A stretch of DNA of 39,329 bases, taken from a bacterium. Lineage in GTDB: Bacteria > Elusimicrobiota > Elusimicrobia > UBA1565 > UBA9628. Positions 1 to 39,329 of this stretch are shown here, in pieces. Position 1 is the stretch's first letter. Each line of letters begins with the position of its first letter. The position numbers were made by a program, and so were the translations under genes. The notes under the pieces were generated by a model. The model had not been told where the DNA came from. It was given only the letters and a program-made list of their open reading frames with translations, and ran no database searches. The stretch covers positions 1-39,329 of the forward strand of contig JAKAQO010000012.1 in NCBI GenBank assembly GCA_021822495.1, in the 5' to 3' direction.

Positions 1-1
1 G

Positions 2-202
2 ACGTTCGCCGACTCAAGCCTGGACATCAGCGGAGCGTCTGCAAACCCTGACTGCACGTCCGCGGGCGGTTCTTGCGTCGCTAACGGTGACATGTTCGCC
101 AACGACTACAGAGCTCTCTGCTGGAGAATCCTCGGCCCAAGCTCGGTGAGTTCTACCGACAATCAAATCGTTCAGGTCGTCGTCACCGCCGCAGCCCCGT
201 AA
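2..202 (+). CDS. C-terminal fragment of a probable secreted or surface protein (5' end outside window)
   Basis: An open frame enters from the left edge and ends at TAA 200-202, giving about 66 residues with no start in the window. The visible part is rich in Ser, Ala, Asn and Asp, has three Cys residues and ends in a beta-like run (QIVQVVVTAAAP). That composition suits the last strands of an exported beta-sandwich protein such as a pilin or coat-type subunit. The next gene encodes a periplasmic Ig-fold-like protein, so a subunit plus chaperone pairing is possible, but it is inference from position and composition only. I do not recognise the family. Confidence 0.5.
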   Translation, partial: TFADSSLDISGASANPDCTSAGGSCVANGDMFANDYRALCWRILGPSSVSSTDNQIVQVVVTAAAP

Positions 203-228
203 AGCTAAGAAGACTCTTGAGGAGATAA

Positions 229-246
229 ATGAACGAATCATCGTAA
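229..246 (+). other. Five-codon leader ORF with a strong ribosome binding site
   Basis: ATG at 229 follows GAGGAGATAA with ideal spacing and encodes MNESS before TAA at 244-246. The next gene starts at 258 with little Shine-Dalgarno sequence of its own. Ribosomes terminating here could re-initiate at 258. The peptide has no attenuator-like codon run. It may be a remnant of a former start, and chance is possible. Confidence 0.3.
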
Positions 247-257
247 ACGGAAAAGAC

Positions 258-1154
258 ATGAAAAAGCTAAAAGCTGTCGCATGGGCTTGGACGATCTTAA
301 TCCTCGCGCCGCCTTTATGGGCGCTGTCGATTAGAAGTCCAGGCAAAAAAATCGTCATTGACGAGCTTAAGATCGGGCGAAAGTATTCTCTCGCGAAAAA
401 AACGAGAGATCCGGCCATCGCCAACACCGGGACCGAACCCATCAAAGTTCGTCTGTGGCTTGAAAAGCCGATGCCGCCAAAACTTGAGGATGGATACGAA
501 TCTCCTCCTCCCGGTCTTTGGATTCGGCTTAAAGAAACAAAAATAGGGCTCAATCCTGGAAAGACGAAGAACTTAAACGGAATTATCGTCATTCCGGATA
601 AGCCGGGCCTTAAAGACGGCCAGTATCAAATTGACTGGGCGGGAGAAGCCGACAACCGAAAAGGTTCGCGTCTTCAATTTGCCAGTCATTTACTCCTCAA
701 CATTGACGGAAATGATGAGGCACAAGCCCCTCCGGGCCGAACAAGAGACCCCAGTCTCTTGTTTATCTTGGCTCCGCCGGAAGCCAGGGCAAGAGATGTT
801 CCATTGGGTAAACGAGCGGACCTCGCGACTCTCAAGCTCATTAATCCCAATGACTTCAAGGCGGTCTTTGCCTTGAGGAGGCGAAAACACGTTCCAAAGA
901 AATTGCGGAGACGGATAAAGTCTGGGTTTACCTTGGCTCCCGATCCGTATTTCTTGGAATTCAATAACCCGCGCCTCGCGGTGAGAGGAGGGGAAATTGG
1001 AATCGAGAAACTGACAATTGAGATTCCCGATGAAAGCCGCTACCGAAACAGAAAGTGGTTTTTCATTGTTTCAGTGAGGATGATGAGAAAACGAAAGTTC
1101 AAGACAAAAAACTGGATTGTCTACGTTCAAACGACAAAGGAGGCAAAAAAGTAA
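258..1154 (+). CDS. Exported protein with Ig-fold (PapD/MSP-like) features, unknown function
   Basis: 298 residues. The N-terminus (MKKLK, then a hydrophobic stretch ending PPLWA) looks like a Sec signal peptide cleaved near residue 22-23. The first half reads like a PapD/MSP-type beta sandwich: an 'ANTGTEPIKVRLWLEKP' strand pair, a 'LNPGKTK' turn and a later 'GLKDGQYQ' segment. The second half repeats a similar layout and is very basic. The resemblance to pilus or periplasmic chaperones is by pattern only. The start at 258 has just a weak GGAAA upstream. A perfect GAGGAGATAAATG lies just before, but it opens a five-codon ORF (229-246) ending 11 nt before this start, so translational coupling is likely. 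It is the first complete gene of a + strand run to 7287. Confidence 0.7.
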   Translation: MKKLKAVAWAWTILILAPPLWALSIRSPGKKIVIDELKIGRKYSLAKKTRDPAIANTGTEPIKVRLWLEKPMPPKLEDGYESPPPGLWIRLKETKIGLNPGKTKNLNGIIVIPDKPGLKDGQYQIDWAGEADNRKGSRLQFASHLLLNIDGNDEAQAPPGRTRDPSLLFILAPPEARARDVPLGKRADLATLKLINPNDFKAVFALRRRKHVPKKLRRRIKSGFTLAPDPYFLEFNNPRLAVRGGEIGIEKLTIEIPDESRYRNRKWFFIVSVRMMRKRKFKTKNWIVYVQTTKEAKK

Positions 1155-1171
1155 AGCGTTAACTTTTGCTC

Positions 1172-3052
1172 ATGAATATCGAGCGTAAAAGAAGAATGAA
1201 GATTGGCAAAGCCTTGAAACAAAAGGCTGTGGCCCTTCTTGTCATTTGCGGGCTGATTACGGCCCCGCAAGGTTCTTCTTTGTCCTACGCCAATTCCGCC
1301 GCGCTCGATATCGATGTTCAAGTCAACGGCATCGCGATGATCAAGGACTTGTCCGCCTCCAGCGGTTCGAGTTCAGGAACGATTAACATCTCCTGGACGG
1401 AACCCGACCGACAAGGCACGACCGCGCCTTACTCTTACGTCGTTCATGCTTCAACCACCGGAGAGATTTCCGATCCCACGAGTTTTGCCGCAAGCCCCCC
1501 GCTGTCTGTTTTCTCGAATACTCCCATTCCTTCCCCAGGGCCGGGCGGAGGAAATGTCGGCGTCACCATTACAGGGCTTACTCCGGGATTGACTTATTGT
1601 TTCGCCATTGAAGAAAAAGACTCAAGCGTTCCCCCGTATTTCGGAACCTGGGAGCGCAACACCACGAAGAACTGGAACGTGAACAACTGCGCGGTTGCGA
1701 CCACTCCCATCGCGGCTCCTACGAATCTCGCCGCCCAGGCCGGACGGGATGAGGATTTCATCAGCTGGAATCCTCTGCCAAGCACGGCAACGGGCGCCTC
1801 TCTCTTGGCCTATTACGATCTCTACCGTTCCACCCAAAGCGGGACTGGATTTGTGTCCATCGCGACCACGACCGCAGTTTCCTATACCGATTATCCGCTA
1901 CTTCCCTTCAACACCTATTACTACGAAGTGACCTCAGTCATCAAGAGTGGAGCGCAAAGCGCGCCATCTGCGGTCGTCTCAACCGTTCCCTACACCGTCG
2001 TTCCAATGGAACCTTTGGGCGTTCTCGCCGACATTAGCGGATCGAGCATCACAATTACCTGGTCTCAAACGACCCAGTTTGGAGACGGCGTTTCTTTCAT
2101 CAGCACAACGACCCCTAGCGCGGGAGAACTGGAAGGATATCAAATTTTCCGTTCAACCATTCCCTGCGATCCCAATGTCGTTTTACTTTCAAGCCAGGTC
2201 TATACCAGTAACTCTTTCTCAGATGATATGGGTGGAAATCTCTACTACTACCAAGTCAAATCCTTTAACTCGTTGGGGACTTCGACGACGACGACGACTA
2301 TTTCTTACGCCGGAGACCAGACTTATTATCTTGACGACTGTTTTAGCGGAGTGACACTGAGCGCCAGTCAAATCTCCGCCCTTAACCACGCTCATAATTC
2401 TTATGGCGGAAACGTTCAAATCGCCCGCTCTTTCCTACCGGAAAGTTCAGCGGAAGGCGTTTTACGATCGGTAGTCTTTACGCCGATGGTCAACAATAAA
2501 GTCATTCCTGATTTTTATTTCTCATCCCCGGTTACGGTCACATTGGCCTATATTCTTAACTCCGGCGGACAACCCACTCCAGCGGATATGAGCGCCCTTT
2601 CCAATACCAACGCTCAAGACATGGGCATGTATTGGGATAACGGCATTCAATTCAACAAGCTCTACGGAACGATTAACTTCCTCAATCACACCGTGAATGT
2701 CCAAACTCCAAATTTAGGGACCTTTGAAATTAGAAGCCTCTACCGGACGACTTCTTCTCCTGTTTTTGATATCTCAAATATTTCCGGCCGGATTATCACT
2801 CCGACTTCCGGAGGGCTTAACTCGGTTCTTATTTTTACCTACGACCCAGGTCCCAACAATGTTTCCGTCAGCGGAAAGATTTTTGACGTCAGAGGCGACT
2901 TTATCGCCGATATGCAAAACGGCCCCGGAGGAAATCAGCTGCAGTGGAACGGGCATGCTTCCAACGGAGCCGTCGTCGCCAGCGGGGTCTACATTTACCA
3001 GATCCAGGGCGGCAAAAAAATATTTAACGGAACCGTGGTGGTGGCCCGGTGA
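1172..3052 (+). CDS. Secreted fibronectin type III protein with C-terminal FlgD/T9SS-like sorting domain
   Basis: About 626 residues. A basic N-region followed by a hydrophobic core (AVALLVICGLITA) gives a signal peptide. Three FnIII-like modules follow at roughly 40-170, 180-275 and 280-385, each with the usual pattern (for example 'PTNLAAQAG...ISW' and 'YYYEVTS'). A beta-rich region follows, then a C-terminal domain from about 535 that ends GVYIYQIQGGKKIFNGTVVV. This is the typical shape of FlgD-Ig-like or type IX secretion C-terminal domains. The next gene carries the same domain alone. The start is uncertain: ATG 1172, or ATG 1196, which gives a more compact signal peptide. The likely role is a surface or extracellular protein; the ligand is unknown. 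Confidence 0.8.
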   Translation: MNIERKRRMKIGKALKQKAVALLVICGLITAPQGSSLSYANSAALDIDVQVNGIAMIKDLSASSGSSSGTINISWTEPDRQGTTAPYSYVVHASTTGEISDPTSFAASPPLSVFSNTPIPSPGPGGGNVGVTITGLTPGLTYCFAIEEKDSSVPPYFGTWERNTTKNWNVNNCAVATTPIAAPTNLAAQAGRDEDFISWNPLPSTATGASLLAYYDLYRSTQSGTGFVSIATTTAVSYTDYPLLPFNTYYYEVTSVIKSGAQSAPSAVVSTVPYTVVPMEPLGVLADISGSSITITWSQTTQFGDGVSFISTTTPSAGELEGYQIFRSTIPCDPNVVLLSSQVYTSNSFSDDMGGNLYYYQVKSFNSLGTSTTTTTISYAGDQTYYLDDCFSGVTLSASQISALNHAHNSYGGNVQIARSFLPESSAEGVLRSVVFTPMVNNKVIPDFYFSSPVTVTLAYILNSGGQPTPADMSALSNTNAQDMGMYWDNGIQFNKLYGTINFLNHTVNVQTPNLGTFEIRSLYRTTSSPVFDISNISGRIITPTSGGLNSVLIFTYDPGPNNVSVSGKIFDVRGDFIADMQNGPGGNQLQWNGHASNGAVVASGVYIYQIQGGKKIFNGTVVVAR

Positions 3053-3066
3053 AAAAGGAGACGAAT

Positions 3067-3465
3067 ATGAAAATTAAAAAATTAGTTCTAGCGATGGTCT
3101 TGGTCGTTCTGATGATGGCCAACCCCAAAGCCCAAAATGGAACCGCCAAATTCTACGGTCCTTTGAGCCGCTATATCACGCCCACTTCCGGCGGGCCTAA
3201 TTCCACGATTCTCTTTTGCTTCGATAATCCCAGCGATTCCGGAATCGTCGGAACCATTTACGATTTAAGAGGCTCAAAAATCGCTCAAATGAGCTCCAAT
3301 CAACCGGCGGCGGGAACCGGTTGTCCTCAGACCGGATTTCTGCCTCAGTACGTCTCCTGGAATGGACGAGGAATCAGCGGCGGGGTGGTCGCCAGCGGAG
3401 TTTATATTTACCAAATCGAGGTCGAAAGTCGCATCTACAGCGGGACCATCGTGGTGGTGAGGTAA
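3067..3465 (+). CDS. Small exported protein consisting of one FlgD/T9SS-like C-terminal domain
   Basis: 132 residues. The start is ATG 3067, six bases after AAGGAG (3055-3060); an in-frame GTG at 3049 overlaps the previous stop but lacks this spacing. The signal peptide is MKIKKLVLAMVLVVLMMANPKAQ. The mature part matches the C-terminal domain of the previous gene: 'ITPTSGGPNST', a strand with 'YDLRGSKIAQM', then 'VASGVYIYQIE' and a terminal 'IVVVR'. So it is a stand-alone sorting or Ig-like module with no passenger. It could be an assembly partner, a surface anchor or a remnant of a larger protein. It lies between a full-length carrier of the same domain and a PorV-like barrel, which supports a shared export route. 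Confidence 0.75.
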   Translation: MKIKKLVLAMVLVVLMMANPKAQNGTAKFYGPLSRYITPTSGGPNSTILFCFDNPSDSGIVGTIYDLRGSKIAQMSSNQPAAGTGCPQTGFLPQYVSWNGRGISGGVVASGVYIYQIEVESRIYSGTIVVVR

Positions 3466-3469
3466 TCCC

Positions 3470-5521
3470 ATGGAAAATAAAATAAAAATTTTAATCTTGC
3501 TGCTGGCCGCCGAGATTTTTCTCTCTCGGCCGCTCAAGGCCGCCTATGACGACCTGGGGGTCAGCGCGCGCGCGGTCGGAATGGGAAACGCCTTTACGGC
3601 GGTGGCCGACGACGCCTACGACATCTATTACAACCCCGCGGGTCTTGCGACTCTCGACCGCGCGGAACTCGTCACGACCTATGCCCAATTCTATCCGGGT
3701 CTAACCGACAGTTCAAATCTCTCTAATTCCTTCTTCGGCTATGCACAGCCGATTGACGAGGGGAGACAAGGAACCCTCGGCCTTGGATATAACCGCTTCT
3801 CTCTCAATGGGTTCTATCAAGAGAGTAGCGTCTACGCATCCTATGGACGAGAAATCAATACGGAAGGGCTTTTGCCGGGCCATCTTTACGGCGGGGTGAC
3901 ATTCAAATATCTGGACCGCTCTCTCAGCGGACTAGGAACTCTGGCGAGTTCGCCGCTGGGGCCGACCGGAATCGCTAACCCTGGCTCAGTTGACCCCGTC
4001 CTCAATCAAACGACGAGGACGAATTTCGACATGGATGGGGGTCTTCTCTACCGCCCGCTGGCCAACTGGGATTTTGGGTTTGCCAGCCAACATATCTTTG
4101 AGCCCAATATCGCCTTTGATCCGGCCCAGGGAGAAACCTTGGCCCGCGACTATAAATTCGGCGCGGCTTATCGAACTCCGTTTACGACTATCACGGGTGA
4201 ATACGACATCATCCAGGAGCCAACGATGACAATGGGTGAAATTATTTCGTTGGGAGCCGAAAAATGGTTCCCGACGCTCGCCCACGGAACGTTCGGAATC
4301 CGCGGAGGTTTAAGCGAGGGCAGCCTGAACTTCAGACAAATCTCCATGGGACTTTCATACCGGATATTTAAAATGCAGTTTGATTACGGTTTTGAACTTC
4401 CCCTCTCTGGAATCTCGATGAGCGCTTACGGCACCCAGAGATTCGGAATGAGTTTCCGGTTTGGCGAATCTCCGGAAGAACACGCGGCTTACGGAGAAGC
4501 CTTGCTTGAAAATACCGGCAAACTCGCTCAAGTGGGAACTCCGGAATTTAAATTCCAAGAGGGACGGCTCCTCAGGTTTGAGCAAGACGCGGTGGCCAAC
4601 TTCGTCAAGCAGGCTCATGACGACGCGGAAAAAGGCGAATTTACCCTGGCCTTGGACCGAATCAATCAAGCCATTTCTCTGAGTCCCAAAGACATGGTTC
4701 TCTCGGAAACCCAAGCGCGGCTTGCGGTGGTTGCCAATGTTTATCCCGAGCTTAAAGACTTCGCCTCAAGCGATGTCAAAGCTTCTCTCTATGTTGGAAT
4801 CATCCACTTCCTATCCGCTAACGATAAGAAAGCCTTGGAGCACATGAACTATGTCATCAAGCTCTCCCCCAATGATCAAAAGCTTAAGGATTTGCTCAAA
4901 GCGATGGAAGCTTTAAGCGGGCAACTGCCGCAAATCCCGACGCCCGTTCAAACTCCGGCCGCTACTCCCGCTCCCGCGCCAACCCAGGCTCCCGCTACGC
5001 CAAAGCAAACCTCAACCCAAACTCCCGAGGAGCAATATATCCAAGGGGCTTTATCTCTAATGGAGGTCAATCTCGATCTCAAGCAATATGATAAAGTAAT
5101 TGCCATGGGAGAAGGCGTTGTCAAGATTGATCCAACCAATGCCTTGGCCTATCTCCGAATGGGCGCGGCCTATTATGCGCTCAAAAAGTATTCAAAAGCG
5201 CAATGGGCCTTCAAGAAATCCCATGAGTATGAAACGGATCCCGAATCGCTAAAGAAAATCGAGGCCGCCTTGGATGCGTTGAGAAATCTGGTCAAGACGC
5301 AAAAAAAGAGTCCTCTCAAAAAGGCCAGGAAATCCAGTGCATCGCCTCAAGAGATTGAGAATCTCTATCAAGCCGGAGTCACCTTCTATGCCGAAGGCCG
5401 CTTGAAGGAAGCCGAGAATGTATTCCAGAAGCTCTTGGACGTGGCTCCTGATTACGTGCCGGCGCAAAGGGCACTTCAAAGAGTGCGCGCCGAAGAGTCT
5501 CAAGCCGGAGGACTTCAATGA
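3470..5521 (+). CDS. PorV/PorQ-type outer-membrane beta-barrel fused to a TPR domain
   Basis: 683 residues. A signal peptide (to about residue 24, ending PLKA) precedes the family hallmark 'SARAVGMGNAFTAVADD...YYNPAGLA'. That is typical of PorV/PorQ (UPF0164) barrels related to FadL/OmpP1. The barrel runs to about residue 328 with alternating aromatic strands. Next comes an alpha-helical part with TPR-like units ('AEKGEFTLALDRINQAISLSPKD'), a Pro/Thr/Ala-rich linker at about 485-520, and at least two further TPRs near 525-600 and 620-670. PorV in type IX systems shuttles cargo at the outer membrane; this role is inferred here from two neighbours with T9SS-like C-terminal domains. The TPR part would lie in the periplasm. 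The gene overlaps the next by ATGA. Confidence 0.85.
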   Translation: MENKIKILILLLAAEIFLSRPLKAAYDDLGVSARAVGMGNAFTAVADDAYDIYYNPAGLATLDRAELVTTYAQFYPGLTDSSNLSNSFFGYAQPIDEGRQGTLGLGYNRFSLNGFYQESSVYASYGREINTEGLLPGHLYGGVTFKYLDRSLSGLGTLASSPLGPTGIANPGSVDPVLNQTTRTNFDMDGGLLYRPLANWDFGFASQHIFEPNIAFDPAQGETLARDYKFGAAYRTPFTTITGEYDIIQEPTMTMGEIISLGAEKWFPTLAHGTFGIRGGLSEGSLNFRQISMGLSYRIFKMQFDYGFELPLSGISMSAYGTQRFGMSFRFGESPEEHAAYGEALLENTGKLAQVGTPEFKFQEGRLLRFEQDAVANFVKQAHDDAEKGEFTLALDRINQAISLSPKDMVLSETQARLAVVANVYPELKDFASSDVKASLYVGIIHFLSANDKKALEHMNYVIKLSPNDQKLKDLLKAMEALSGQLPQIPTPVQTPAATPAPAPTQAPATPKQTSTQTPEEQYIQGALSLMEVNLDLKQYDKVIAMGEGVVKIDPTNALAYLRMGAAYYALKKYSKAQWAFKKSHEYETDPESLKKIEAALDALRNLVKTQKKSPLKKARKSSASPQEIENLYQAGVTFYAEGRLKEAENVFQKLLDVAPDYVPAQRALQRVRAEESQAGGLQ

Positions 5522-6894
5522 AAATTGGAGGAAAATTCATTCTGACGACGACTCTTCTTCTGACGGGGACGATGACCATTCTCAGCTATGGAATCGTCGT
5601 CTCCGTCAGCGCCATTCAAAAAGAGGACCTTGAAAACCAGGCCCGCGTCGTTGAAAACTCGGCCCAAAGAGTGGCCTTGGACGCGCTTCTTCAAAAAGAC
5701 GAGCTTCAACTAGTCAGCTATATCAACTTTCTCAAAGCCCAGTATCCGGCTCTTTCTTATGCCAAGATCGCCTGGAATTACCCTCCCATGAGTCAAAATA
5801 TAGAACTCGGCAAACTCTCCAAATCCGCCGATATTGAGGAAAGGCGTTTTGATATCGAATCGCCGGAAAACCCCAATCATAATGTCGTCATGCAGTTCTA
5901 TATTGACCGTTCGGTTCTTCGTCAAACATTGGCCAAATCCAAGGCTAAACTGGAAGAAGTAATTCTGAGAGTTTGGTTCTTCTCCATTATCTTAGGAACT
6001 CTTCTGGCCTGGACCTTGGGCTGGGTCCTTACCTTGCCGCTTAAGTCCTTGGCCCAGGTGGCTTCTCAAGTGGGAAGCGGCCACTTGGGCGCAAGGCTTG
6101 AATGGAATTCAAAAGATGAGATCGGGGCTCTCGTTCATTCTTTTAACCAAATGTCCGAAAAGCTTAAAGAACTCGATACCCTAAAGAAAAACTTTGTTTC
6201 CTCCGTGACTCATGAACTGCGTTCTCCCCTGGGCGCGATGATTAGCCTGGTTTCTCTCGTCAAGGATAAGATCGCGCCCGAAGACGCGCCTTTTGCCAAA
6301 CAATCCCTGGACTATCTTGATCGCATTGAAAAAAACGCGAAACGCCTCGAGCAATTCATCAATCAGCTTTTAGACGCGGCCAAAATTGAACAAGGCAAAT
6401 TTACCTGTTCGCCTGTCCCCACCGATATTTCCCCCATTATGGCCGACCTGGTCAACCTTTTTGGACCCAAAGCTAAAGAACGCGAAATTCGACTCTCCAA
6501 TGAAATTCCAATCAATTCGTTGGCGATGGCCGATCCCGACCGGATTAGGCAGGTGTTTTCAAATCTCATTTCCAATGCCCTTAAATTCACGCCGGCCAAC
6601 GGCGAGATTAAAATTAAAGCCGAAAAATTTCGGGAAGGCGATAAGCGGTTTTTTGAATTTTCCGTTCAAGACACGGGAAAAGGAATGACGGAAGAAGACC
6701 TAAAAAAACTCTTCCAAGCCTTTTCCCAAGCCGACAACGGCAACGCCCAAGGACTTTCCGGCTCCGAACGCGGCACGGGACTCGGGCTTTATATTGTTAA
6801 ATCTATTGTGGAGGCGCATGGAGGGAAAGTCATGGTTCGCTCAACTCCTGGTCAGGGAAGCGTCTTTGCCTTTACTCTTAAAGCCGTAGAATAG
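5518..6894 (+). CDS. Membrane sensor histidine kinase (HAMP-HisKA-HATPase)
   Basis: 458 residues. One TM helix lies at about 8-30, a periplasmic sensor region at 31-148, a second TM at about 152-174, a HAMP domain at about 171-220, HisKA from about 222 with phospho-acceptor His232 in 'SSVTHELRSPLG', and a HATPase_c domain with the N box ('RQVFSNLISNALKF'), G1 ('DTGKGM') and G2 ('GTGLGLYIV'). All catalytic motifs are intact. It autophosphorylates and should pass phosphate to the receiver nine bases downstream. It overlaps the PorV-TPR gene by four bases, so kinase and barrel are co-translated. The pair may sense or control the export or surface system encoded upstream (inference). Confidence 0.92.
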   Translation: MKIGGKFILTTTLLLTGTMTILSYGIVVSVSAIQKEDLENQARVVENSAQRVALDALLQKDELQLVSYINFLKAQYPALSYAKIAWNYPPMSQNIELGKLSKSADIEERRFDIESPENPNHNVVMQFYIDRSVLRQTLAKSKAKLEEVILRVWFFSIILGTLLAWTLGWVLTLPLKSLAQVASQVGSGHLGARLEWNSKDEIGALVHSFNQMSEKLKELDTLKKNFVSSVTHELRSPLGAMISLVSLVKDKIAPEDAPFAKQSLDYLDRIEKNAKRLEQFINQLLDAAKIEQGKFTCSPVPTDISPIMADLVNLFGPKAKEREIRLSNEIPINSLAMADPDRIRQVFSNLISNALKFTPANGEIKIKAEKFREGDKRFFEFSVQDTGKGMTEEDLKKLFQAFSQADNGNAQGLSGSERGTGLGLYIVKSIVEAHGGKVMVRSTPGQGSVFAFTLKAVE

Positions 6895-6903
6895 GAGGAA
6901 TAT

Positions 6904-7287
6904 ATGACCCCTAAAGCCTTGGTCGTCGACGATGAGGAAGATTACCGGCTGATCGCCCAAGAGATTCTAAAATCTTCGGGTTTTGATGTTCTTTGCTCTA
7001 AAGATGGAGCGGAGGGTCTTCTCTCGGCAAAAAAATTCAAGCCCGATCTCATTCTCTTGGATTGGAAGATGCCAAGGATGGACGGCGAAACCTTTTGCCG
7101 AAAGCTGAGGGAAGATGCGTCTCTAAAGAAAACACCAGTCATCATGCTGACGGTGAACTCTCAAACAGAGTCCGAGCTCGAAGCCCTTCATTTTGGTGTG
7201 GATGACTTTATCGCCAAACCCTACAAAAAAGAAGAATTTCTAGCGCGCGTTCGCGCCGTTTTGCGCCGCGGCGGAAGTAACCAATAA
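6904..7287 (+). CDS. Single-domain response regulator (CheY-like receiver)
   Basis: 127 residues, receiver domain only. The acidic pocket D9/D10, phospho-acceptor D53 ('LLDWKMPRMDG'), T83 and K105 ('KPY') are all present. The ribosome binding site AGGAGG is ideally placed. With no DNA-binding output domain, it must act by protein contact or phosphorelay. The partner is the histidine kinase immediately upstream. The last 48 bp overlap the end of the convergent gene at 7240-8727, so no terminator separates them. Confidence 0.93.
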   Translation: MTPKALVVDDEEDYRLIAQEILKSSGFDVLCSKDGAEGLLSAKKFKPDLILLDWKMPRMDGETFCRKLREDASLKKTPVIMLTVNSQTESELEALHFGVDDFIAKPYKKEEFLARVRAVLRRGGSNQ

Positions 7288-8727
7288 ATGATGAGGCAAA
7301 TCCTTAAGATTAAAGCTAAAAATCTTGGAGGGATGGCGGGTTAAGACATAGACTCTTCCATCATTGACGGAAAACCCCGCGAGTTCCCCAACCGGCTTCA
7401 TTTTGGACTTGAGATCGTAAAAATCAATGGGATCGGCCTTGGAAACCGAGATTTTAAACCGCTTAATTTGCCAATTTTTTGAGTCTAAAATCCATAAAAT
7501 TCCATGAGACGCGTAAAGCCCTGAGGGAGAAATATCTGAAACCGTAAAACGATCAATGGGAGTTAAAAGGATTCCCGTCAAAGCCTTTACGATTAAATAT
7601 TGGAAAATTTGCCCGCTTGCGGCGTCCGCCCCCCACAAGTAACTTCCATCGGAATAAAGCGCCCCGATTTTTGCGCCAAAGGTTTGATAAACCCTTTGGA
7701 GTTCATACTCACTTCCATTGACCACGAAATAACGCCGCACGTCTCCTTTATCCGCTTCCGAACACCAAAACTCATTTTGAAAACCGGCAAACCCAGAAGC
7801 ATTGTCGCAAACGAAAGATTCTTTTTTAATCACATGACCGGAAGACCCTTTAAGGGTATAGAGGAGTTTTTCCGGCGCATCCAGAGACAAGAGATGATCT
7901 CCTGTAGCGACCAGGCCCACAGGATCAGAAAATGGAAGGGCTTTTTCCCAAGAAGAATATTCTTCCCATATTCCCAAAGAAACTCCGCCCGCAACAATAA
8001 CGCCTAAAACTAGTAAAGGGTAAAAAGAAAACAAACGCTCTCCTAAAGGAAACTTCTTTAAGCGAGAGGAAACCGCTCTTTTTAAAGAAGCTGATACGGC
8101 AGGAGGTGCAGTTTTCTCAATAAGTAGTTTTTCTTCCTCGACTGATTCCACATCAAGCAAAGACGGAGAGATTTCTTTGTCTTTGCTCTCAGCCTCGGTT
8201 TTGGGCGACTCATCCGCAGAATCAGGGAAAAAATCAACTTTCGGTTTTGAGGAAGGTAAGACAGGCTCTCTTGAAGGCAGATAATTCTCTTTCTCTTCTT
8301 TTATCTCCTTGCTGGGCGCTGTCGCTTCTAACTCAGCCTTCCTCCTCAAAGACTCGGGATTTATCTCAGCAAAGAAATCCTTCTCAACTTTTTTCTTCTC
8401 TTGAGGATTGGGTTCAGATAGAAGTTTTTCAATCATCCCATGACCTAGAGACAATTCAGAGTGATCTTCCTTTGGTTCTAAAGACTCAATAGGTTTTTCC
8501 CGTTGAGTTTTAAAAGAATCTGGAGATTCCAAAGTCGATACTGCTGTTGTCGATTGCTGAGAAACGGCATTTTGTTCGGGGAAATCTGGAAAATAGTCGC
8601 GGACGATGGGCTTATGCTCCTGAAGGCTTGCAAAACTCAAGTCAATGGAATCCAAACGCAAGTAATATTCTTTTTTTATCTCCTCAATCCTGGCCAAAGC
8701 GACTTCTTCGGCAGATTTTTTTTCCAT
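7240..8727 (-). CDS. Single-pass membrane protein with acidic cytoplasmic region and propeller-like C-terminal domain, unknown
   Basis: 495 residues. The N-terminus (1-35) is helical. Residues about 45-235 are low-complexity and rich in Glu, Lys, Ser and Pro, probably disordered. A TM segment at about 236-258 ('FYPLLVLGVIVAGGV') precedes a 235-residue domain with repeated beta motifs ('LYSDGSYLWGADAASGQIF', 'LYASHGILWILDSKNWQI'), recalling NHL or propeller blades. Predicted topology is N-in, C-out. I do not recognise a named family. It is the last gene of a - strand unit behind two coiled-coil proteins, so the acidic region may bind them (inference). The start ATG 8727 has a weak binding site. 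The 3' end overlaps the receiver gene. Confidence 0.7.
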   Translation of the reverse strand: MEKKSAEEVALARIEEIKKEYYLRLDSIDLSFASLQEHKPIVRDYFPDFPEQNAVSQQSTTAVSTLESPDSFKTQREKPIESLEPKEDHSELSLGHGMIEKLLSEPNPQEKKKVEKDFFAEINPESLRRKAELEATAPSKEIKEEKENYLPSREPVLPSSKPKVDFFPDSADESPKTEAESKDKEISPSLLDVESVEEEKLLIEKTAPPAVSASLKRAVSSRLKKFPLGERLFSFYPLLVLGVIVAGGVSLGIWEEYSSWEKALPFSDPVGLVATGDHLLSLDAPEKLLYTLKGSSGHVIKKESFVCDNASGFAGFQNEFWCSEADKGDVRRYFVVNGSEYELQRVYQTFGAKIGALYSDGSYLWGADAASGQIFQYLIVKALTGILLTPIDRFTVSDISPSGLYASHGILWILDSKNWQIKRFKISVSKADPIDFYDLKSKMKPVGELAGFSVNDGRVYVLTRHPSKIFSFNLKDLPHHLLVTSAAAQNGANAR

Positions 8728-8770
8728 TTTACGTTTTTACGTTTAACTCGCCGTCATGAAGAATGGGCCT

Positions 8771-8836
8771 GCGCCTCTTCTTCATAATTCTTACAGATGG
8801 TGCTGTCCCAACCTTAAGATTATGAGGAATGGGACT
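8771..8836 (+). repeat. Dispersed palindromic element, copy A
   Basis: One of five related 66-71 bp elements. It has the left arm CCTCTTCTTCATAA, the core CTGTCCCAACCTTAAG and the right arm TTATGAGGAATGGGACT. It lies between two - strand genes and runs into the 3' end of the coiled-coil gene, supplying its stop codon. The flank also has a second, degenerate right arm at 8755-8776 (TGAAGAATGGGCCTGCGCC), so the element may be partly duplicated here. Confidence 0.75.
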
Positions 8837-9677
8837 GCGCCTTAAGTTTAGCCTGATACTGATGAACCAGTTCCGCAATTTCAGATTTCATGCCGTCTTT
8901 AATACGTTGGAGTTCATCCTGTTTGATTTTATACTCGCTGAGCAAATCTTGGCTCTGTTTCTTGAGATCCTCTTCTCTCTTGTTGAATATCTCCCGTTGC
9001 TGGAGAGTCTGGGATTCCCAGGTCATGCGCTCTTGCATAAAGCGTTCCTGAAAATCGCGAAGCTCTTTTTCGCGCTGAGCAAACTTTTCTTCAAGGGTTT
9101 TTTCTTTCTTCTGGAGAGATTCGATGTGTTGGCGATGATCGTCTTCAAGAGCTTTCTTTCGGCTTTCCCAGGTCTTTTCAAGTTCGGCTTCTTTGTTTTT
9201 AAGTTCCTGGTAAAAAACTTCCATTTTCCGGGCTTGCAGTTCATCGGACTGGGAAGCGGCTTTGAGATATTCGTCATGAAACTTGACGTTCTCCGCCTCT
9301 TTATCGGCCAAGGCCTTTAGAATATTGTCAATTTCCGCCTCCCGGCTGGCCAGGGTTTTTTCAAGAGCCGCGATACGAACCGAACCGCGGCTAATCTGGG
9401 ATTTTAGCTCCAAAATTTGATCGGAGAAAAATTCGTTAAACTCTTTTGAGAGCATATATTTTTGCTCTGAAAGAGTTTTCTGGGACGCGGCCAAAGCTTG
9501 CCCCAAACGGCGAACCTCACCTTTAAATTCCTCGGTAATGGCCTCAAGGCCTACCGCGGCTGGAGAATCTTCCTGCCAGAGCTTTCGACAAACGTCGTTG
9601 AGCCGAGCCCAAATTTCATCAAGCCTCTGGTGAGGATTCTGAAATCCCTCTGAATTCGTCATATTCTCCATTTCCAT
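8820..9677 (-). CDS. Long coiled-coil protein, unknown function
   Basis: 285 residues, nearly all predicted coiled coil (long Glu/Lys/Gln/Leu heptads from about residue 50 to the end), with no signal peptide or TM, so cytoplasmic. The start ATG 9677 has AAAGGGG upstream; an in-frame start at 9746 exists but would run through the preceding gene. It overlaps that gene by 59 bp in another frame, implying coupled expression. The last codons and the TAA stop (8820-8822) lie inside a dispersed repeat element at 8771-8836, so the tail AQSHSS is encoded by the repeat. A scaffold or filament role is possible but unproven. Confidence 0.72.
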   Translation of the reverse strand: MEMENMTNSEGFQNPHQRLDEIWARLNDVCRKLWQEDSPAAVGLEAITEEFKGEVRRLGQALAASQKTLSEQKYMLSKEFNEFFSDQILELKSQISRGSVRIAALEKTLASREAEIDNILKALADKEAENVKFHDEYLKAASQSDELQARKMEVFYQELKNKEAELEKTWESRKKALEDDHRQHIESLQKKEKTLEEKFAQREKELRDFQERFMQERMTWESQTLQQREIFNKREEDLKKQSQDLLSEYKIKQDELQRIKDGMKSEIAELVHQYQAKLKAQSHSS

Positions 9678-10947
9678 GTTTTTCCCCTTTTTTTCTCTTG
9701 ATGTAGCCGCGAACGGCTTCAAGCAGTTCAGCCCGGAGTTTTTCAACGCCTTCGGATTTTTCCTGCATCATCGACTGCCATTCTTCTATGCGATTATGCC
9801 AATTTTGATCTCTACGGCGCATGAAATCTTCTCGGTCTTTCCAAACGCGGTCTCTGCGGGAAACCTCATCTTCCAGATCTTTAAATTTCTTAAGAAGAGA
9901 TTCTTCAATCATATCTAAATCCGTTTGTCTTTTTGACCAACCTCGTTCGTAAGTCTGAAAGCGTTCTTCGGCGGCCTTTCTTTTAGCCGCTTCTTCCGAC
10001 AAAAGGGCCTGGGACTCTTTGAGCTGATTTTCAATCTCAACTGATTTTTTCTTAAGCTCCGTGACCAAGGACCAGCCCTCTCCGGATTTAAGGCGCCACA
10101 AATTGGCCTCGGCCTTGATCGTCTCTTTTTCTTTTTCAAAAACTCTCTGTTCTTCTTCTATATGCCGAAGCCGGATTTCTGCAGAGCGTGAAATGTTGAG
10201 AGATTCTTCTCTCGCTTTATCCAAAGAAAGCGCGGTCTCATGCAATTTGCGGCGCAAATCTCCTTCCCTCTCCTTAAGCTGCGAGATTTCTTTGAGCAAA
10301 CTTTCTTTTTCAATAGTCCATGAAGAGGAGGCCTGTTCCATTCTCCAAGACGCCACGCGCGCCGATTCCGTTTCCACTTGCCGGCTTTGCATTTCTAAAA
10401 GGTTTCTTTGTTGCGTCATGAATTCATTAAAACGAATCTGGCGTTCCGCTTCCGCCTTTTCCCATTGTTCGGCCTGGTTTTTGACTTGCGCATCCAGAGA
10501 AGATTTAAGGCGTTCGTATTCCGCTTGACTGGCCCGCATCTTAGCTGAATATTCTTTCTCTAAAGCGAGACGCCTTTGGTGGTTTTCTTCCTCAAGGCGG
10601 GCGAGTTCCAGTTCTCGGGAAGCAAGGGAAACTGCCTCGGAGTTCCCAGAAAGCCTATCGGAGACTAAGCTCTGAATTCTTTGTCTAAGTCTCTGATAAT
10701 AGTCATCCCGCCATTTTTCTTCTTCCTCGCGAACAGACAAAGCGCGTTTGAGAGCGCTTCTCTCTTCATCCAGTTTTTCCTTGGCGTCTCCAAATTCTTT
10801 AATTTTCTTTTCAAGAGCATTGTTTTTCTCTTCAAAAACTCTCAGGCGTTCAAGAGCCCAACGCAAGGTCATGCGAGCGGTATCCAGATTGTTAATGGAT
10901 TCGACTCCGCCAACTCCCATCTTCTCCCAATCTTGCGAGTGTCCCAT
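9619..10947 (-). CDS. Long coiled-coil protein, unknown function
   Basis: 442 residues. A short head (about 1-30, 'MGHSQDWEKMGVGGVESINN') is followed by almost continuous charged heptads with regular Trp residues ('EKWRDDYY', 'AEQWEKAEAERQ', 'NLWRLKSGEGW', 'DRVWKDRED', 'QNWHNRIEEW'). There is no signal peptide, TM or catalytic motif. The gene starts at ATG 10947 with almost no Shine-Dalgarno sequence. On the same strand a repeat element ending in GAGGAAAGGGACT-ATG-TAA lies about 50 nt upstream. It heads the unit of two coiled coils and one membrane protein. The architecture resembles bacterial cytoskeletal or scaffold proteins in general shape only. Confidence 0.75.
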   Translation of the reverse strand: MGHSQDWEKMGVGGVESINNLDTARMTLRWALERLRVFEEKNNALEKKIKEFGDAKEKLDEERSALKRALSVREEEEKWRDDYYQRLRQRIQSLVSDRLSGNSEAVSLASRELELARLEEENHQRRLALEKEYSAKMRASQAEYERLKSSLDAQVKNQAEQWEKAEAERQIRFNEFMTQQRNLLEMQSRQVETESARVASWRMEQASSSWTIEKESLLKEISQLKEREGDLRRKLHETALSLDKAREESLNISRSAEIRLRHIEEEQRVFEKEKETIKAEANLWRLKSGEGWSLVTELKKKSVEIENQLKESQALLSEEAAKRKAAEERFQTYERGWSKRQTDLDMIEESLLKKFKDLEDEVSRRDRVWKDREDFMRRRDQNWHNRIEEWQSMMQEKSEGVEKLRAELLEAVRGYIKRKKGEKHGNGEYDEFRGISESSPEA

Positions 10948-11000
10948 AATGTCAGTAGAGTTATAACAGAAGCCCCCGCTTTTTTCAAGACTTCCTTACA

Positions 11001-11066
11001 TAGTCCCTTTCCTCACAATCTTAAGGTCGGGACAATGCCGTCCAAAAGTTATGAGGAGAAGGCATA
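11001..11066 (-). repeat. Dispersed palindromic element, copy D
   Basis: Read on the - strand it runs TATGCCTTCTCCTCATAA, then GGCATTGTCCCGACC, then GTGAGGAAAGGGACTA. It lies upstream of the - strand coiled-coil gene (start 10947). On that strand GAGGAAAGGGACT is followed directly by ATG-TAA (11001-10996), a start-stop pair with a good binding site. It is inverted relative to copy B in the same divergent intergenic region. Confidence 0.8.
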
Positions 11067-11082
11067 GGGGCTTATGCTATCC

Positions 11083-11088
11083 TATACT
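11083..11088 (+). promoter_or_regulatory. Possible -10 box (TATACT) in the divergent intergenic region
   Basis: TATACT lies between the two inverted repeat elements and about 107 bp before the start of the + strand glycosyltransferase. No convincing -35 is seen. If used, the transcript would carry the whole of copy B as its leader. Confidence 0.3.
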
Positions 11089-11129
11089 TAATCGTCGCAG
11101 ATGGATATTTCTAATTTCTTACGAAAATG

Positions 11130-11195
11130 ATGCCTCTTTCTCATAATTATCATGGGCGGCATTGTCCCGACCTTAAGTTTATGAGGGAGGGACTA
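11130..11195 (+). repeat. Dispersed palindromic element, copy B
   Basis: The left arm is ATGCCTCTTTCTCATAA, the core GGCATTGTCCCGACCTTAAG and the right arm TTATGAGGGAGGGACTA. The right arm contains the ribosome binding site (GGGAGGG), and the final A of the element is the first base of the ATG at 11195. In RNA the two arms pair almost completely if G-U pairs are allowed, so the binding site would be sequestered. Confidence 0.82.
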
Positions 11196-11953
11196 TGAAA
11201 ACAATCGCGGTTTTACCCGCTTATAACGCGGAAAAGACCCTGGAAAAGACCGTGGGCGATATCCCGCCAGGCAGCGTAGATGAAATTATTCTGGTTGATG
11301 ACTGCTCTAAAGATGGAACCGTTGCTCTTTCCAGAAAACTAGGCCTCATCACGATTGTCCACGAAAAAAATACGGGCTATGGCGGCAATCAAAAAACTTG
11401 TTATAAAGAAGCTCTCGCTCGCGGGGCTGATGTCGTCATTATGATTCATCCTGATTATCAATATGACGCAAGGCTTGCCCCCATCATGATTTCTCTGATT
11501 AAAAACGGAATCTGCGACGTGGTTTTAGGAAACCGCATCCGAACCCGCTGGGAAGCCTTGGAAGGCGGAATGCCTTTGTATAAATACATATTCAACCGCT
11601 TTCTCACCATCATTGAAAATACCTGTACGGGTCAAAATCTGGGCGAATGGCATTCAGGCTTAAGGGCCTATTCCCGCAAATGCCTTGAAACCATCCGCTG
11701 GCAGGATAATTCAGATGATTTTGTATTCGATCAGGAATTTTTGCTTGAGGCCGCGGCCTGCCACCTTAAAATTGGAGACATTCCCGTGGCCGCGCGGTAT
11801 TTTCCCGAAGCTTCCTCAATTAATTTTAAAAGAAGCGTCGTTTACGGTCTTTCCACGCTTAAAATTCTCGCTCAATACCTTCCCCATCGCTTAGGAATTA
11901 TCCACTTTCAGCGGCTCTCCCCCCAGACCAGACCGGAAACGACCGTGAGATGA
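11195..11953 (+). CDS. Family 2 glycosyltransferase, DPM1-like
   Basis: 252 residues with a GT-A fold: '[15 protein letters not shown]' at the N-terminus, 'VDDCSKDGT' for nucleotide binding and 'IHPDYQYD' in the place of the DxD metal site. There is no TM tail, so it is a soluble or peripheral enzyme of the dolichol-phosphate-mannose synthase-like group. Such enzymes move sugars from a nucleotide donor to polyprenyl phosphate, which GT-C proteins then use. That fits the GT-C gene it overlaps by ATGA at 11950. Its start codon and binding site are part of repeat element copy B, so control through that leader is likely. Confidence 0.87.
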
Positions 11954-13929
11954 TTGAAGATGGTAAATCTCTTTTTTTAGGCGCGGCTTTTCTAACCCTC
12001 TTTTTTGCGCTCTACACCTTCAGTTCTTATTTTTTACCGGCCTTTTTGTCTGGCTTATTGTCTTTTGCTGAACTCTTACTCGTAATGTCGGCCGCGTCTG
12101 GAGTCGGACGCCTGGCGGTGGCCTGGCTTGGTTTTTCGGATATCAGCCCCTCCCAAAAAACCCTGATTGGGGCGACCTTGGGGCTGGGGATATTAAGCCT
12201 CAGCGTCTTTTTTATTGCCGCCGTTCATTATCTCAATTTTCTGACGCTGACTTTATTTCTCTCCCTTCTTTGGATTCTGGGATTTACGGAATTAAAAACG
12301 ATGATATCGTCTCTTAATTCCGCGAAAAAAATGTTTCTCAACCGCCCTTTTGAATCTTTTCTTATTTTTTCCTCCCTTCTCTTGACTCTTTGGTGTTGCT
12401 TCACTCCGCCGCATCAATATGATTCCCTGGTTTATCATTTGCCGCTCGCCGCCGCTTATGTAAAGGCGCATGGACTGGTCAATATCCCCTGGCTACTCTA
12501 CAGTCATTTCCCGCAAAATGGAGAAATGCTGTTTGCCTTGTCTCTTTTATTCAAATCGGACATTTTGGCTCAAATGTTCATGTGGGTTTCCTTTTTCTTG
12601 AGCGTTTGGTGGATTTTTGAAATCGCCCGTCTTGAAATCCCCATGGAAGCGGTCATACTTTCGATTCTTTTGCTGGTCACCCAAACCTCGGTCATGCTTT
12701 TATCGACTTCTTCTTACGTCGAGCCCCTGGTGATGTTGTGGACAACCGCCTCCGTTCTCTCTTTCCTTAGATGGGAGGAAATACGCTCCTCTTCTTCCGA
12801 TTCTAAGTCCTGGCTCATTTTATCGGCCATCTTCTCAGGTCTCGCCTTGGGAACTAAATATTACGCGGGGATTACCTCTGGGATACTGGGAAGCGCGCTC
12901 TGGATTCGAGTCTTTTTTTCTCCTTCCCACAAAAAAGCGCTCAAAGACGCGACCCTTTTTACCGCCATTGTTACGATTCTTTTTTCTCCTTGGATGATTA
13001 AAAACTATTTTTGGGGTGGAAACCCTTTTTTCCCTTTTTTTAACGCGCTCTTTAAGAATTCGGGCAGTGGATGGAACCTTGAAATCGCCCACAACTATTT
13101 TAACGCTCTTGCTGAATATCGAAGCGGGCTTAATTATCATCACTGGGTAGATTTCCCCGTCATGCTTCTAACCAACAGCCTTCATTTTGGGCGCGGGATG
13201 GACGTATTAGGAGGACTGGGTTGGGAAATTTTATTTTGGTCCTTGCCCCTGGCCATTTGGTTTTCCAGAAAAAACCAATTTTTAAAACGCCTCACGGCGT
13301 TTTCCTTGCTCTATCTTTTAATTTGGTTTTTGACCGGCGTGGTTTTGAGATTTCTAATCGTTCTTTGCCCTCTTCTTTGCCTGTTAGCCGGAAATGCGTT
13401 TGAAAAACTCAAGGAACGCCTCAGCCCCCTGACTAAAATGGTTTTAACCTCCGCCATCCTCATCATTATTTTGACCCATTTCCTTCTCTTTCTTTTCGTC
13501 AATTTTGGGGTTTTTGAAGCCGGAAAAGTCTTGCTAGGGGTTGAGAGCAGAACGGAATACTTATCTCAAAAGCTTCTTTATTATCCCTGCGCTCATTACG
13601 CCGCTATGCGGACAAAGCGAAATGATAAGATTCTGATTATGGGAGATCAGCGCAGTTATTACGCTCCGGCTGGGTCAATAGCCTCTTCCATTTTCTCGCC
13701 AAACTCTTTCATCCAAGACTCAAACCTAGCGCAGAACGAAACAGAACTAGCCTCTCAACTCAAACAACAAGGAATCACGGAAATTGCGTGGGTTCCACGC
13801 GAAATGGCAAGATTAGGAGATTCATTGGGAAAGTTATCGCCTCAAGGGAAAGTTCATCTTCAAGAACTTTTTGAGAAGTCTCCCGTTCTTTATCATTCCG
13901 ACGGTTGCATTCTTTTTTCTCTTCAATGA
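11950..13929 (+). CDS. Polytopic GT-C glycosyltransferase (ArnT/PMT-like)
   Basis: 659 residues with about 11-13 hydrophobic helices and a soluble C-terminal part from about 535. The first large loop has the motif '[18 protein letters not shown]', where Asp is the expected catalytic acid of lipid-phosphate-sugar-dependent GT-C enzymes. Further along, '[14 protein letters not shown]' matches bacterial PMT_2-like proteins. It is probably an inner-membrane enzyme using a polyprenyl-phosphate sugar made by the DPM1-like neighbour. The acceptor is unknown. It overlaps both neighbours by four bases (ATGA at 11950 and 13926), so the genes are translationally coupled. Confidence 0.82.
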
Positions 13930-14972
13930 TCAACGTTGAAAATTGGATTCTTTACGCCATCGCTATTATTTTCTCCTTCACTTTGTCTTTTTCCTTGACT
14001 CCGTTGATTCGTAAAATCGCCTTAATTTTCGGTTGGATTGATTCTCCATCCTCTCCCATTAAAACCCATAAAATTGCGACTCCCGTATTAGGAGGAATCG
14101 CGCTTTATCTCGCCTATGCTTTAACCTTGATTTTTCTTCGTCTCTGGACGCGATTTCCGACCGGAACTCTCCATAGTCTCAGAGCCCTTCTCATCGGCGG
14201 AAGTTTGATTTTTGCGGGCGGGATTTTTGACGACATCAATAAGCCCAAGGGCCTTAATTACCGAGTTAAATTCTTCATTGAGTTCGCGGCCGCCGCCATT
14301 GTCCTACTCAATGGCATTCGCATTCGCTTCATTTCTCCCAACTACGTCGCCGCATTTTTGACTCTTCTTTGGATTGTGGGAATTACCAACGCCTTAAATA
14401 TCATCGACATCATGGATGGTCTTTGCGCAAGCCAAGCGGCTATCGCCGCTCTGGGCTTTCTTCTGATTTCCCTTCCTTCGGAAGAACTCTACGTTAATTT
14501 TGCCTCCGCCGCCTTGGCCGGAGCCGCTTTAGGTTTTTTGCCTTGGAATTTTTCAAAGAAAAGAAAAATTTTCATGGGGGATTCGGGCAGCCTCTTGCTC
14601 GGTTTTTTGCTCGCCTGCGTTTCCTTGGGAACCCGTTATTCCGACATCAACCCGGCCGGGGTTTATGCCCCGCTTTTAATTTTACTCGTCCCCATGTATG
14701 ACACGCTTTTTGTCATGATTCTTCGCCTCATGAAAGGAAAATCGCCTTTTATGGGTTCCAAGGACCATTTCGCCCTCCGTCTTGAAAAAATGGGATATTC
14801 TCGCCCGCAAATCGTTCTCATCGCGGCGGCGATCGCGGGGTTTCTTGGGTTCTGCGGTTTTCTCGCGACCCAATTCCATCTTTTGGGAGCGATCATCCTT
14901 TATGGACTGTTGATCATCCCTCTTTTTATCCTGAGCCGAGCACTCGCGCGCGTGGTTATCTACGATGATTAA
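13926..14972 (+). CDS. Undecaprenyl-phosphate sugar-1-phosphate transferase (MraY/WecA/TagO family)
   Basis: 348 residues, about 10-11 TM helices. It shows the ordered family motifs: 'KTHKIATPVLGGI', the DD pair in 'GIFDDINKPKGL', 'NALNIIDIMDGL', 'MGDSGSLLLGF' and a late 'SKDHFALRL' in the usual His-motif position. It transfers a HexNAc-1-phosphate from a UDP sugar to undecaprenyl phosphate, the first membrane step of glycan synthesis. WecA/TagO-like use is more likely than peptidoglycan MraY because the neighbours are surface glycan genes and no mur genes are present. ATG 13926 overlaps the previous stop; an in-frame TTG at 13905 is less likely. Confidence 0.9.
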   Translation: MINVENWILYAIAIIFSFTLSFSLTPLIRKIALIFGWIDSPSSPIKTHKIATPVLGGIALYLAYALTLIFLRLWTRFPTGTLHSLRALLIGGSLIFAGGIFDDINKPKGLNYRVKFFIEFAAAAIVLLNGIRIRFISPNYVAAFLTLLWIVGITNALNIIDIMDGLCASQAAIAALGFLLISLPSEELYVNFASAALAGAALGFLPWNFSKKRKIFMGDSGSLLLGFLLACVSLGTRYSDINPAGVYAPLLILLVPMYDTLFVMILRLMKGKSPFMGSKDHFALRLEKMGYSRPQIVLIAAAIAGFLGFCGFLATQFHLLGAIILYGLLIIPLFILSRALARVVIYDD

Positions 14973-16293
14973 AACCGATGTCTTGATTTTAGGCGGCGGC
15001 CTTGCCGGGCTTTCAACGGCCTATCATCTCAACAAAATTTCCGGACTTTCGGCCTTAATCGTTGAAAAAGAAAAATATCCCGGCGGAACCGCCGCTTCCA
15101 TATCTAAGCAAGGTTTTACCTTTGATTTTACCGGACACCTTCTTCACCTTCACGATCCTTACGGAAAAAAGCTAATTCAGGATTTATTGAAAGGAAATCT
15201 CCGCGAGATTAATCGTAGCGCCTGGATCTATTCGCATGAGACTTTGACGCGATACCCTTTTCAAGCCAACACCTACGGCCTTCCTGACTCTGTGATTAAT
15301 GAATGCCTTTTTGGATTTTTAAAAACCATTCATCGCCCGCCCTCAGCGAAGAAAAAAAAGACTCCAACCTCCTTTAAAGATTGGGCGTTTGAAACTTTTG
15401 GCGAGGGAATCTGCCGGCATTTTTTGTTTCCCTACAACGAGAAACTCTGGCAGAGAAAACTCTCGACCATGACGACTGAATGGCAAGGCCGTTTTGTGCC
15501 CGCGCCCAAGGTTTCCGAAGTCCTTTATGGAGCCGTTATGGACCAAACCAAAGCCTTTGGATACAACGCCTCTTTTCTTTACCCAACAAAAGGCGGTATT
15601 CAATCTTTACCAAACGCCCTCTCCTCGCGTCTCAAAAAGAAGCAACTCCTCTTGGGCCATGAGGCCCTTTGGATCGATTTAAAGACAAAAGAGGCGTTTA
15701 TTAAAAAGATCGGGCTTATTTCTTTTAAGCGCTTGGTGAACACCATTCCCTTAAATGATTTTATTTCTCTAGTAAAGAAAACTCCCGCGCGCGTTCTAAA
15801 CGCCGCCGAGGATTTGTCTTCCAATTCCGTCTATTGCCTTAATCTCGGCGTTTCCGGACGCGTCATGCCGGAAAAGCACTGGATATATTTCCCTGAAAAA
15901 AAATATCCCTTTTACCGCGTCGGTTTTTACCATCAGTTCGCTTCTTCTAACGCGCCCGCGGGCGCAAGTTCTCTCTACGTTGAATTTTCAAGGAACTCAA
16001 AATCCAAAGTTCGCCTGTCCGACATGGAATCTCTCGCTTTAAAGGCTCTCAAGGATTGTAAAATACTAAAGCCTGACAATCAGATACTCATTAAAGAATG
16101 GCTCCCGATTAAATGTGGGTATGTCGTTTATGACTTTAAAAGGACGAAAGTTTTAAACGCCTTGCTTCCTTACCTTGCTCAAAATGGGGTAGAATCAATC
16201 GGACGCTACGGCGCCTGGAAATATTCTTTTATGGAAGAGGCGATTATGGATGGAAAAAAATGTGCGGAGAAGTTAAAAGGAAACTTGTGCTAA
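14965..16293 (+). CDS. FAD-dependent oxidoreductase, amine-oxidase / UDP-galactopyranose-mutase-like
   Basis: 442 residues. The dinucleotide-binding start is 'VLILGGGLAGLSTAYHL', followed by a Glu-ended second strand ('IVEKEKYPGGTAAS') and 'FDFTGHLLHLHDP'. This layout is shared by amine-oxidase-like flavoproteins and galactopyranose mutases found in capsule and O-antigen clusters. The C-terminal 'GRYGAWKYSFMEEAIMDG' fits the last FAD-contacting segment. It probably modifies a sugar or a lipid-linked intermediate (inference). It overlaps the upstream transferase by eight bases and the downstream exonuclease by 34. Confidence 0.8.
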   Translation: MIKTDVLILGGGLAGLSTAYHLNKISGLSALIVEKEKYPGGTAASISKQGFTFDFTGHLLHLHDPYGKKLIQDLLKGNLREINRSAWIYSHETLTRYPFQANTYGLPDSVINECLFGFLKTIHRPPSAKKKKTPTSFKDWAFETFGEGICRHFLFPYNEKLWQRKLSTMTTEWQGRFVPAPKVSEVLYGAVMDQTKAFGYNASFLYPTKGGIQSLPNALSSRLKKKQLLLGHEALWIDLKTKEAFIKKIGLISFKRLVNTIPLNDFISLVKKTPARVLNAAEDLSSNSVYCLNLGVSGRVMPEKHWIYFPEKKYPFYRVGFYHQFASSNAPAGASSLYVEFSRNSKSKVRLSDMESLALKALKDCKILKPDNQILIKEWLPIKCGYVVYDFKRTKVLNALLPYLAQNGVESIGRYGAWKYSFMEEAIMDGKKCAEKLKGNLC

Positions 16294-16874
16294 AAAACCA
16301 GAAAAGGCCCTTAGTTTTTATGGATATCGAAAGCACCGGACTTTCAACCGCCACGGACCGGATTATTGAAATATCCTTGATTAAAATGGAGCCCAACGGC
16401 GTTGAAAAAACCTTCTCTTCTTTTATCAATCCGGAAACCTTTATTCCGGAGCCGTCTTTCCGCATCCATCATATCTCTAATGACATGGTCAAAAATGCCC
16501 CGACTTTTAAAGAAATTGGCCCTCAAATCCGCGATTTCATCGGAATGGCGGATGTTGGAGGCTACGGCATCATTCAATTTGATGTTCCCATTCTTCAAAC
16601 GGAATTTAACCGCGCGGGAATTCCTTTTTTTATGGACGGAAGAAATGTCATTGACGCCCTGATCATCTTCCGGAGAATGGAACGCCGAAATTTATCGGCC
16701 GCCTATCAGTTTTATTGCGGAAAAAATTTGGAGGGCGCTCATCGCGCGGAAGATGACGTTCGCGCGGCCTGGGAAGTCTTCTGGGCGCAAATAAAGCGTT
16801 ACGACAGCCTCTCCAAAGACCTCGGCGAACTTGACCAGTTCTGCCGAGAGTTTAAGAACTCATCTGGAACATAA
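16260..16874 (+). CDS. DnaQ-like 3'-5' exonuclease (DEDDh)
   Basis: 204 residues. It has Exo I 'VFMDIESTGL' (D22, E24), Exo II around 'YGIIQFDVPILQTEF', and Exo III 'HRAEDDVRAAWEV' with the His of the DEDDh class. The length suits a free-standing DNA polymerase III epsilon-like or RNase T-like exonuclease. ATG 16260 lies inside the previous gene. GTG 16287 with AAAAGGA five bases upstream is an equally good start and would give 195 residues. Its stop overlaps the start of queC by one base, so it is in the same transcript as queuosine genes. A direct link is not established. Confidence 0.86.
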   Translation: MCGEVKRKLVLKNQKRPLVFMDIESTGLSTATDRIIEISLIKMEPNGVEKTFSSFINPETFIPEPSFRIHHISNDMVKNAPTFKEIGPQIRDFIGMADVGGYGIIQFDVPILQTEFNRAGIPFFMDGRNVIDALIIFRRMERRNLSAAYQFYCGKNLEGAHRAEDDVRAAWEVFWAQIKRYDSLSKDLGELDQFCREFKNSSGT

Positions 16875-17551
16875 TGAAAAAAAAAGCTGTCGTCTTGCTA
16901 TCCGGCGGCCTTGACTCCTCCACCGCTCTTTATTGGGCAAAGGCAAAAGGCTATCATTGCGAGGGGCTTTCCATTTTTTACGGACAAAGACATGCCCGAG
17001 AACTCCTCTCCGCCCAAGCCCTGGCGAAAAAAGCGAAAGTTAAAATCCATCAAATTAAATTAGATTTACCCTGGCTTAAGATAAGTTCGCTCAATGATAG
17101 AACTAAAAAGTTGCCGAATTTGCCTTTGACTCAAATTGGTCGCGGAGAAATTCCCAGTACTTACGTTCCAGGGCGAAACACGGTTTTTTTATCCCTCGCT
17201 CTTTCTTTAGCCGATGCCACTCAAGCCCAAGCCATCGTCATTGGAGCCAACGCCCTCGATTATAGCGGATACCCCGACTGCCGTCCCAATTATCTCAATG
17301 CTTTTGAGCGAATGGCCAATCTTGGAACTAAAAATGGATCCATGGGACGCCCAATCAAAATTCTATCCCCTCTTCTTCATTTAGATAAAGAGCAAATCGT
17401 GCGTCTAGCTTTTAAGCTCAAGGTTCCATTAGAGCTTACCTGGTCTTGTTACGCGGGAGAAAAAAATCCCTGTGGAAAATGCGATTCTTGTAAACTCAGG
17501 GCCAAGGGATTTTTGCTTGCCAAGGCCAGCGATCCGGCCCTTAAGATTTAA
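16874..17551 (+). CDS. queC: 7-cyano-7-deazaguanine synthase QueC
   Basis: 225 residues. The PP-loop '[13 protein letters not shown]' opens the protein, then 'FYGQRHARE', '[17 protein letters not shown]', '[15 protein letters not shown]' and the zinc site '[19 protein letters not shown]' with four Cys. All are hallmarks of QueC, which converts 7-carboxy-7-deazaguanine to preQ0 using ATP and ammonia. The length is normal. It is followed at once by queE, which makes its substrate; queD and queF are not in the window. Confidence 0.96.
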
Positions 17552-17552
17552 A

Positions 17553-18272
17553 ATGAGCGCGGAGATTAAACTTTCCGATTCCCATTCAGCGCGAATTGTC
17601 GAGATTTTTTCATCCCTTCAAGGCGAGGGAATTTATCTGGGGGAAAGACAAATTTTCGTGCGTCTAGGAGGTTGCAATCTCCATTGCGACTACTGCGATG
17701 AACTAGAGACCATTCCCATTCCCTCGGGAATAATCATGGAGATGGCTCAATTTCAATCGGAAATTTTGAGACTTAACAGTGAAAGAAAACACAAATCTCT
17801 TTCCTGGACAGGCGGAGAACCCCTCCTTCACGTTCCTTTTCTTTTAAGCGCCATGCCCTGGGCGAGAAAAGAAGGTCTTCTTAATTATCTGGAAACCAAT
17901 GGAACCCGGGTTGAGGCCTTTAAAAAAATCAGAGACCTTTGCGATATCGTCGCGATGGATATCAAACTGCCTTCTTCGACTGGCAAAGAATTTTGGTCGG
18001 AGCACTTGGAATTTTTGCGCCTCCTTCCCAAGAAATCCTATGTCAAGGTTATTTTAACGGATAAAACAACGGAAGCGGAATGGCGACAAGTGATTCGCAT
18101 TTTACAAGAAAGTTCTCCCGACATTCCCCTCATTCTTCAGCCCGCGACTCCCATTCGGAATGTCCGAACAATTAAGCCCGCCTTGGCGGTGAAATTTCTA
18201 AAACAAGCTCAAGCCCTTTTAAAAGAGGCGCGGCTCGTCCCGCAATGGCATCCCCTTTGGGGGGTTCGGTAA
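17553..18272 (+). CDS. queE: 7-carboxy-7-deazaguanine synthase QueE (radical SAM)
   Basis: 239 residues. The start ATG 17553 follows the queC stop by one base; an in-frame start at 17472 would lie deep inside queC. The N-terminus reads '[19 protein letters not shown]', followed by the radical SAM cluster '[11 protein letters not shown]' in the CX3CX2C form, '[10 protein letters not shown]' and 'LETNGTR'. The ending 'HPLWGVR' is typical of the family. It converts 6-carboxytetrahydropterin to CDG. The last 54 bp overlap the convergent GT-C gene. Confidence 0.96.
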
Positions 18273-19931
18273 ACGGTAAATTTTGAGGACAGGGCCAGCT
18301 ATTTTTCCTGGGATAGGATCAAATTCTTTGAGCAAAATAGTCTTTGAGTTTAACTGATCAAAAAATTTTCTCAACTCAACGGCCCGTTCGAGATTAACGC
18401 CTTGACTGGAAGTAATCACATACTGAACTCCCGCCCTTTGAGCGGCGCCAATTCCTTGAGATACGTCCAATGTCGGAGAATCTTTTTGCGAAAGCTGAAC
18501 CTCTTTCGTAAAAAAAACATCCAGATCCCAGGAAGAGCGCTTGATGCGGTAAACCCAATACCCGCCTCCAGGATGGGTTTTAGCCATCGCAAAGTAAAGG
18601 CGACTTCGGGGCGAAGCGTTTTTTTGCGCGCGTTCGGCTAAAGCCGCTAATTCTTTTTGAGTCATTAAAAGCCTGGGTTCGGTGTCCGGCTCATCGACTA
18701 AAATAACCGAGCCTTGAGGGATATTTTGGGATATCCAAGTTTCCGCTTCCATTCGGGTGTCTGGAAGCCGCATGAAACTATCCCGTCTGCAAGTCTTGAG
18801 GATAGCCGGAAAAAAGACCAAAGAAGCGATGAGCCCCCCCATAACGAGCTTCCGAATTCTATTTTTTTTCTCAACCAAGAAAAAAATACCAGACGAAGCC
18901 ATAAAATTAAGCGCCGGGAAAACAGAAGTTAAATATCTTGGCACCCCGCCGTCTGGGTTGTTGACCAAAATTAAAAAAGAAATTAAAACGGGAAAAGTCA
19001 AAAACAAAGCCTTCTTAAAATCAAAATAGAAAAGAGAAACAAGTCCGCCAATGGCCAAAAGCCCGGCCCCCCAATCAAATCCTTCAAAGCCCAATAAATT
19101 AATCCCGATATGGCGGGCCACCCCGAGCCTGGTCCAAAACCGAAGAGAATTCATCGCCTCGGGATTGTGCATATGAATCCAAAACCAGAAATTATGAAAA
19201 TCAAGAACCGCGTAAGGAGAGCCCAAGACAAAAGCTAGGGAAAAAATAGCGAGAGCTTCCAACGCCCAAATTCTAGGCGTATTTTTAGGAGAAATGAAAT
19301 CCAAAGCTATAAGAGCGCTTAAAGCCGGAAGGGCCGTGTATTGGCTGGAAAAGGCGAGCCCCCAAAAAAAGGCGGAAAGAAAATGTTCTTTTCGACTGCC
19401 TGACTTAAAAAACTTGACGGCATAATGCCATCCAAGGCAAACCAAGAAAAACATGAGGCTGTCGGCTTTCGCCTCATGAGCGGAATAAATAAGAAGCGGA
19501 GAAAAAGCGGCAAAAACCCAGGCCCAGGAAAACTCCGCCATTTCTTTTCCCGTTTGATAAAGAACAAAAATAGCCGCCATTGAAAAAACTCCGGCCGCCA
19601 AGCGAGCGATGAGATAAAACTCCGTCGGATGCCAGCCATACATCCCCGCAAAAGCCGAAATGCCGTGCCAAAGCCCAAAACCAGACCACAAAAGAAAGTA
19701 AAACCCAAAACACATAAATAAAAAATAGGGCCACAAAGTCGGATATTTAAAAGCGAAAGGCCTTAAAGAGCCGCGCCCAAAGGAAACCGCAAGATTCAAA
19801 AAATGTGGCTCGTCTCCATTAAAGGTATTGGGAAGCCCCCATTTAACGCCCAAAATTCGTAACCCTGTCGCTAGAACTAAAGCGGCGGCAAAAAAAACTT
19901 TTTTCAGATCAACTGGGCGATTCTCGTTCAT
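18219..19931 (-). CDS. Polytopic GT-C glycosyltransferase (PMT/ArnT-like)
   Basis: 570 residues. TM1 is near the N-terminus, then a first loop with '[13 protein letters not shown]' where Asp-Glu is the expected GT-C catalytic motif. About 10-11 TM helices run to residue 370. A soluble extracytoplasmic domain follows (about 375-560) with '[17 protein letters not shown]'. It probably moves a sugar from a polyprenyl phosphate to a lipid or protein acceptor outside the inner membrane. It starts 105 bp from the divergent gene at 20037. The last 17 codons overlap queE on the other strand. Confidence 0.8.
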
Positions 19932-19954
19932 AAATTCAAGCAGTATTATTCTAT

Positions 19955-19960
19955 TATAAT
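19955..19960 (+). promoter_or_regulatory. -10 promoter box TATAAT upstream of repeat copy C
   Basis: A perfect TATAAT stands four bases before the left edge of the repeat element. No clear -35 hexamer is seen. Initiation about seven bases downstream would make the element the exact 5' leader of the mRNA for the gene at 20037. Confidence 0.5.
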
Positions 19961-19963
19961 GCT

Positions 19964-20034
19964 ATGCCTCTTCTTCATAATTCTTGCGGACGACGCTGTC
20001 CTGACATTAAGATTATTTATGAGGAAAGGGACTA
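19964..20034 (+). repeat. Dispersed palindromic element, copy C
   Basis: The left arm is ATGCCTCTTCTTCATAA, the core ACGCTGTCCTGACATTAAG and the right arm TTATGAGGAAAGGGACTA. The right arm holds the ribosome binding site AAAGGG, six bases before ATG 20037. The arms pair over about 14 positions when G-U pairs are allowed. Confidence 0.82.
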
Positions 20035-20036
20035 AT

Positions 20037-21296
20037 ATGCCAGATGCGATGAGAAGCCTCATTAAACGCCTCAATCAATCCTCTCCATTCTTTTGGTTTT
20101 TCCTGGCCTTTATCCTCCGCCTTATTTTCGCCTTAAAACTGGGAAATGGTTTATATCAAATAGATGAATCAGGATACCACGCCTCCGCTCTCAATCTGGT
20201 AAAATTTAACGTCTTTGGAAGCCAAACTCACGCTTCGGCGGGAGCGCCCATTCCCGCATTTTATTTCTCCATTTTTCTTCGCTTTTTTGGAGACCATCCC
20301 TTGGCGGCAAGATTAGGTCTACTCATTCCCGACCTAATGCTTGTCTGGATTATGTGGAAAATGGCGGAAAAACTTTGTCAATCCCAACTCGCGGGTAAAA
20401 TCGCGCTCATGATTTCTTCTGTTTATCCTTTTTTCATTTACTACGGGGGCATGATGCTTTCTGAAACTCCGTATCTTGTTTTCATGACTTTTGGAATTTG
20501 GCAATTATGCCAGAGTTTGGCCGAAGACGGAAAAAACCGCGCGCGCGCGATGGGTTCGGGAATCTCATTAGCCTTGGCCGGCCTCTCAAGGCCTGAAGGC
20601 GCGGTGATTATGCTTGGAATATGGTTCATTGTGTTTATTGTTTCGCGCAAGAGCTTGCGCCTTTTAAAAGGGCTTCTGATTTCTTTTTTTTGTTGGTTGT
20701 GTATTTTAGGATCATGGTCTGTTAGAAACCGCATTGAAACGGGTTCTTTTGCCTTGGACAGCCATGGCGGAGTGAATTTGCTTTACGGAACGCTTCTCTT
20801 TGACGTCAATGAACAAGACACCTTCGTGGCCAATCGTATCATCGAACAAATGCCCGCCTTCGCAAATATCAAAAACTTACCCCTCAACAAACAAGATCAA
20901 ATTTATTGGAAAGCGGCGTTTCAATTCATGCGAGAGCATCCAACTCAAGTCATCCGGCAATGGGGACGCAAAACCGTCAATTTCTGGAGATTTTATCCCC
21001 GGGGCGAAAAATTTTACACGGAAAGCTCTCAAAGCCGCCCGGATATCGGGCTCAAAAGAAGCGGCCTTATCTTGATTAGCCTTTTAACGGAACCCTTTCT
21101 TATTATTTTTGGCCTTTGGGGCCTGGTCAAACTTTTGAAAACGAACCAGACTATTTATCCAGTCGTCCTTTTTGTTTTGGCGACATTTTTCCTTCACATG
21201 ATCAGCGTCAGCCAAATGCGCTACCGCTTGCCGGTGATGCCGTTCCTGATTTTAGGGACTAGCTATTTTATGGCCAGTCTCATCCCCAACATATAG
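20037..21296 (+). CDS. Polytopic GT-C glycosyltransferase (PMT_2-like)
   Basis: 419 residues. After TM1, the first loop has 'GLYQIDESGYHASALNLV', the Asp-Glu motif of GT-C enzymes. About 9-10 TM helices follow, with 'GLSRPEGAVIM' and 'RNRIETGSFALDSHGG' typical of this family in bacteria, and the end 'SQMRYRLPVMPFLILG'. The start ATG 20037 uses the AAAGGG inside repeat copy C; an in-frame ATG at 19959 would translate through the repeat and overlap the TATAAT box, so it is rejected. The last 34 bp overlap the convergent GT2 gene. Confidence 0.82.
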   Translation: MPDAMRSLIKRLNQSSPFFWFFLAFILRLIFALKLGNGLYQIDESGYHASALNLVKFNVFGSQTHASAGAPIPAFYFSIFLRFFGDHPLAARLGLLIPDLMLVWIMWKMAEKLCQSQLAGKIALMISSVYPFFIYYGGMMLSETPYLVFMTFGIWQLCQSLAEDGKNRARAMGSGISLALAGLSRPEGAVIMLGIWFIVFIVSRKSLRLLKGLLISFFCWLCILGSWSVRNRIETGSFALDSHGGVNLLYGTLLFDVNEQDTFVANRIIEQMPAFANIKNLPLNKQDQIYWKAAFQFMREHPTQVIRQWGRKTVNFWRFYPRGEKFYTESSQSRPDIGLKRSGLILISLLTEPFLIIFGLWGLVKLLKTNQTIYPVVLFVLATFFLHMISVSQMRYRLPVMPFLILGTSYFMASLIPNI

Positions 21297-21940
21297 AGGA
21301 TGTTTTCCAGCCCCACCCGCCAAGGCATGAGTTTGGTCTCTCCCAAGCGGCTTCGATAGGGAATCGGAATTTCTTTAAACTTATCTTTGAGAGATTGATA
21401 GGCCTGCAATTTAATCTCCTCGGAAAAATTCCAGTTATCGCTTTCCAAAAAAAATTCTTTAAGAACACTTCGTTTGAAAACCCACATCCCGGACAAAATA
21501 TCGCTAAAAGAGTGAAGCCATAAAACCGAAGCCGCTGCCGTGATCACACGATTTCCAAACTGATTGAGCCTATCCATGCTTTGAGAATCCAACAGAGGAA
21601 AGCGCGAGCAAGAAATAAAATCCAGATTGGAACTCAGAAGTTCTTGGATAAGAGACTCAAGATTCTCGACAGGATAAGTTCCATCCGCATCGGCGGTCGC
21701 GATAATATCTCCTTGGGCCTGTTCAAACCCAGTTTTGTAGGCCCGGCCATAACCGCGCCTTTTTTCAACGATTACTTTCCAGCCGAAACTCTCGGCGATT
21801 TCCCGGGTTCGGTCGTGACTGTCGCCATCAATAATTAAAACTTCATCAACGGAAGATGAAATCTTGTCCCGCAAATAATTAAGACCATCCGCCTCATTCA
21901 TGGTCGGCAAAATCAGGCTCACTTTTTGACCCAGGATCAT
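21263..21940 (-). CDS. Family 2 glycosyltransferase, DPM1-like
   Basis: 225 residues: 'SLILPTMNEADGL', 'VLIIDGDSHDRT' and the metal-binding 'TADADGTYP' (DxD). There is no TM tail, so it is the short soluble type that makes polyprenyl-phosphate sugars. It would supply the GT-C enzymes encoded on both sides. It overlaps the upstream epimerase by four bases (21937-21940) and is the last gene of the heptose/epimerase operon. The 3' end overlaps the convergent GT-C gene by 34 bp. Confidence 0.87.
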   Translation of the reverse strand: MILGQKVSLILPTMNEADGLNYLRDKISSSVDEVLIIDGDSHDRTREIAESFGWKVIVEKRRGYGRAYKTGFEQAQGDIIATADADGTYPVENLESLIQELLSSNLDFISCSRFPLLDSQSMDRLNQFGNRVITAAASVLWLHSFSDILSGMWVFKRSVLKEFFLESDNWNFSEEIKLQAYQSLKDKFKEIPIPYRSRLGETKLMPWRVGLENILYMLGMRLAIK

Positions 21941-22911
21941 GACTCAACCTTAGACGACCACCGCGCATAATCACGGATGGATTTGAAAACTGCCGAGGTA
22001 GAATCAAGGGCAGGCTCCCAGCCATAGCGTTTGATTTTTGAGACATCTAAACTTGTTTTAGGCACATCTCCCACCCAACCAATGGGAGAATCCTGGTAGT
22101 TGACCTTGCAATTTTTAAGATTTAAGGCCCGGCACGTCTCTTCAGCGATTTGTCTTACCGAGGTGGTTCCTTCCGTGCTTAAGTTAAAAATTTTAAATTT
22201 TTCGGCGTGCGAGGCCCCGGGCGGGCTTTTCTCAAAGGCCAGACCAATACCGGAAACGCAATCTTCTACGTCAATATAGGTTTTGGTTTGAAACCCGTTT
22301 CCTAAAACATTCAGCTCTTTTGGATTTTTTCTCAAGCGTCCGATAAAATCGTAAATGACCCCATGAGTTAATTTCTCTCCCACCACGTTCCCAAATCTAA
22401 AAATCCACGCTTCTAAGCCATAATTTTCGACAAAGGCGCTGATAAAAGCCTCGGAAGCCAGTTTTCCGGCGCCGTAAATGGAAACGGGATGAAGATTGGG
22501 AGAAGACTCTGAAGTGGGCATTGGAGGGTTTGCCCCATAAACGGCGGAAGTTGAACTAAAAATAAATTTAGGAATCTTCATCTCCCGGGCCGCTTGAAGC
22601 GCCTCAAAACTCGTGTCGAAAGTACGGTTCTTATCCATCTCCGGACGCGCATTTCCCAAAGAGATGTCGGAATTAGCCGCTAAATGTACCAATAAATCGA
22701 ACTTGCGGCCTTGAATTTTTTTGTGCCAGCCAGAAACGCTTGCGTCTAACTCTTCAAACTCAAAATCGGAATGATTATGAAACTCTTCCAAATGGCGAGG
22801 CGTCCCCAAAGCAAAATTATCCACGCAAAAAACCTGCGCGCCTTTTTTCAGGAAAAGCCTCGTCAAGGCATTTCCCACCAGTCCCGCCCCTCCGGTTAAT
22901 AAAACGCGCAT
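21937..22911 (-). CDS. NAD-dependent sugar-nucleotide epimerase/dehydratase (extended SDR, GalE-like)
   Basis: 324 residues: 'VLLTGGAGLVGNALTRL' Rossmann motif, 'FSSTSAVYGA' with the catalytic Ser/Thr, 'YGAGK' as YxxxK, and 'FRFGNVVGE' after the active site. The length and motifs are those of UDP-glucose 4-epimerase-like extended SDRs. The exact sugar cannot be told. It lies between the GDP-heptose genes and a DPM1-like transferase, so modification of a nucleotide sugar used nearby is likely. It follows gmhA by 11 bp. Confidence 0.86.
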   Translation of the reverse strand: MRVLLTGGAGLVGNALTRLFLKKGAQVFCVDNFALGTPRHLEEFHNHSDFEFEELDASVSGWHKKIQGRKFDLLVHLAANSDISLGNARPEMDKNRTFDTSFEALQAAREMKIPKFIFSSTSAVYGANPPMPTSESSPNLHPVSIYGAGKLASEAFISAFVENYGLEAWIFRFGNVVGEKLTHGVIYDFIGRLRKNPKELNVLGNGFQTKTYIDVEDCVSGIGLAFEKSPPGASHAEKFKIFNLSTEGTTSVRQIAEETCRALNLKNCKVNYQDSPIGWVGDVPKTSLDVSKIKRYGWEPALDSTSAVFKSIRDYARWSSKVES

Positions 22912-22922
22912 AATCTTTGGTC

Positions 22923-23540
22923 TTATCTCTGTTTCAAATAAAAAGTGAGGATATGGCCAATGGCCATGTGCATATCCTCAATGACGCCGTACTGGCTGGA
23001 AGGAACGAGAATGGATAAATCAACCATTTTCTTTAACTCCCCGCCGTCAAAACCGAGAATGCCGACGGTCTGGGCTTTCTTCTTTTTTGCCAAGCGACAA
23101 GCCTTGATGAGATTTTGTGAATTTCCGCTTCCCGAAATTAAAATCACCAAATCTCCAGGATTTAAAATATTCTCCAGTTGCCGGCTAAAAATCTCATCAA
23201 AAGAAAGATCGTTTCCAATCGCCGTCAGATAAGGGATGTTCTCCGACAAGGACCGGCAGCGAATCTGAGGTCTTCCCGCTATATAAGCGGTTTTGGATAA
23301 ATCCGTCGCCCAATGAGACGCGGTCGCCGCAGACCCCCCGTTTCCCATGACAAAAATCTCGCGGCCTTCTTTTTCCGCCCGCTCGATTTTTTTCGCAAGC
23401 GCGTCAATGGCGCCAATGTCCAAATTCTCCCAATGCTGAAGAGATTCCGCCCGATACCAAGCGGCGAAATCTTGAGCGGACAATTTCCCGGGACCGACGA
23501 GATGGAAAGCCCCCGGACGGGTTGAATTTATTTTTTTCAT
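22923..23540 (-). CDS. gmhA: Sedoheptulose-7-phosphate isomerase (SIS domain)
   Basis: 205 residues. SIS-domain motifs 'VMGNGGSAATASHWATDL' and 'ISGSGNSQNLIKA' are present, plus 'EDMHMAIGHIL' near the end, which is typical of GmhA. It converts sedoheptulose 7-phosphate to D-glycero-D-manno-heptose 7-phosphate. The start ATG 23540 is chosen because a longer frame to 23618 would translate across repeat element E. The binding site GAGAGGG lies in that element, 12 bases upstream. The kinase, guanylyltransferase and phosphatase for the next steps are directly upstream on the same strand. Confidence 0.92.
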   Translation of the reverse strand: MKKINSTRPGAFHLVGPGKLSAQDFAAWYRAESLQHWENLDIGAIDALAKKIERAEKEGREIFVMGNGGSAATASHWATDLSKTAYIAGRPQIRCRSLSENIPYLTAIGNDLSFDEIFSRQLENILNPGDLVILISGSGNSQNLIKACRLAKKKKAQTVGILGFDGGELKKMVDLSILVPSSQYGVIEDMHMAIGHILTFYLKQR

Positions 23541-23548
23541 CGTTTTTT

Positions 23549-23620
23549 TAGTCCCTCTCTTCAGAACACAACCTAATGGTCGGGACAATGCCGACCTTAC
23601 GGTTATGAGGAAAGGCATTA
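23549..23620 (-). repeat. Dispersed palindromic element, copy E
   Basis: Read on the - strand: TAATGCCTTTCCTCATAA, CCGTAAGGTCGGCATTGTCC, CGACCATTAGG, then a longer degenerate right arm ending GAGAGGGACTA. It fills exactly the gap between the hddA-like stop codon (TAA at 23620-23618, part of the element edge) and the gmhA start. The inner stem GGTCGG/CCGACC is perfect in this copy. Confidence 0.8.
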
Positions 23621-24589
23621 GCGACTGACATGGATTATTTTCGATCCCTCGGGCTCGAATTTAAACGGAATCTGGCGCCAAGCTTTAAGGCTATGAATTA
23701 CGGAAGAACGCTTGGACGGCGGGCAAAAAAGAAGCAAAAACCCGCCGCCCCCAGCTCCCAGAATTTTCCCGCCTACCGCGCCCGCTTTGAGAGCTCTGCG
23801 GTAAACCTGATCGATTTCGTGGTTGGTCACCTCTCCGGTCAGGGATTTTTTGATCTCCCAACTCTCCCGCAGAACTGGTCCGATGGCGTCCACATCTCCT
23901 TTTTGGATTCTGTCTTTAGACCAATAAGCGAGTTCTCTTAGACGTCTCAGACTCTCCATATTCTGAGAGAAATTATTGCGGGCTTTCTTGAGGATGGAAC
24001 CGGCCTTGCGACGCATTCCAGTATAAAACAAAATCATTCGGCTAAAAAGAGCTTCCCGCGTTTTCTCGCTTAGAATTACGGGATTTACTTTCACGCTCTC
24101 ATCCGGCAAAAATTCGATAAATTGAAAACCGCCGTAAGCCGCGATGTATTGATCTTGCTTCCCGATAGGATCTTTGAGCCGCTCAATTTCAATTTCACAC
24201 GCGCCTCGGGCCAATTCTTCCGCCGTGCGAAATTCGCCCTTAAAGGCTGACAAAGCGTGCAAGGTTCCGACAGTAAAGCTGGACGAAGAACCCAAGCCGG
24301 TTCCGCCTGGGATATCGGCCATGGAAGTCATCTCGATTCCGCGATGAAGACCGCTTTGAATCAAGCATTCCCGCCACAGAGGATGGCGAATTTGAGCGGC
24401 CGAATCAACCAGTTCGCTTTTTGAGTATTTGAGAAACACCGCCTCGTCAAAATAGCGGTTAACCGTGATATACATATACTTGTCAATCGCGAAAGACAAG
24501 ACTGCGCCGTGTTCGTGGCGATAAAATTCTCTTAAGTCCGTGCCGCCGCCGGCGAGACTAATTCTAAAAGGCGTGCGGGAAATAATCAT
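23618..24589 (-). CDS. hddA: D-glycero-alpha-D-manno-heptose 7-phosphate 1-kinase-like GHMP kinase
   Basis: 323 residues of the GHMP fold: an N-terminal 'SRTPFRISLAGGGTDL', the phosphate-binding loop 'IPGGTGLGSSSSFTVG' and C-terminal 'GKILGAGGGGFLLLF'. These match HddA-like sugar kinases, which phosphorylate the 1-position of heptose 7-phosphate in the GDP-heptose route. The neighbours gmhA, gmhB and an hddC-like gene make that assignment better than a fucose or galactose kinase. The start overlaps the upstream gene by ATGA, and the stop forms the edge of repeat copy E. Confidence 0.88.
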   Translation of the reverse strand: MIISRTPFRISLAGGGTDLREFYRHEHGAVLSFAIDKYMYITVNRYFDEAVFLKYSKSELVDSAAQIRHPLWRECLIQSGLHRGIEMTSMADIPGGTGLGSSSSFTVGTLHALSAFKGEFRTAEELARGACEIEIERLKDPIGKQDQYIAAYGGFQFIEFLPDESVKVNPVILSEKTREALFSRMILFYTGMRRKAGSILKKARNNFSQNMESLRRLRELAYWSKDRIQKGDVDAIGPVLRESWEIKKSLTGEVTNHEIDQVYRRALKAGAVGGKILGAGGGGFLLLFCPPSKRSSVIHSLKAWRQIPFKFEPEGSKIIHVSR

Positions 24590-25281
24590 TGAGACAATCC
24601 TTTTTCAAAGGCAGAAAAGCGCTCCGGGGTTCCTAAATCCACCAGGGCTTCATCGGTCACGTATCCCGAGAGGCTAAGGCCATTTTTGAGCGCCTGAGGG
24701 AAAATATCCCGCCCAAAATCCGAGGGCCGGTCTTTGGGAATTAAGTCTAAAAGAGGTCTTCTAATCGCCCAAACGGCCGCGCAGGATAAATGTTTGAAAG
24801 GCTGCGCGTGAGCATCCCGGTAAAAGCCTAAAATTTTATCTCCCTCAAGGCGAACCAAATCCGAGTCATGAGGATGATCGGTTTTAAAAAGAACTAGGCT
24901 GGCAGCGGAAGAATGTCCAGCGTGAAAGTCCAAAAATGGTTTTAAGTTCATCTCAACAAACAAATCTCCATAAACGACCAAAATATCCTCCTGAGAGTTT
25001 TGACACGCGTCCCGCACGCATCCCGCCGTGCCTCGCGGCTCAGTCTCAATATAATACTCAAGATAGACCCCCCATGTCTCGCCTTTTTGGAAATAATCGC
25101 GCACAATATTAGCTCTGTGCCCCAGGCAAAGAGAAATTTCGCGAAATCCCGAAGACTTAAGCCACACAATCAAATGCTCTAAAATCGGTTTTCCTAAAAC
25201 CTTGAGCATGGGCTTGGGGATATCCTTAGCAAAAGCGCTCATCCGGGTTCCAAACCCGCCCGCGACAATCAAAACCTTCAT
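24586..25281 (-). CDS. hddC: Heptose-1-phosphate guanylyltransferase-like nucleotidyltransferase
   Basis: 231 residues. The signature 'GGFGTRM' with 'DIPKPMLKVLGKPIL', and 'VVYGDLFVEMNL' carrying the metal-binding Asp, place it in the sugar-nucleotidyltransferase family (RmlA/GMPP-like). By context it is HddC, forming GDP-D-glycero-alpha-D-manno-heptose. The nucleotide used cannot be read from the motif alone. The start ATG 25281 overlaps the gmhB stop as ATGA, preferred over an upstream in-frame ATG at 25296 inside gmhB. It ends in an ATGA overlap with the kinase gene. Confidence 0.87.
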   Translation of the reverse strand: MKVLIVAGGFGTRMSAFAKDIPKPMLKVLGKPILEHLIVWLKSSGFREISLCLGHRANIVRDYFQKGETWGVYLEYYIETEPRGTAGCVRDACQNSQEDILVVYGDLFVEMNLKPFLDFHAGHSSAASLVLFKTDHPHDSDLVRLEGDKILGFYRDAHAQPFKHLSCAAVWAIRRPLLDLIPKDRPSDFGRDIFPQALKNGLSLSGYVTDEALVDLGTPERFSAFEKGLSQ

Positions 25282-25829
25282 TGTTTTAAAATCCACCGGG
25301 AAGCCTCTAAAAGATTTTTGAATATTTTTTTGGGCTTTGCCTTGTATATCCCGTCTTTTCCCCCTTTTCCAGTCTTAACGAGCAAAGGCGCGCATCCCGC
25401 GCGATGAGCCGCCAAAATATCAGCGCTTGAGTCCCCGACAAAATAAGAGGATCTCAGATCAAGATTAAATTTTTTTTGCGCCTTCTTGATGAGCCCAATT
25501 TCAGGCTTGCGGCATGAGCAAGGCTTGCCAAAATCCGGATGATGGGGGCAGTAATAAACGGCGTCAAGACGAGACTTGGGATTTTCTCTTTTAAGCTCCC
25601 GGCGCAAGGCGCGCGTAATTATCTCAAGTCCTGATAAACTCAGGCGTCCGCGAGCAACGGCCGACTGATTGCTGATGACGATGACTTTAAAACCTTTGGC
25701 GCGTAAACGGGCAACGGCTTCTCCAGAGCCTGAAATCAGTTTCAAATCCTCGACTTTGGATAAATAGTCCACTTCTTCGTTTAAGACTCCGTCCCGGTCT
25801 ACAAAAACAGCGCGGTTTTTTAATTTCAA
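25278..25829 (-). CDS. gmhB: Heptose-1,7-bisphosphate 7-phosphatase (HAD family, GmhB)
   Basis: 183 residues. HAD motif I 'VFVDRDGVLNEE', motif II 'VISNQSAVARG', the zinc-binding loop 'YYCPHHPDFGKPCSCRKP' and motif IV 'FVGDSSADILAA' are all present and in the GmhB order. It removes the 7-phosphate from heptose 1,7-bisphosphate before nucleotidyl transfer. It overlaps the upstream GT2 stop (25826-25829) and the downstream hddC-like start, so four heptose enzymes are coupled in one operon. Confidence 0.93.
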   Translation of the reverse strand: MKLKNRAVFVDRDGVLNEEVDYLSKVEDLKLISGSGEAVARLRAKGFKVIVISNQSAVARGRLSLSGLEIITRALRRELKRENPKSRLDAVYYCPHHPDFGKPCSCRKPEIGLIKKAQKKFNLDLRSSYFVGDSSADILAAHRAGCAPLLVKTGKGGKDGIYKAKPKKIFKNLLEASRWILKQ

Positions 25830-26824
25830 AGTTTTTCCTCTTTAAGAAGACCGAAAACAAAGCGCTCCACTTCTCTAAAGCGATCGTCCCGCCTTAAAAA
25901 GAGAGAACGAATCCCTAGATAGTATTCTCTTATTTTTTTCGCCAAGGCCAGAAATGAGCGGGGCGCAAAGGTCGCTTGATAAATCCAGTTGAGTTTCCTC
26001 TTTTTCCCCAATTCCCGCAAAATAAATTGCCTGGCCTCCAAAGGCCGCAAACTCTTTAATAAATATTCGGCGGTTTTTCGAGCGAGTTTGAGTCTTTCAA
26101 TGTCTCTTTGTTGCGGGGCTATTTTTCCCGCATCAAGAGCCATCAGAGATTCCTTATAATTAGTCACATGATCCATGGTAATCTGCGCGGAATGAAGACG
26201 GCGAACAGCCAGCGGCTCTCGAATAGCGCCCACTTGAATTCCTGAAGCCAACATTCGGGCGTAGAGTTCGGTGTCTTCCAGAATTTTCATATCTTCGCGA
26301 AAAAAACCCGCCTGATGAAAAGCCTCTAGGCGAATGGCTAGATTTGTCGTTAAATAAGGGATGTATTCATCCCCCACTGCGTGCCAGCCGGGAACAACGC
26401 CTTCTTCAAGAAAACGCGAAGGATCGAAAACGGTTCCGGTAATTTTCTTCCCGCGCAAAAGATAGGCATTGGAAAACCAGAATCCCCTCTCCGGGCGAGC
26501 GTCAATAAAACGCTTAAACGTCTCCAAGCGATGAGGCAGCCAAATATCGTCGGAGTCCAAAAAAGCGACGAAATTGCCTTGAGCGCGGCGAAGAGCCTCG
26601 TTTCTCCGAACATGCTGGCGGCGATTATCCTCAAAACGAATAAGACGAATCTTTTTTTCCGCTTCAAACTCGCGAAAAACCGCGGGGGTTTCATCCGTTG
26701 AACCATCATCCAGCACAAAACACTCATAATCCTTATAAGTTTGAGCAACTACGCTTTTAAGCGCGGTTCTCAACATCTTGGCGCGATTGTAGGTGGGAAG
26801 GATGATGGAAAAAAAGGGCGGCAT
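25826..26824 (-). CDS. Family 2 glycosyltransferase (GT-A), long C-terminal extension
   Basis: 332 residues. The catalytic domain covers about 1-230: 'SIILPTYNRAKMLRTAL', 'VLDDGSTDET', 'FLDSDDIW' (DxD) and 'EDTELYARML' carrying the likely catalytic acid. About 100 helical, very basic residues follow. It is probably a cytoplasmic transferase adding a sugar, plausibly heptose given the operon, to a lipid-linked glycan (inference). It overlaps gmhB by ATGA and lies six bases after the ATPase gene. Confidence 0.85.
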   Translation of the reverse strand: MPPFFSIILPTYNRAKMLRTALKSVVAQTYKDYECFVLDDGSTDETPAVFREFEAEKKIRLIRFEDNRRQHVRRNEALRRAQGNFVAFLDSDDIWLPHRLETFKRFIDARPERGFWFSNAYLLRGKKITGTVFDPSRFLEEGVVPGWHAVGDEYIPYLTTNLAIRLEAFHQAGFFREDMKILEDTELYARMLASGIQVGAIREPLAVRRLHSAQITMDHVTNYKESLMALDAGKIAPQQRDIERLKLARKTAEYLLKSLRPLEARQFILRELGKKRKLNWIYQATFAPRSFLALAKKIREYYLGIRSLFLRRDDRFREVERFVFGLLKEEKL

Positions 26825-26830
26825 TAGAAG

Positions 26831-27979
26831 TTAAATGATAGCGTCATGGCTTGATTTTCTCCACAAGCGCGCCAAAAATTCCTCCGCTGGTAAAATCTCA
26901 ATTCCAGAATCACTGACGCGCGGGCGCTCTTCCAGGCACACGATGATTTTTTTCTTTAGCGAAATTTCCTCGGCTAAGGCGAGAAGAGAACGCTCATCTC
27001 GAGAAGTCACGACGGCTTTCCCCTTGACCTCGATTGCGACCGCGTCTCCAATCAAGAAATCCACTTCGAATCTCGAGAGGCTCCGCCAATAAGACAGGGG
27101 ATAATCTAAATTAAAATACTCAAGGGCCGCCTTTATTTCGGCAAAAATCAAGTGTTCAAAGGCCTTGCCGAACAAATCGCCGTGGCGCGCGATTTCAAAT
27201 CTTCCAAGAAGTTCATTGACGACTCCCACGTCAAAAAAATAAAACTTCGGCGTCGCGACGGCTTTTCTAGTGATTGTTTTCCGGTAAGGCGGGAGTTCAT
27301 AGGCTATCAATGTATCATAGAGAATCTGAAAATATCCCTTAACCGTATTGAGCGAAAGCCCCACGTCGCTGGCGATATTGGAATAATTAATCTGCTCGGC
27401 ATTAGAAAGGGCCGCGGTCGTTAGAAAGCGGTTGAAAGCGCCGACGTTTCTGGTGAGGCCTTCCGCGCGAATTTCTTCCTCGAGATACAGCCCCGCGTAA
27501 TTTTTAAGTTCCGCTTTAAAATCATCGCTGTCAATGATGCCTGGCAACGAGCCTCTCCGCACACGCAAGTCGATTCTCGCCTCCCCTAATTCGGAGGAGA
27601 CCAGCGGGAACAAATTTTTTCTCCAAATACGCCCCGGGAGGAGATTAACCCCGGAGCGGCGAAGTTTTCGCGCGCTAGATCCCGTCATCAAAACGCGCAA
27701 ATCTTTATTGCGATCGAGCATGACTTGGACCTCGTCAAAAATCTCTGGAAGTTTTTGAGCCTCATCTATGACGACAATCCGAGTTCTTTCCCTAACGCGC
27801 TGACGCAAAAGTTCGGGTCTGGCGCTGAGCTCCCTAAAAACATTGGTTTCGGAAAGGTCGAAATACTGCGCTCCCGAGAGGCTCGCGGCCAAGGTGCTTT
27901 TTCCGGTCTGACGAGGCCCCAAAAGCAAAAGAGATTTTTTTTGAAGCAAGGACTCTAAATTCAATCGTCGCTTATACAT
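26831..27979 (-). CDS. AAA ATPase with DUF4143 domain
   Basis: 382 residues. An N-terminal AAA_14 domain has Walker A 'LLGPRQTGKSTLAA', Walker B 'RIVVIDEAQKLPE' and sensor 'VLMTGSSARKLRR'. The C-terminal half carries the DUF4143 region, ending with a restriction-endonuclease-like 'FEVDFLIGDAVAIEVKGKA' (D, E-x-K pattern). Such proteins are common, often isolated and laterally moved; function is poorly known. The start is uncertain: ATG 27979 (MYKRRLNLE), ATG 27988 or a TTG at 28015, none with a good binding site. It has no obvious link to the glycan genes around it. Confidence 0.85.
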   Translation of the reverse strand: MYKRRLNLESLLQKKSLLLLGPRQTGKSTLAASLSGAQYFDLSETNVFRELSARPELLRQRVRERTRIVVIDEAQKLPEIFDEVQVMLDRNKDLRVLMTGSSARKLRRSGVNLLPGRIWRKNLFPLVSSELGEARIDLRVRRGSLPGIIDSDDFKAELKNYAGLYLEEEIRAEGLTRNVGAFNRFLTTAALSNAEQINYSNIASDVGLSLNTVKGYFQILYDTLIAYELPPYRKTITRKAVATPKFYFFDVGVVNELLGRFEIARHGDLFGKAFEHLIFAEIKAALEYFNLDYPLSYWRSLSRFEVDFLIGDAVAIEVKGKAVVTSRDERSLLALAEEISLKKKIIVCLEERPRVSDSGIEILPAEEFLARLWRKSSHDAII

Positions 27980-28005
27980 TATAATCATGGTGCAATATTT
28001 AGCTA

Positions 28006-28030
28006 AAAAATGCAATAATGTTGCATTTTT
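28006..28030 (-). terminator. Perfect 10-bp hairpin with A/T tracts, likely (bidirectional) terminator
   Basis: The sequence AAAAATGCAA-TAATG-TTGCATTTTT is a perfect 10-bp stem with a five-base loop. On the - strand it lies 16 bases after the stop of the gene ending at 28047 and finishes in a T run, as a Rho-independent terminator would. The stem is AT-rich, so strength is uncertain. It also lies just before the ATPase gene and could act as an operator. Confidence 0.55.
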
Positions 28031-28046
28031 AAATTAAGGATACTCC

Positions 28047-29759
28047 CTAATTCTTAGCGGGCGGCGGTCCAGTCCAAGGGACGAGCGGTCCCCGAAACCT
28101 TATTGAAAGATGCGTTGGACTCGGGGGAGGCGGCAAAATAGGCGGATTAACCGGCGGCTCTTTTGAGCGCTGGAGTTCAACCTGGGACAAAACCAAACTC
28201 GGCGCAATAACCGACATCGGAACCCAGCCAATCCGATGATTGATGACCGTCATATCTTTTCCTTCGCCCAAAACATGGCTAAGAAACCCAAGAGGAGTTC
28301 CTACTAAATCCAAGCCTCGCACCAAGGTTAATTTTCCCGTCTGAGCGTTGACCAAGTAAATAAGTTCCGGCATAATCCGCAAGGATTCTTCTCCTGCGGC
28401 GCTATTTTCCCGGGTAAAAGCCCTTGTCTTTTGAATCCAAAGCCCATACGGCTTTTTTTCTTTTCTTAGCTCCTTAAGCAGTATCTTCATGAGTTGCGCT
28501 TGCGAATAGCGATGTTTAGTTTCTAAAAAAAGATTGCTCGGCATCGCGCGCGGATAAGCCCCCGCATCAGACCTGGCATGTCCATTGGAATGCGGGAAAC
28601 CGATCACGGGATAGCGGGACAAAAGAAAATTTTTAAGGCGCCCGTTTTTAACGAGAAGAACTTTTTGGGCTTTAACGCCTTCAGCATCATAGGAATAAAA
28701 ACCCACCAAGGGTTTTTTCTTGAAAAAATGGGCCAAGGGGTCGTCAATTAAAGTTAGGTCTCTTGAAAACACAATCTTTCCCACTTTGCCTCTCAGAATT
28801 TGCGCGCCATTCGGATTGCGCACGGATTCCCCGGAGAAATTGAGACCCAAGGATGAGACGATAGCCGAGGCGACTGAAGGATCAATCAACGCCGGAGCGT
28901 TAAAGGGCGAGGTCGAGGACGCAAGCAGAAGCTGATTAATTTCCGATATCATCTGTTTGGCTTGAGTTTTCATCAAAACAGAAGAGGGAAGAGTCGCGCT
29001 CGATAAGGAAATAAAATTGCGCCCGGCATAAAGCCTCATCCCGTCTTTGGAAACAGCGGCGATTTCAAGTTCGAAATGAAAAATATCCTGCGCGGAATGA
29101 ACGCGAGTTCCTTCTGAATTATACAAACGGGAAAGAACGCGCCTTCTTTCCACAGAGACGTTTCCTTGAATCAGCGAAGGCTTTTGGGCGAAAACAGAGC
29201 TCACTTCTCGACAAATGCGATTCATCTGGTGAAAGAAAGAAATGCCATCGTCTAATACGTCAAACGGGGCGGCGCTGACCACTGGTTTTTCGTGGGAAAG
29301 GTCATCCGTATCATATTCCCTTTTTCCATTGCGAACCCGTTGGGCTTCTTTTCTCAAAAACCCGGCCGCGGCGGATTTATAAGCCTCATCCAAACTGAGC
29401 CAAAGATCGTGTTTGAGAGCGAAGGCATTGTCATCCAGCGAAATCCATGACCCGAGAGCGCCCAGGGGCGCGGGGTTTAAATGATTATCCAAAGCGTAAC
29501 TGCCGACCCGAACATCCGTAAAAAGCGAACGCCCGCGCCAATTATCCGCCCAATTGAGCGCCCCCATATCGCATTCCGAATCCCAGTTTTCCACGTCCGA
29601 CACGTTCATGGAAATAAAATAGGGAAGCGGATATCCCGGCTCCTGCAAATGAGCCATGGCATTTGTAATTTCAGAAGATACGACCACCCCGACCGTCGAA
29701 TCCAGGGCGAAAGCAGAATAAGGAAGAAATAAAAGTCCAAGGCATAACATTTTTTTCAT
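28047..29759 (-). CDS. Exported TldD/PmbA-family protein lacking the metal site (TldE-like)
   Basis: 570 residues with a clear signal peptide (MKKMLCLGLLFLPYSAFA). The binding site AAAGGA is five bases before ATG 29759. It is a diverged paralogue of the gene at 31990-33813, with shared landmarks: 'NSEGTRV', 'LIDDPLAHFFK', 'KVLLVKNGRLKNFLLSRYP', 'FPHSNGHARS', 'TLVRGLDLVGTPL' and 'GWVPMSVIAPSLVLSQVEL'. Where the paralogue has HEALGH, this one has SSLGLN (about 302-307), and the Cys of the C-terminal metal site is also missing. It therefore resembles TldE, the non-catalytic partner in cytosolic TldD/TldE. The tail is Pro-rich. Export is unusual for the family. Confidence 0.85.
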   Translation of the reverse strand: MKKMLCLGLLFLPYSAFALDSTVGVVVSSEITNAMAHLQEPGYPLPYFISMNVSDVENWDSECDMGALNWADNWRGRSLFTDVRVGSYALDNHLNPAPLGALGSWISLDDNAFALKHDLWLSLDEAYKSAAAGFLRKEAQRVRNGKREYDTDDLSHEKPVVSAAPFDVLDDGISFFHQMNRICREVSSVFAQKPSLIQGNVSVERRRVLSRLYNSEGTRVHSAQDIFHFELEIAAVSKDGMRLYAGRNFISLSSATLPSSVLMKTQAKQMISEINQLLLASSTSPFNAPALIDPSVASAIVSSLGLNFSGESVRNPNGAQILRGKVGKIVFSRDLTLIDDPLAHFFKKKPLVGFYSYDAEGVKAQKVLLVKNGRLKNFLLSRYPVIGFPHSNGHARSDAGAYPRAMPSNLFLETKHRYSQAQLMKILLKELRKEKKPYGLWIQKTRAFTRENSAAGEESLRIMPELIYLVNAQTGKLTLVRGLDLVGTPLGFLSHVLGEGKDMTVINHRIGWVPMSVIAPSLVLSQVELQRSKEPPVNPPILPPPPSPTHLSIRFRGPLVPWTGPPPAKN

Positions 29760-29811
29760 GGTTTCCTTTCGTACAGAATTTGGAGCCAACCATTCCCTCT
29801 CTTAGGCTCGG

Positions 29812-31083
29812 TCATGATTCTTTCTTTAAAAATAAAGTATCGAAAGCGTAGGCCGCTTGTGGAATAACTCCTACCATCAAAGTCGTATGATAGCGCATGA
29901 CCGCCCAAAAAAGTCCGTAAACCACCGACATCACTATTGGAAATAGGATTAAAAACCCAATTGGATAACCATTTTTCCAAGCTAAAATATTGCCCCAAAG
30001 TCCAAAAGCCATGACCCCGCCGCCTGTCAGAATCCCAATCCAAGAAAGAATTGAGTGTGAAAAAATCGAGTGCGGATATTTCCATCCAGGATTAGGATAA
30101 GGCCGCCAAAGTTTTAGGAGCTTATGAATGAAGGCGCCCAAAAAGAGCGCCGGATGATGGATGAAAATTTCGAGACAAGCACGATAAAAAATCGGTTCGG
30201 CCTGGGATAAGGTCAAATGTTGAGAGTTGACTGAGGAAATAACCGCGTCTTTTCCCGCCCCAAGGGGATATTCGAGCGGAATATCCGGACGCGAATAGTT
30301 ATAGAGAAGGGATAAATACATGACCGAGCCCCCCATGCTTGCCCCAGCCACCCAACGATTTAAGATTCTTTCATTGCGATACATCCAGATACCCTCTAGG
30401 ATAAAAGCGCATAGAAGAAAAACTCCAATCGTTTGCGCCCAATATTTGGGTTTAATTTTTGAAGCGGCTAAAATGGCAAAAGCGCCCCCCATTGGGATAA
30501 AAGGAGACCGGGTTAAACACAGAATCCCAAAAACCGTTCCCATTGCGGCATAAGGCCATAAACTTTGTGAATCCGAGTATTTTTGCCAAAGAAAAATCCA
30601 AATCAAACTCAAAAAGGTGATGAGAGGTTCTCGAAACATCGTTGCGGAAAAATAAATCCATTCAGGGAAAAAAGCCGCAAACAAAAGAGCTATGAGGGCT
30701 GCCCGCCCGCTTTGGAAAACAGAAAGAGTCACCCAATACGTCATCCAACAGCACAAGACGCCGATGACGATATTAAGCCCCATTCCCACAAGAGGCGAAA
30801 GCCCAAAAAGGAAATGAGCCCCCGCCAACACAAGGGGATAAAAAGGTTCGCGAGAGGTCTCTAGATGACCCGGCGTCAGAGAAAGCTCGCCGCGCTCAAG
30901 CAAGGCAAGTCCAAGGCGATTGTATCCATCGGGATCAAGCGCCGTAATCTGTTGGCTTTCGGTTTTATATTCCTTGAAAGTATGAGTGTAAGCGTAAAAA
31001 GCGTAGGCCGTTCTTAGGATAAACGCCGAGAAAAGAATAAGAGTAATTTTTAAAGGCGCCTGAGTTATCTTTTTCTCGCGCAT
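29812..31083 (-). CDS. Polytopic GT-C-type membrane glycosyltransferase
   Basis: 423 residues with about nine TM helices. After TM1 the first loop has 'ITALDPDGYNRLGLALLERG', the Asp-containing motif of PMT/ArnT-like GT-C enzymes. 'LTRSPFIP' and 'GIWMYRNERIL' are also seen in such proteins. There is no large soluble C-terminal domain. It overlaps the methyltransferase gene by 19 bp and is followed after 52 bp by the exported TldE-like gene, so all are one transcript. Substrate unknown. Confidence 0.75.
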   Translation of the reverse strand: MREKKITQAPLKITLILFSAFILRTAYAFYAYTHTFKEYKTESQQITALDPDGYNRLGLALLERGELSLTPGHLETSREPFYPLVLAGAHFLFGLSPLVGMGLNIVIGVLCCWMTYWVTLSVFQSGRAALIALLFAAFFPEWIYFSATMFREPLITFLSLIWIFLWQKYSDSQSLWPYAAMGTVFGILCLTRSPFIPMGGAFAILAASKIKPKYWAQTIGVFLLCAFILEGIWMYRNERILNRWVAGASMGGSVMYLSLLYNYSRPDIPLEYPLGAGKDAVISSVNSQHLTLSQAEPIFYRACLEIFIHHPALFLGAFIHKLLKLWRPYPNPGWKYPHSIFSHSILSWIGILTGGGVMAFGLWGNILAWKNGYPIGFLILFPIVMSVVYGLFWAVMRYHTTLMVGVIPQAAYAFDTLFLKKES

Positions 31084-31988
31084 ATTTCCATTGAATCTCG
31101 AGTATCGATGTAGGCGAGCTTGTTTTCAAGACCAAGAGCCTTAATGACTCCGCCAACCGTCAAAAAAACGGATTTCGGATAGTTTTTCAATCGACTCAGC
31201 CAATACGAATAGGAAAAAATTCGCCCAAAAGATTTAATGGTCAATATTTCAAACCCATTTTCAATCAGCATTCGCGTCAATGTCTGTCTTGAAAAATAAT
31301 AAATGTGCGCCGGGCGAAGCCCCCACCAGTAACTGCGCATAATTTTGGCCGAAAGACTTCCGATGTCGGGAGTCAAAAGGTAGAGAATCCCGCCGGGTTT
31401 TAAAAAATTGCGGGATGAGAGAATTGCCGCTTTGGGATCGAGAAGATGCTCGATGACATCTGACATCGCAACGACATCAAAACTTCTTCCCTGGATGCTC
31501 TTTGGATTTTCAATTGATTCTGCGTAGCACTCAACTTTAAATCTTTTCTGGGCCTCTTGGGTTGCCCAACGGGAAGGCTCAAGACCCGTGACTTCAAAGT
31601 CGGTTCTCGCAGCGTTAAGGAAATAACCAACGGAAGAACCAAACTCAAGCAAAGAGCCCGCCGAAACAAACCGCCGAATAGTATTGAGGCTTAAATGCGC
31701 GTTAATGGAACGGCTTGAGCTTTCTAAAAGATAGCTTTCATCAACGTAATTTCCGTAGCCGGAAAGAATAGCTTCGGCCGTGGGGCGAGGGTTGGTATAA
31801 CATAAACCGCATTTTAAACAGCGGACAATGCGGCCATAGTTACGAAACTCATCGGTCGTGGCGGCAAAAGCTCCAGACTCTTGATCATGCGGAGTCAGAT
31901 ACGGACGCTGGTAAAGAACGGCGCTTTCTCTGGAACCGCACAAATTGCAGGGCGCTTCTTCTAAAAGTAAAGAAGAGTCTTCTGCCAT
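31065..31988 (-). CDS. Class I SAM-dependent methyltransferase with N-terminal zinc-finger-like motif
   Basis: 307 residues. The N-terminal 'CNLCGS' and 'RCLKCGLCYTNPRP' form the two Cys pairs seen before many Methyltransf_23 domains in sugar clusters. The SAM domain runs about 105-215, with 'LLEFGSSVGYFL' (motif I), 'VTGLEPS', 'VVAMSDVIEHLLDP' and 'LKPGGILYLLTPD'. The likely target is a sugar or a lipid-linked glycan, by analogy with nearby genes. It starts one base after the exported peptidase gene's stop, with GGGGAAA upstream inside that gene, and overlaps the GT-C gene. Confidence 0.86.
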   Translation of the reverse strand: MAEDSSLLLEEAPCNLCGSRESAVLYQRPYLTPHDQESGAFAATTDEFRNYGRIVRCLKCGLCYTNPRPTAEAILSGYGNYVDESYLLESSSRSINAHLSLNTIRRFVSAGSLLEFGSSVGYFLNAARTDFEVTGLEPSRWATQEAQKRFKVECYAESIENPKSIQGRSFDVVAMSDVIEHLLDPKAAILSSRNFLKPGGILYLLTPDIGSLSAKIMRSYWWGLRPAHIYYFSRQTLTRMLIENGFEILTIKSFGRIFSYSYWLSRLKNYPKSVFLTVGGVIKALGLENKLAYIDTRDSMEICARKR

Positions 31989-31989
31989 T

Positions 31990-33813
31990 TTAATTTTTCC
32001 CCGAGGACATGGACGAGGGCGCGGTCAAGACCGGAGGCCGAGCGTCCCCAGCCGTCTTGAGAAATACTTTGCCGCTGGGCGGCGCGGTCAAGACCGAAGG
32101 CCGAGCGTCCCCGTCGCGTTTTAGTAAATGCGCCAGCGGAGAGGGCAAAATCGGAGGCTTGAGGCGGTTTTCAGGCAAACGCTCAAATTCAATTTCTGAA
32201 ACTAAAACGCTCGGCGCTATTTGATCCACCGGAACCCAGCCCGATTCCGCCCCGCAAAAATAGGGATTGGAAAGAGTTTCATCGTTAGAAGCCGCGAGAA
32301 TACGATTTAAAACGACCAAGGGCGTGACGACAATTTTAACGCCTCGGACCAGGGTCTCTTTTCCGTCCTTAGCTGAAATTCGGTAAACCAAACGCGGGCG
32401 CAACTGCAAGGTCTGGGCCTGGGTTCTCTCGCTGGGATTGTCCCCGCCGTAAGCGCCGACAACCCTAAATCCGTAAGGCTTGTTTTCTTGGCGCAGGAGT
32501 TTGATTAATTTCTTTTTCAGCGCTTTGGGTGTCACAGGGTTTTGAGCCTCAATCATTAAGTTGGCCATGCGCCCCAAGGGACGTAAGCTTGGAGAGGAAC
32601 GCCCATGCCCATTGGAATGCGGGAAATTTTTAAGCGGCCAGCGAGACATTAAAAAATTTTTCAAGACGCCGTTTTTAACTAAAATGACTCTTTGGGCAGG
32701 CACGCCCTCATCGTCAATCTGGTAATGCCCATGAAGCGGGACCCCCTTAAAAAAATCCATCATGGGGTCATCAATCACAGACAGAAAACTCGGAATAATT
32801 TTTTTGCCGACCATTCCTTTAAATATTTGTCCCTGCAAAGGGTCTCTTTGCCTTTCCCCCTCCAGTTTATGCCCCAAGGCCTCGTGAAATAAAACCCCCG
32901 TCATTTCTGGATCTAAAATTGCGGGCGCGGCAACCGGAACTTGAAGGGGAGCCTTTCGCAACTCTTTAAGCTCAAGAGCCAATCTTTCCACGGCCTTCGC
33001 CAACTGTTTTTGAGAAGGAAGTCGGCTCATATCTTTGAAAACCCACTCGCGGTAATTATTGACCTTAAGCCCGTCTTTTGCCCGGGAATTAACCTCAATA
33101 CTGAGAGAATTGGGCAAATTCTCATAAGGCCCCGCGACCTTGGTTCCTTCGCTGGTCAAAAGATAGCGCCGCGCCCATCCTAAATGCAAAACGACGGTTC
33201 CGTGATAAATATAAGGATAAGAGCGCAAAAGCTTGCTCAAGCTTTTAACCAAGGACTCCGCCTTAGATTTATCGAAATCAGGAGCGGCTTGGGGTTGATA
33301 AGAACGGGTTGAGGGTTCATCGGTAAAATCCGGCAAATTCTCCGTCCGATATTCCGTTACGCGCTTGGCTTTTTTGTCCAAATATCCCGCCACCGCGTCT
33401 TTATAGGCTTTATCGGTCAATATCCACAAATTTTCGCGCAATTCTTTTCCCGTCAGAGGAGATTCCACGCTTAGGCCCCGATACTGAATGGAGGTGTTAT
33501 CCATCTTTTTATTTCCGTAGCGAACTTCCGCAAAAAGAGTTTGGGAATGCTCCGCGCTTTCAGACACAATCCCGCCAAAAGAAGCGGAAATATACATCCC
33601 TTGCCGAGAGACCATGCGATAGGCGATAAAATAAGGCGGTCCAAAAGCGCCTTCTTTTAAATCTTTGAGCGAACGTGTCATTTCTTCCTGCAGGGGAGAA
33701 AAAACGGCCTCATCCACCGCTGGGAAAGTAACGGCTCTGACAGAAACAGCCAAAGAAACAACACTGAGGATGAAAAGAGTGAGTTGACGACTACTTCTTT
33801 TGAATAATCTCAT
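31990..33813 (-). CDS. Exported TldD-family metallopeptidase with intact HExxxH
   Basis: 607 residues. A basic N-terminus and hydrophobic core (LTLFILSVVSLAVSVRA) form a signal peptide. The middle carries 'GVLFHEALGHKLEGE', the HExxxH of TldD (H310, E311, H315). The C-terminal part has 'NPYFCGAESGWVP' with Cys520 in the position expected for the third zinc ligand, and the family segments 'VKNGVLKNFLMS' and 'FPHSNGHGRS'. Known TldD enzymes are cytosolic and act with TldE on modified peptides and unfolded antitoxins; an exported version suggests a substrate in the envelope (inference). The tail contains a 63-bp internal duplication. It overlaps the O-antigen ligase gene by 23 bp. Confidence 0.88.
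   Translation of the reverse strand: MRLFKRSSRQLTLFILSVVSLAVSVRAVTFPAVDEAVFSPLQEEMTRSLKDLKEGAFGPPYFIAYRMVSRQGMYISASFGGIVSESAEHSQTLFAEVRYGNKKMDNTSIQYRGLSVESPLTGKELRENLWILTDKAYKDAVAGYLDKKAKRVTEYRTENLPDFTDEPSTRSYQPQAAPDFDKSKAESLVKSLSKLLRSYPYIYHGTVVLHLGWARRYLLTSEGTKVAGPYENLPNSLSIEVNSRAKDGLKVNNYREWVFKDMSRLPSQKQLAKAVERLALELKELRKAPLQVPVAAPAILDPEMTGVLFHEALGHKLEGERQRDPLQGQIFKGMVGKKIIPSFLSVIDDPMMDFFKGVPLHGHYQIDDEGVPAQRVILVKNGVLKNFLMSRWPLKNFPHSNGHGRSSPSLRPLGRMANLMIEAQNPVTPKALKKKLIKLLRQENKPYGFRVVGAYGGDNPSERTQAQTLQLRPRLVYRISAKDGKETLVRGVKIVVTPLVVLNRILAASNDETLSNPYFCGAESGWVPVDQIAPSVLVSEIEFERLPENRLKPPILPSPLAHLLKRDGDARPSVLTAPPSGKVFLKTAGDARPPVLTAPSSMSSGKN
32018..32112 (+). repeat. 63-bp-period tandem duplication at the 3' end of the exported tldD-like gene
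   Basis: Two 32-bp blocks starting GGCGCGGTCAAGACCG (32018-32049 and 32081-32112) differ at one base. They encode GDARPxVLTAP twice on the - strand, 21 residues apart, in the protein's tail after the conserved domain. The repeat keeps the reading frame. Confidence 0.85.
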
Positions 33814-36358
33814 AGCCGGAAGAATGCGATGGAACTTCAGAAGGGTTTTGAATCAAGGGTTTGCCTTTTGGATTTTTGAGCCTCTGTTCAACGGCTGCGA
33901 GGTTATGCTGGGCCTGGGCGAAATTTGGGTCAAACTGAAGAGCCTCTTGGTAGGCGGCCTTGGCGAGTTCAAAATTATTCATCATGAAATAAGCGTTTCC
34001 TAAACTTGTGTAAATCTCTCCCCCTTCCGCGTGTTTATCCGGCGAAGGGTGCCGATGAACTGGATAAGGAATTCCAGGAACATGAACGTAGGTTTGATAA
34101 CTGAGAATCGTTTTTCTAAGGAAAGGCTTGACGATAAGAGACGGGTCTACCGCGCATTTATCCGCCAAAATATATTCCTGATACGCTTTGACGGCATCGG
34201 CATAGCGATGTTCCATCATGTAAATCTGACCCATCCTCAAGAAGTTCGGTTCAAAAACAGGATCGATGGTCTTGTAAAGCTTAAAGCGGGTGAGGGCGCG
34301 GTTTAAATACATCTGCGCATCCTCGGGATGCCCGTGATCAATGGCCCATTGAGCGCGCTTGAGATGAAGGACTCCTACCTGATAGTGCATCTGAACGTAA
34401 TTAGGCGAAAGTTTTCGGACTTCATTATAGGCGTCCAAGGCCCGCTCATAATCATCGCGAGGAACATTGTTTTTATCGCCCCAGGTGGGATTATAAGTTT
34501 TCTGCATATTAAACCGGTCGTTGAAAACATTTCCCATAAAGTAAAGCGCCATCGCAAAATTTGGATCAAGCCGATGCACCGTTTGATATTCAGACAAAGC
34601 CTTGTCCCAATCATGTTCCTTTGAAAAATAAATGGCGATATTATGATGAATATCGGCTTTAAAATAGCCCCAGAAGGTATAAAGAATAGGAAGCGTTGAC
34701 AAGACAAGCGCGCCAATGGCAGGATTCTCAGACAAAAGAATAAGGCGGAAAAAAACATATCCCAAACCAAAGACGCAGGCTAGCAGGGTTCCCCACGACA
34801 ACCACCACTGGAGGATTTCCCCTCCCATGGTCAGGCGATCAATCGGACCTTGCAAAACGTTAAATTGAGTCAAGATCAGAAAAATGACGTAGAAAAGCCC
34901 GCCCCAAGCAGCCAGCCGAACCGGCCAGATTAAAAATTCAGACAGCGTTTTCCAAAATGAATCCGGCGCCGCGCCATCTGGTTTAGCGTTTTTCTCATCA
35001 ACAAGATGAGATTCATACAACCCTTTTCCTCGGGAAAGGTTTACAATCATCCCTGGCAAAAGACCCAAATAAACTCCGGAGGAGACAAAACGAAGACTGA
35101 CATCGAAAAAATTGTGGCACAACATGCCGATAAACGCAATCATATAGCCCAAAAGATCAAAAACTCTAGGCGGAATTTTTTTGTCTTTCGATGCGTAAGA
35201 AGCGTCTAACATCTGGCCTAAAGACTTAAAACCAACGACCAAGGTACTAAGAATAAGCCATAAAAACACGCCAAAACCCAGGATTCCGTTGTCAAACAAC
35301 TCTTCTAAGTATTCGTCTTCCGCGTGATCGGTTTCCGTATTATGCTTGGCCTCGATATGAAAAATTGGAGGACGCCGAAAAGCGGGATAAACCGGCGGAA
35401 AACTTCCGATGCCCGTTCCAATAAATGGTTGAGTCATAATCATTTCCCAAGTGGCTTCCCAGGTAAATAAGCGAAAATTGACCGAAGCAAGGCGACCGGT
35501 TAAGTCTTTCGTGAAGATATATGAAAACGGCAATAAGACCGCGAGCGCCCCTCCAATCAAATATTTTCGATAGGGAGCAATGAGTTCCTTAAAATAGATA
35601 AAGGCAATGACGCAGAAAACGACGATCACAATTCCAAATCCGACCCAAGCCCCCTTGGTTCCCGTAAAATAGAGATCAACTAGAAGCATCAGCATGAGCG
35701 GGATCAAAGACATTCGGCGGCCTTTAAGGTAACGCAAGAGTAAAATGGGAAAAATAATAACGAGAAAATCCGCGAAAAAATTGGGATTGCCATAAGTCGA
35801 GAATACGCGGTCGCCAAAAGCCATGCGCCAGATAAATGGATCAATTCCATGACCAATTCCCGGCGGGAAGAAATGAGTATCAATAACTTGGAGAAACCCA
35901 TATCCCACCGCCACCCAGGCCGTCCAAATTAAGATTTTTGTCAACCGTTCAGAGGCTTCGGCGTCAAATTCATAAATAATGATGAGCGCCGCCGACATAA
36001 AGAAAAAATGACGGAGAAAAAAATCAACGCTGGCCATGTGATAGGGCGCATGGATAAAGGATAGAATTCCAACCAAAAGATAAGCCAAGAACGGAGACAA
36101 GCACACCAAATCTTCTCGGCTAAGCGCCGCGCCGCCGGATTCAATCAGACGACTGAGCCATAGGGTCAAAAGCGCTAATCCCCCCATTTGCATGACGGAT
36201 ATTTTGACCTGGGCGGAATCGTAGGTTCTCAGATAAAACAGGGAAGAAATTAAAAAATAGAGAAGCGGAAGCCACCAAACGATGGATTTATGGAGAAAAG
36301 ATTGAAGTTCCAAAGACTTCTTAAGCGAAGCGATTTTGTCTTTAATTACGGGCGGCAT
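33791..36358 (-). CDS. O-antigen ligase / polymerase-like membrane protein with C-terminal TPRs
   Basis: About 855 residues. Ten or more TM helices occupy roughly 25-460 and 485-590. The Wzy_C-type loop includes 'YGNPNFFADFLVIIFP', 'TGTKGAWVGFGIVI', 'RLFTWEATWEMIMTQPFIG' and 'DHAEDEYLEELFDNGILG', all characteristic of O-antigen ligases and PglL-like oligosaccharyltransferases. The last 260 residues contain TPRs ('DKALSEYQTVHRLDPNF', 'ELAKAAYQEALQFDPNF'), facing the periplasm if topology is standard. It would join a lipid-linked glycan to lipid A core, protein or another glycan; the TPRs favour a protein partner. ATG 36358 is taken as start; a TTG just upstream (36361) is possible. First gene of its operon. 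Confidence 0.87.
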   Translation of the reverse strand: MPPVIKDKIASLKKSLELQSFLHKSIVWWLPLLYFLISSLFYLRTYDSAQVKISVMQMGGLALLTLWLSRLIESGGAALSREDLVCLSPFLAYLLVGILSFIHAPYHMASVDFFLRHFFFMSAALIIIYEFDAEASERLTKILIWTAWVAVGYGFLQVIDTHFFPPGIGHGIDPFIWRMAFGDRVFSTYGNPNFFADFLVIIFPILLLRYLKGRRMSLIPLMLMLLVDLYFTGTKGAWVGFGIVIVVFCVIAFIYFKELIAPYRKYLIGGALAVLLPFSYIFTKDLTGRLASVNFRLFTWEATWEMIMTQPFIGTGIGSFPPVYPAFRRPPIFHIEAKHNTETDHAEDEYLEELFDNGILGFGVFLWLILSTLVVGFKSLGQMLDASYASKDKKIPPRVFDLLGYMIAFIGMLCHNFFDVSLRFVSSGVYLGLLPGMIVNLSRGKGLYESHLVDEKNAKPDGAAPDSFWKTLSEFLIWPVRLAAWGGLFYVIFLILTQFNVLQGPIDRLTMGGEILQWWLSWGTLLACVFGLGYVFFRLILLSENPAIGALVLSTLPILYTFWGYFKADIHHNIAIYFSKEHDWDKALSEYQTVHRLDPNFAMALYFMGNVFNDRFNMQKTYNPTWGDKNNVPRDDYERALDAYNEVRKLSPNYVQMHYQVGVLHLKRAQWAIDHGHPEDAQMYLNRALTRFKLYKTIDPVFEPNFLRMGQIYMMEHRYADAVKAYQEYILADKCAVDPSLIVKPFLRKTILSYQTYVHVPGIPYPVHRHPSPDKHAEGGEIYTSLGNAYFMMNNFELAKAAYQEALQFDPNFAQAQHNLAAVEQRLKNPKGKPLIQNPSEVPSHSSGYEIIQKK

Positions 36359-36411
36359 CAAGAAATCCTAGCAAAAACGCGAGCAAATATCGTTAGATAT
36401 CGTAAAGAGGT

Positions 36412-36500
36412 ATGAAAACAAAGAAAATATTCGTGACGGGGTCATCGGGGCTGATTGGTTCCGAGGTTTGCATTTATTTTGGAAAGCGGGGTTTTAAAGT
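36412..36500 (+). repeat. 89-bp perfect direct repeat, left copy
   Basis: It is identical to 39203-39291. It begins exactly at the ATG of the epimerase fragment; the upstream flanks of the two copies are unrelated. Together the copies bracket a segment of about 2.8 kb. Confidence 0.92.
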
Positions 36501-36597
36501 TGAGGGCTTAGACAACAACCAACGCATAGCCGTCATTCCCTTGCCTTTATCCGCACGAGTTTGCCGCGAAAAATTCAAATTGGACGCAAATATCTAA
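36412..36597 (+). pseudogene. 5' fragment of an NAD-dependent tyvelose/paratose-epimerase-like gene
   Basis: The first 38 codons (MKTKKIFVTGSSGLIGSEVC...) encode the Rossmann start of an extended SDR and end at 'DNNQR'. The same 38 residues begin the gene at 39203. After codon 38 (about 36525) similarity stops, and a short unrelated tail runs to TAA at 36595-36597, giving 61 residues where about 350 are expected. The catalytic half is missing, so it is a deletion remnant or a recombination scar. The first 89 nt are identical to the copy at 39203; the next 27 nt differ only at synonymous positions. A GT2 gene follows at once. Confidence 0.85.
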
Positions 36598-36604
36598 TTC
36601 CTGA

Positions 36605-37381
36605 ATGAACGAACCATCGGCGACGCCATTAAAACTTTTGTCCGTTGTTATTCCCGCTCGCAATGAAGAAGGCTGTATCGCGGCAACCGTTGAACATCTG
36701 CACGTGGAACTAAGACTCCAAAATATTCCGCATGAGATTGTCGTCATTGATGATGGAAGTAAGGACCGGACCTGGGAAATCTTACAAAAACTTTCTCAGC
36801 GCATTCCTGAGATAAAACCATTTAAAAACGAGGGTGAACACGGTTTTGGCCGCGCGGTTCAACTGGGCTTAGAACATTATCAGGGCAATGCGGTCGTCAT
36901 CATGATGGCCGATGAGTCCGATGATTGCCGGGATGTGACGCGTTACTGGCAAAAGCTGGGCGAGGGGTTTGACTGCGTTTTTGGGAGCCGGTTTATGAAA
37001 GGCGGCGGCGTGATTGATTATCCGCGCATTAAGCTTATTTTCAACCGCCTAGCTAATTTGTTTATCCGTGTCTTGTTTGGCTTTAAGCTCAACGATACCA
37101 CCAATGCCTTCAAGGCTTACCGAAGAGAAGTCATTGATGGCTGCCGTCCGTTCTTATCCCCGCATTTTAACTTAACGGTGGAGTTGCCGCTCAAAGCCAT
37201 TGTGCGCAGATATTCCTGGACCGTCGTTCCCATCACTTGGCGAAACCGAAAAGCGGGCGAGGCTAAATTTAAGATTAAAGAGATGGGTAGCCGCTACCTT
37301 TTCATCTGCCTCTATGTTTGGCTCGAAAAATATTTCTCAAGGGGAGACTACAACAAACGAATTAAAGGAAAAATATCGTAA
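36605..37381 (+). CDS. Family 2 glycosyltransferase (DPM1/GtrB-like, soluble)
   Basis: 258 residues: 'SVVIPARNEEGCIAATVEHL', 'VVIDDGSKDRTW', and 'MMADESDD' as the metal-site segment, then 'RFMKGGGVIDYPR' and 'DTTNAFKAYRREVI', all typical of polyprenyl-phosphate sugar transferases. There is no C-terminal TM pair. It should provide a lipid-linked sugar for the GT-C-like membrane protein at 37472. It follows the epimerase remnant by seven bases, an order usual for intact epimerase-GT2 pairs in glycan clusters, so it probably once belonged to such a pair. Confidence 0.86.
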   Translation: MNEPSATPLKLLSVVIPARNEEGCIAATVEHLHVELRLQNIPHEIVVIDDGSKDRTWEILQKLSQRIPEIKPFKNEGEHGFGRAVQLGLEHYQGNAVVIMMADESDDCRDVTRYWQKLGEGFDCVFGSRFMKGGGVIDYPRIKLIFNRLANLFIRVLFGFKLNDTTNAFKAYRREVIDGCRPFLSPHFNLTVELPLKAIVRRYSWTVVPITWRNRKAGEAKFKIKEMGSRYLFICLYVWLEKYFSRGDYNKRIKGKIS

Positions 37382-37391
37382 TAATGCAATC

Positions 37392-37475
37392 ATGTTCGCC
37401 AGAATTCCCGGATGGAATAAATCCAAGGCGTGGGACGACTTGGCGGAGTATTATCAACTACAAGAAAAACCATGA
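37392..37475 (+). CDS. Short ORF of 27 codons coupled to the next gene; possible remnant
   Basis: ATG 37392 starts MFARIPGWNKSKAWDDLAEY, and the 27-residue product ends with TGA at 37473-37475, overlapping the next ATG (37472) as ATGA. The frame stays open upstream through the 3' end of the GT2 gene. The sequence looks like real protein (two Trp, a mixed amphipathic helix) but matches no family I know. It could be the last codons of a deleted gene or a small coupled leader. No clear ribosome binding site is present at 37392. Confidence 0.35.
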   Translation: MFARIPGWNKSKAWDDLAEYYQLQEKP

Positions 37476-39199
37476 GTGACAAGTTGGATTACACCAGGAA
37501 TGGACGCGGTTTTCAAATCGCCCTATGGTCTTTTTATGTGCCCGTGTTTCTTATTGTCGCAATTATCGCCTCATATTTTCTTTATATTCATTTTTTGGGC
37601 GTTAATGTTCTCTTTTGGGATGATTGGGACGGTTTCCTCCCGATTTATCGGGATTTTATTTTTAATTCAGGTTTCAAATGGAATACTTTACTCGCTTTAC
37701 TAAAAACAAGCCATAATGGAAATTTGATGGTGATCCCGTTTGGGTTTATGATTATTGAAGGCTATTTAACGCACCTCAACAGTAAAGTTATAATGTATAC
37801 AGGCGCTTTTTTTCAATGCGCATCATTTGTCCTTCTCTCTTTTCTGGCTGAGCCGATATTGCCAAAAGGAAAATCTCGTTTTTGGTATTTAGTTCCTATC
37901 GCTTGTTTTTTATTTTCTTTTTGCCAGTACGAAAATATTCTCTGGGATTTTCAGTTAGCTTGGTTTATGATCGTATTGTTTCTTATATCTGCATTGTATT
38001 TGGTTGATCTAGCCCTTTATGGCATTGCGAGATTTCCATGTTTTTCGTTCGGCATCGCCTGCGCTACACTAGCCTCTTTTTCTTCTCTTCAGGGATTGGC
38101 GGTCTGGCCCGCTGTAGCAGCCTATATAGCGTTAAAACGAAGACCAGTTTTAAAAACTAATTTAGAGATTTTGAGAGACGCTTTTTTTGCTACATGGACT
38201 GTTTGCGGGGCAACGACTATTCTTGTTTTCTTTATGGTTTCTCGCTTTGGCGGGTACGGTATATCTTCTGACATTGCTACCCATGGACGTGGACTGGGAG
38301 GTTTACTCTTGTATTCTCTCGCCCATTGGCGCCATAGTTTTCGTTTTCTTCTTGCTTCTTGGGAAGGGGTCTTATTGACTCGTGCGAGCCAATTTCCATT
38401 CATGGGCGTTCTCCTCGCTATTTTTCTTGCCATTTTTTTAATGAATTTATATCGTTCAAAACACAAATATTTATATGCGCTTCCGTCTTCGCTTGTTCTA
38501 TTTGGTCTACTATTTGGTTTCATGTTGGTTATAGGTCGTTGTGGGTGGGGAATAGATGAAGCGCGCAGCTCCCGCTACTCCACAAACACCTTAATTTTGG
38601 TTGTAGGGCTCTATCTTGGTCTATTAAGCTTCTTGAAAGACTATCCATCCGAGAAATTGCCATATTCTTTTTTAAGTGTGAAGGCTTTATTTGGCAGCTT
38701 TTTGCTAACTTTCATTTTGGTCAATAATTCTTTAGGCATTGCTCGCGGACGCTCATGGAGCAGAAAGCAATGGGGCAATGTTCTCATATTGACTCATTAT
38801 TTAGACATTCCTCAATTTAATATGGAACGTACGATTTTCCCTAACCCAGATTTTCTAAAAGTACAAGCGCGCTTCTTACGTTCTCATAACCTTAATGTTT
38901 ATCGGATTAATTTGCTTTCTGAAATGCCAAGATATTATAGAGAACTTATTAATCCTCCTAGCTCTTATGTTTTGCTTGAAAATCAGAATCCTCAACAAAA
39001 AAAAGCTCTCGAACAATTGTGGTTCGTCTACACTATGACCCCAGATATCATGCGAACCTCTCGGACAAATTCTATTACTCCCGAGATACTAGCTTGGGCT
39101 TGCAGTAGGACTAGAGTGAACTGGCATCATATGCACCGCTATCTTGTTCCTTACGCATTAGATTATGAGTTGCTTTGCCAAAAATTAAAAAAGGGATAA
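37472..39199 (+). CDS. Polytopic membrane protein, GT-C/GtrII-like, AT-rich
   Basis: 575 residues. TM1 is at about 13-38, and the following loop has 'NVLFWDDWDGFLPIYRDF' and then 'TSHNGNLMVIPFGFM'. This W-D-(D/E)-W-D plus HN-x-(N/H) arrangement is seen in polytopic proteins of O-antigen and glycan loci thought to be GT-C transferases (from memory; not verified). About 10-11 TM helices run to residue 435, then a soluble tail of about 140 residues with 'PQQKKALEQLW'. Codon use is visibly more AT-rich than in neighbouring genes, pointing to recent acquisition. ATG 37472 overlaps the preceding short ORF. Confidence 0.65.
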   Translation: MSDKLDYTRNGRGFQIALWSFYVPVFLIVAIIASYFLYIHFLGVNVLFWDDWDGFLPIYRDFIFNSGFKWNTLLALLKTSHNGNLMVIPFGFMIIEGYLTHLNSKVIMYTGAFFQCASFVLLSFLAEPILPKGKSRFWYLVPIACFLFSFCQYENILWDFQLAWFMIVLFLISALYLVDLALYGIARFPCFSFGIACATLASFSSLQGLAVWPAVAAYIALKRRPVLKTNLEILRDAFFATWTVCGATTILVFFMVSRFGGYGISSDIATHGRGLGGLLLYSLAHWRHSFRFLLASWEGVLLTRASQFPFMGVLLAIFLAIFLMNLYRSKHKYLYALPSSLVLFGLLFGFMLVIGRCGWGIDEARSSRYSTNTLILVVGLYLGLLSFLKDYPSEKLPYSFLSVKALFGSFLLTFILVNNSLGIARGRSWSRKQWGNVLILTHYLDIPQFNMERTIFPNPDFLKVQARFLRSHNLNVYRINLLSEMPRYYRELINPPSSYVLLENQNPQQKKALEQLWFVYTMTPDIMRTSRTNSITPEILAWACSRTRVNWHHMHRYLVPYALDYELLCQKLKKG

Positions 39200-39202
39200 A
39201 TC

Positions 39203-39291
39203 ATGAAAACAAAGAAAATATTCGTGACGGGGTCATCGGGGCTGATTGGTTCCGAGGTTTGCATTTATTTTGGAAAGCGGGGTTTTAAAGT
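39203..39291 (+). repeat. 89-bp perfect direct repeat, right copy
   Basis: It is identical to 36412-36500 and begins at the ATG. From 39292 on the two copies differ at nearly every third codon position while encoding the same residues, until the left copy breaks off about 25 bases later. Confidence 0.92.
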
Positions 39292-39329
39292 CGAAGGGCT
39301 TGACAATAATCAGCGCGCGGTGTTTTTCG
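39203..39329 (+). CDS. NAD-dependent tyvelose/paratose-epimerase-like SDR, 5' part (runs off window)
   Basis: ATG 39203 follows AAAAAGGGA with good spacing. The 42 visible codons give a Rossmann motif 'VTGSSGLIGSEVCIYFGKRG' and continue 'DNNQRAVFF', the usual reading of CDP-tyvelose/paratose 2-epimerase-like proteins. It is thus the intact member of the pair, the other being the fragment at 36412. It is three bases after the stop of the GT-C-like gene. Confidence 0.8.
   Translation, partial: MKTKKIFVTGSSGLIGSEVCIYFGKRGFKVEGLDNNQRAVFF

Follow-up and report, generated by a model that had tools for sequence, protein, structure and literature searches.

The closest described counterparts of the element reported here are RUP, the repeat unit of pneumococcus, with IS630-Spn1 as its presumed mobiliser, and ERIC, a repeat of enterobacteria (PMC2229807, PMC3049150). 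Like these, it is a short palindromic, non-autonomous and dispersed repeat that can fold as RNA and is bordered by a target duplication, often TA (PMC2229807, PMC3049150). It differs from both in being shorter, at ~66 nt, in ends that pair with the element's own centre and in duplications that can be TA, TG or TNA, and its parent insertion sequence was not found. YPAL (RU-2), the Yersinia palindromic sequence, likewise has no strict TA motif at its termini, enters sites with dyad symmetry at or close to them and makes target duplications (PMC2229807). However, YPAL measures 168 bp and makes duplications of 3–26 bp, whereas here the duplication is 2–3 bp and the target is C-TA, C-TG or C-TNA. 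With the REP/REPIN sequences moved by RAYT it has in common CT-flanked hairpins, palindromes near a Y1 transposase and a plausible recognition by structure (PMC8266576). In contrast to these, it is accompanied by a target duplication, carries no GTAG tag and occurs independently of a Y1 gene. The Rickettsia palindromic elements (RPE) are likewise short palindromic mobile elements, able to sit in frame within genes (PMC10969869), whereas the copies described here are mostly intergenic; this likeness is one of described features. What sets the present element apart is the combination of small size, end-to-centre stems, a C-TA, C-TG or C-TNA target with insertion into REP-like palindromes, and an arm that resembles a ribosome-binding site at start codons.

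A dispersed family with five copies in one contig

The window, that is the whole stretch of DNA analysed, is a complete contig (C13) of 39,329 bases from the 2.2-Mb draft genome G000. A first-pass annotation of this contig had described five related copies at 8771–8836 (A, +), 11001–11066 (D, −), 11130–11195 (B, +), 19964–20034 (C, +) and 23549–23620 (E, −), and all five are found there on these strands. They share the left arm, core and right arm that had been described, and both the complementarity of the arms and that of the loop to the two outer ends are present. The limits are corrected here: the element proper runs from TGCC to GGGAC, measures 62–68 nt in the window and is bordered by a target duplication of 2–3 bp. 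The copies and the features next to them are as follows.

8772..8835, + strand: copy A, CGCC...GGGAC, TG-type subfamily; flanks TG at 8770–8771 and 8836–8837
11003..11064, − strand: copy D, TGCC...GGGAC on the minus strand; flanks TA (11001–11002 and 11065–11066)
11131..11193, + strand: copy B, directly 5' of the start codon of a glycosyltransferase-like ORF; flanks GA and TA
11183..11191, + strand: GAGGGAGGG, resembling a Shine-Dalgarno sequence by its letters, within copy B's right arm
11195..11953, + strand: ORF, glycosyltransferase-like by its sequence; its ATG begins with the final base of the flank to the right of copy B
19965..20032, + strand: copy C, TGCC...GGGAC, its right arm longer by a few bases; flanks TA and TA, ATG 4 nt past the right end
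23551..23617, − strand: copy E, TGCC...GGGAC on the minus strand; flanked by TAA on either side (TNA type)

The ORF upstream of copy E, 23618–24589, has its stop codon TAA at the point of insertion. A Shine-Dalgarno sequence had been claimed for the right arms of B, C and E. It is clear for B, as GAGGGAGGGACT-ATG, and C and E also have a purine-rich arm 5' of a candidate ATG, at 4 and 10 nt from the right end respectively, and ORFs also read through both of these elements. Together with a 2-bp duplication the element often amounts to 66 nt, equal to 22 codons, as in copy L055. No Rfam family matched in the window.

The family comprises ~50 copies in the 2.2-Mb genome and not merely five. A BLAST search of the genome with copy B gave 43 hits, the best at E=1e-28, a likeness far beyond chance. 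The construction of a covariance model and a scan of genome and relatives, as the first-pass annotation had proposed, revealed a dispersed family, ~50 copies strong here and ~35 strong in one sibling. Built from 31 copies and run over 57 genomes, the model placed the element at about 54 distinct, non-mirrored places in G000, most with E<1e-7 (150 of 709 first-look candidates scored), and at about 35 in the sibling species G003 (MAG JAJZCM); these copy counts rest on searches and genome stretches. The same scan found no copies in the siblings G001, G002 and G004, in 29 other genomes of the family or in 12 of the order. In two genomes from another family of the same class, G046 and G055, the model matched weakly; the regions hit are tandem hairpins with a different sequence and probably represent another repeat. 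An exact 20-nt core occurred in the GTDB contig collection in only one MAG, JAJZCM (isolate JA2.bin36), and had no match in viral contigs.

Empty sites and target duplications

Orthologous regions of the sibling species align across the insertion sites. Copy D has a clean empty site in G001, G002, G003 and G004, copy E in G002, G003 and G004, and copy B in G001, G002 and G004, with a different insert at that place in G003; the same ATG of the glycosyltransferase-like ORF is preceded by other sequence in the siblings. Copy A aligns on its right-hand side only, where the siblings read ...CTGCGCCTTGAG without the element, the left side having diverged. Copy C is absent from G002, but its flanks have diverged. 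Beyond the window, sibling sites are uninterrupted for two copies on contig C63 of G003 (L120:1538 and L120:5069) and for eight more (L127, L107, L115, L054, L132, L050, L011 and L112). Only few loci are common to G000 and G003.

TGCC...GGGAC is bordered by TA/TA (in 29 copies, which read CTA/CTA), by TG/TG (17 copies) or by TNA/TNA. Rare flanks are also identical on the left and on the right, namely CCA/CCA, CGA/CGA, CCG/CCG, CTCA/CTCA twice, CTTA/CTTA and CTGA/CTGA. In four cases these equal the letters that stand once at the empty site of the sibling: CCA for L054, CTCA for L107 and L127, and CTTA for L115, the target of which is CTTATG in all four siblings. The element entered its sites after the sibling species had split, and its duplication copied the target. 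For L132 and L050 the sibling targets are TTAATG and TTTAAG, yet the right flank is CTA, which suggests that the C at the right end may belong to the element. Flanks do not match in several copies, among them window copy B (GA/TA, siblings CA), L050 and L011; presumably copy B has decayed here and unmatched flanks generally reflect later mutation. Tandem copies (L069 and L074) share one TA, two tandem copies lie between two ribosomal-protein genes of G003 (rpsJ and rplC, named from sequence), and one G003 contig starts inside an array of identical 66-bp units. Terminal inverted repeats are present and imperfect (TGCCTCTTCCTCATAA versus the complement of TTATGAGGAAAGGGAC).

Target and centre vary together between subfamilies. 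Copies with a GGCAT centre are inserted mostly at C-TA or C-TNA, those with a GGCGC or GGCAC centre at C-TG, about a dozen of the latter exactly in the middle of a palindrome such as AAAAAGGGGACTGTCCCCTTTTT. This palindrome is also found uninterrupted many times. The exact sequence GGGGACTGTCCCC occurs 82 times in G000, compared to 0 for its reversed control, and a search of an available set of papers found none on this palindrome.

Matched flanking duplications that copy the sibling's target, together with the empty sites, argue for a MITE-like mobile element and not for an ancestral leader RNA. We conclude, with a probability of about 0.8, that the window copies belong to a very short non-autonomous, MITE-like transposable element that would be mobilised in trans and the right arm of which would act as a ribosome-binding site. 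The presence of both 2 bp and 3 bp duplications within one family is unusual and counts against this reading. The empty sites in siblings, the target duplications, the patchy presence and ~13 loci with the right end at a start codon support the earlier suggestion of a REP/MITE-type mobile repeat put to use as a leader.

Pairing between ends and centre

Two short stems link the ends to the middle: RTGCC at the left tip is complementary to GGCAY in the centre, and GGGAC at the right tip to GTCCC beside that centre. Across 80 copies we counted 25 double-changed cells for the left stem (shuffle mean 6.7, maximum 13) and 7 for the right stem (shuffle mean 0.9, maximum 4), counts that are inflated by the relatedness of the copies and are not probabilities, the A/G-to-T/C change being in part one subfamily split. 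Double-changed pairs of tip and centre include TACC/GGTA, TCTC/GAGA, TTCC/GGAA and ATCCC/GGGAT. In an alignment-free test a copy's own tip and core beat swapped ones, with 0 of 100 swaps as good, and when tip and centre were swapped within the TA type, as good a fit came from 6 of 300 and 0 of 300 swaps. When subfamilies are taken singly, the TG group keeps the signal of the left stem, and the TA group keeps that of the right stem together with a weak one for the left; the other stems vary too little to show any. Pairing between tip and centre is maintained via compensatory changes.

The long hairpin behaves differently. Its arms show 8 double-changed cells versus 10.1 expected in the 80 copies and no co-evolution, and with arms exchanged between copies 84 of 100 swaps were as stable, the original arms being better than the other 16. 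The long hairpin was rejected as a conserved structure on this negative arm-swap test. The covarying base pairs that the first-pass annotation had proposed to look for are thus found in the two stems between tips and centre and not in the long hairpin. Selection appears to act visibly on the end-to-centre stems solely, a pattern that would fit mobility at least as well as regulation.

Gene starts, mobilising enzyme and a possible mechanism

With a crude ORF method, 86 sequences were sorted into 46 between co-directional genes, 18 divergent, 6 convergent, 15 overlapping ORFs and 1 undecided. At about 13 loci (loci shared by G000 and G003 merged, short ORFs left out) the right end lies ≤14 nt from an ATG that opens an ORF. 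In 13 sequences an upstream ORF moreover ends with its stop codon at the left tip; about 10 of them look like true junctions of stop, element and start, and two of these read TAATG in the siblings, with stop and start overlapping. Placement before a start codon in one orientation, raised by the first-pass annotation, is seen at these ~13 loci; most copies lie elsewhere, and copies occur in either orientation. The motif AGGAG is present in the right arm of 9 of the 24 copies with an ATG 0–4 nt from the right end and in 0 of the remaining 60 (Fisher p=4e-6). In their left halves the AGGAG copies are just marginally more alike than sets drawn at random (p=0.06), they share further letters of the right arm, and several of the loci are common to both species. 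The enrichment may reflect selection for a ribosome-binding site or common descent of a subfamily. A portable ribosome-binding function of the right arm is what we infer from these sequences.

The most serious alternative is a mobile intergenic repeat without any leader function, in which start-codon sites are tolerated insertions or result from a preferred target, with no role for the right arm in translation initiation. We regard it as possible, at clearly less than even odds. Copies occur in every gene arrangement, also at 3' ends, and the C-TNA target alone would fit the TAATG junctions; however, it has to face the confinement of AGGAG to copies at ATG and an exact placement between stop and start that displaces the original upstream sequence of the gene by 66 nt. 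At the opposite end stands a regulatory leader RNA, a bistable translational switch in which the long hairpin hides the Shine-Dalgarno sequence and the two-hairpin form alters its access. Both folds are indeed predicted, 41 of the minimum-energy folds being long hairpins and 38 two hairpins, and the Shine-Dalgarno sequence is predicted to be mostly paired in start-codon copies (mean unpaired probability 0.03–0.72). Of the possible switch suggested in the first-pass annotation, two folds stand on paper and the small stems between ends and centre covary, but the arms of the long hairpin meant to mask the Shine-Dalgarno sequence show no co-evolution. Furthermore, the majority of copies lie away from start codons, placement before orthologous genes is not conserved, the sibling loci being without element, and no common function was seen among neighbouring genes. 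The copies adjoin all kinds of genes in either orientation, including ribosomal-protein genes with copies between them, which speaks against a regulatory RNA for envelope genes. The regulatory switch and the envelope link are unsupported, and we consider the leader-RNA explanation very improbable.

A REP or REPIN moved by RAYT (TnpAREP, a HUH Y1 enzyme), with single-stranded hairpins that are cut after CT and the central YTG guiding CTR at both ends, was an early idea. Two Y1 transposases are encoded in G000, and RAYT1 is bordered by AAAAGGGGACTGTCCCC palindromes, the target of the CTG subfamily. The pairing of tip to centre and the A/G-to-T/C correlation are compatible with a guide. Structure-recognising HUH enzymes of the IS200/IS605 type leave no target duplication, and the idea was dropped in view of rare matched flanks copied from the target. 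The distribution of RAYT lowers its standing as well: a search with PF01797 (Y1) found no match in G003, an incomplete MAG, despite its about 35 copies, and G002 has a RAYT and no copies of the element. Known TnpAREP cuts at CT beside a hairpin and makes a guide-like choice through GTAG (PMC8266576), but no conserved GTAG stands beside the hairpins in our alignments. Movement by RAYT is thus unlikely. Turning to other enzymes, the DDE transposase PF01609 is absent from G000 and G003, and DNA, model and end-pattern searches of these incomplete assemblies returned no autonomous parent with the same ends. An orphan right end in G003 (C64:4257), considered as such a parent, is merely a truncated arm at a gene start.

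For the MITE-like element we propose the following course. The single-stranded element would fold into two adjacent small hairpins that draw its ends together, and a transposase acting in trans would recognise this two-hairpin form. Insertion takes place after a C and duplicates 2 bp, usually TA or TG, or 3 bp (TNA) in a third subfamily. The purine-rich right arm (GAGGAAAGGG, in some copies AGGAGAGGG) could serve as ribosome-binding site, so that an insertion placed precisely on a start codon, or within a TAATG where stop and start overlap, would be tolerated, and copies at such places may have become leaders of the downstream gene. The complete picture, in which the moving form is CTR-hairpin-YTG-hairpin-CTR, the shared centre contributes to target choice (TA or TG, in the middle of a REP-like palindrome) and the element takes over stop-start junctions with its own ribosome-binding site, is put forward tentatively, as a rather doubtful proposal in its entirety.

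Covarying stems between ends and centre in an element of 66 nt with a target duplication raise the question of which enzyme moves it, because structure-recognising enzymes of the IS200/IS605 type leave no duplications. Near relatives with and without the element at exact empty sites allow a direct comparison of before and after. Insertion into tightly packed operons is normally harmful. With one end resembling a ribosome-binding site, this element seems able to land at gene starts without silencing them. If it does bring its own ribosome-binding site, this would be a simple route for mobile DNA to spread through operons and to retune translation gene by gene.

Palindromes at the Y1 transposase genes and across genomes

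One of the two Y1 transposases of the draft genome, RAYT1, is flanked on both sides by AAAAGGGGACTGTCCCCTTTT palindromes, which encode the C-terminal tail of its ORF, with KKGTVPFF occurring twice in that tail. In the sibling genome G002 (L090), a RAYT1 orthologue adjoins the same genes and has similar palindromes. The long inverted repeat around the second transposase, GGGACACATCACTTAATT..., differs from those of RAYT1.

L031 (G000:C11:83509-86841), 1192-1866, minus strand: RAYT1, AAAAGGGGACTGTCCCCTTTT palindromes on its flanks
L032 (G000:C5:14525-17821): second Y1 transposase, a different long inverted repeat on its flanks

Counts of the simple palindrome GGGGACTGTCCCC, covering the whole genome of G000 together with G042 and G038, gave 82 occurrences in G000, often paired and spaced 27-38 bp apart, and 138 in G042, which belongs to the same taxonomic order. 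Most relatives have few or none.

Repeats beside the element and hairpin arrays in a different family

Several element copies are adjoined by a second dispersed repeat, GGTCTTTTGCCGGAA..TCTAGGACTTTAGACCCA, also found in sibling genomes. In a different family of the class, hairpins of 33-38 nt and of the form GTCCC...GGGACTGTCCC...GGGAC stand in tandem, with CTG or similar between units.

L075:1591, L080:1596, L120:13168: GGTCTTTTGCCGGAA..TCTAGGACTTTAGACCCA repeat next to element copies
L071 (G055:C132), L064, L068, L070: tandem hairpin arrays

Repeats within genes

A direct repeat in the window holds the beginning (MKTKKIFVTGSSGLIGSEV...) of an epimerase-like gene twice, and the first occurrence is apparently a gene fragment. 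One element copy lies in frame near an ORF start; together with its 2-bp duplication it measures 66 nt, and therefore adds 22 codons without a stop.

Window 36412-36525 and 39203-39316: 114-nt direct repeat, units 93% identical
L055:1501-1578: in-frame element copy

Follow-up and report, generated by a model that had tools for sequence, protein, structure and literature searches.

TldD and TldE (PmbA) of Escherichia coli form a hollow heterodimer with the metal bound in TldD alone; substrates are bound through main-chain contacts and only unfolded peptides can enter (PMC5810440; PMC10885120). Each of the two proteins is also capable of forming homodimers (PMC5810440).

TldD and TldE are known as cytosolic proteins. 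We have analysed a locus of an Elusimicrobiota bacterium that encodes two members of the family, A and B, both with signal-like N-terminal segments. The whole stretch of DNA analysed (39,329 nucleotides) is referred to as the window. The pair belongs to an exported branch that spans many phyla, is apparently undescribed and would represent an unstudied envelope peptidase. What is new here is its history, with a probable separate origin of the inert partner.

Two members of the TldD/TldE family, one with a predicted metal site

The genes of A and B lie on the minus strand at the positions originally predicted (Table 1). Both proteins matched the Pfam model of the third domain (PF19289, PmbA_TldD_3rd) at E about 1e-26, and neither A nor B matched the first-domain model PF01523. 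Since the predicted N-domain of B aligns structurally with the TldD fold, the missing PF01523 match likely reflects sequence divergence. A and B are full-length members of the TldD/TldE (MEROPS M103) family. The AlphaFold2 model of B (pLDDT 84, pTM 0.86) aligned with E. coli TldD (5njc_C) over 443 residues at 3.4 A with a VIA Z of 33.9, and with E. coli TldE with a VIA Z of about 26, B thus being closer to TldD than to TldE. The only strong structural matches of the model were TldD/TldE structures. Residues 273-538 of A matched the TldD structure 5nj5_A at E 1.1e-15. The whole TldD/TldE fold is found in the predicted structure of B and is expected for A from its full-length homology to B.

Table 1. 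Positions of the A/B genes, their motifs and the adjoining genes in the window
Feature	Position	Strand	Basis or remark
A, exported catalytic TldD-family protein	31990..33813	-	607 aa; PF19289 E 1.3e-26; E. coli TldD match
Putative signal peptide of A, MRLFKRSSRQLTLFILSVVSLAVSVRA	33733..33813	-	Hydrophobicity heuristic and family comparison
HEALGH, residues 310-315 of A	32869..32886	-	Aligns with H262/E263/H267 of E. coli TldD
Cys520 of A, within CGAESG, expected as third metal ligand	32254..32256	-	Aligns with E. coli Cys454
B, exported inactive partner	28047..29756	-	569 aa from ATG; PF19289 E 1.4e-26
Putative signal peptide of B, MKKMLCLGLLFLPYSAFA	29703..29756	-	Hydrophobicity heuristic; ATG start
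SSLGLN of B, at the place of HEALGH in A	28839..28856	-	Alignment
O-antigen ligase (Wzy_C) carrying TPR repeats, immediately upstream of A	33791..36361	-	Local context
Methyltransferase gene, between A and B	31065..31988	-	Placement in the window's genus only
GT-C (PMT_2-like) membrane protein gene, between A and B	29812..31083	-	Placement in the window's genus only

The gene of B had been listed at 28047-29789 from a TTG codon; the ATG at 29756, preceded by AAAGGA, is a better start. In a comparison of two species of the window's genus, dN/dS was 0.075 in B and 0.104 in A. Rather than a decaying copy, B is a real protein under purifying selection.

The alignment revealed the signature of the TldD catalytic subunit in A, namely HExxxH and the third-ligand Cys. 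The two His of HEALGH are expected to be metal ligands and its Glu the catalytic residue. The original prediction had correctly read HEALGH in A and SSLGLN in B; its "C-terminal Cys" is the Cys of CGAESG and not the last residue, and B, taken to be free of Cys, lacks one at the third-ligand position and has Cys residues at other places. The third-ligand Cys, which had not been used to define A, was present in 44/44 exported A and 0/41 B. The position of E. coli Lys456 is occupied by Ala in nearly all exported A, and CGAESG stands in place of the CGKEG of E. coli, so that the clamp is different in detail.

Signal peptides were called by a simple hydrophobicity heuristic, not SignalP. In the surveyed Elusimicrobiota, its threshold was passed by 32 of 36 A and by all 37 B, but by no more than 3 of the 31 cytosolic copies, in line with the signal-like N-termini first proposed for both proteins. 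We infer that A and B are located in the periplasm. Cytosolic TldD/TldE copies are also encoded in the window's genome.

The exported pair across phyla

Of 198 genomes in the phylum Elusimicrobiota, 105 contained A, with cytosolic relatives included in the count. Forty loci of the class were read; at those with both members recovered, one copy was active and the other inactive, and the two were mostly side by side. A motif scan across named genomes from multiple phyla, many of them MAGs named by their depositors, returned at least 80 loci, and the matches listed came from Acidobacteriota, Myxococcota, Gemmatimonadota, Pseudomonadota, Bacteroidota, Planctomycetota, Verrucomicrobia, Fibrobacteria, Calditrichota, WOR-3, Aminicenantes, Sumerlaeota, Obscuribacterales and Elusimicrobia. 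Exported active-then-inactive tandem pairs are thus present in Elusimicrobiota as well as in a dozen or so further phyla. The division of labour proposed for the pair, with one active and one inactive exported copy, is conserved across the class and beyond, and the expected co-occurrence in other genomes was observed.

Among the matches listed, the active copy came first in all simple pairs (55/55), it stood alone in 21 loci (about half of them at locus ends), larger arrays were seen in 4 loci, and there was neither a reverse order nor a pair of two active copies. A plasmid search returned distant TldD copies only. Arrays of exported TldD-like genes are found in two gammaproteobacterial bins, SB0661 and SB0670 (loci L136 and L089).

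Two independent natural in-frame A-B fusions (L269 and L273) have no inner signal peptide. Open-frame lengths had suggested several fusions, of which these two proved real. The structural model of a fusion was weak (pLDDT 66, pTM 0.68), and its orientation was not used. MAFFT aligned inactive rows with the half of the fusion to which they do not belong; tandem genes translated across their stop codons were therefore used solely as paired rows of the alignment.

A proposed envelope peptidase with one active wall

The two natural fusions, the fixed gene order and the predicted fold of B lend indirect support to a heterodimer of A and B. The TldD/E working principle, transferred outside the cytoplasm, is the best reading of the pairing, the conserved residues and the fold of B. 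By analogy with E. coli, the exported pair would probably be an envelope peptidase of the "pencil-sharpener" kind that acts on unfolded peptides and has a single active site and an inert wall. A and B would build a TldD/TldE-like heterodimeric shell in the periplasm, whose sole metal site would be contributed by A (His310, Glu311, His315 and Cys520). B would be the inert copy that closes the chamber, perhaps tuning access or stability. Unfolded peptides would be fed into the chamber via main-chain contacts and cut stepwise. Such a mode of action would suggest general clean-up or trimming of peptides in the envelope as the likely job.

Alternatively, A and B could each be homodimeric, or A could be a homodimeric protease and B have an unrelated non-catalytic role. 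This would fit the lone A2 copies (active copies related to the window's A) of Myxococcota, Sumerlaeota and one Elusimicrobiota genus, as well as the homodimers that E. coli TldE and TldD are able to form (PMC5810440). However, the strict tandem order, the two fusions and the purifying selection on B argue against it, and we consider it unlikely.

Origin of the inert partner

In a tree of 116 rows, the exported A and B formed a clade of their own, separate from the cytosolic TldD and TldE (100/100), and no grouping of A or B with either of these was seen. Within it, most inactive copies (B1, 35 rows) formed a single clade (99/97). B of the window and four relatives (B2) joined the Elusimicrobial A2 (100/97), and this group next joined the active singletons of Myxococcota and Sumerlaeota (99/97). 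Since B2 branches with Elusimicrobial A rather than with inactive partners from other phyla, the inert partner would have arisen independently. A single clade of all exported inactive copies appeared in 0% of the bootstrap trees.

We have weighed this against one ancient inactive exported lineage, in which the window's B would be an orthologue of the other B and would look A-like owing to tree error or gene conversion. A single inactive clade was rejected only marginally in the AU test (p 0.049; 49 rows, LG+F+G4), this value coming from a full search that superseded an earlier fast-search run in which both constraints had been rejected. B1 and B2 came together in a fast LG tree built from the C-terminal half (97.6), and profile scores were mixed: the Elusimicrobial A2 profile was the best for four of the five B2, the B1 profile was slightly higher for the remaining one, and for four of five the 35-row B1 profile outscored the five-row profile of the singletons. 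Against a single lineage stand the 100/97 of the careful tree and the agreement of the two protein halves, which under a mixture model, taken separately, both placed B2 with A2 (96 and 98). The same placement was obtained at 94 when the A-conserved columns were left out. In pairwise comparison, the match of the window's B to the lone Archangium copy reached 284 bits, and no match to a B1 protein in the same search exceeded 144 bits. The A2 helix sequence is kept in B2, as seen when B2 is aligned with A2 (for example RLEGERQRDPEESQAF in the B of locus L050), and attraction of long B branches would act in the opposite direction. We therefore regard a single inactive lineage as improbable, and a separate origin of B2 from B1 as likely, with good but imperfect support.

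B2 would have arisen when an exported active singleton was duplicated, independently of B1 and of cytosolic TldE, and is probably the third inert partner in the superfamily after these two. The existence of genomes with a lone A2 copy fits such an origin. That TldE, B1 and B2 arose separately suggests that a chamber in which one wall is active and the other dead was selected for repeatedly, and the lone, paired and fused forms provide a direct testing ground for this idea. In the L136 array, one catalytic-type copy has HEVLGN, and Ser instead of Cys; this dead copy may be a fourth case.

Genomic neighbourhood

The ligase-TPR, A, methyltransferase, GT-C and B genes follow each other head to tail in this order, with overlaps or gaps of at most 55 bases, as in the single operon originally proposed. 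The ligase-TPR gene adjoins A in eight genomes of the window's family, and a ninth has a ligase fragment at a contig end. The expected recurrence of the pair beside an O-antigen ligase thus held within the family and did not extend beyond it: in the surveyed Elusimicrobiota the ligase abuts the pair only there. Three genomes of the family (G124, G179 and G187) have the ligase and no exported TldD copy.

From this arrangement, the pair had been viewed as part of a glycan-ligase machine, that is, as a dedicated envelope complex that processes a glycopeptide or modified peptide together with the ligase, the methyltransferase and the GT-C protein. The conserved contact with the ligase in the family, the tight gene overlaps in the window and the heptose-nucleotide operon next door are compatible with such a role. 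However, a ligase-TPR gene was present in 30 of 30 Elusimicrobiota genomes tested, including those without the pair or with the other pair type; most of the class, like other families and phyla, has the pair without the ligase; insertion of the methyltransferase and GT-C genes is confined to the window's genus; and no precursor peptide was identified. This part of the original prediction was not supported, and we consider a dedicated complex very unlikely. A survey of 107 neighbouring ORFs in other phyla revealed no dominant or recurring family and no recurring sugar gene. Together with the presence of the ligase regardless of the pair, this suggests that the glycan setting is probably a matter of local neighbourhood.

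The pair could also be an N-deacetylase or another amidase acting on glycans or conjugates. Some TldD/E relatives are reportedly N-deacetylases, going by the title of a 2022 paper by Vobruba that is cited in PMC10885120, which makes a non-peptidase activity a rival reading; the glycan neighbourhood and this family precedent, as far as that title conveys it, speak for it. The wide distribution of the pair and the lack of a recurring sugar gene in the surveyed neighbourhoods speak against it, and it appears highly improbable.

In microcin B17 processing, modification serves as the stop signal for trimming; by analogy, the exported pair might in the window's family have been recruited to ligase-linked trimming of a glycosylated or modified exported peptide, with the modification as stop signal, which we find very doubtful.

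Several other genes of the window and of related loci were recorded. At 22923-25829 (minus strand), gmhA-, hddA-, hddC/GTase- and gmhB-like genes stand in a row, scoring below the NCBIfam equivalog cut-offs, and form a probable GDP-D-glycero-D-manno-heptose operon. Between B and these genes lies an AAA ATPase with DUF4143 (26831-28015, minus strand), unlike its neighbours in kind. At 1166-5521 (plus strand), two proteins sharing a C-terminal "ITPTSGG...VVASGVYIYQI" domain are followed by a PorV/PorQ-like protein, a grouping suggestive of type IX-like secretion cargo. In one Acidobacteriota lineage (L077, L088, L091, L103, L118, L120 and L129), an LptF/LptG permease-like gene is found near the exported pair.

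Comparison with known systems

The literature searched, with subscription papers mostly outside its scope, contained no description of exported TldD/E. The statement that no such system had been described therefore holds for this literature, and the pair itself is common. MXAN_2519, a "Peptidase U62" listed as vesicle-enriched in the vesicle proteome of Myxococcus xanthus (PMC4158809), may be an exported member of the family.

Outside Elusimicrobiota, the window's A and B are most closely related to the A2 singletons of Myxococcota (such as Archangium and Hyalangium) and Sumerlaeota. Unlike the window's pair, these are singletons: no inactive partner was found in their genomes, except for one Archangiaceae genome with a type-1 pair. 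E. coli TldD/TldE (M103, PDB 5nj5) has its fold in common with A and B (PMC5810440) and likewise carries HExxxH and the distant Cys in one subunit only, the inert partner having the same fold. The E. coli proteins are cytosolic and encoded by unlinked genes, whereas A and B are exported, form a separate clade, are longer, give no match to PF01523 and have CGAESG instead of CGKEG.

The exported type-1 pair (A1/B1) of Acidobacteriota, Planctomycetota, Bacteroidota, Gammaproteobacteria and others may be compared with database names such as "metallopeptidase TldD-related protein". It is exported, tandem and active-then-inactive like the pair of the window, but its inactive partner B1 would belong to another lineage than B2, the window's B being placed outside the B1 clade (AU test marginal).

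Follow-up and report, generated by a model that had tools for sequence, protein, structure and literature searches.

A probable scar of gene conversion and of a deletion inside a duplicated glycan-donor operon in an uncultured bacterium

Near its right end, the stretch of DNA analysed here carries a copy of a three-gene operon, epiA-epiB-GT2, that is without most of its two epimerase genes. This remnant is probably the scar of gene conversion, in the form of concerted evolution, and of a deletion within a glycan-donor operon that exists in more than one copy; conversion as the cause is our inference, and so are the roles of the enzymes and the order and direction in which things happened. The stretch, called the window (positions 1-39329), is all of contig C13 in a metagenome-assembled genome of 15 contigs (G000). 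The repeated unit is the whole operon, present in three places of the genome, and not the single epimerase that the original prediction had taken to be duplicated. In relatives, epiA (356 aa) and epiB (354 aa) are tandem paralogues, followed by the GT2 at some loci; runs of epiA-epiB-GT2 are also seen outside this phylum, in several others (for example L085, L090, L097, L110, L120, L121 and L149). Genes were named by PDB and NCBIfam similarity, and three congeners (G001, G002 and G003) were compared with G000 at the locus of the remnant, locus 1.

The two epiA copies of the window are identical over their first 89 nt (36412-36500 and 39203-39291, + strand), a stretch that is also present in contig C5. 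Both then encode VEGLDNNQR over nine codons, of which seven differ (codons 30-33 and 35-37), every change being silent: the eight mismatches, at gene positions 90, 93, 96, 97, 99, 105, 108 and 111, all lie in the 25 nt that follow the identity (36501-36525, +). This is exactly what had been reported at the outset. Under random placement over 38 codons, the seven changed ones would all be among the final nine with p = 2.9e-6, uncorrected for the choice of the split point; the pattern is not due to chance. Upstream of the ATG the two copies diverge at once, and a tract that starts exactly there is expected because the homology between the copies starts there. In the 25-nt island, the left copy agrees with its closest relative, the locus-1 epiA of the sister genome G003, at 22 of 25 positions, against 17 of 25 with the right copy; short as the stretch is, this suggests surviving native sequence. 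In the 89-nt tract the G003 sequence is equally distant from every copy (72/89), so the direction of transfer cannot be polarised. An 89-nt tract beside eight silent changes in 25 nt supports the earlier proposal that an otherwise diverged copy was homogenised.

The left copy consists of 114 nt of epiA, about 30 nt without assignment (36526-36555, +), the last ~45 nt of epiB (36556-36603, +) and then an intact GT2. Beyond codon 38 its frame leaves epiA and runs through 23 codons of unrelated sequence to a stop at 36597. The copy is thus broken, as had been claimed; the break, however, is not at nt 89, and is instead either an internal deletion from epiA to epiB or the junction of a gained segment. 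The epiB codons that end up fused in this way are of the cassette type, 90% identical over 30 nt to those of contigs C15 and C9. For the 30 nt at the junction, no convincing match was found among related loci. This sequence and a motif downstream of the GT2 were also considered as dispersed repeats and rejected: the window held two matches against 0.84 expected, and genome-wide there were only matches with two mismatches, 13 against 3 in a backwards control, which formed no family. Upstream of its ATG, the left copy has GTTAGATATCGTA in common with locus 1 of G001 and G003 and therefore sits in its native position.

The right epiA 5' end (39203-39329, +) is the last 127 nt of C13, which stops at a branch of the assembly graph. 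The same 127 nt form the reversed start of C5. C15 and C9 likewise have a 127-nt end in common, and five more pairs of contig ends in the assembly are shared or overlap by exactly 127 nt, which gives an assembly k of 127. The right epimerase thus belongs to a collapsed repeat, of which it forms one arm; C13 and C5 are the upstream flanks and C15 and C9 the downstream flanks, and by synteny the gene would continue towards C15. The middle of the right epiA-epiB, about 1.5-1.7 kb as judged from the gene lengths in G003, is absent from the assembly, so that full identity to the second locus (locus 2, below) is extrapolated from its two ends.

It is very unlikely that the assembler, or a mixture of strains, created the left copy or the match between it and the right one, even in a metagenome assembly whose contig stops at a repeat-induced branch. 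At 89 nt, the match falls short of k, causes no graph branch of its own and is for that reason an improbable assembly product; moreover, a single contig spans the 2.8 kb between the copies, the left flank has its orthologue in locus 1 of the congeners, and a remnant with private differences does not look like the product of a collapse. In a further congener, G004, contigs also break inside epiA (L073:1-629 and L074:12325-12585), perhaps for the same cause; recurrent homogenisation was sought there, in an assembly without locus 1. Conversion at such loci would explain why assemblies break at them.

The constant left neighbour of epiA in G001, G002 and G003 is a gene for a Wzy/O-antigen-ligase-like protein with C-terminal TPRs (33791-36361, − strand; Pfam Wzy_C 9e-17 and TPR), whose orthologues are 91-93% identical. 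In the congeners, locus 1 reads Wzy, epiA-epiB, a 580-aa gene, GT2' and purA, on one contig in both G001 and G003; G003 retains part of the 580-aa gene only, and the G002 contig stops within it. In G000, the 580-aa gene, GT2' and purA are on C15, and this synteny on either side points to C13 and C15 as a single locus. A second locus of G002, with the order WbsX-GTC-GTC-GT2-epiA-epiB-GT2, matches C5 and then C9 (locus 2). We infer both joins, C13-C15 and C5-C9, from gene order.

No GT2 or GT-C gene follows epiB at locus 1 of G001, G002 or G003. As the GT2 and the membrane gene are missing in all three, the material GT2-GT-C-epiA-epiB-GT2-537aa was most likely gained at locus 1 of the present genome, loss in three congeners being less simple. 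The view of the 2.8 kb as a glycosyltransferase segment gained at a glycan locus agrees with this absence. The 537-aa membrane gene, located on C15, is also present in four more genera of this family with neither epiA nor epiB nearby, and so does not date the event.

It is possible, though we would not favour it, that homologous recombination at the epimerase 5' end brought in the GT2-GT-C segment and that such exchange serves to change the surface glycan. Direct repeats of epiA flank the segment, it is missing from locus 1 of the three congeners, its GT-C gene is AT-rich (GC 39% (0.394) versus 46.5% (0.465) for the window), and the GT-C genes adjoining the operon vary. Against this, the left junction connects codon 38 of epiA with the last part of epiB by way of the 30 unassigned nt and is not a clean homologous junction, and a second GT2 and the 537-aa gene on C15 are also part of what was gained, which calls for more than one step. 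With so irregular a junction, and seen in a single genome, entry at the epimerase 5' end and a change of surface glycan are plausible but no more than that.

Somewhat less probable still is a history without any imported cassette, in which a resident epiA-epiB-GT2-GT-C unit was duplicated in tandem at locus 1 and then lost its left epiA-epiB. The module-GT-C-module order fits this account, as does an intact left GT2 similar to the other copies, but in G001 and G002 neither a GT2 nor a GT-C gene stands beside the epiB of locus 1, and the unit must then first have been lost in those lineages. Nor do the GT2 3' ends agree with it, since they differ in type: that of the left copy, like the intergenic stretch after it (37382-37471, +), resembles C9 and not C15. 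As for a transposon or integron cassette, there are no inverted repeats of at least 24 nt in 25000-39329, and no recombinase gene lies between the two copies. A wider scheme, which we consider improbable, would make epiA-epiB-GT2 a homology address: GT-C cassettes would move between loci and strains by recombination in the operon, and conversion within the genome would keep the address functional.

The GT2 and epiB sequences bear on gene conversion, the reading we prefer. The three GT2 copies of the genome are 100/97/96% identical, the paralogues of the left copy standing at 96-97%, and the left GT2 is a mosaic against the C15 and C9 copies. Its private differences are clustered, by the longest gap between them (293 nt, p 3e-4), by the sum of squares (p 1.5e-4, ~1e-4) and by the presence of ten in 45 nt (p 5e-5). 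Both in the GT2 and in the 5' block, tracts with no differences thus lie beside clustered ones, a patchy identity. Between C15 and C9, the identity of the epiB 3' parts is 97.9%, versus 77-79% with G003 and about 70% with others, and both parts group with locus 1 of G003. Paralogues within the genome are therefore more alike, in this part of epiB, than orthologues between species, next to older flanks, as in concerted evolution. These data do not show the right copy to be an old, diverged epimerase gene, as the original prediction had it: the right copy is identical to C5 over 127 nt, and the epiB parts of both loci are 98% identical. The GT-C genes of locus 2 are just 41-52% identical between G000 and G002.

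Gene conversion would work as follows. Locus 1 in this lineage would have acquired GT2-GT-C and a second, full epiA-epiB-GT2, and RecA-type homologous exchange among the operon copies would overwrite them patchwise. In the left copy, the patch would run from the ATG, which is the edge of homology because the upstream flanks differ, to codon 30, with older silent differences persisting beyond. The 25-nt and GT2 islands are short, however, and the clustered silent differences could instead be a diverged allele imported from another strain, with no overwriting of a resident copy. If conversion is the cause, the window illustrates in detail, for an uncultured lineage, how it can keep sugar-donor genes uniform while the glycosyltransferases next to them diverge.

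The left GT2 (36605-37381, +) is a putative polyprenyl-phosphate sugar synthase by its homology to DPM synthase and ArnC (Pfam Glycos_transf_2 6e-26); among solved structures it matches a dolichol-phosphate mannose synthase, PDB 5mlz (1e-23). A 'short ORF' once listed as part of the cassette (37200-37475) overlaps it in another frame, has no family match in a Pfam search and is probably not a gene.

The membrane gene between the GT2 and the right epiA (37472-39199, +) encodes 575 aa and, by its predicted structure, a glycosyltransferase of GT-C fold, in line with what had been guessed from the letters. Its AlphaFold2 model has a pLDDT of 79. In VIA-align the model reaches Z 16.9 with OST STT3 and also aligns with EmbB, Pmt4, ArnT and other GT-C enzymes; ranks 1-46 are chains of GT-C type, and at rank 47 the score drops to Z 3.8. 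The fold assignment comes from this second structural comparison and not from Foldseek, which alone gave no match at E 0.001; the protein has no Pfam or NCBIfam match, and a profile search against PDB sequences found nothing. Contig C5 has relatives at locus 2 (38% and 30%), and each of the five genomes of the genus has some; elsewhere in the phylum they are sporadic, with 9 of 289 other sampled genomes, and in phages none were found. The gene, which is missing from locus 1 of the congeners, belongs to a family (37472-39199; L008:1004-4509; L078:5790-7415) with no Pfam or NCBIfam entry that has four members in this genome. The window thereby draws attention both to this family and to a three-gene donor operon conserved in several phyla.

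For both epiA and epiB, the best solved relative is CDP-tyvelose 2-epimerase (PDB 9rl0, 1orr), at distant similarity; here, unlike that enzyme, two different paralogues stand in tandem. The products, SDR enzymes resembling CDP-tyvelose 2-epimerase, may make or remodel a nucleotide sugar, which the GT2 would load on polyprenyl phosphate for transfer, by the GT-C next to it, outside the membrane. A comparable division of labour is described for three-component extracytoplasmic glycosylation (Gtr; GT136 pentofuranose systems), where a GT2-type polyprenyl-phosphate sugar synthase works with a variable GT-C and epimerases define the sugar (PMC11127046). The window has the synthase, by homology alone, and the GT-C, by predicted fold; no flippase for a lipid-linked sugar was found among the proteins scanned. 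It departs from those systems in putative epimerases that resemble CDP-tyvelose 2-epimerase and in a GT-C outside Pfam and NCBIfam.

Conversion at this glycan operon would be a known sort of event, met here in an uncultured lineage. In the O-antigen clusters of Salmonella, recombination keeps shared genes alike while specific genes diverge, divergence changes abruptly along genes, and a segment is duplicated; chimeric genes and a broken tyv gene are left over (PMC3715488). The same kinds of event appear at the operon of the window; in Salmonella, strains are compared with one another at one locus, whereas here the evidence comes from comparing two loci and a remnant of the same genome.

Several other genes deserve mention. 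Before a WbsX/GT9-like protein at L008:4506-7816, repeated stretches resemble its own N-terminus (tblastn). Several ATPase-like genes, recognised by eye, lie at 4378-16617 of L007 (contig C9); similar ones follow locus 2 in G002 (L043:395-4350), and short DNA stretches of the two regions match at 70-76%. In the window, nucleotidyltransferase-like and HAD phosphatase-like genes (24586-25829, −) look by eye like heptose-nucleotide synthesis. Two large paralogous genes of the same cluster, at 28047-29789 (580 aa) and 31990-33813 (607 aa), both on the − strand, share a 113-nt stretch at 73% identity (28577-28689 and 32604-32716).
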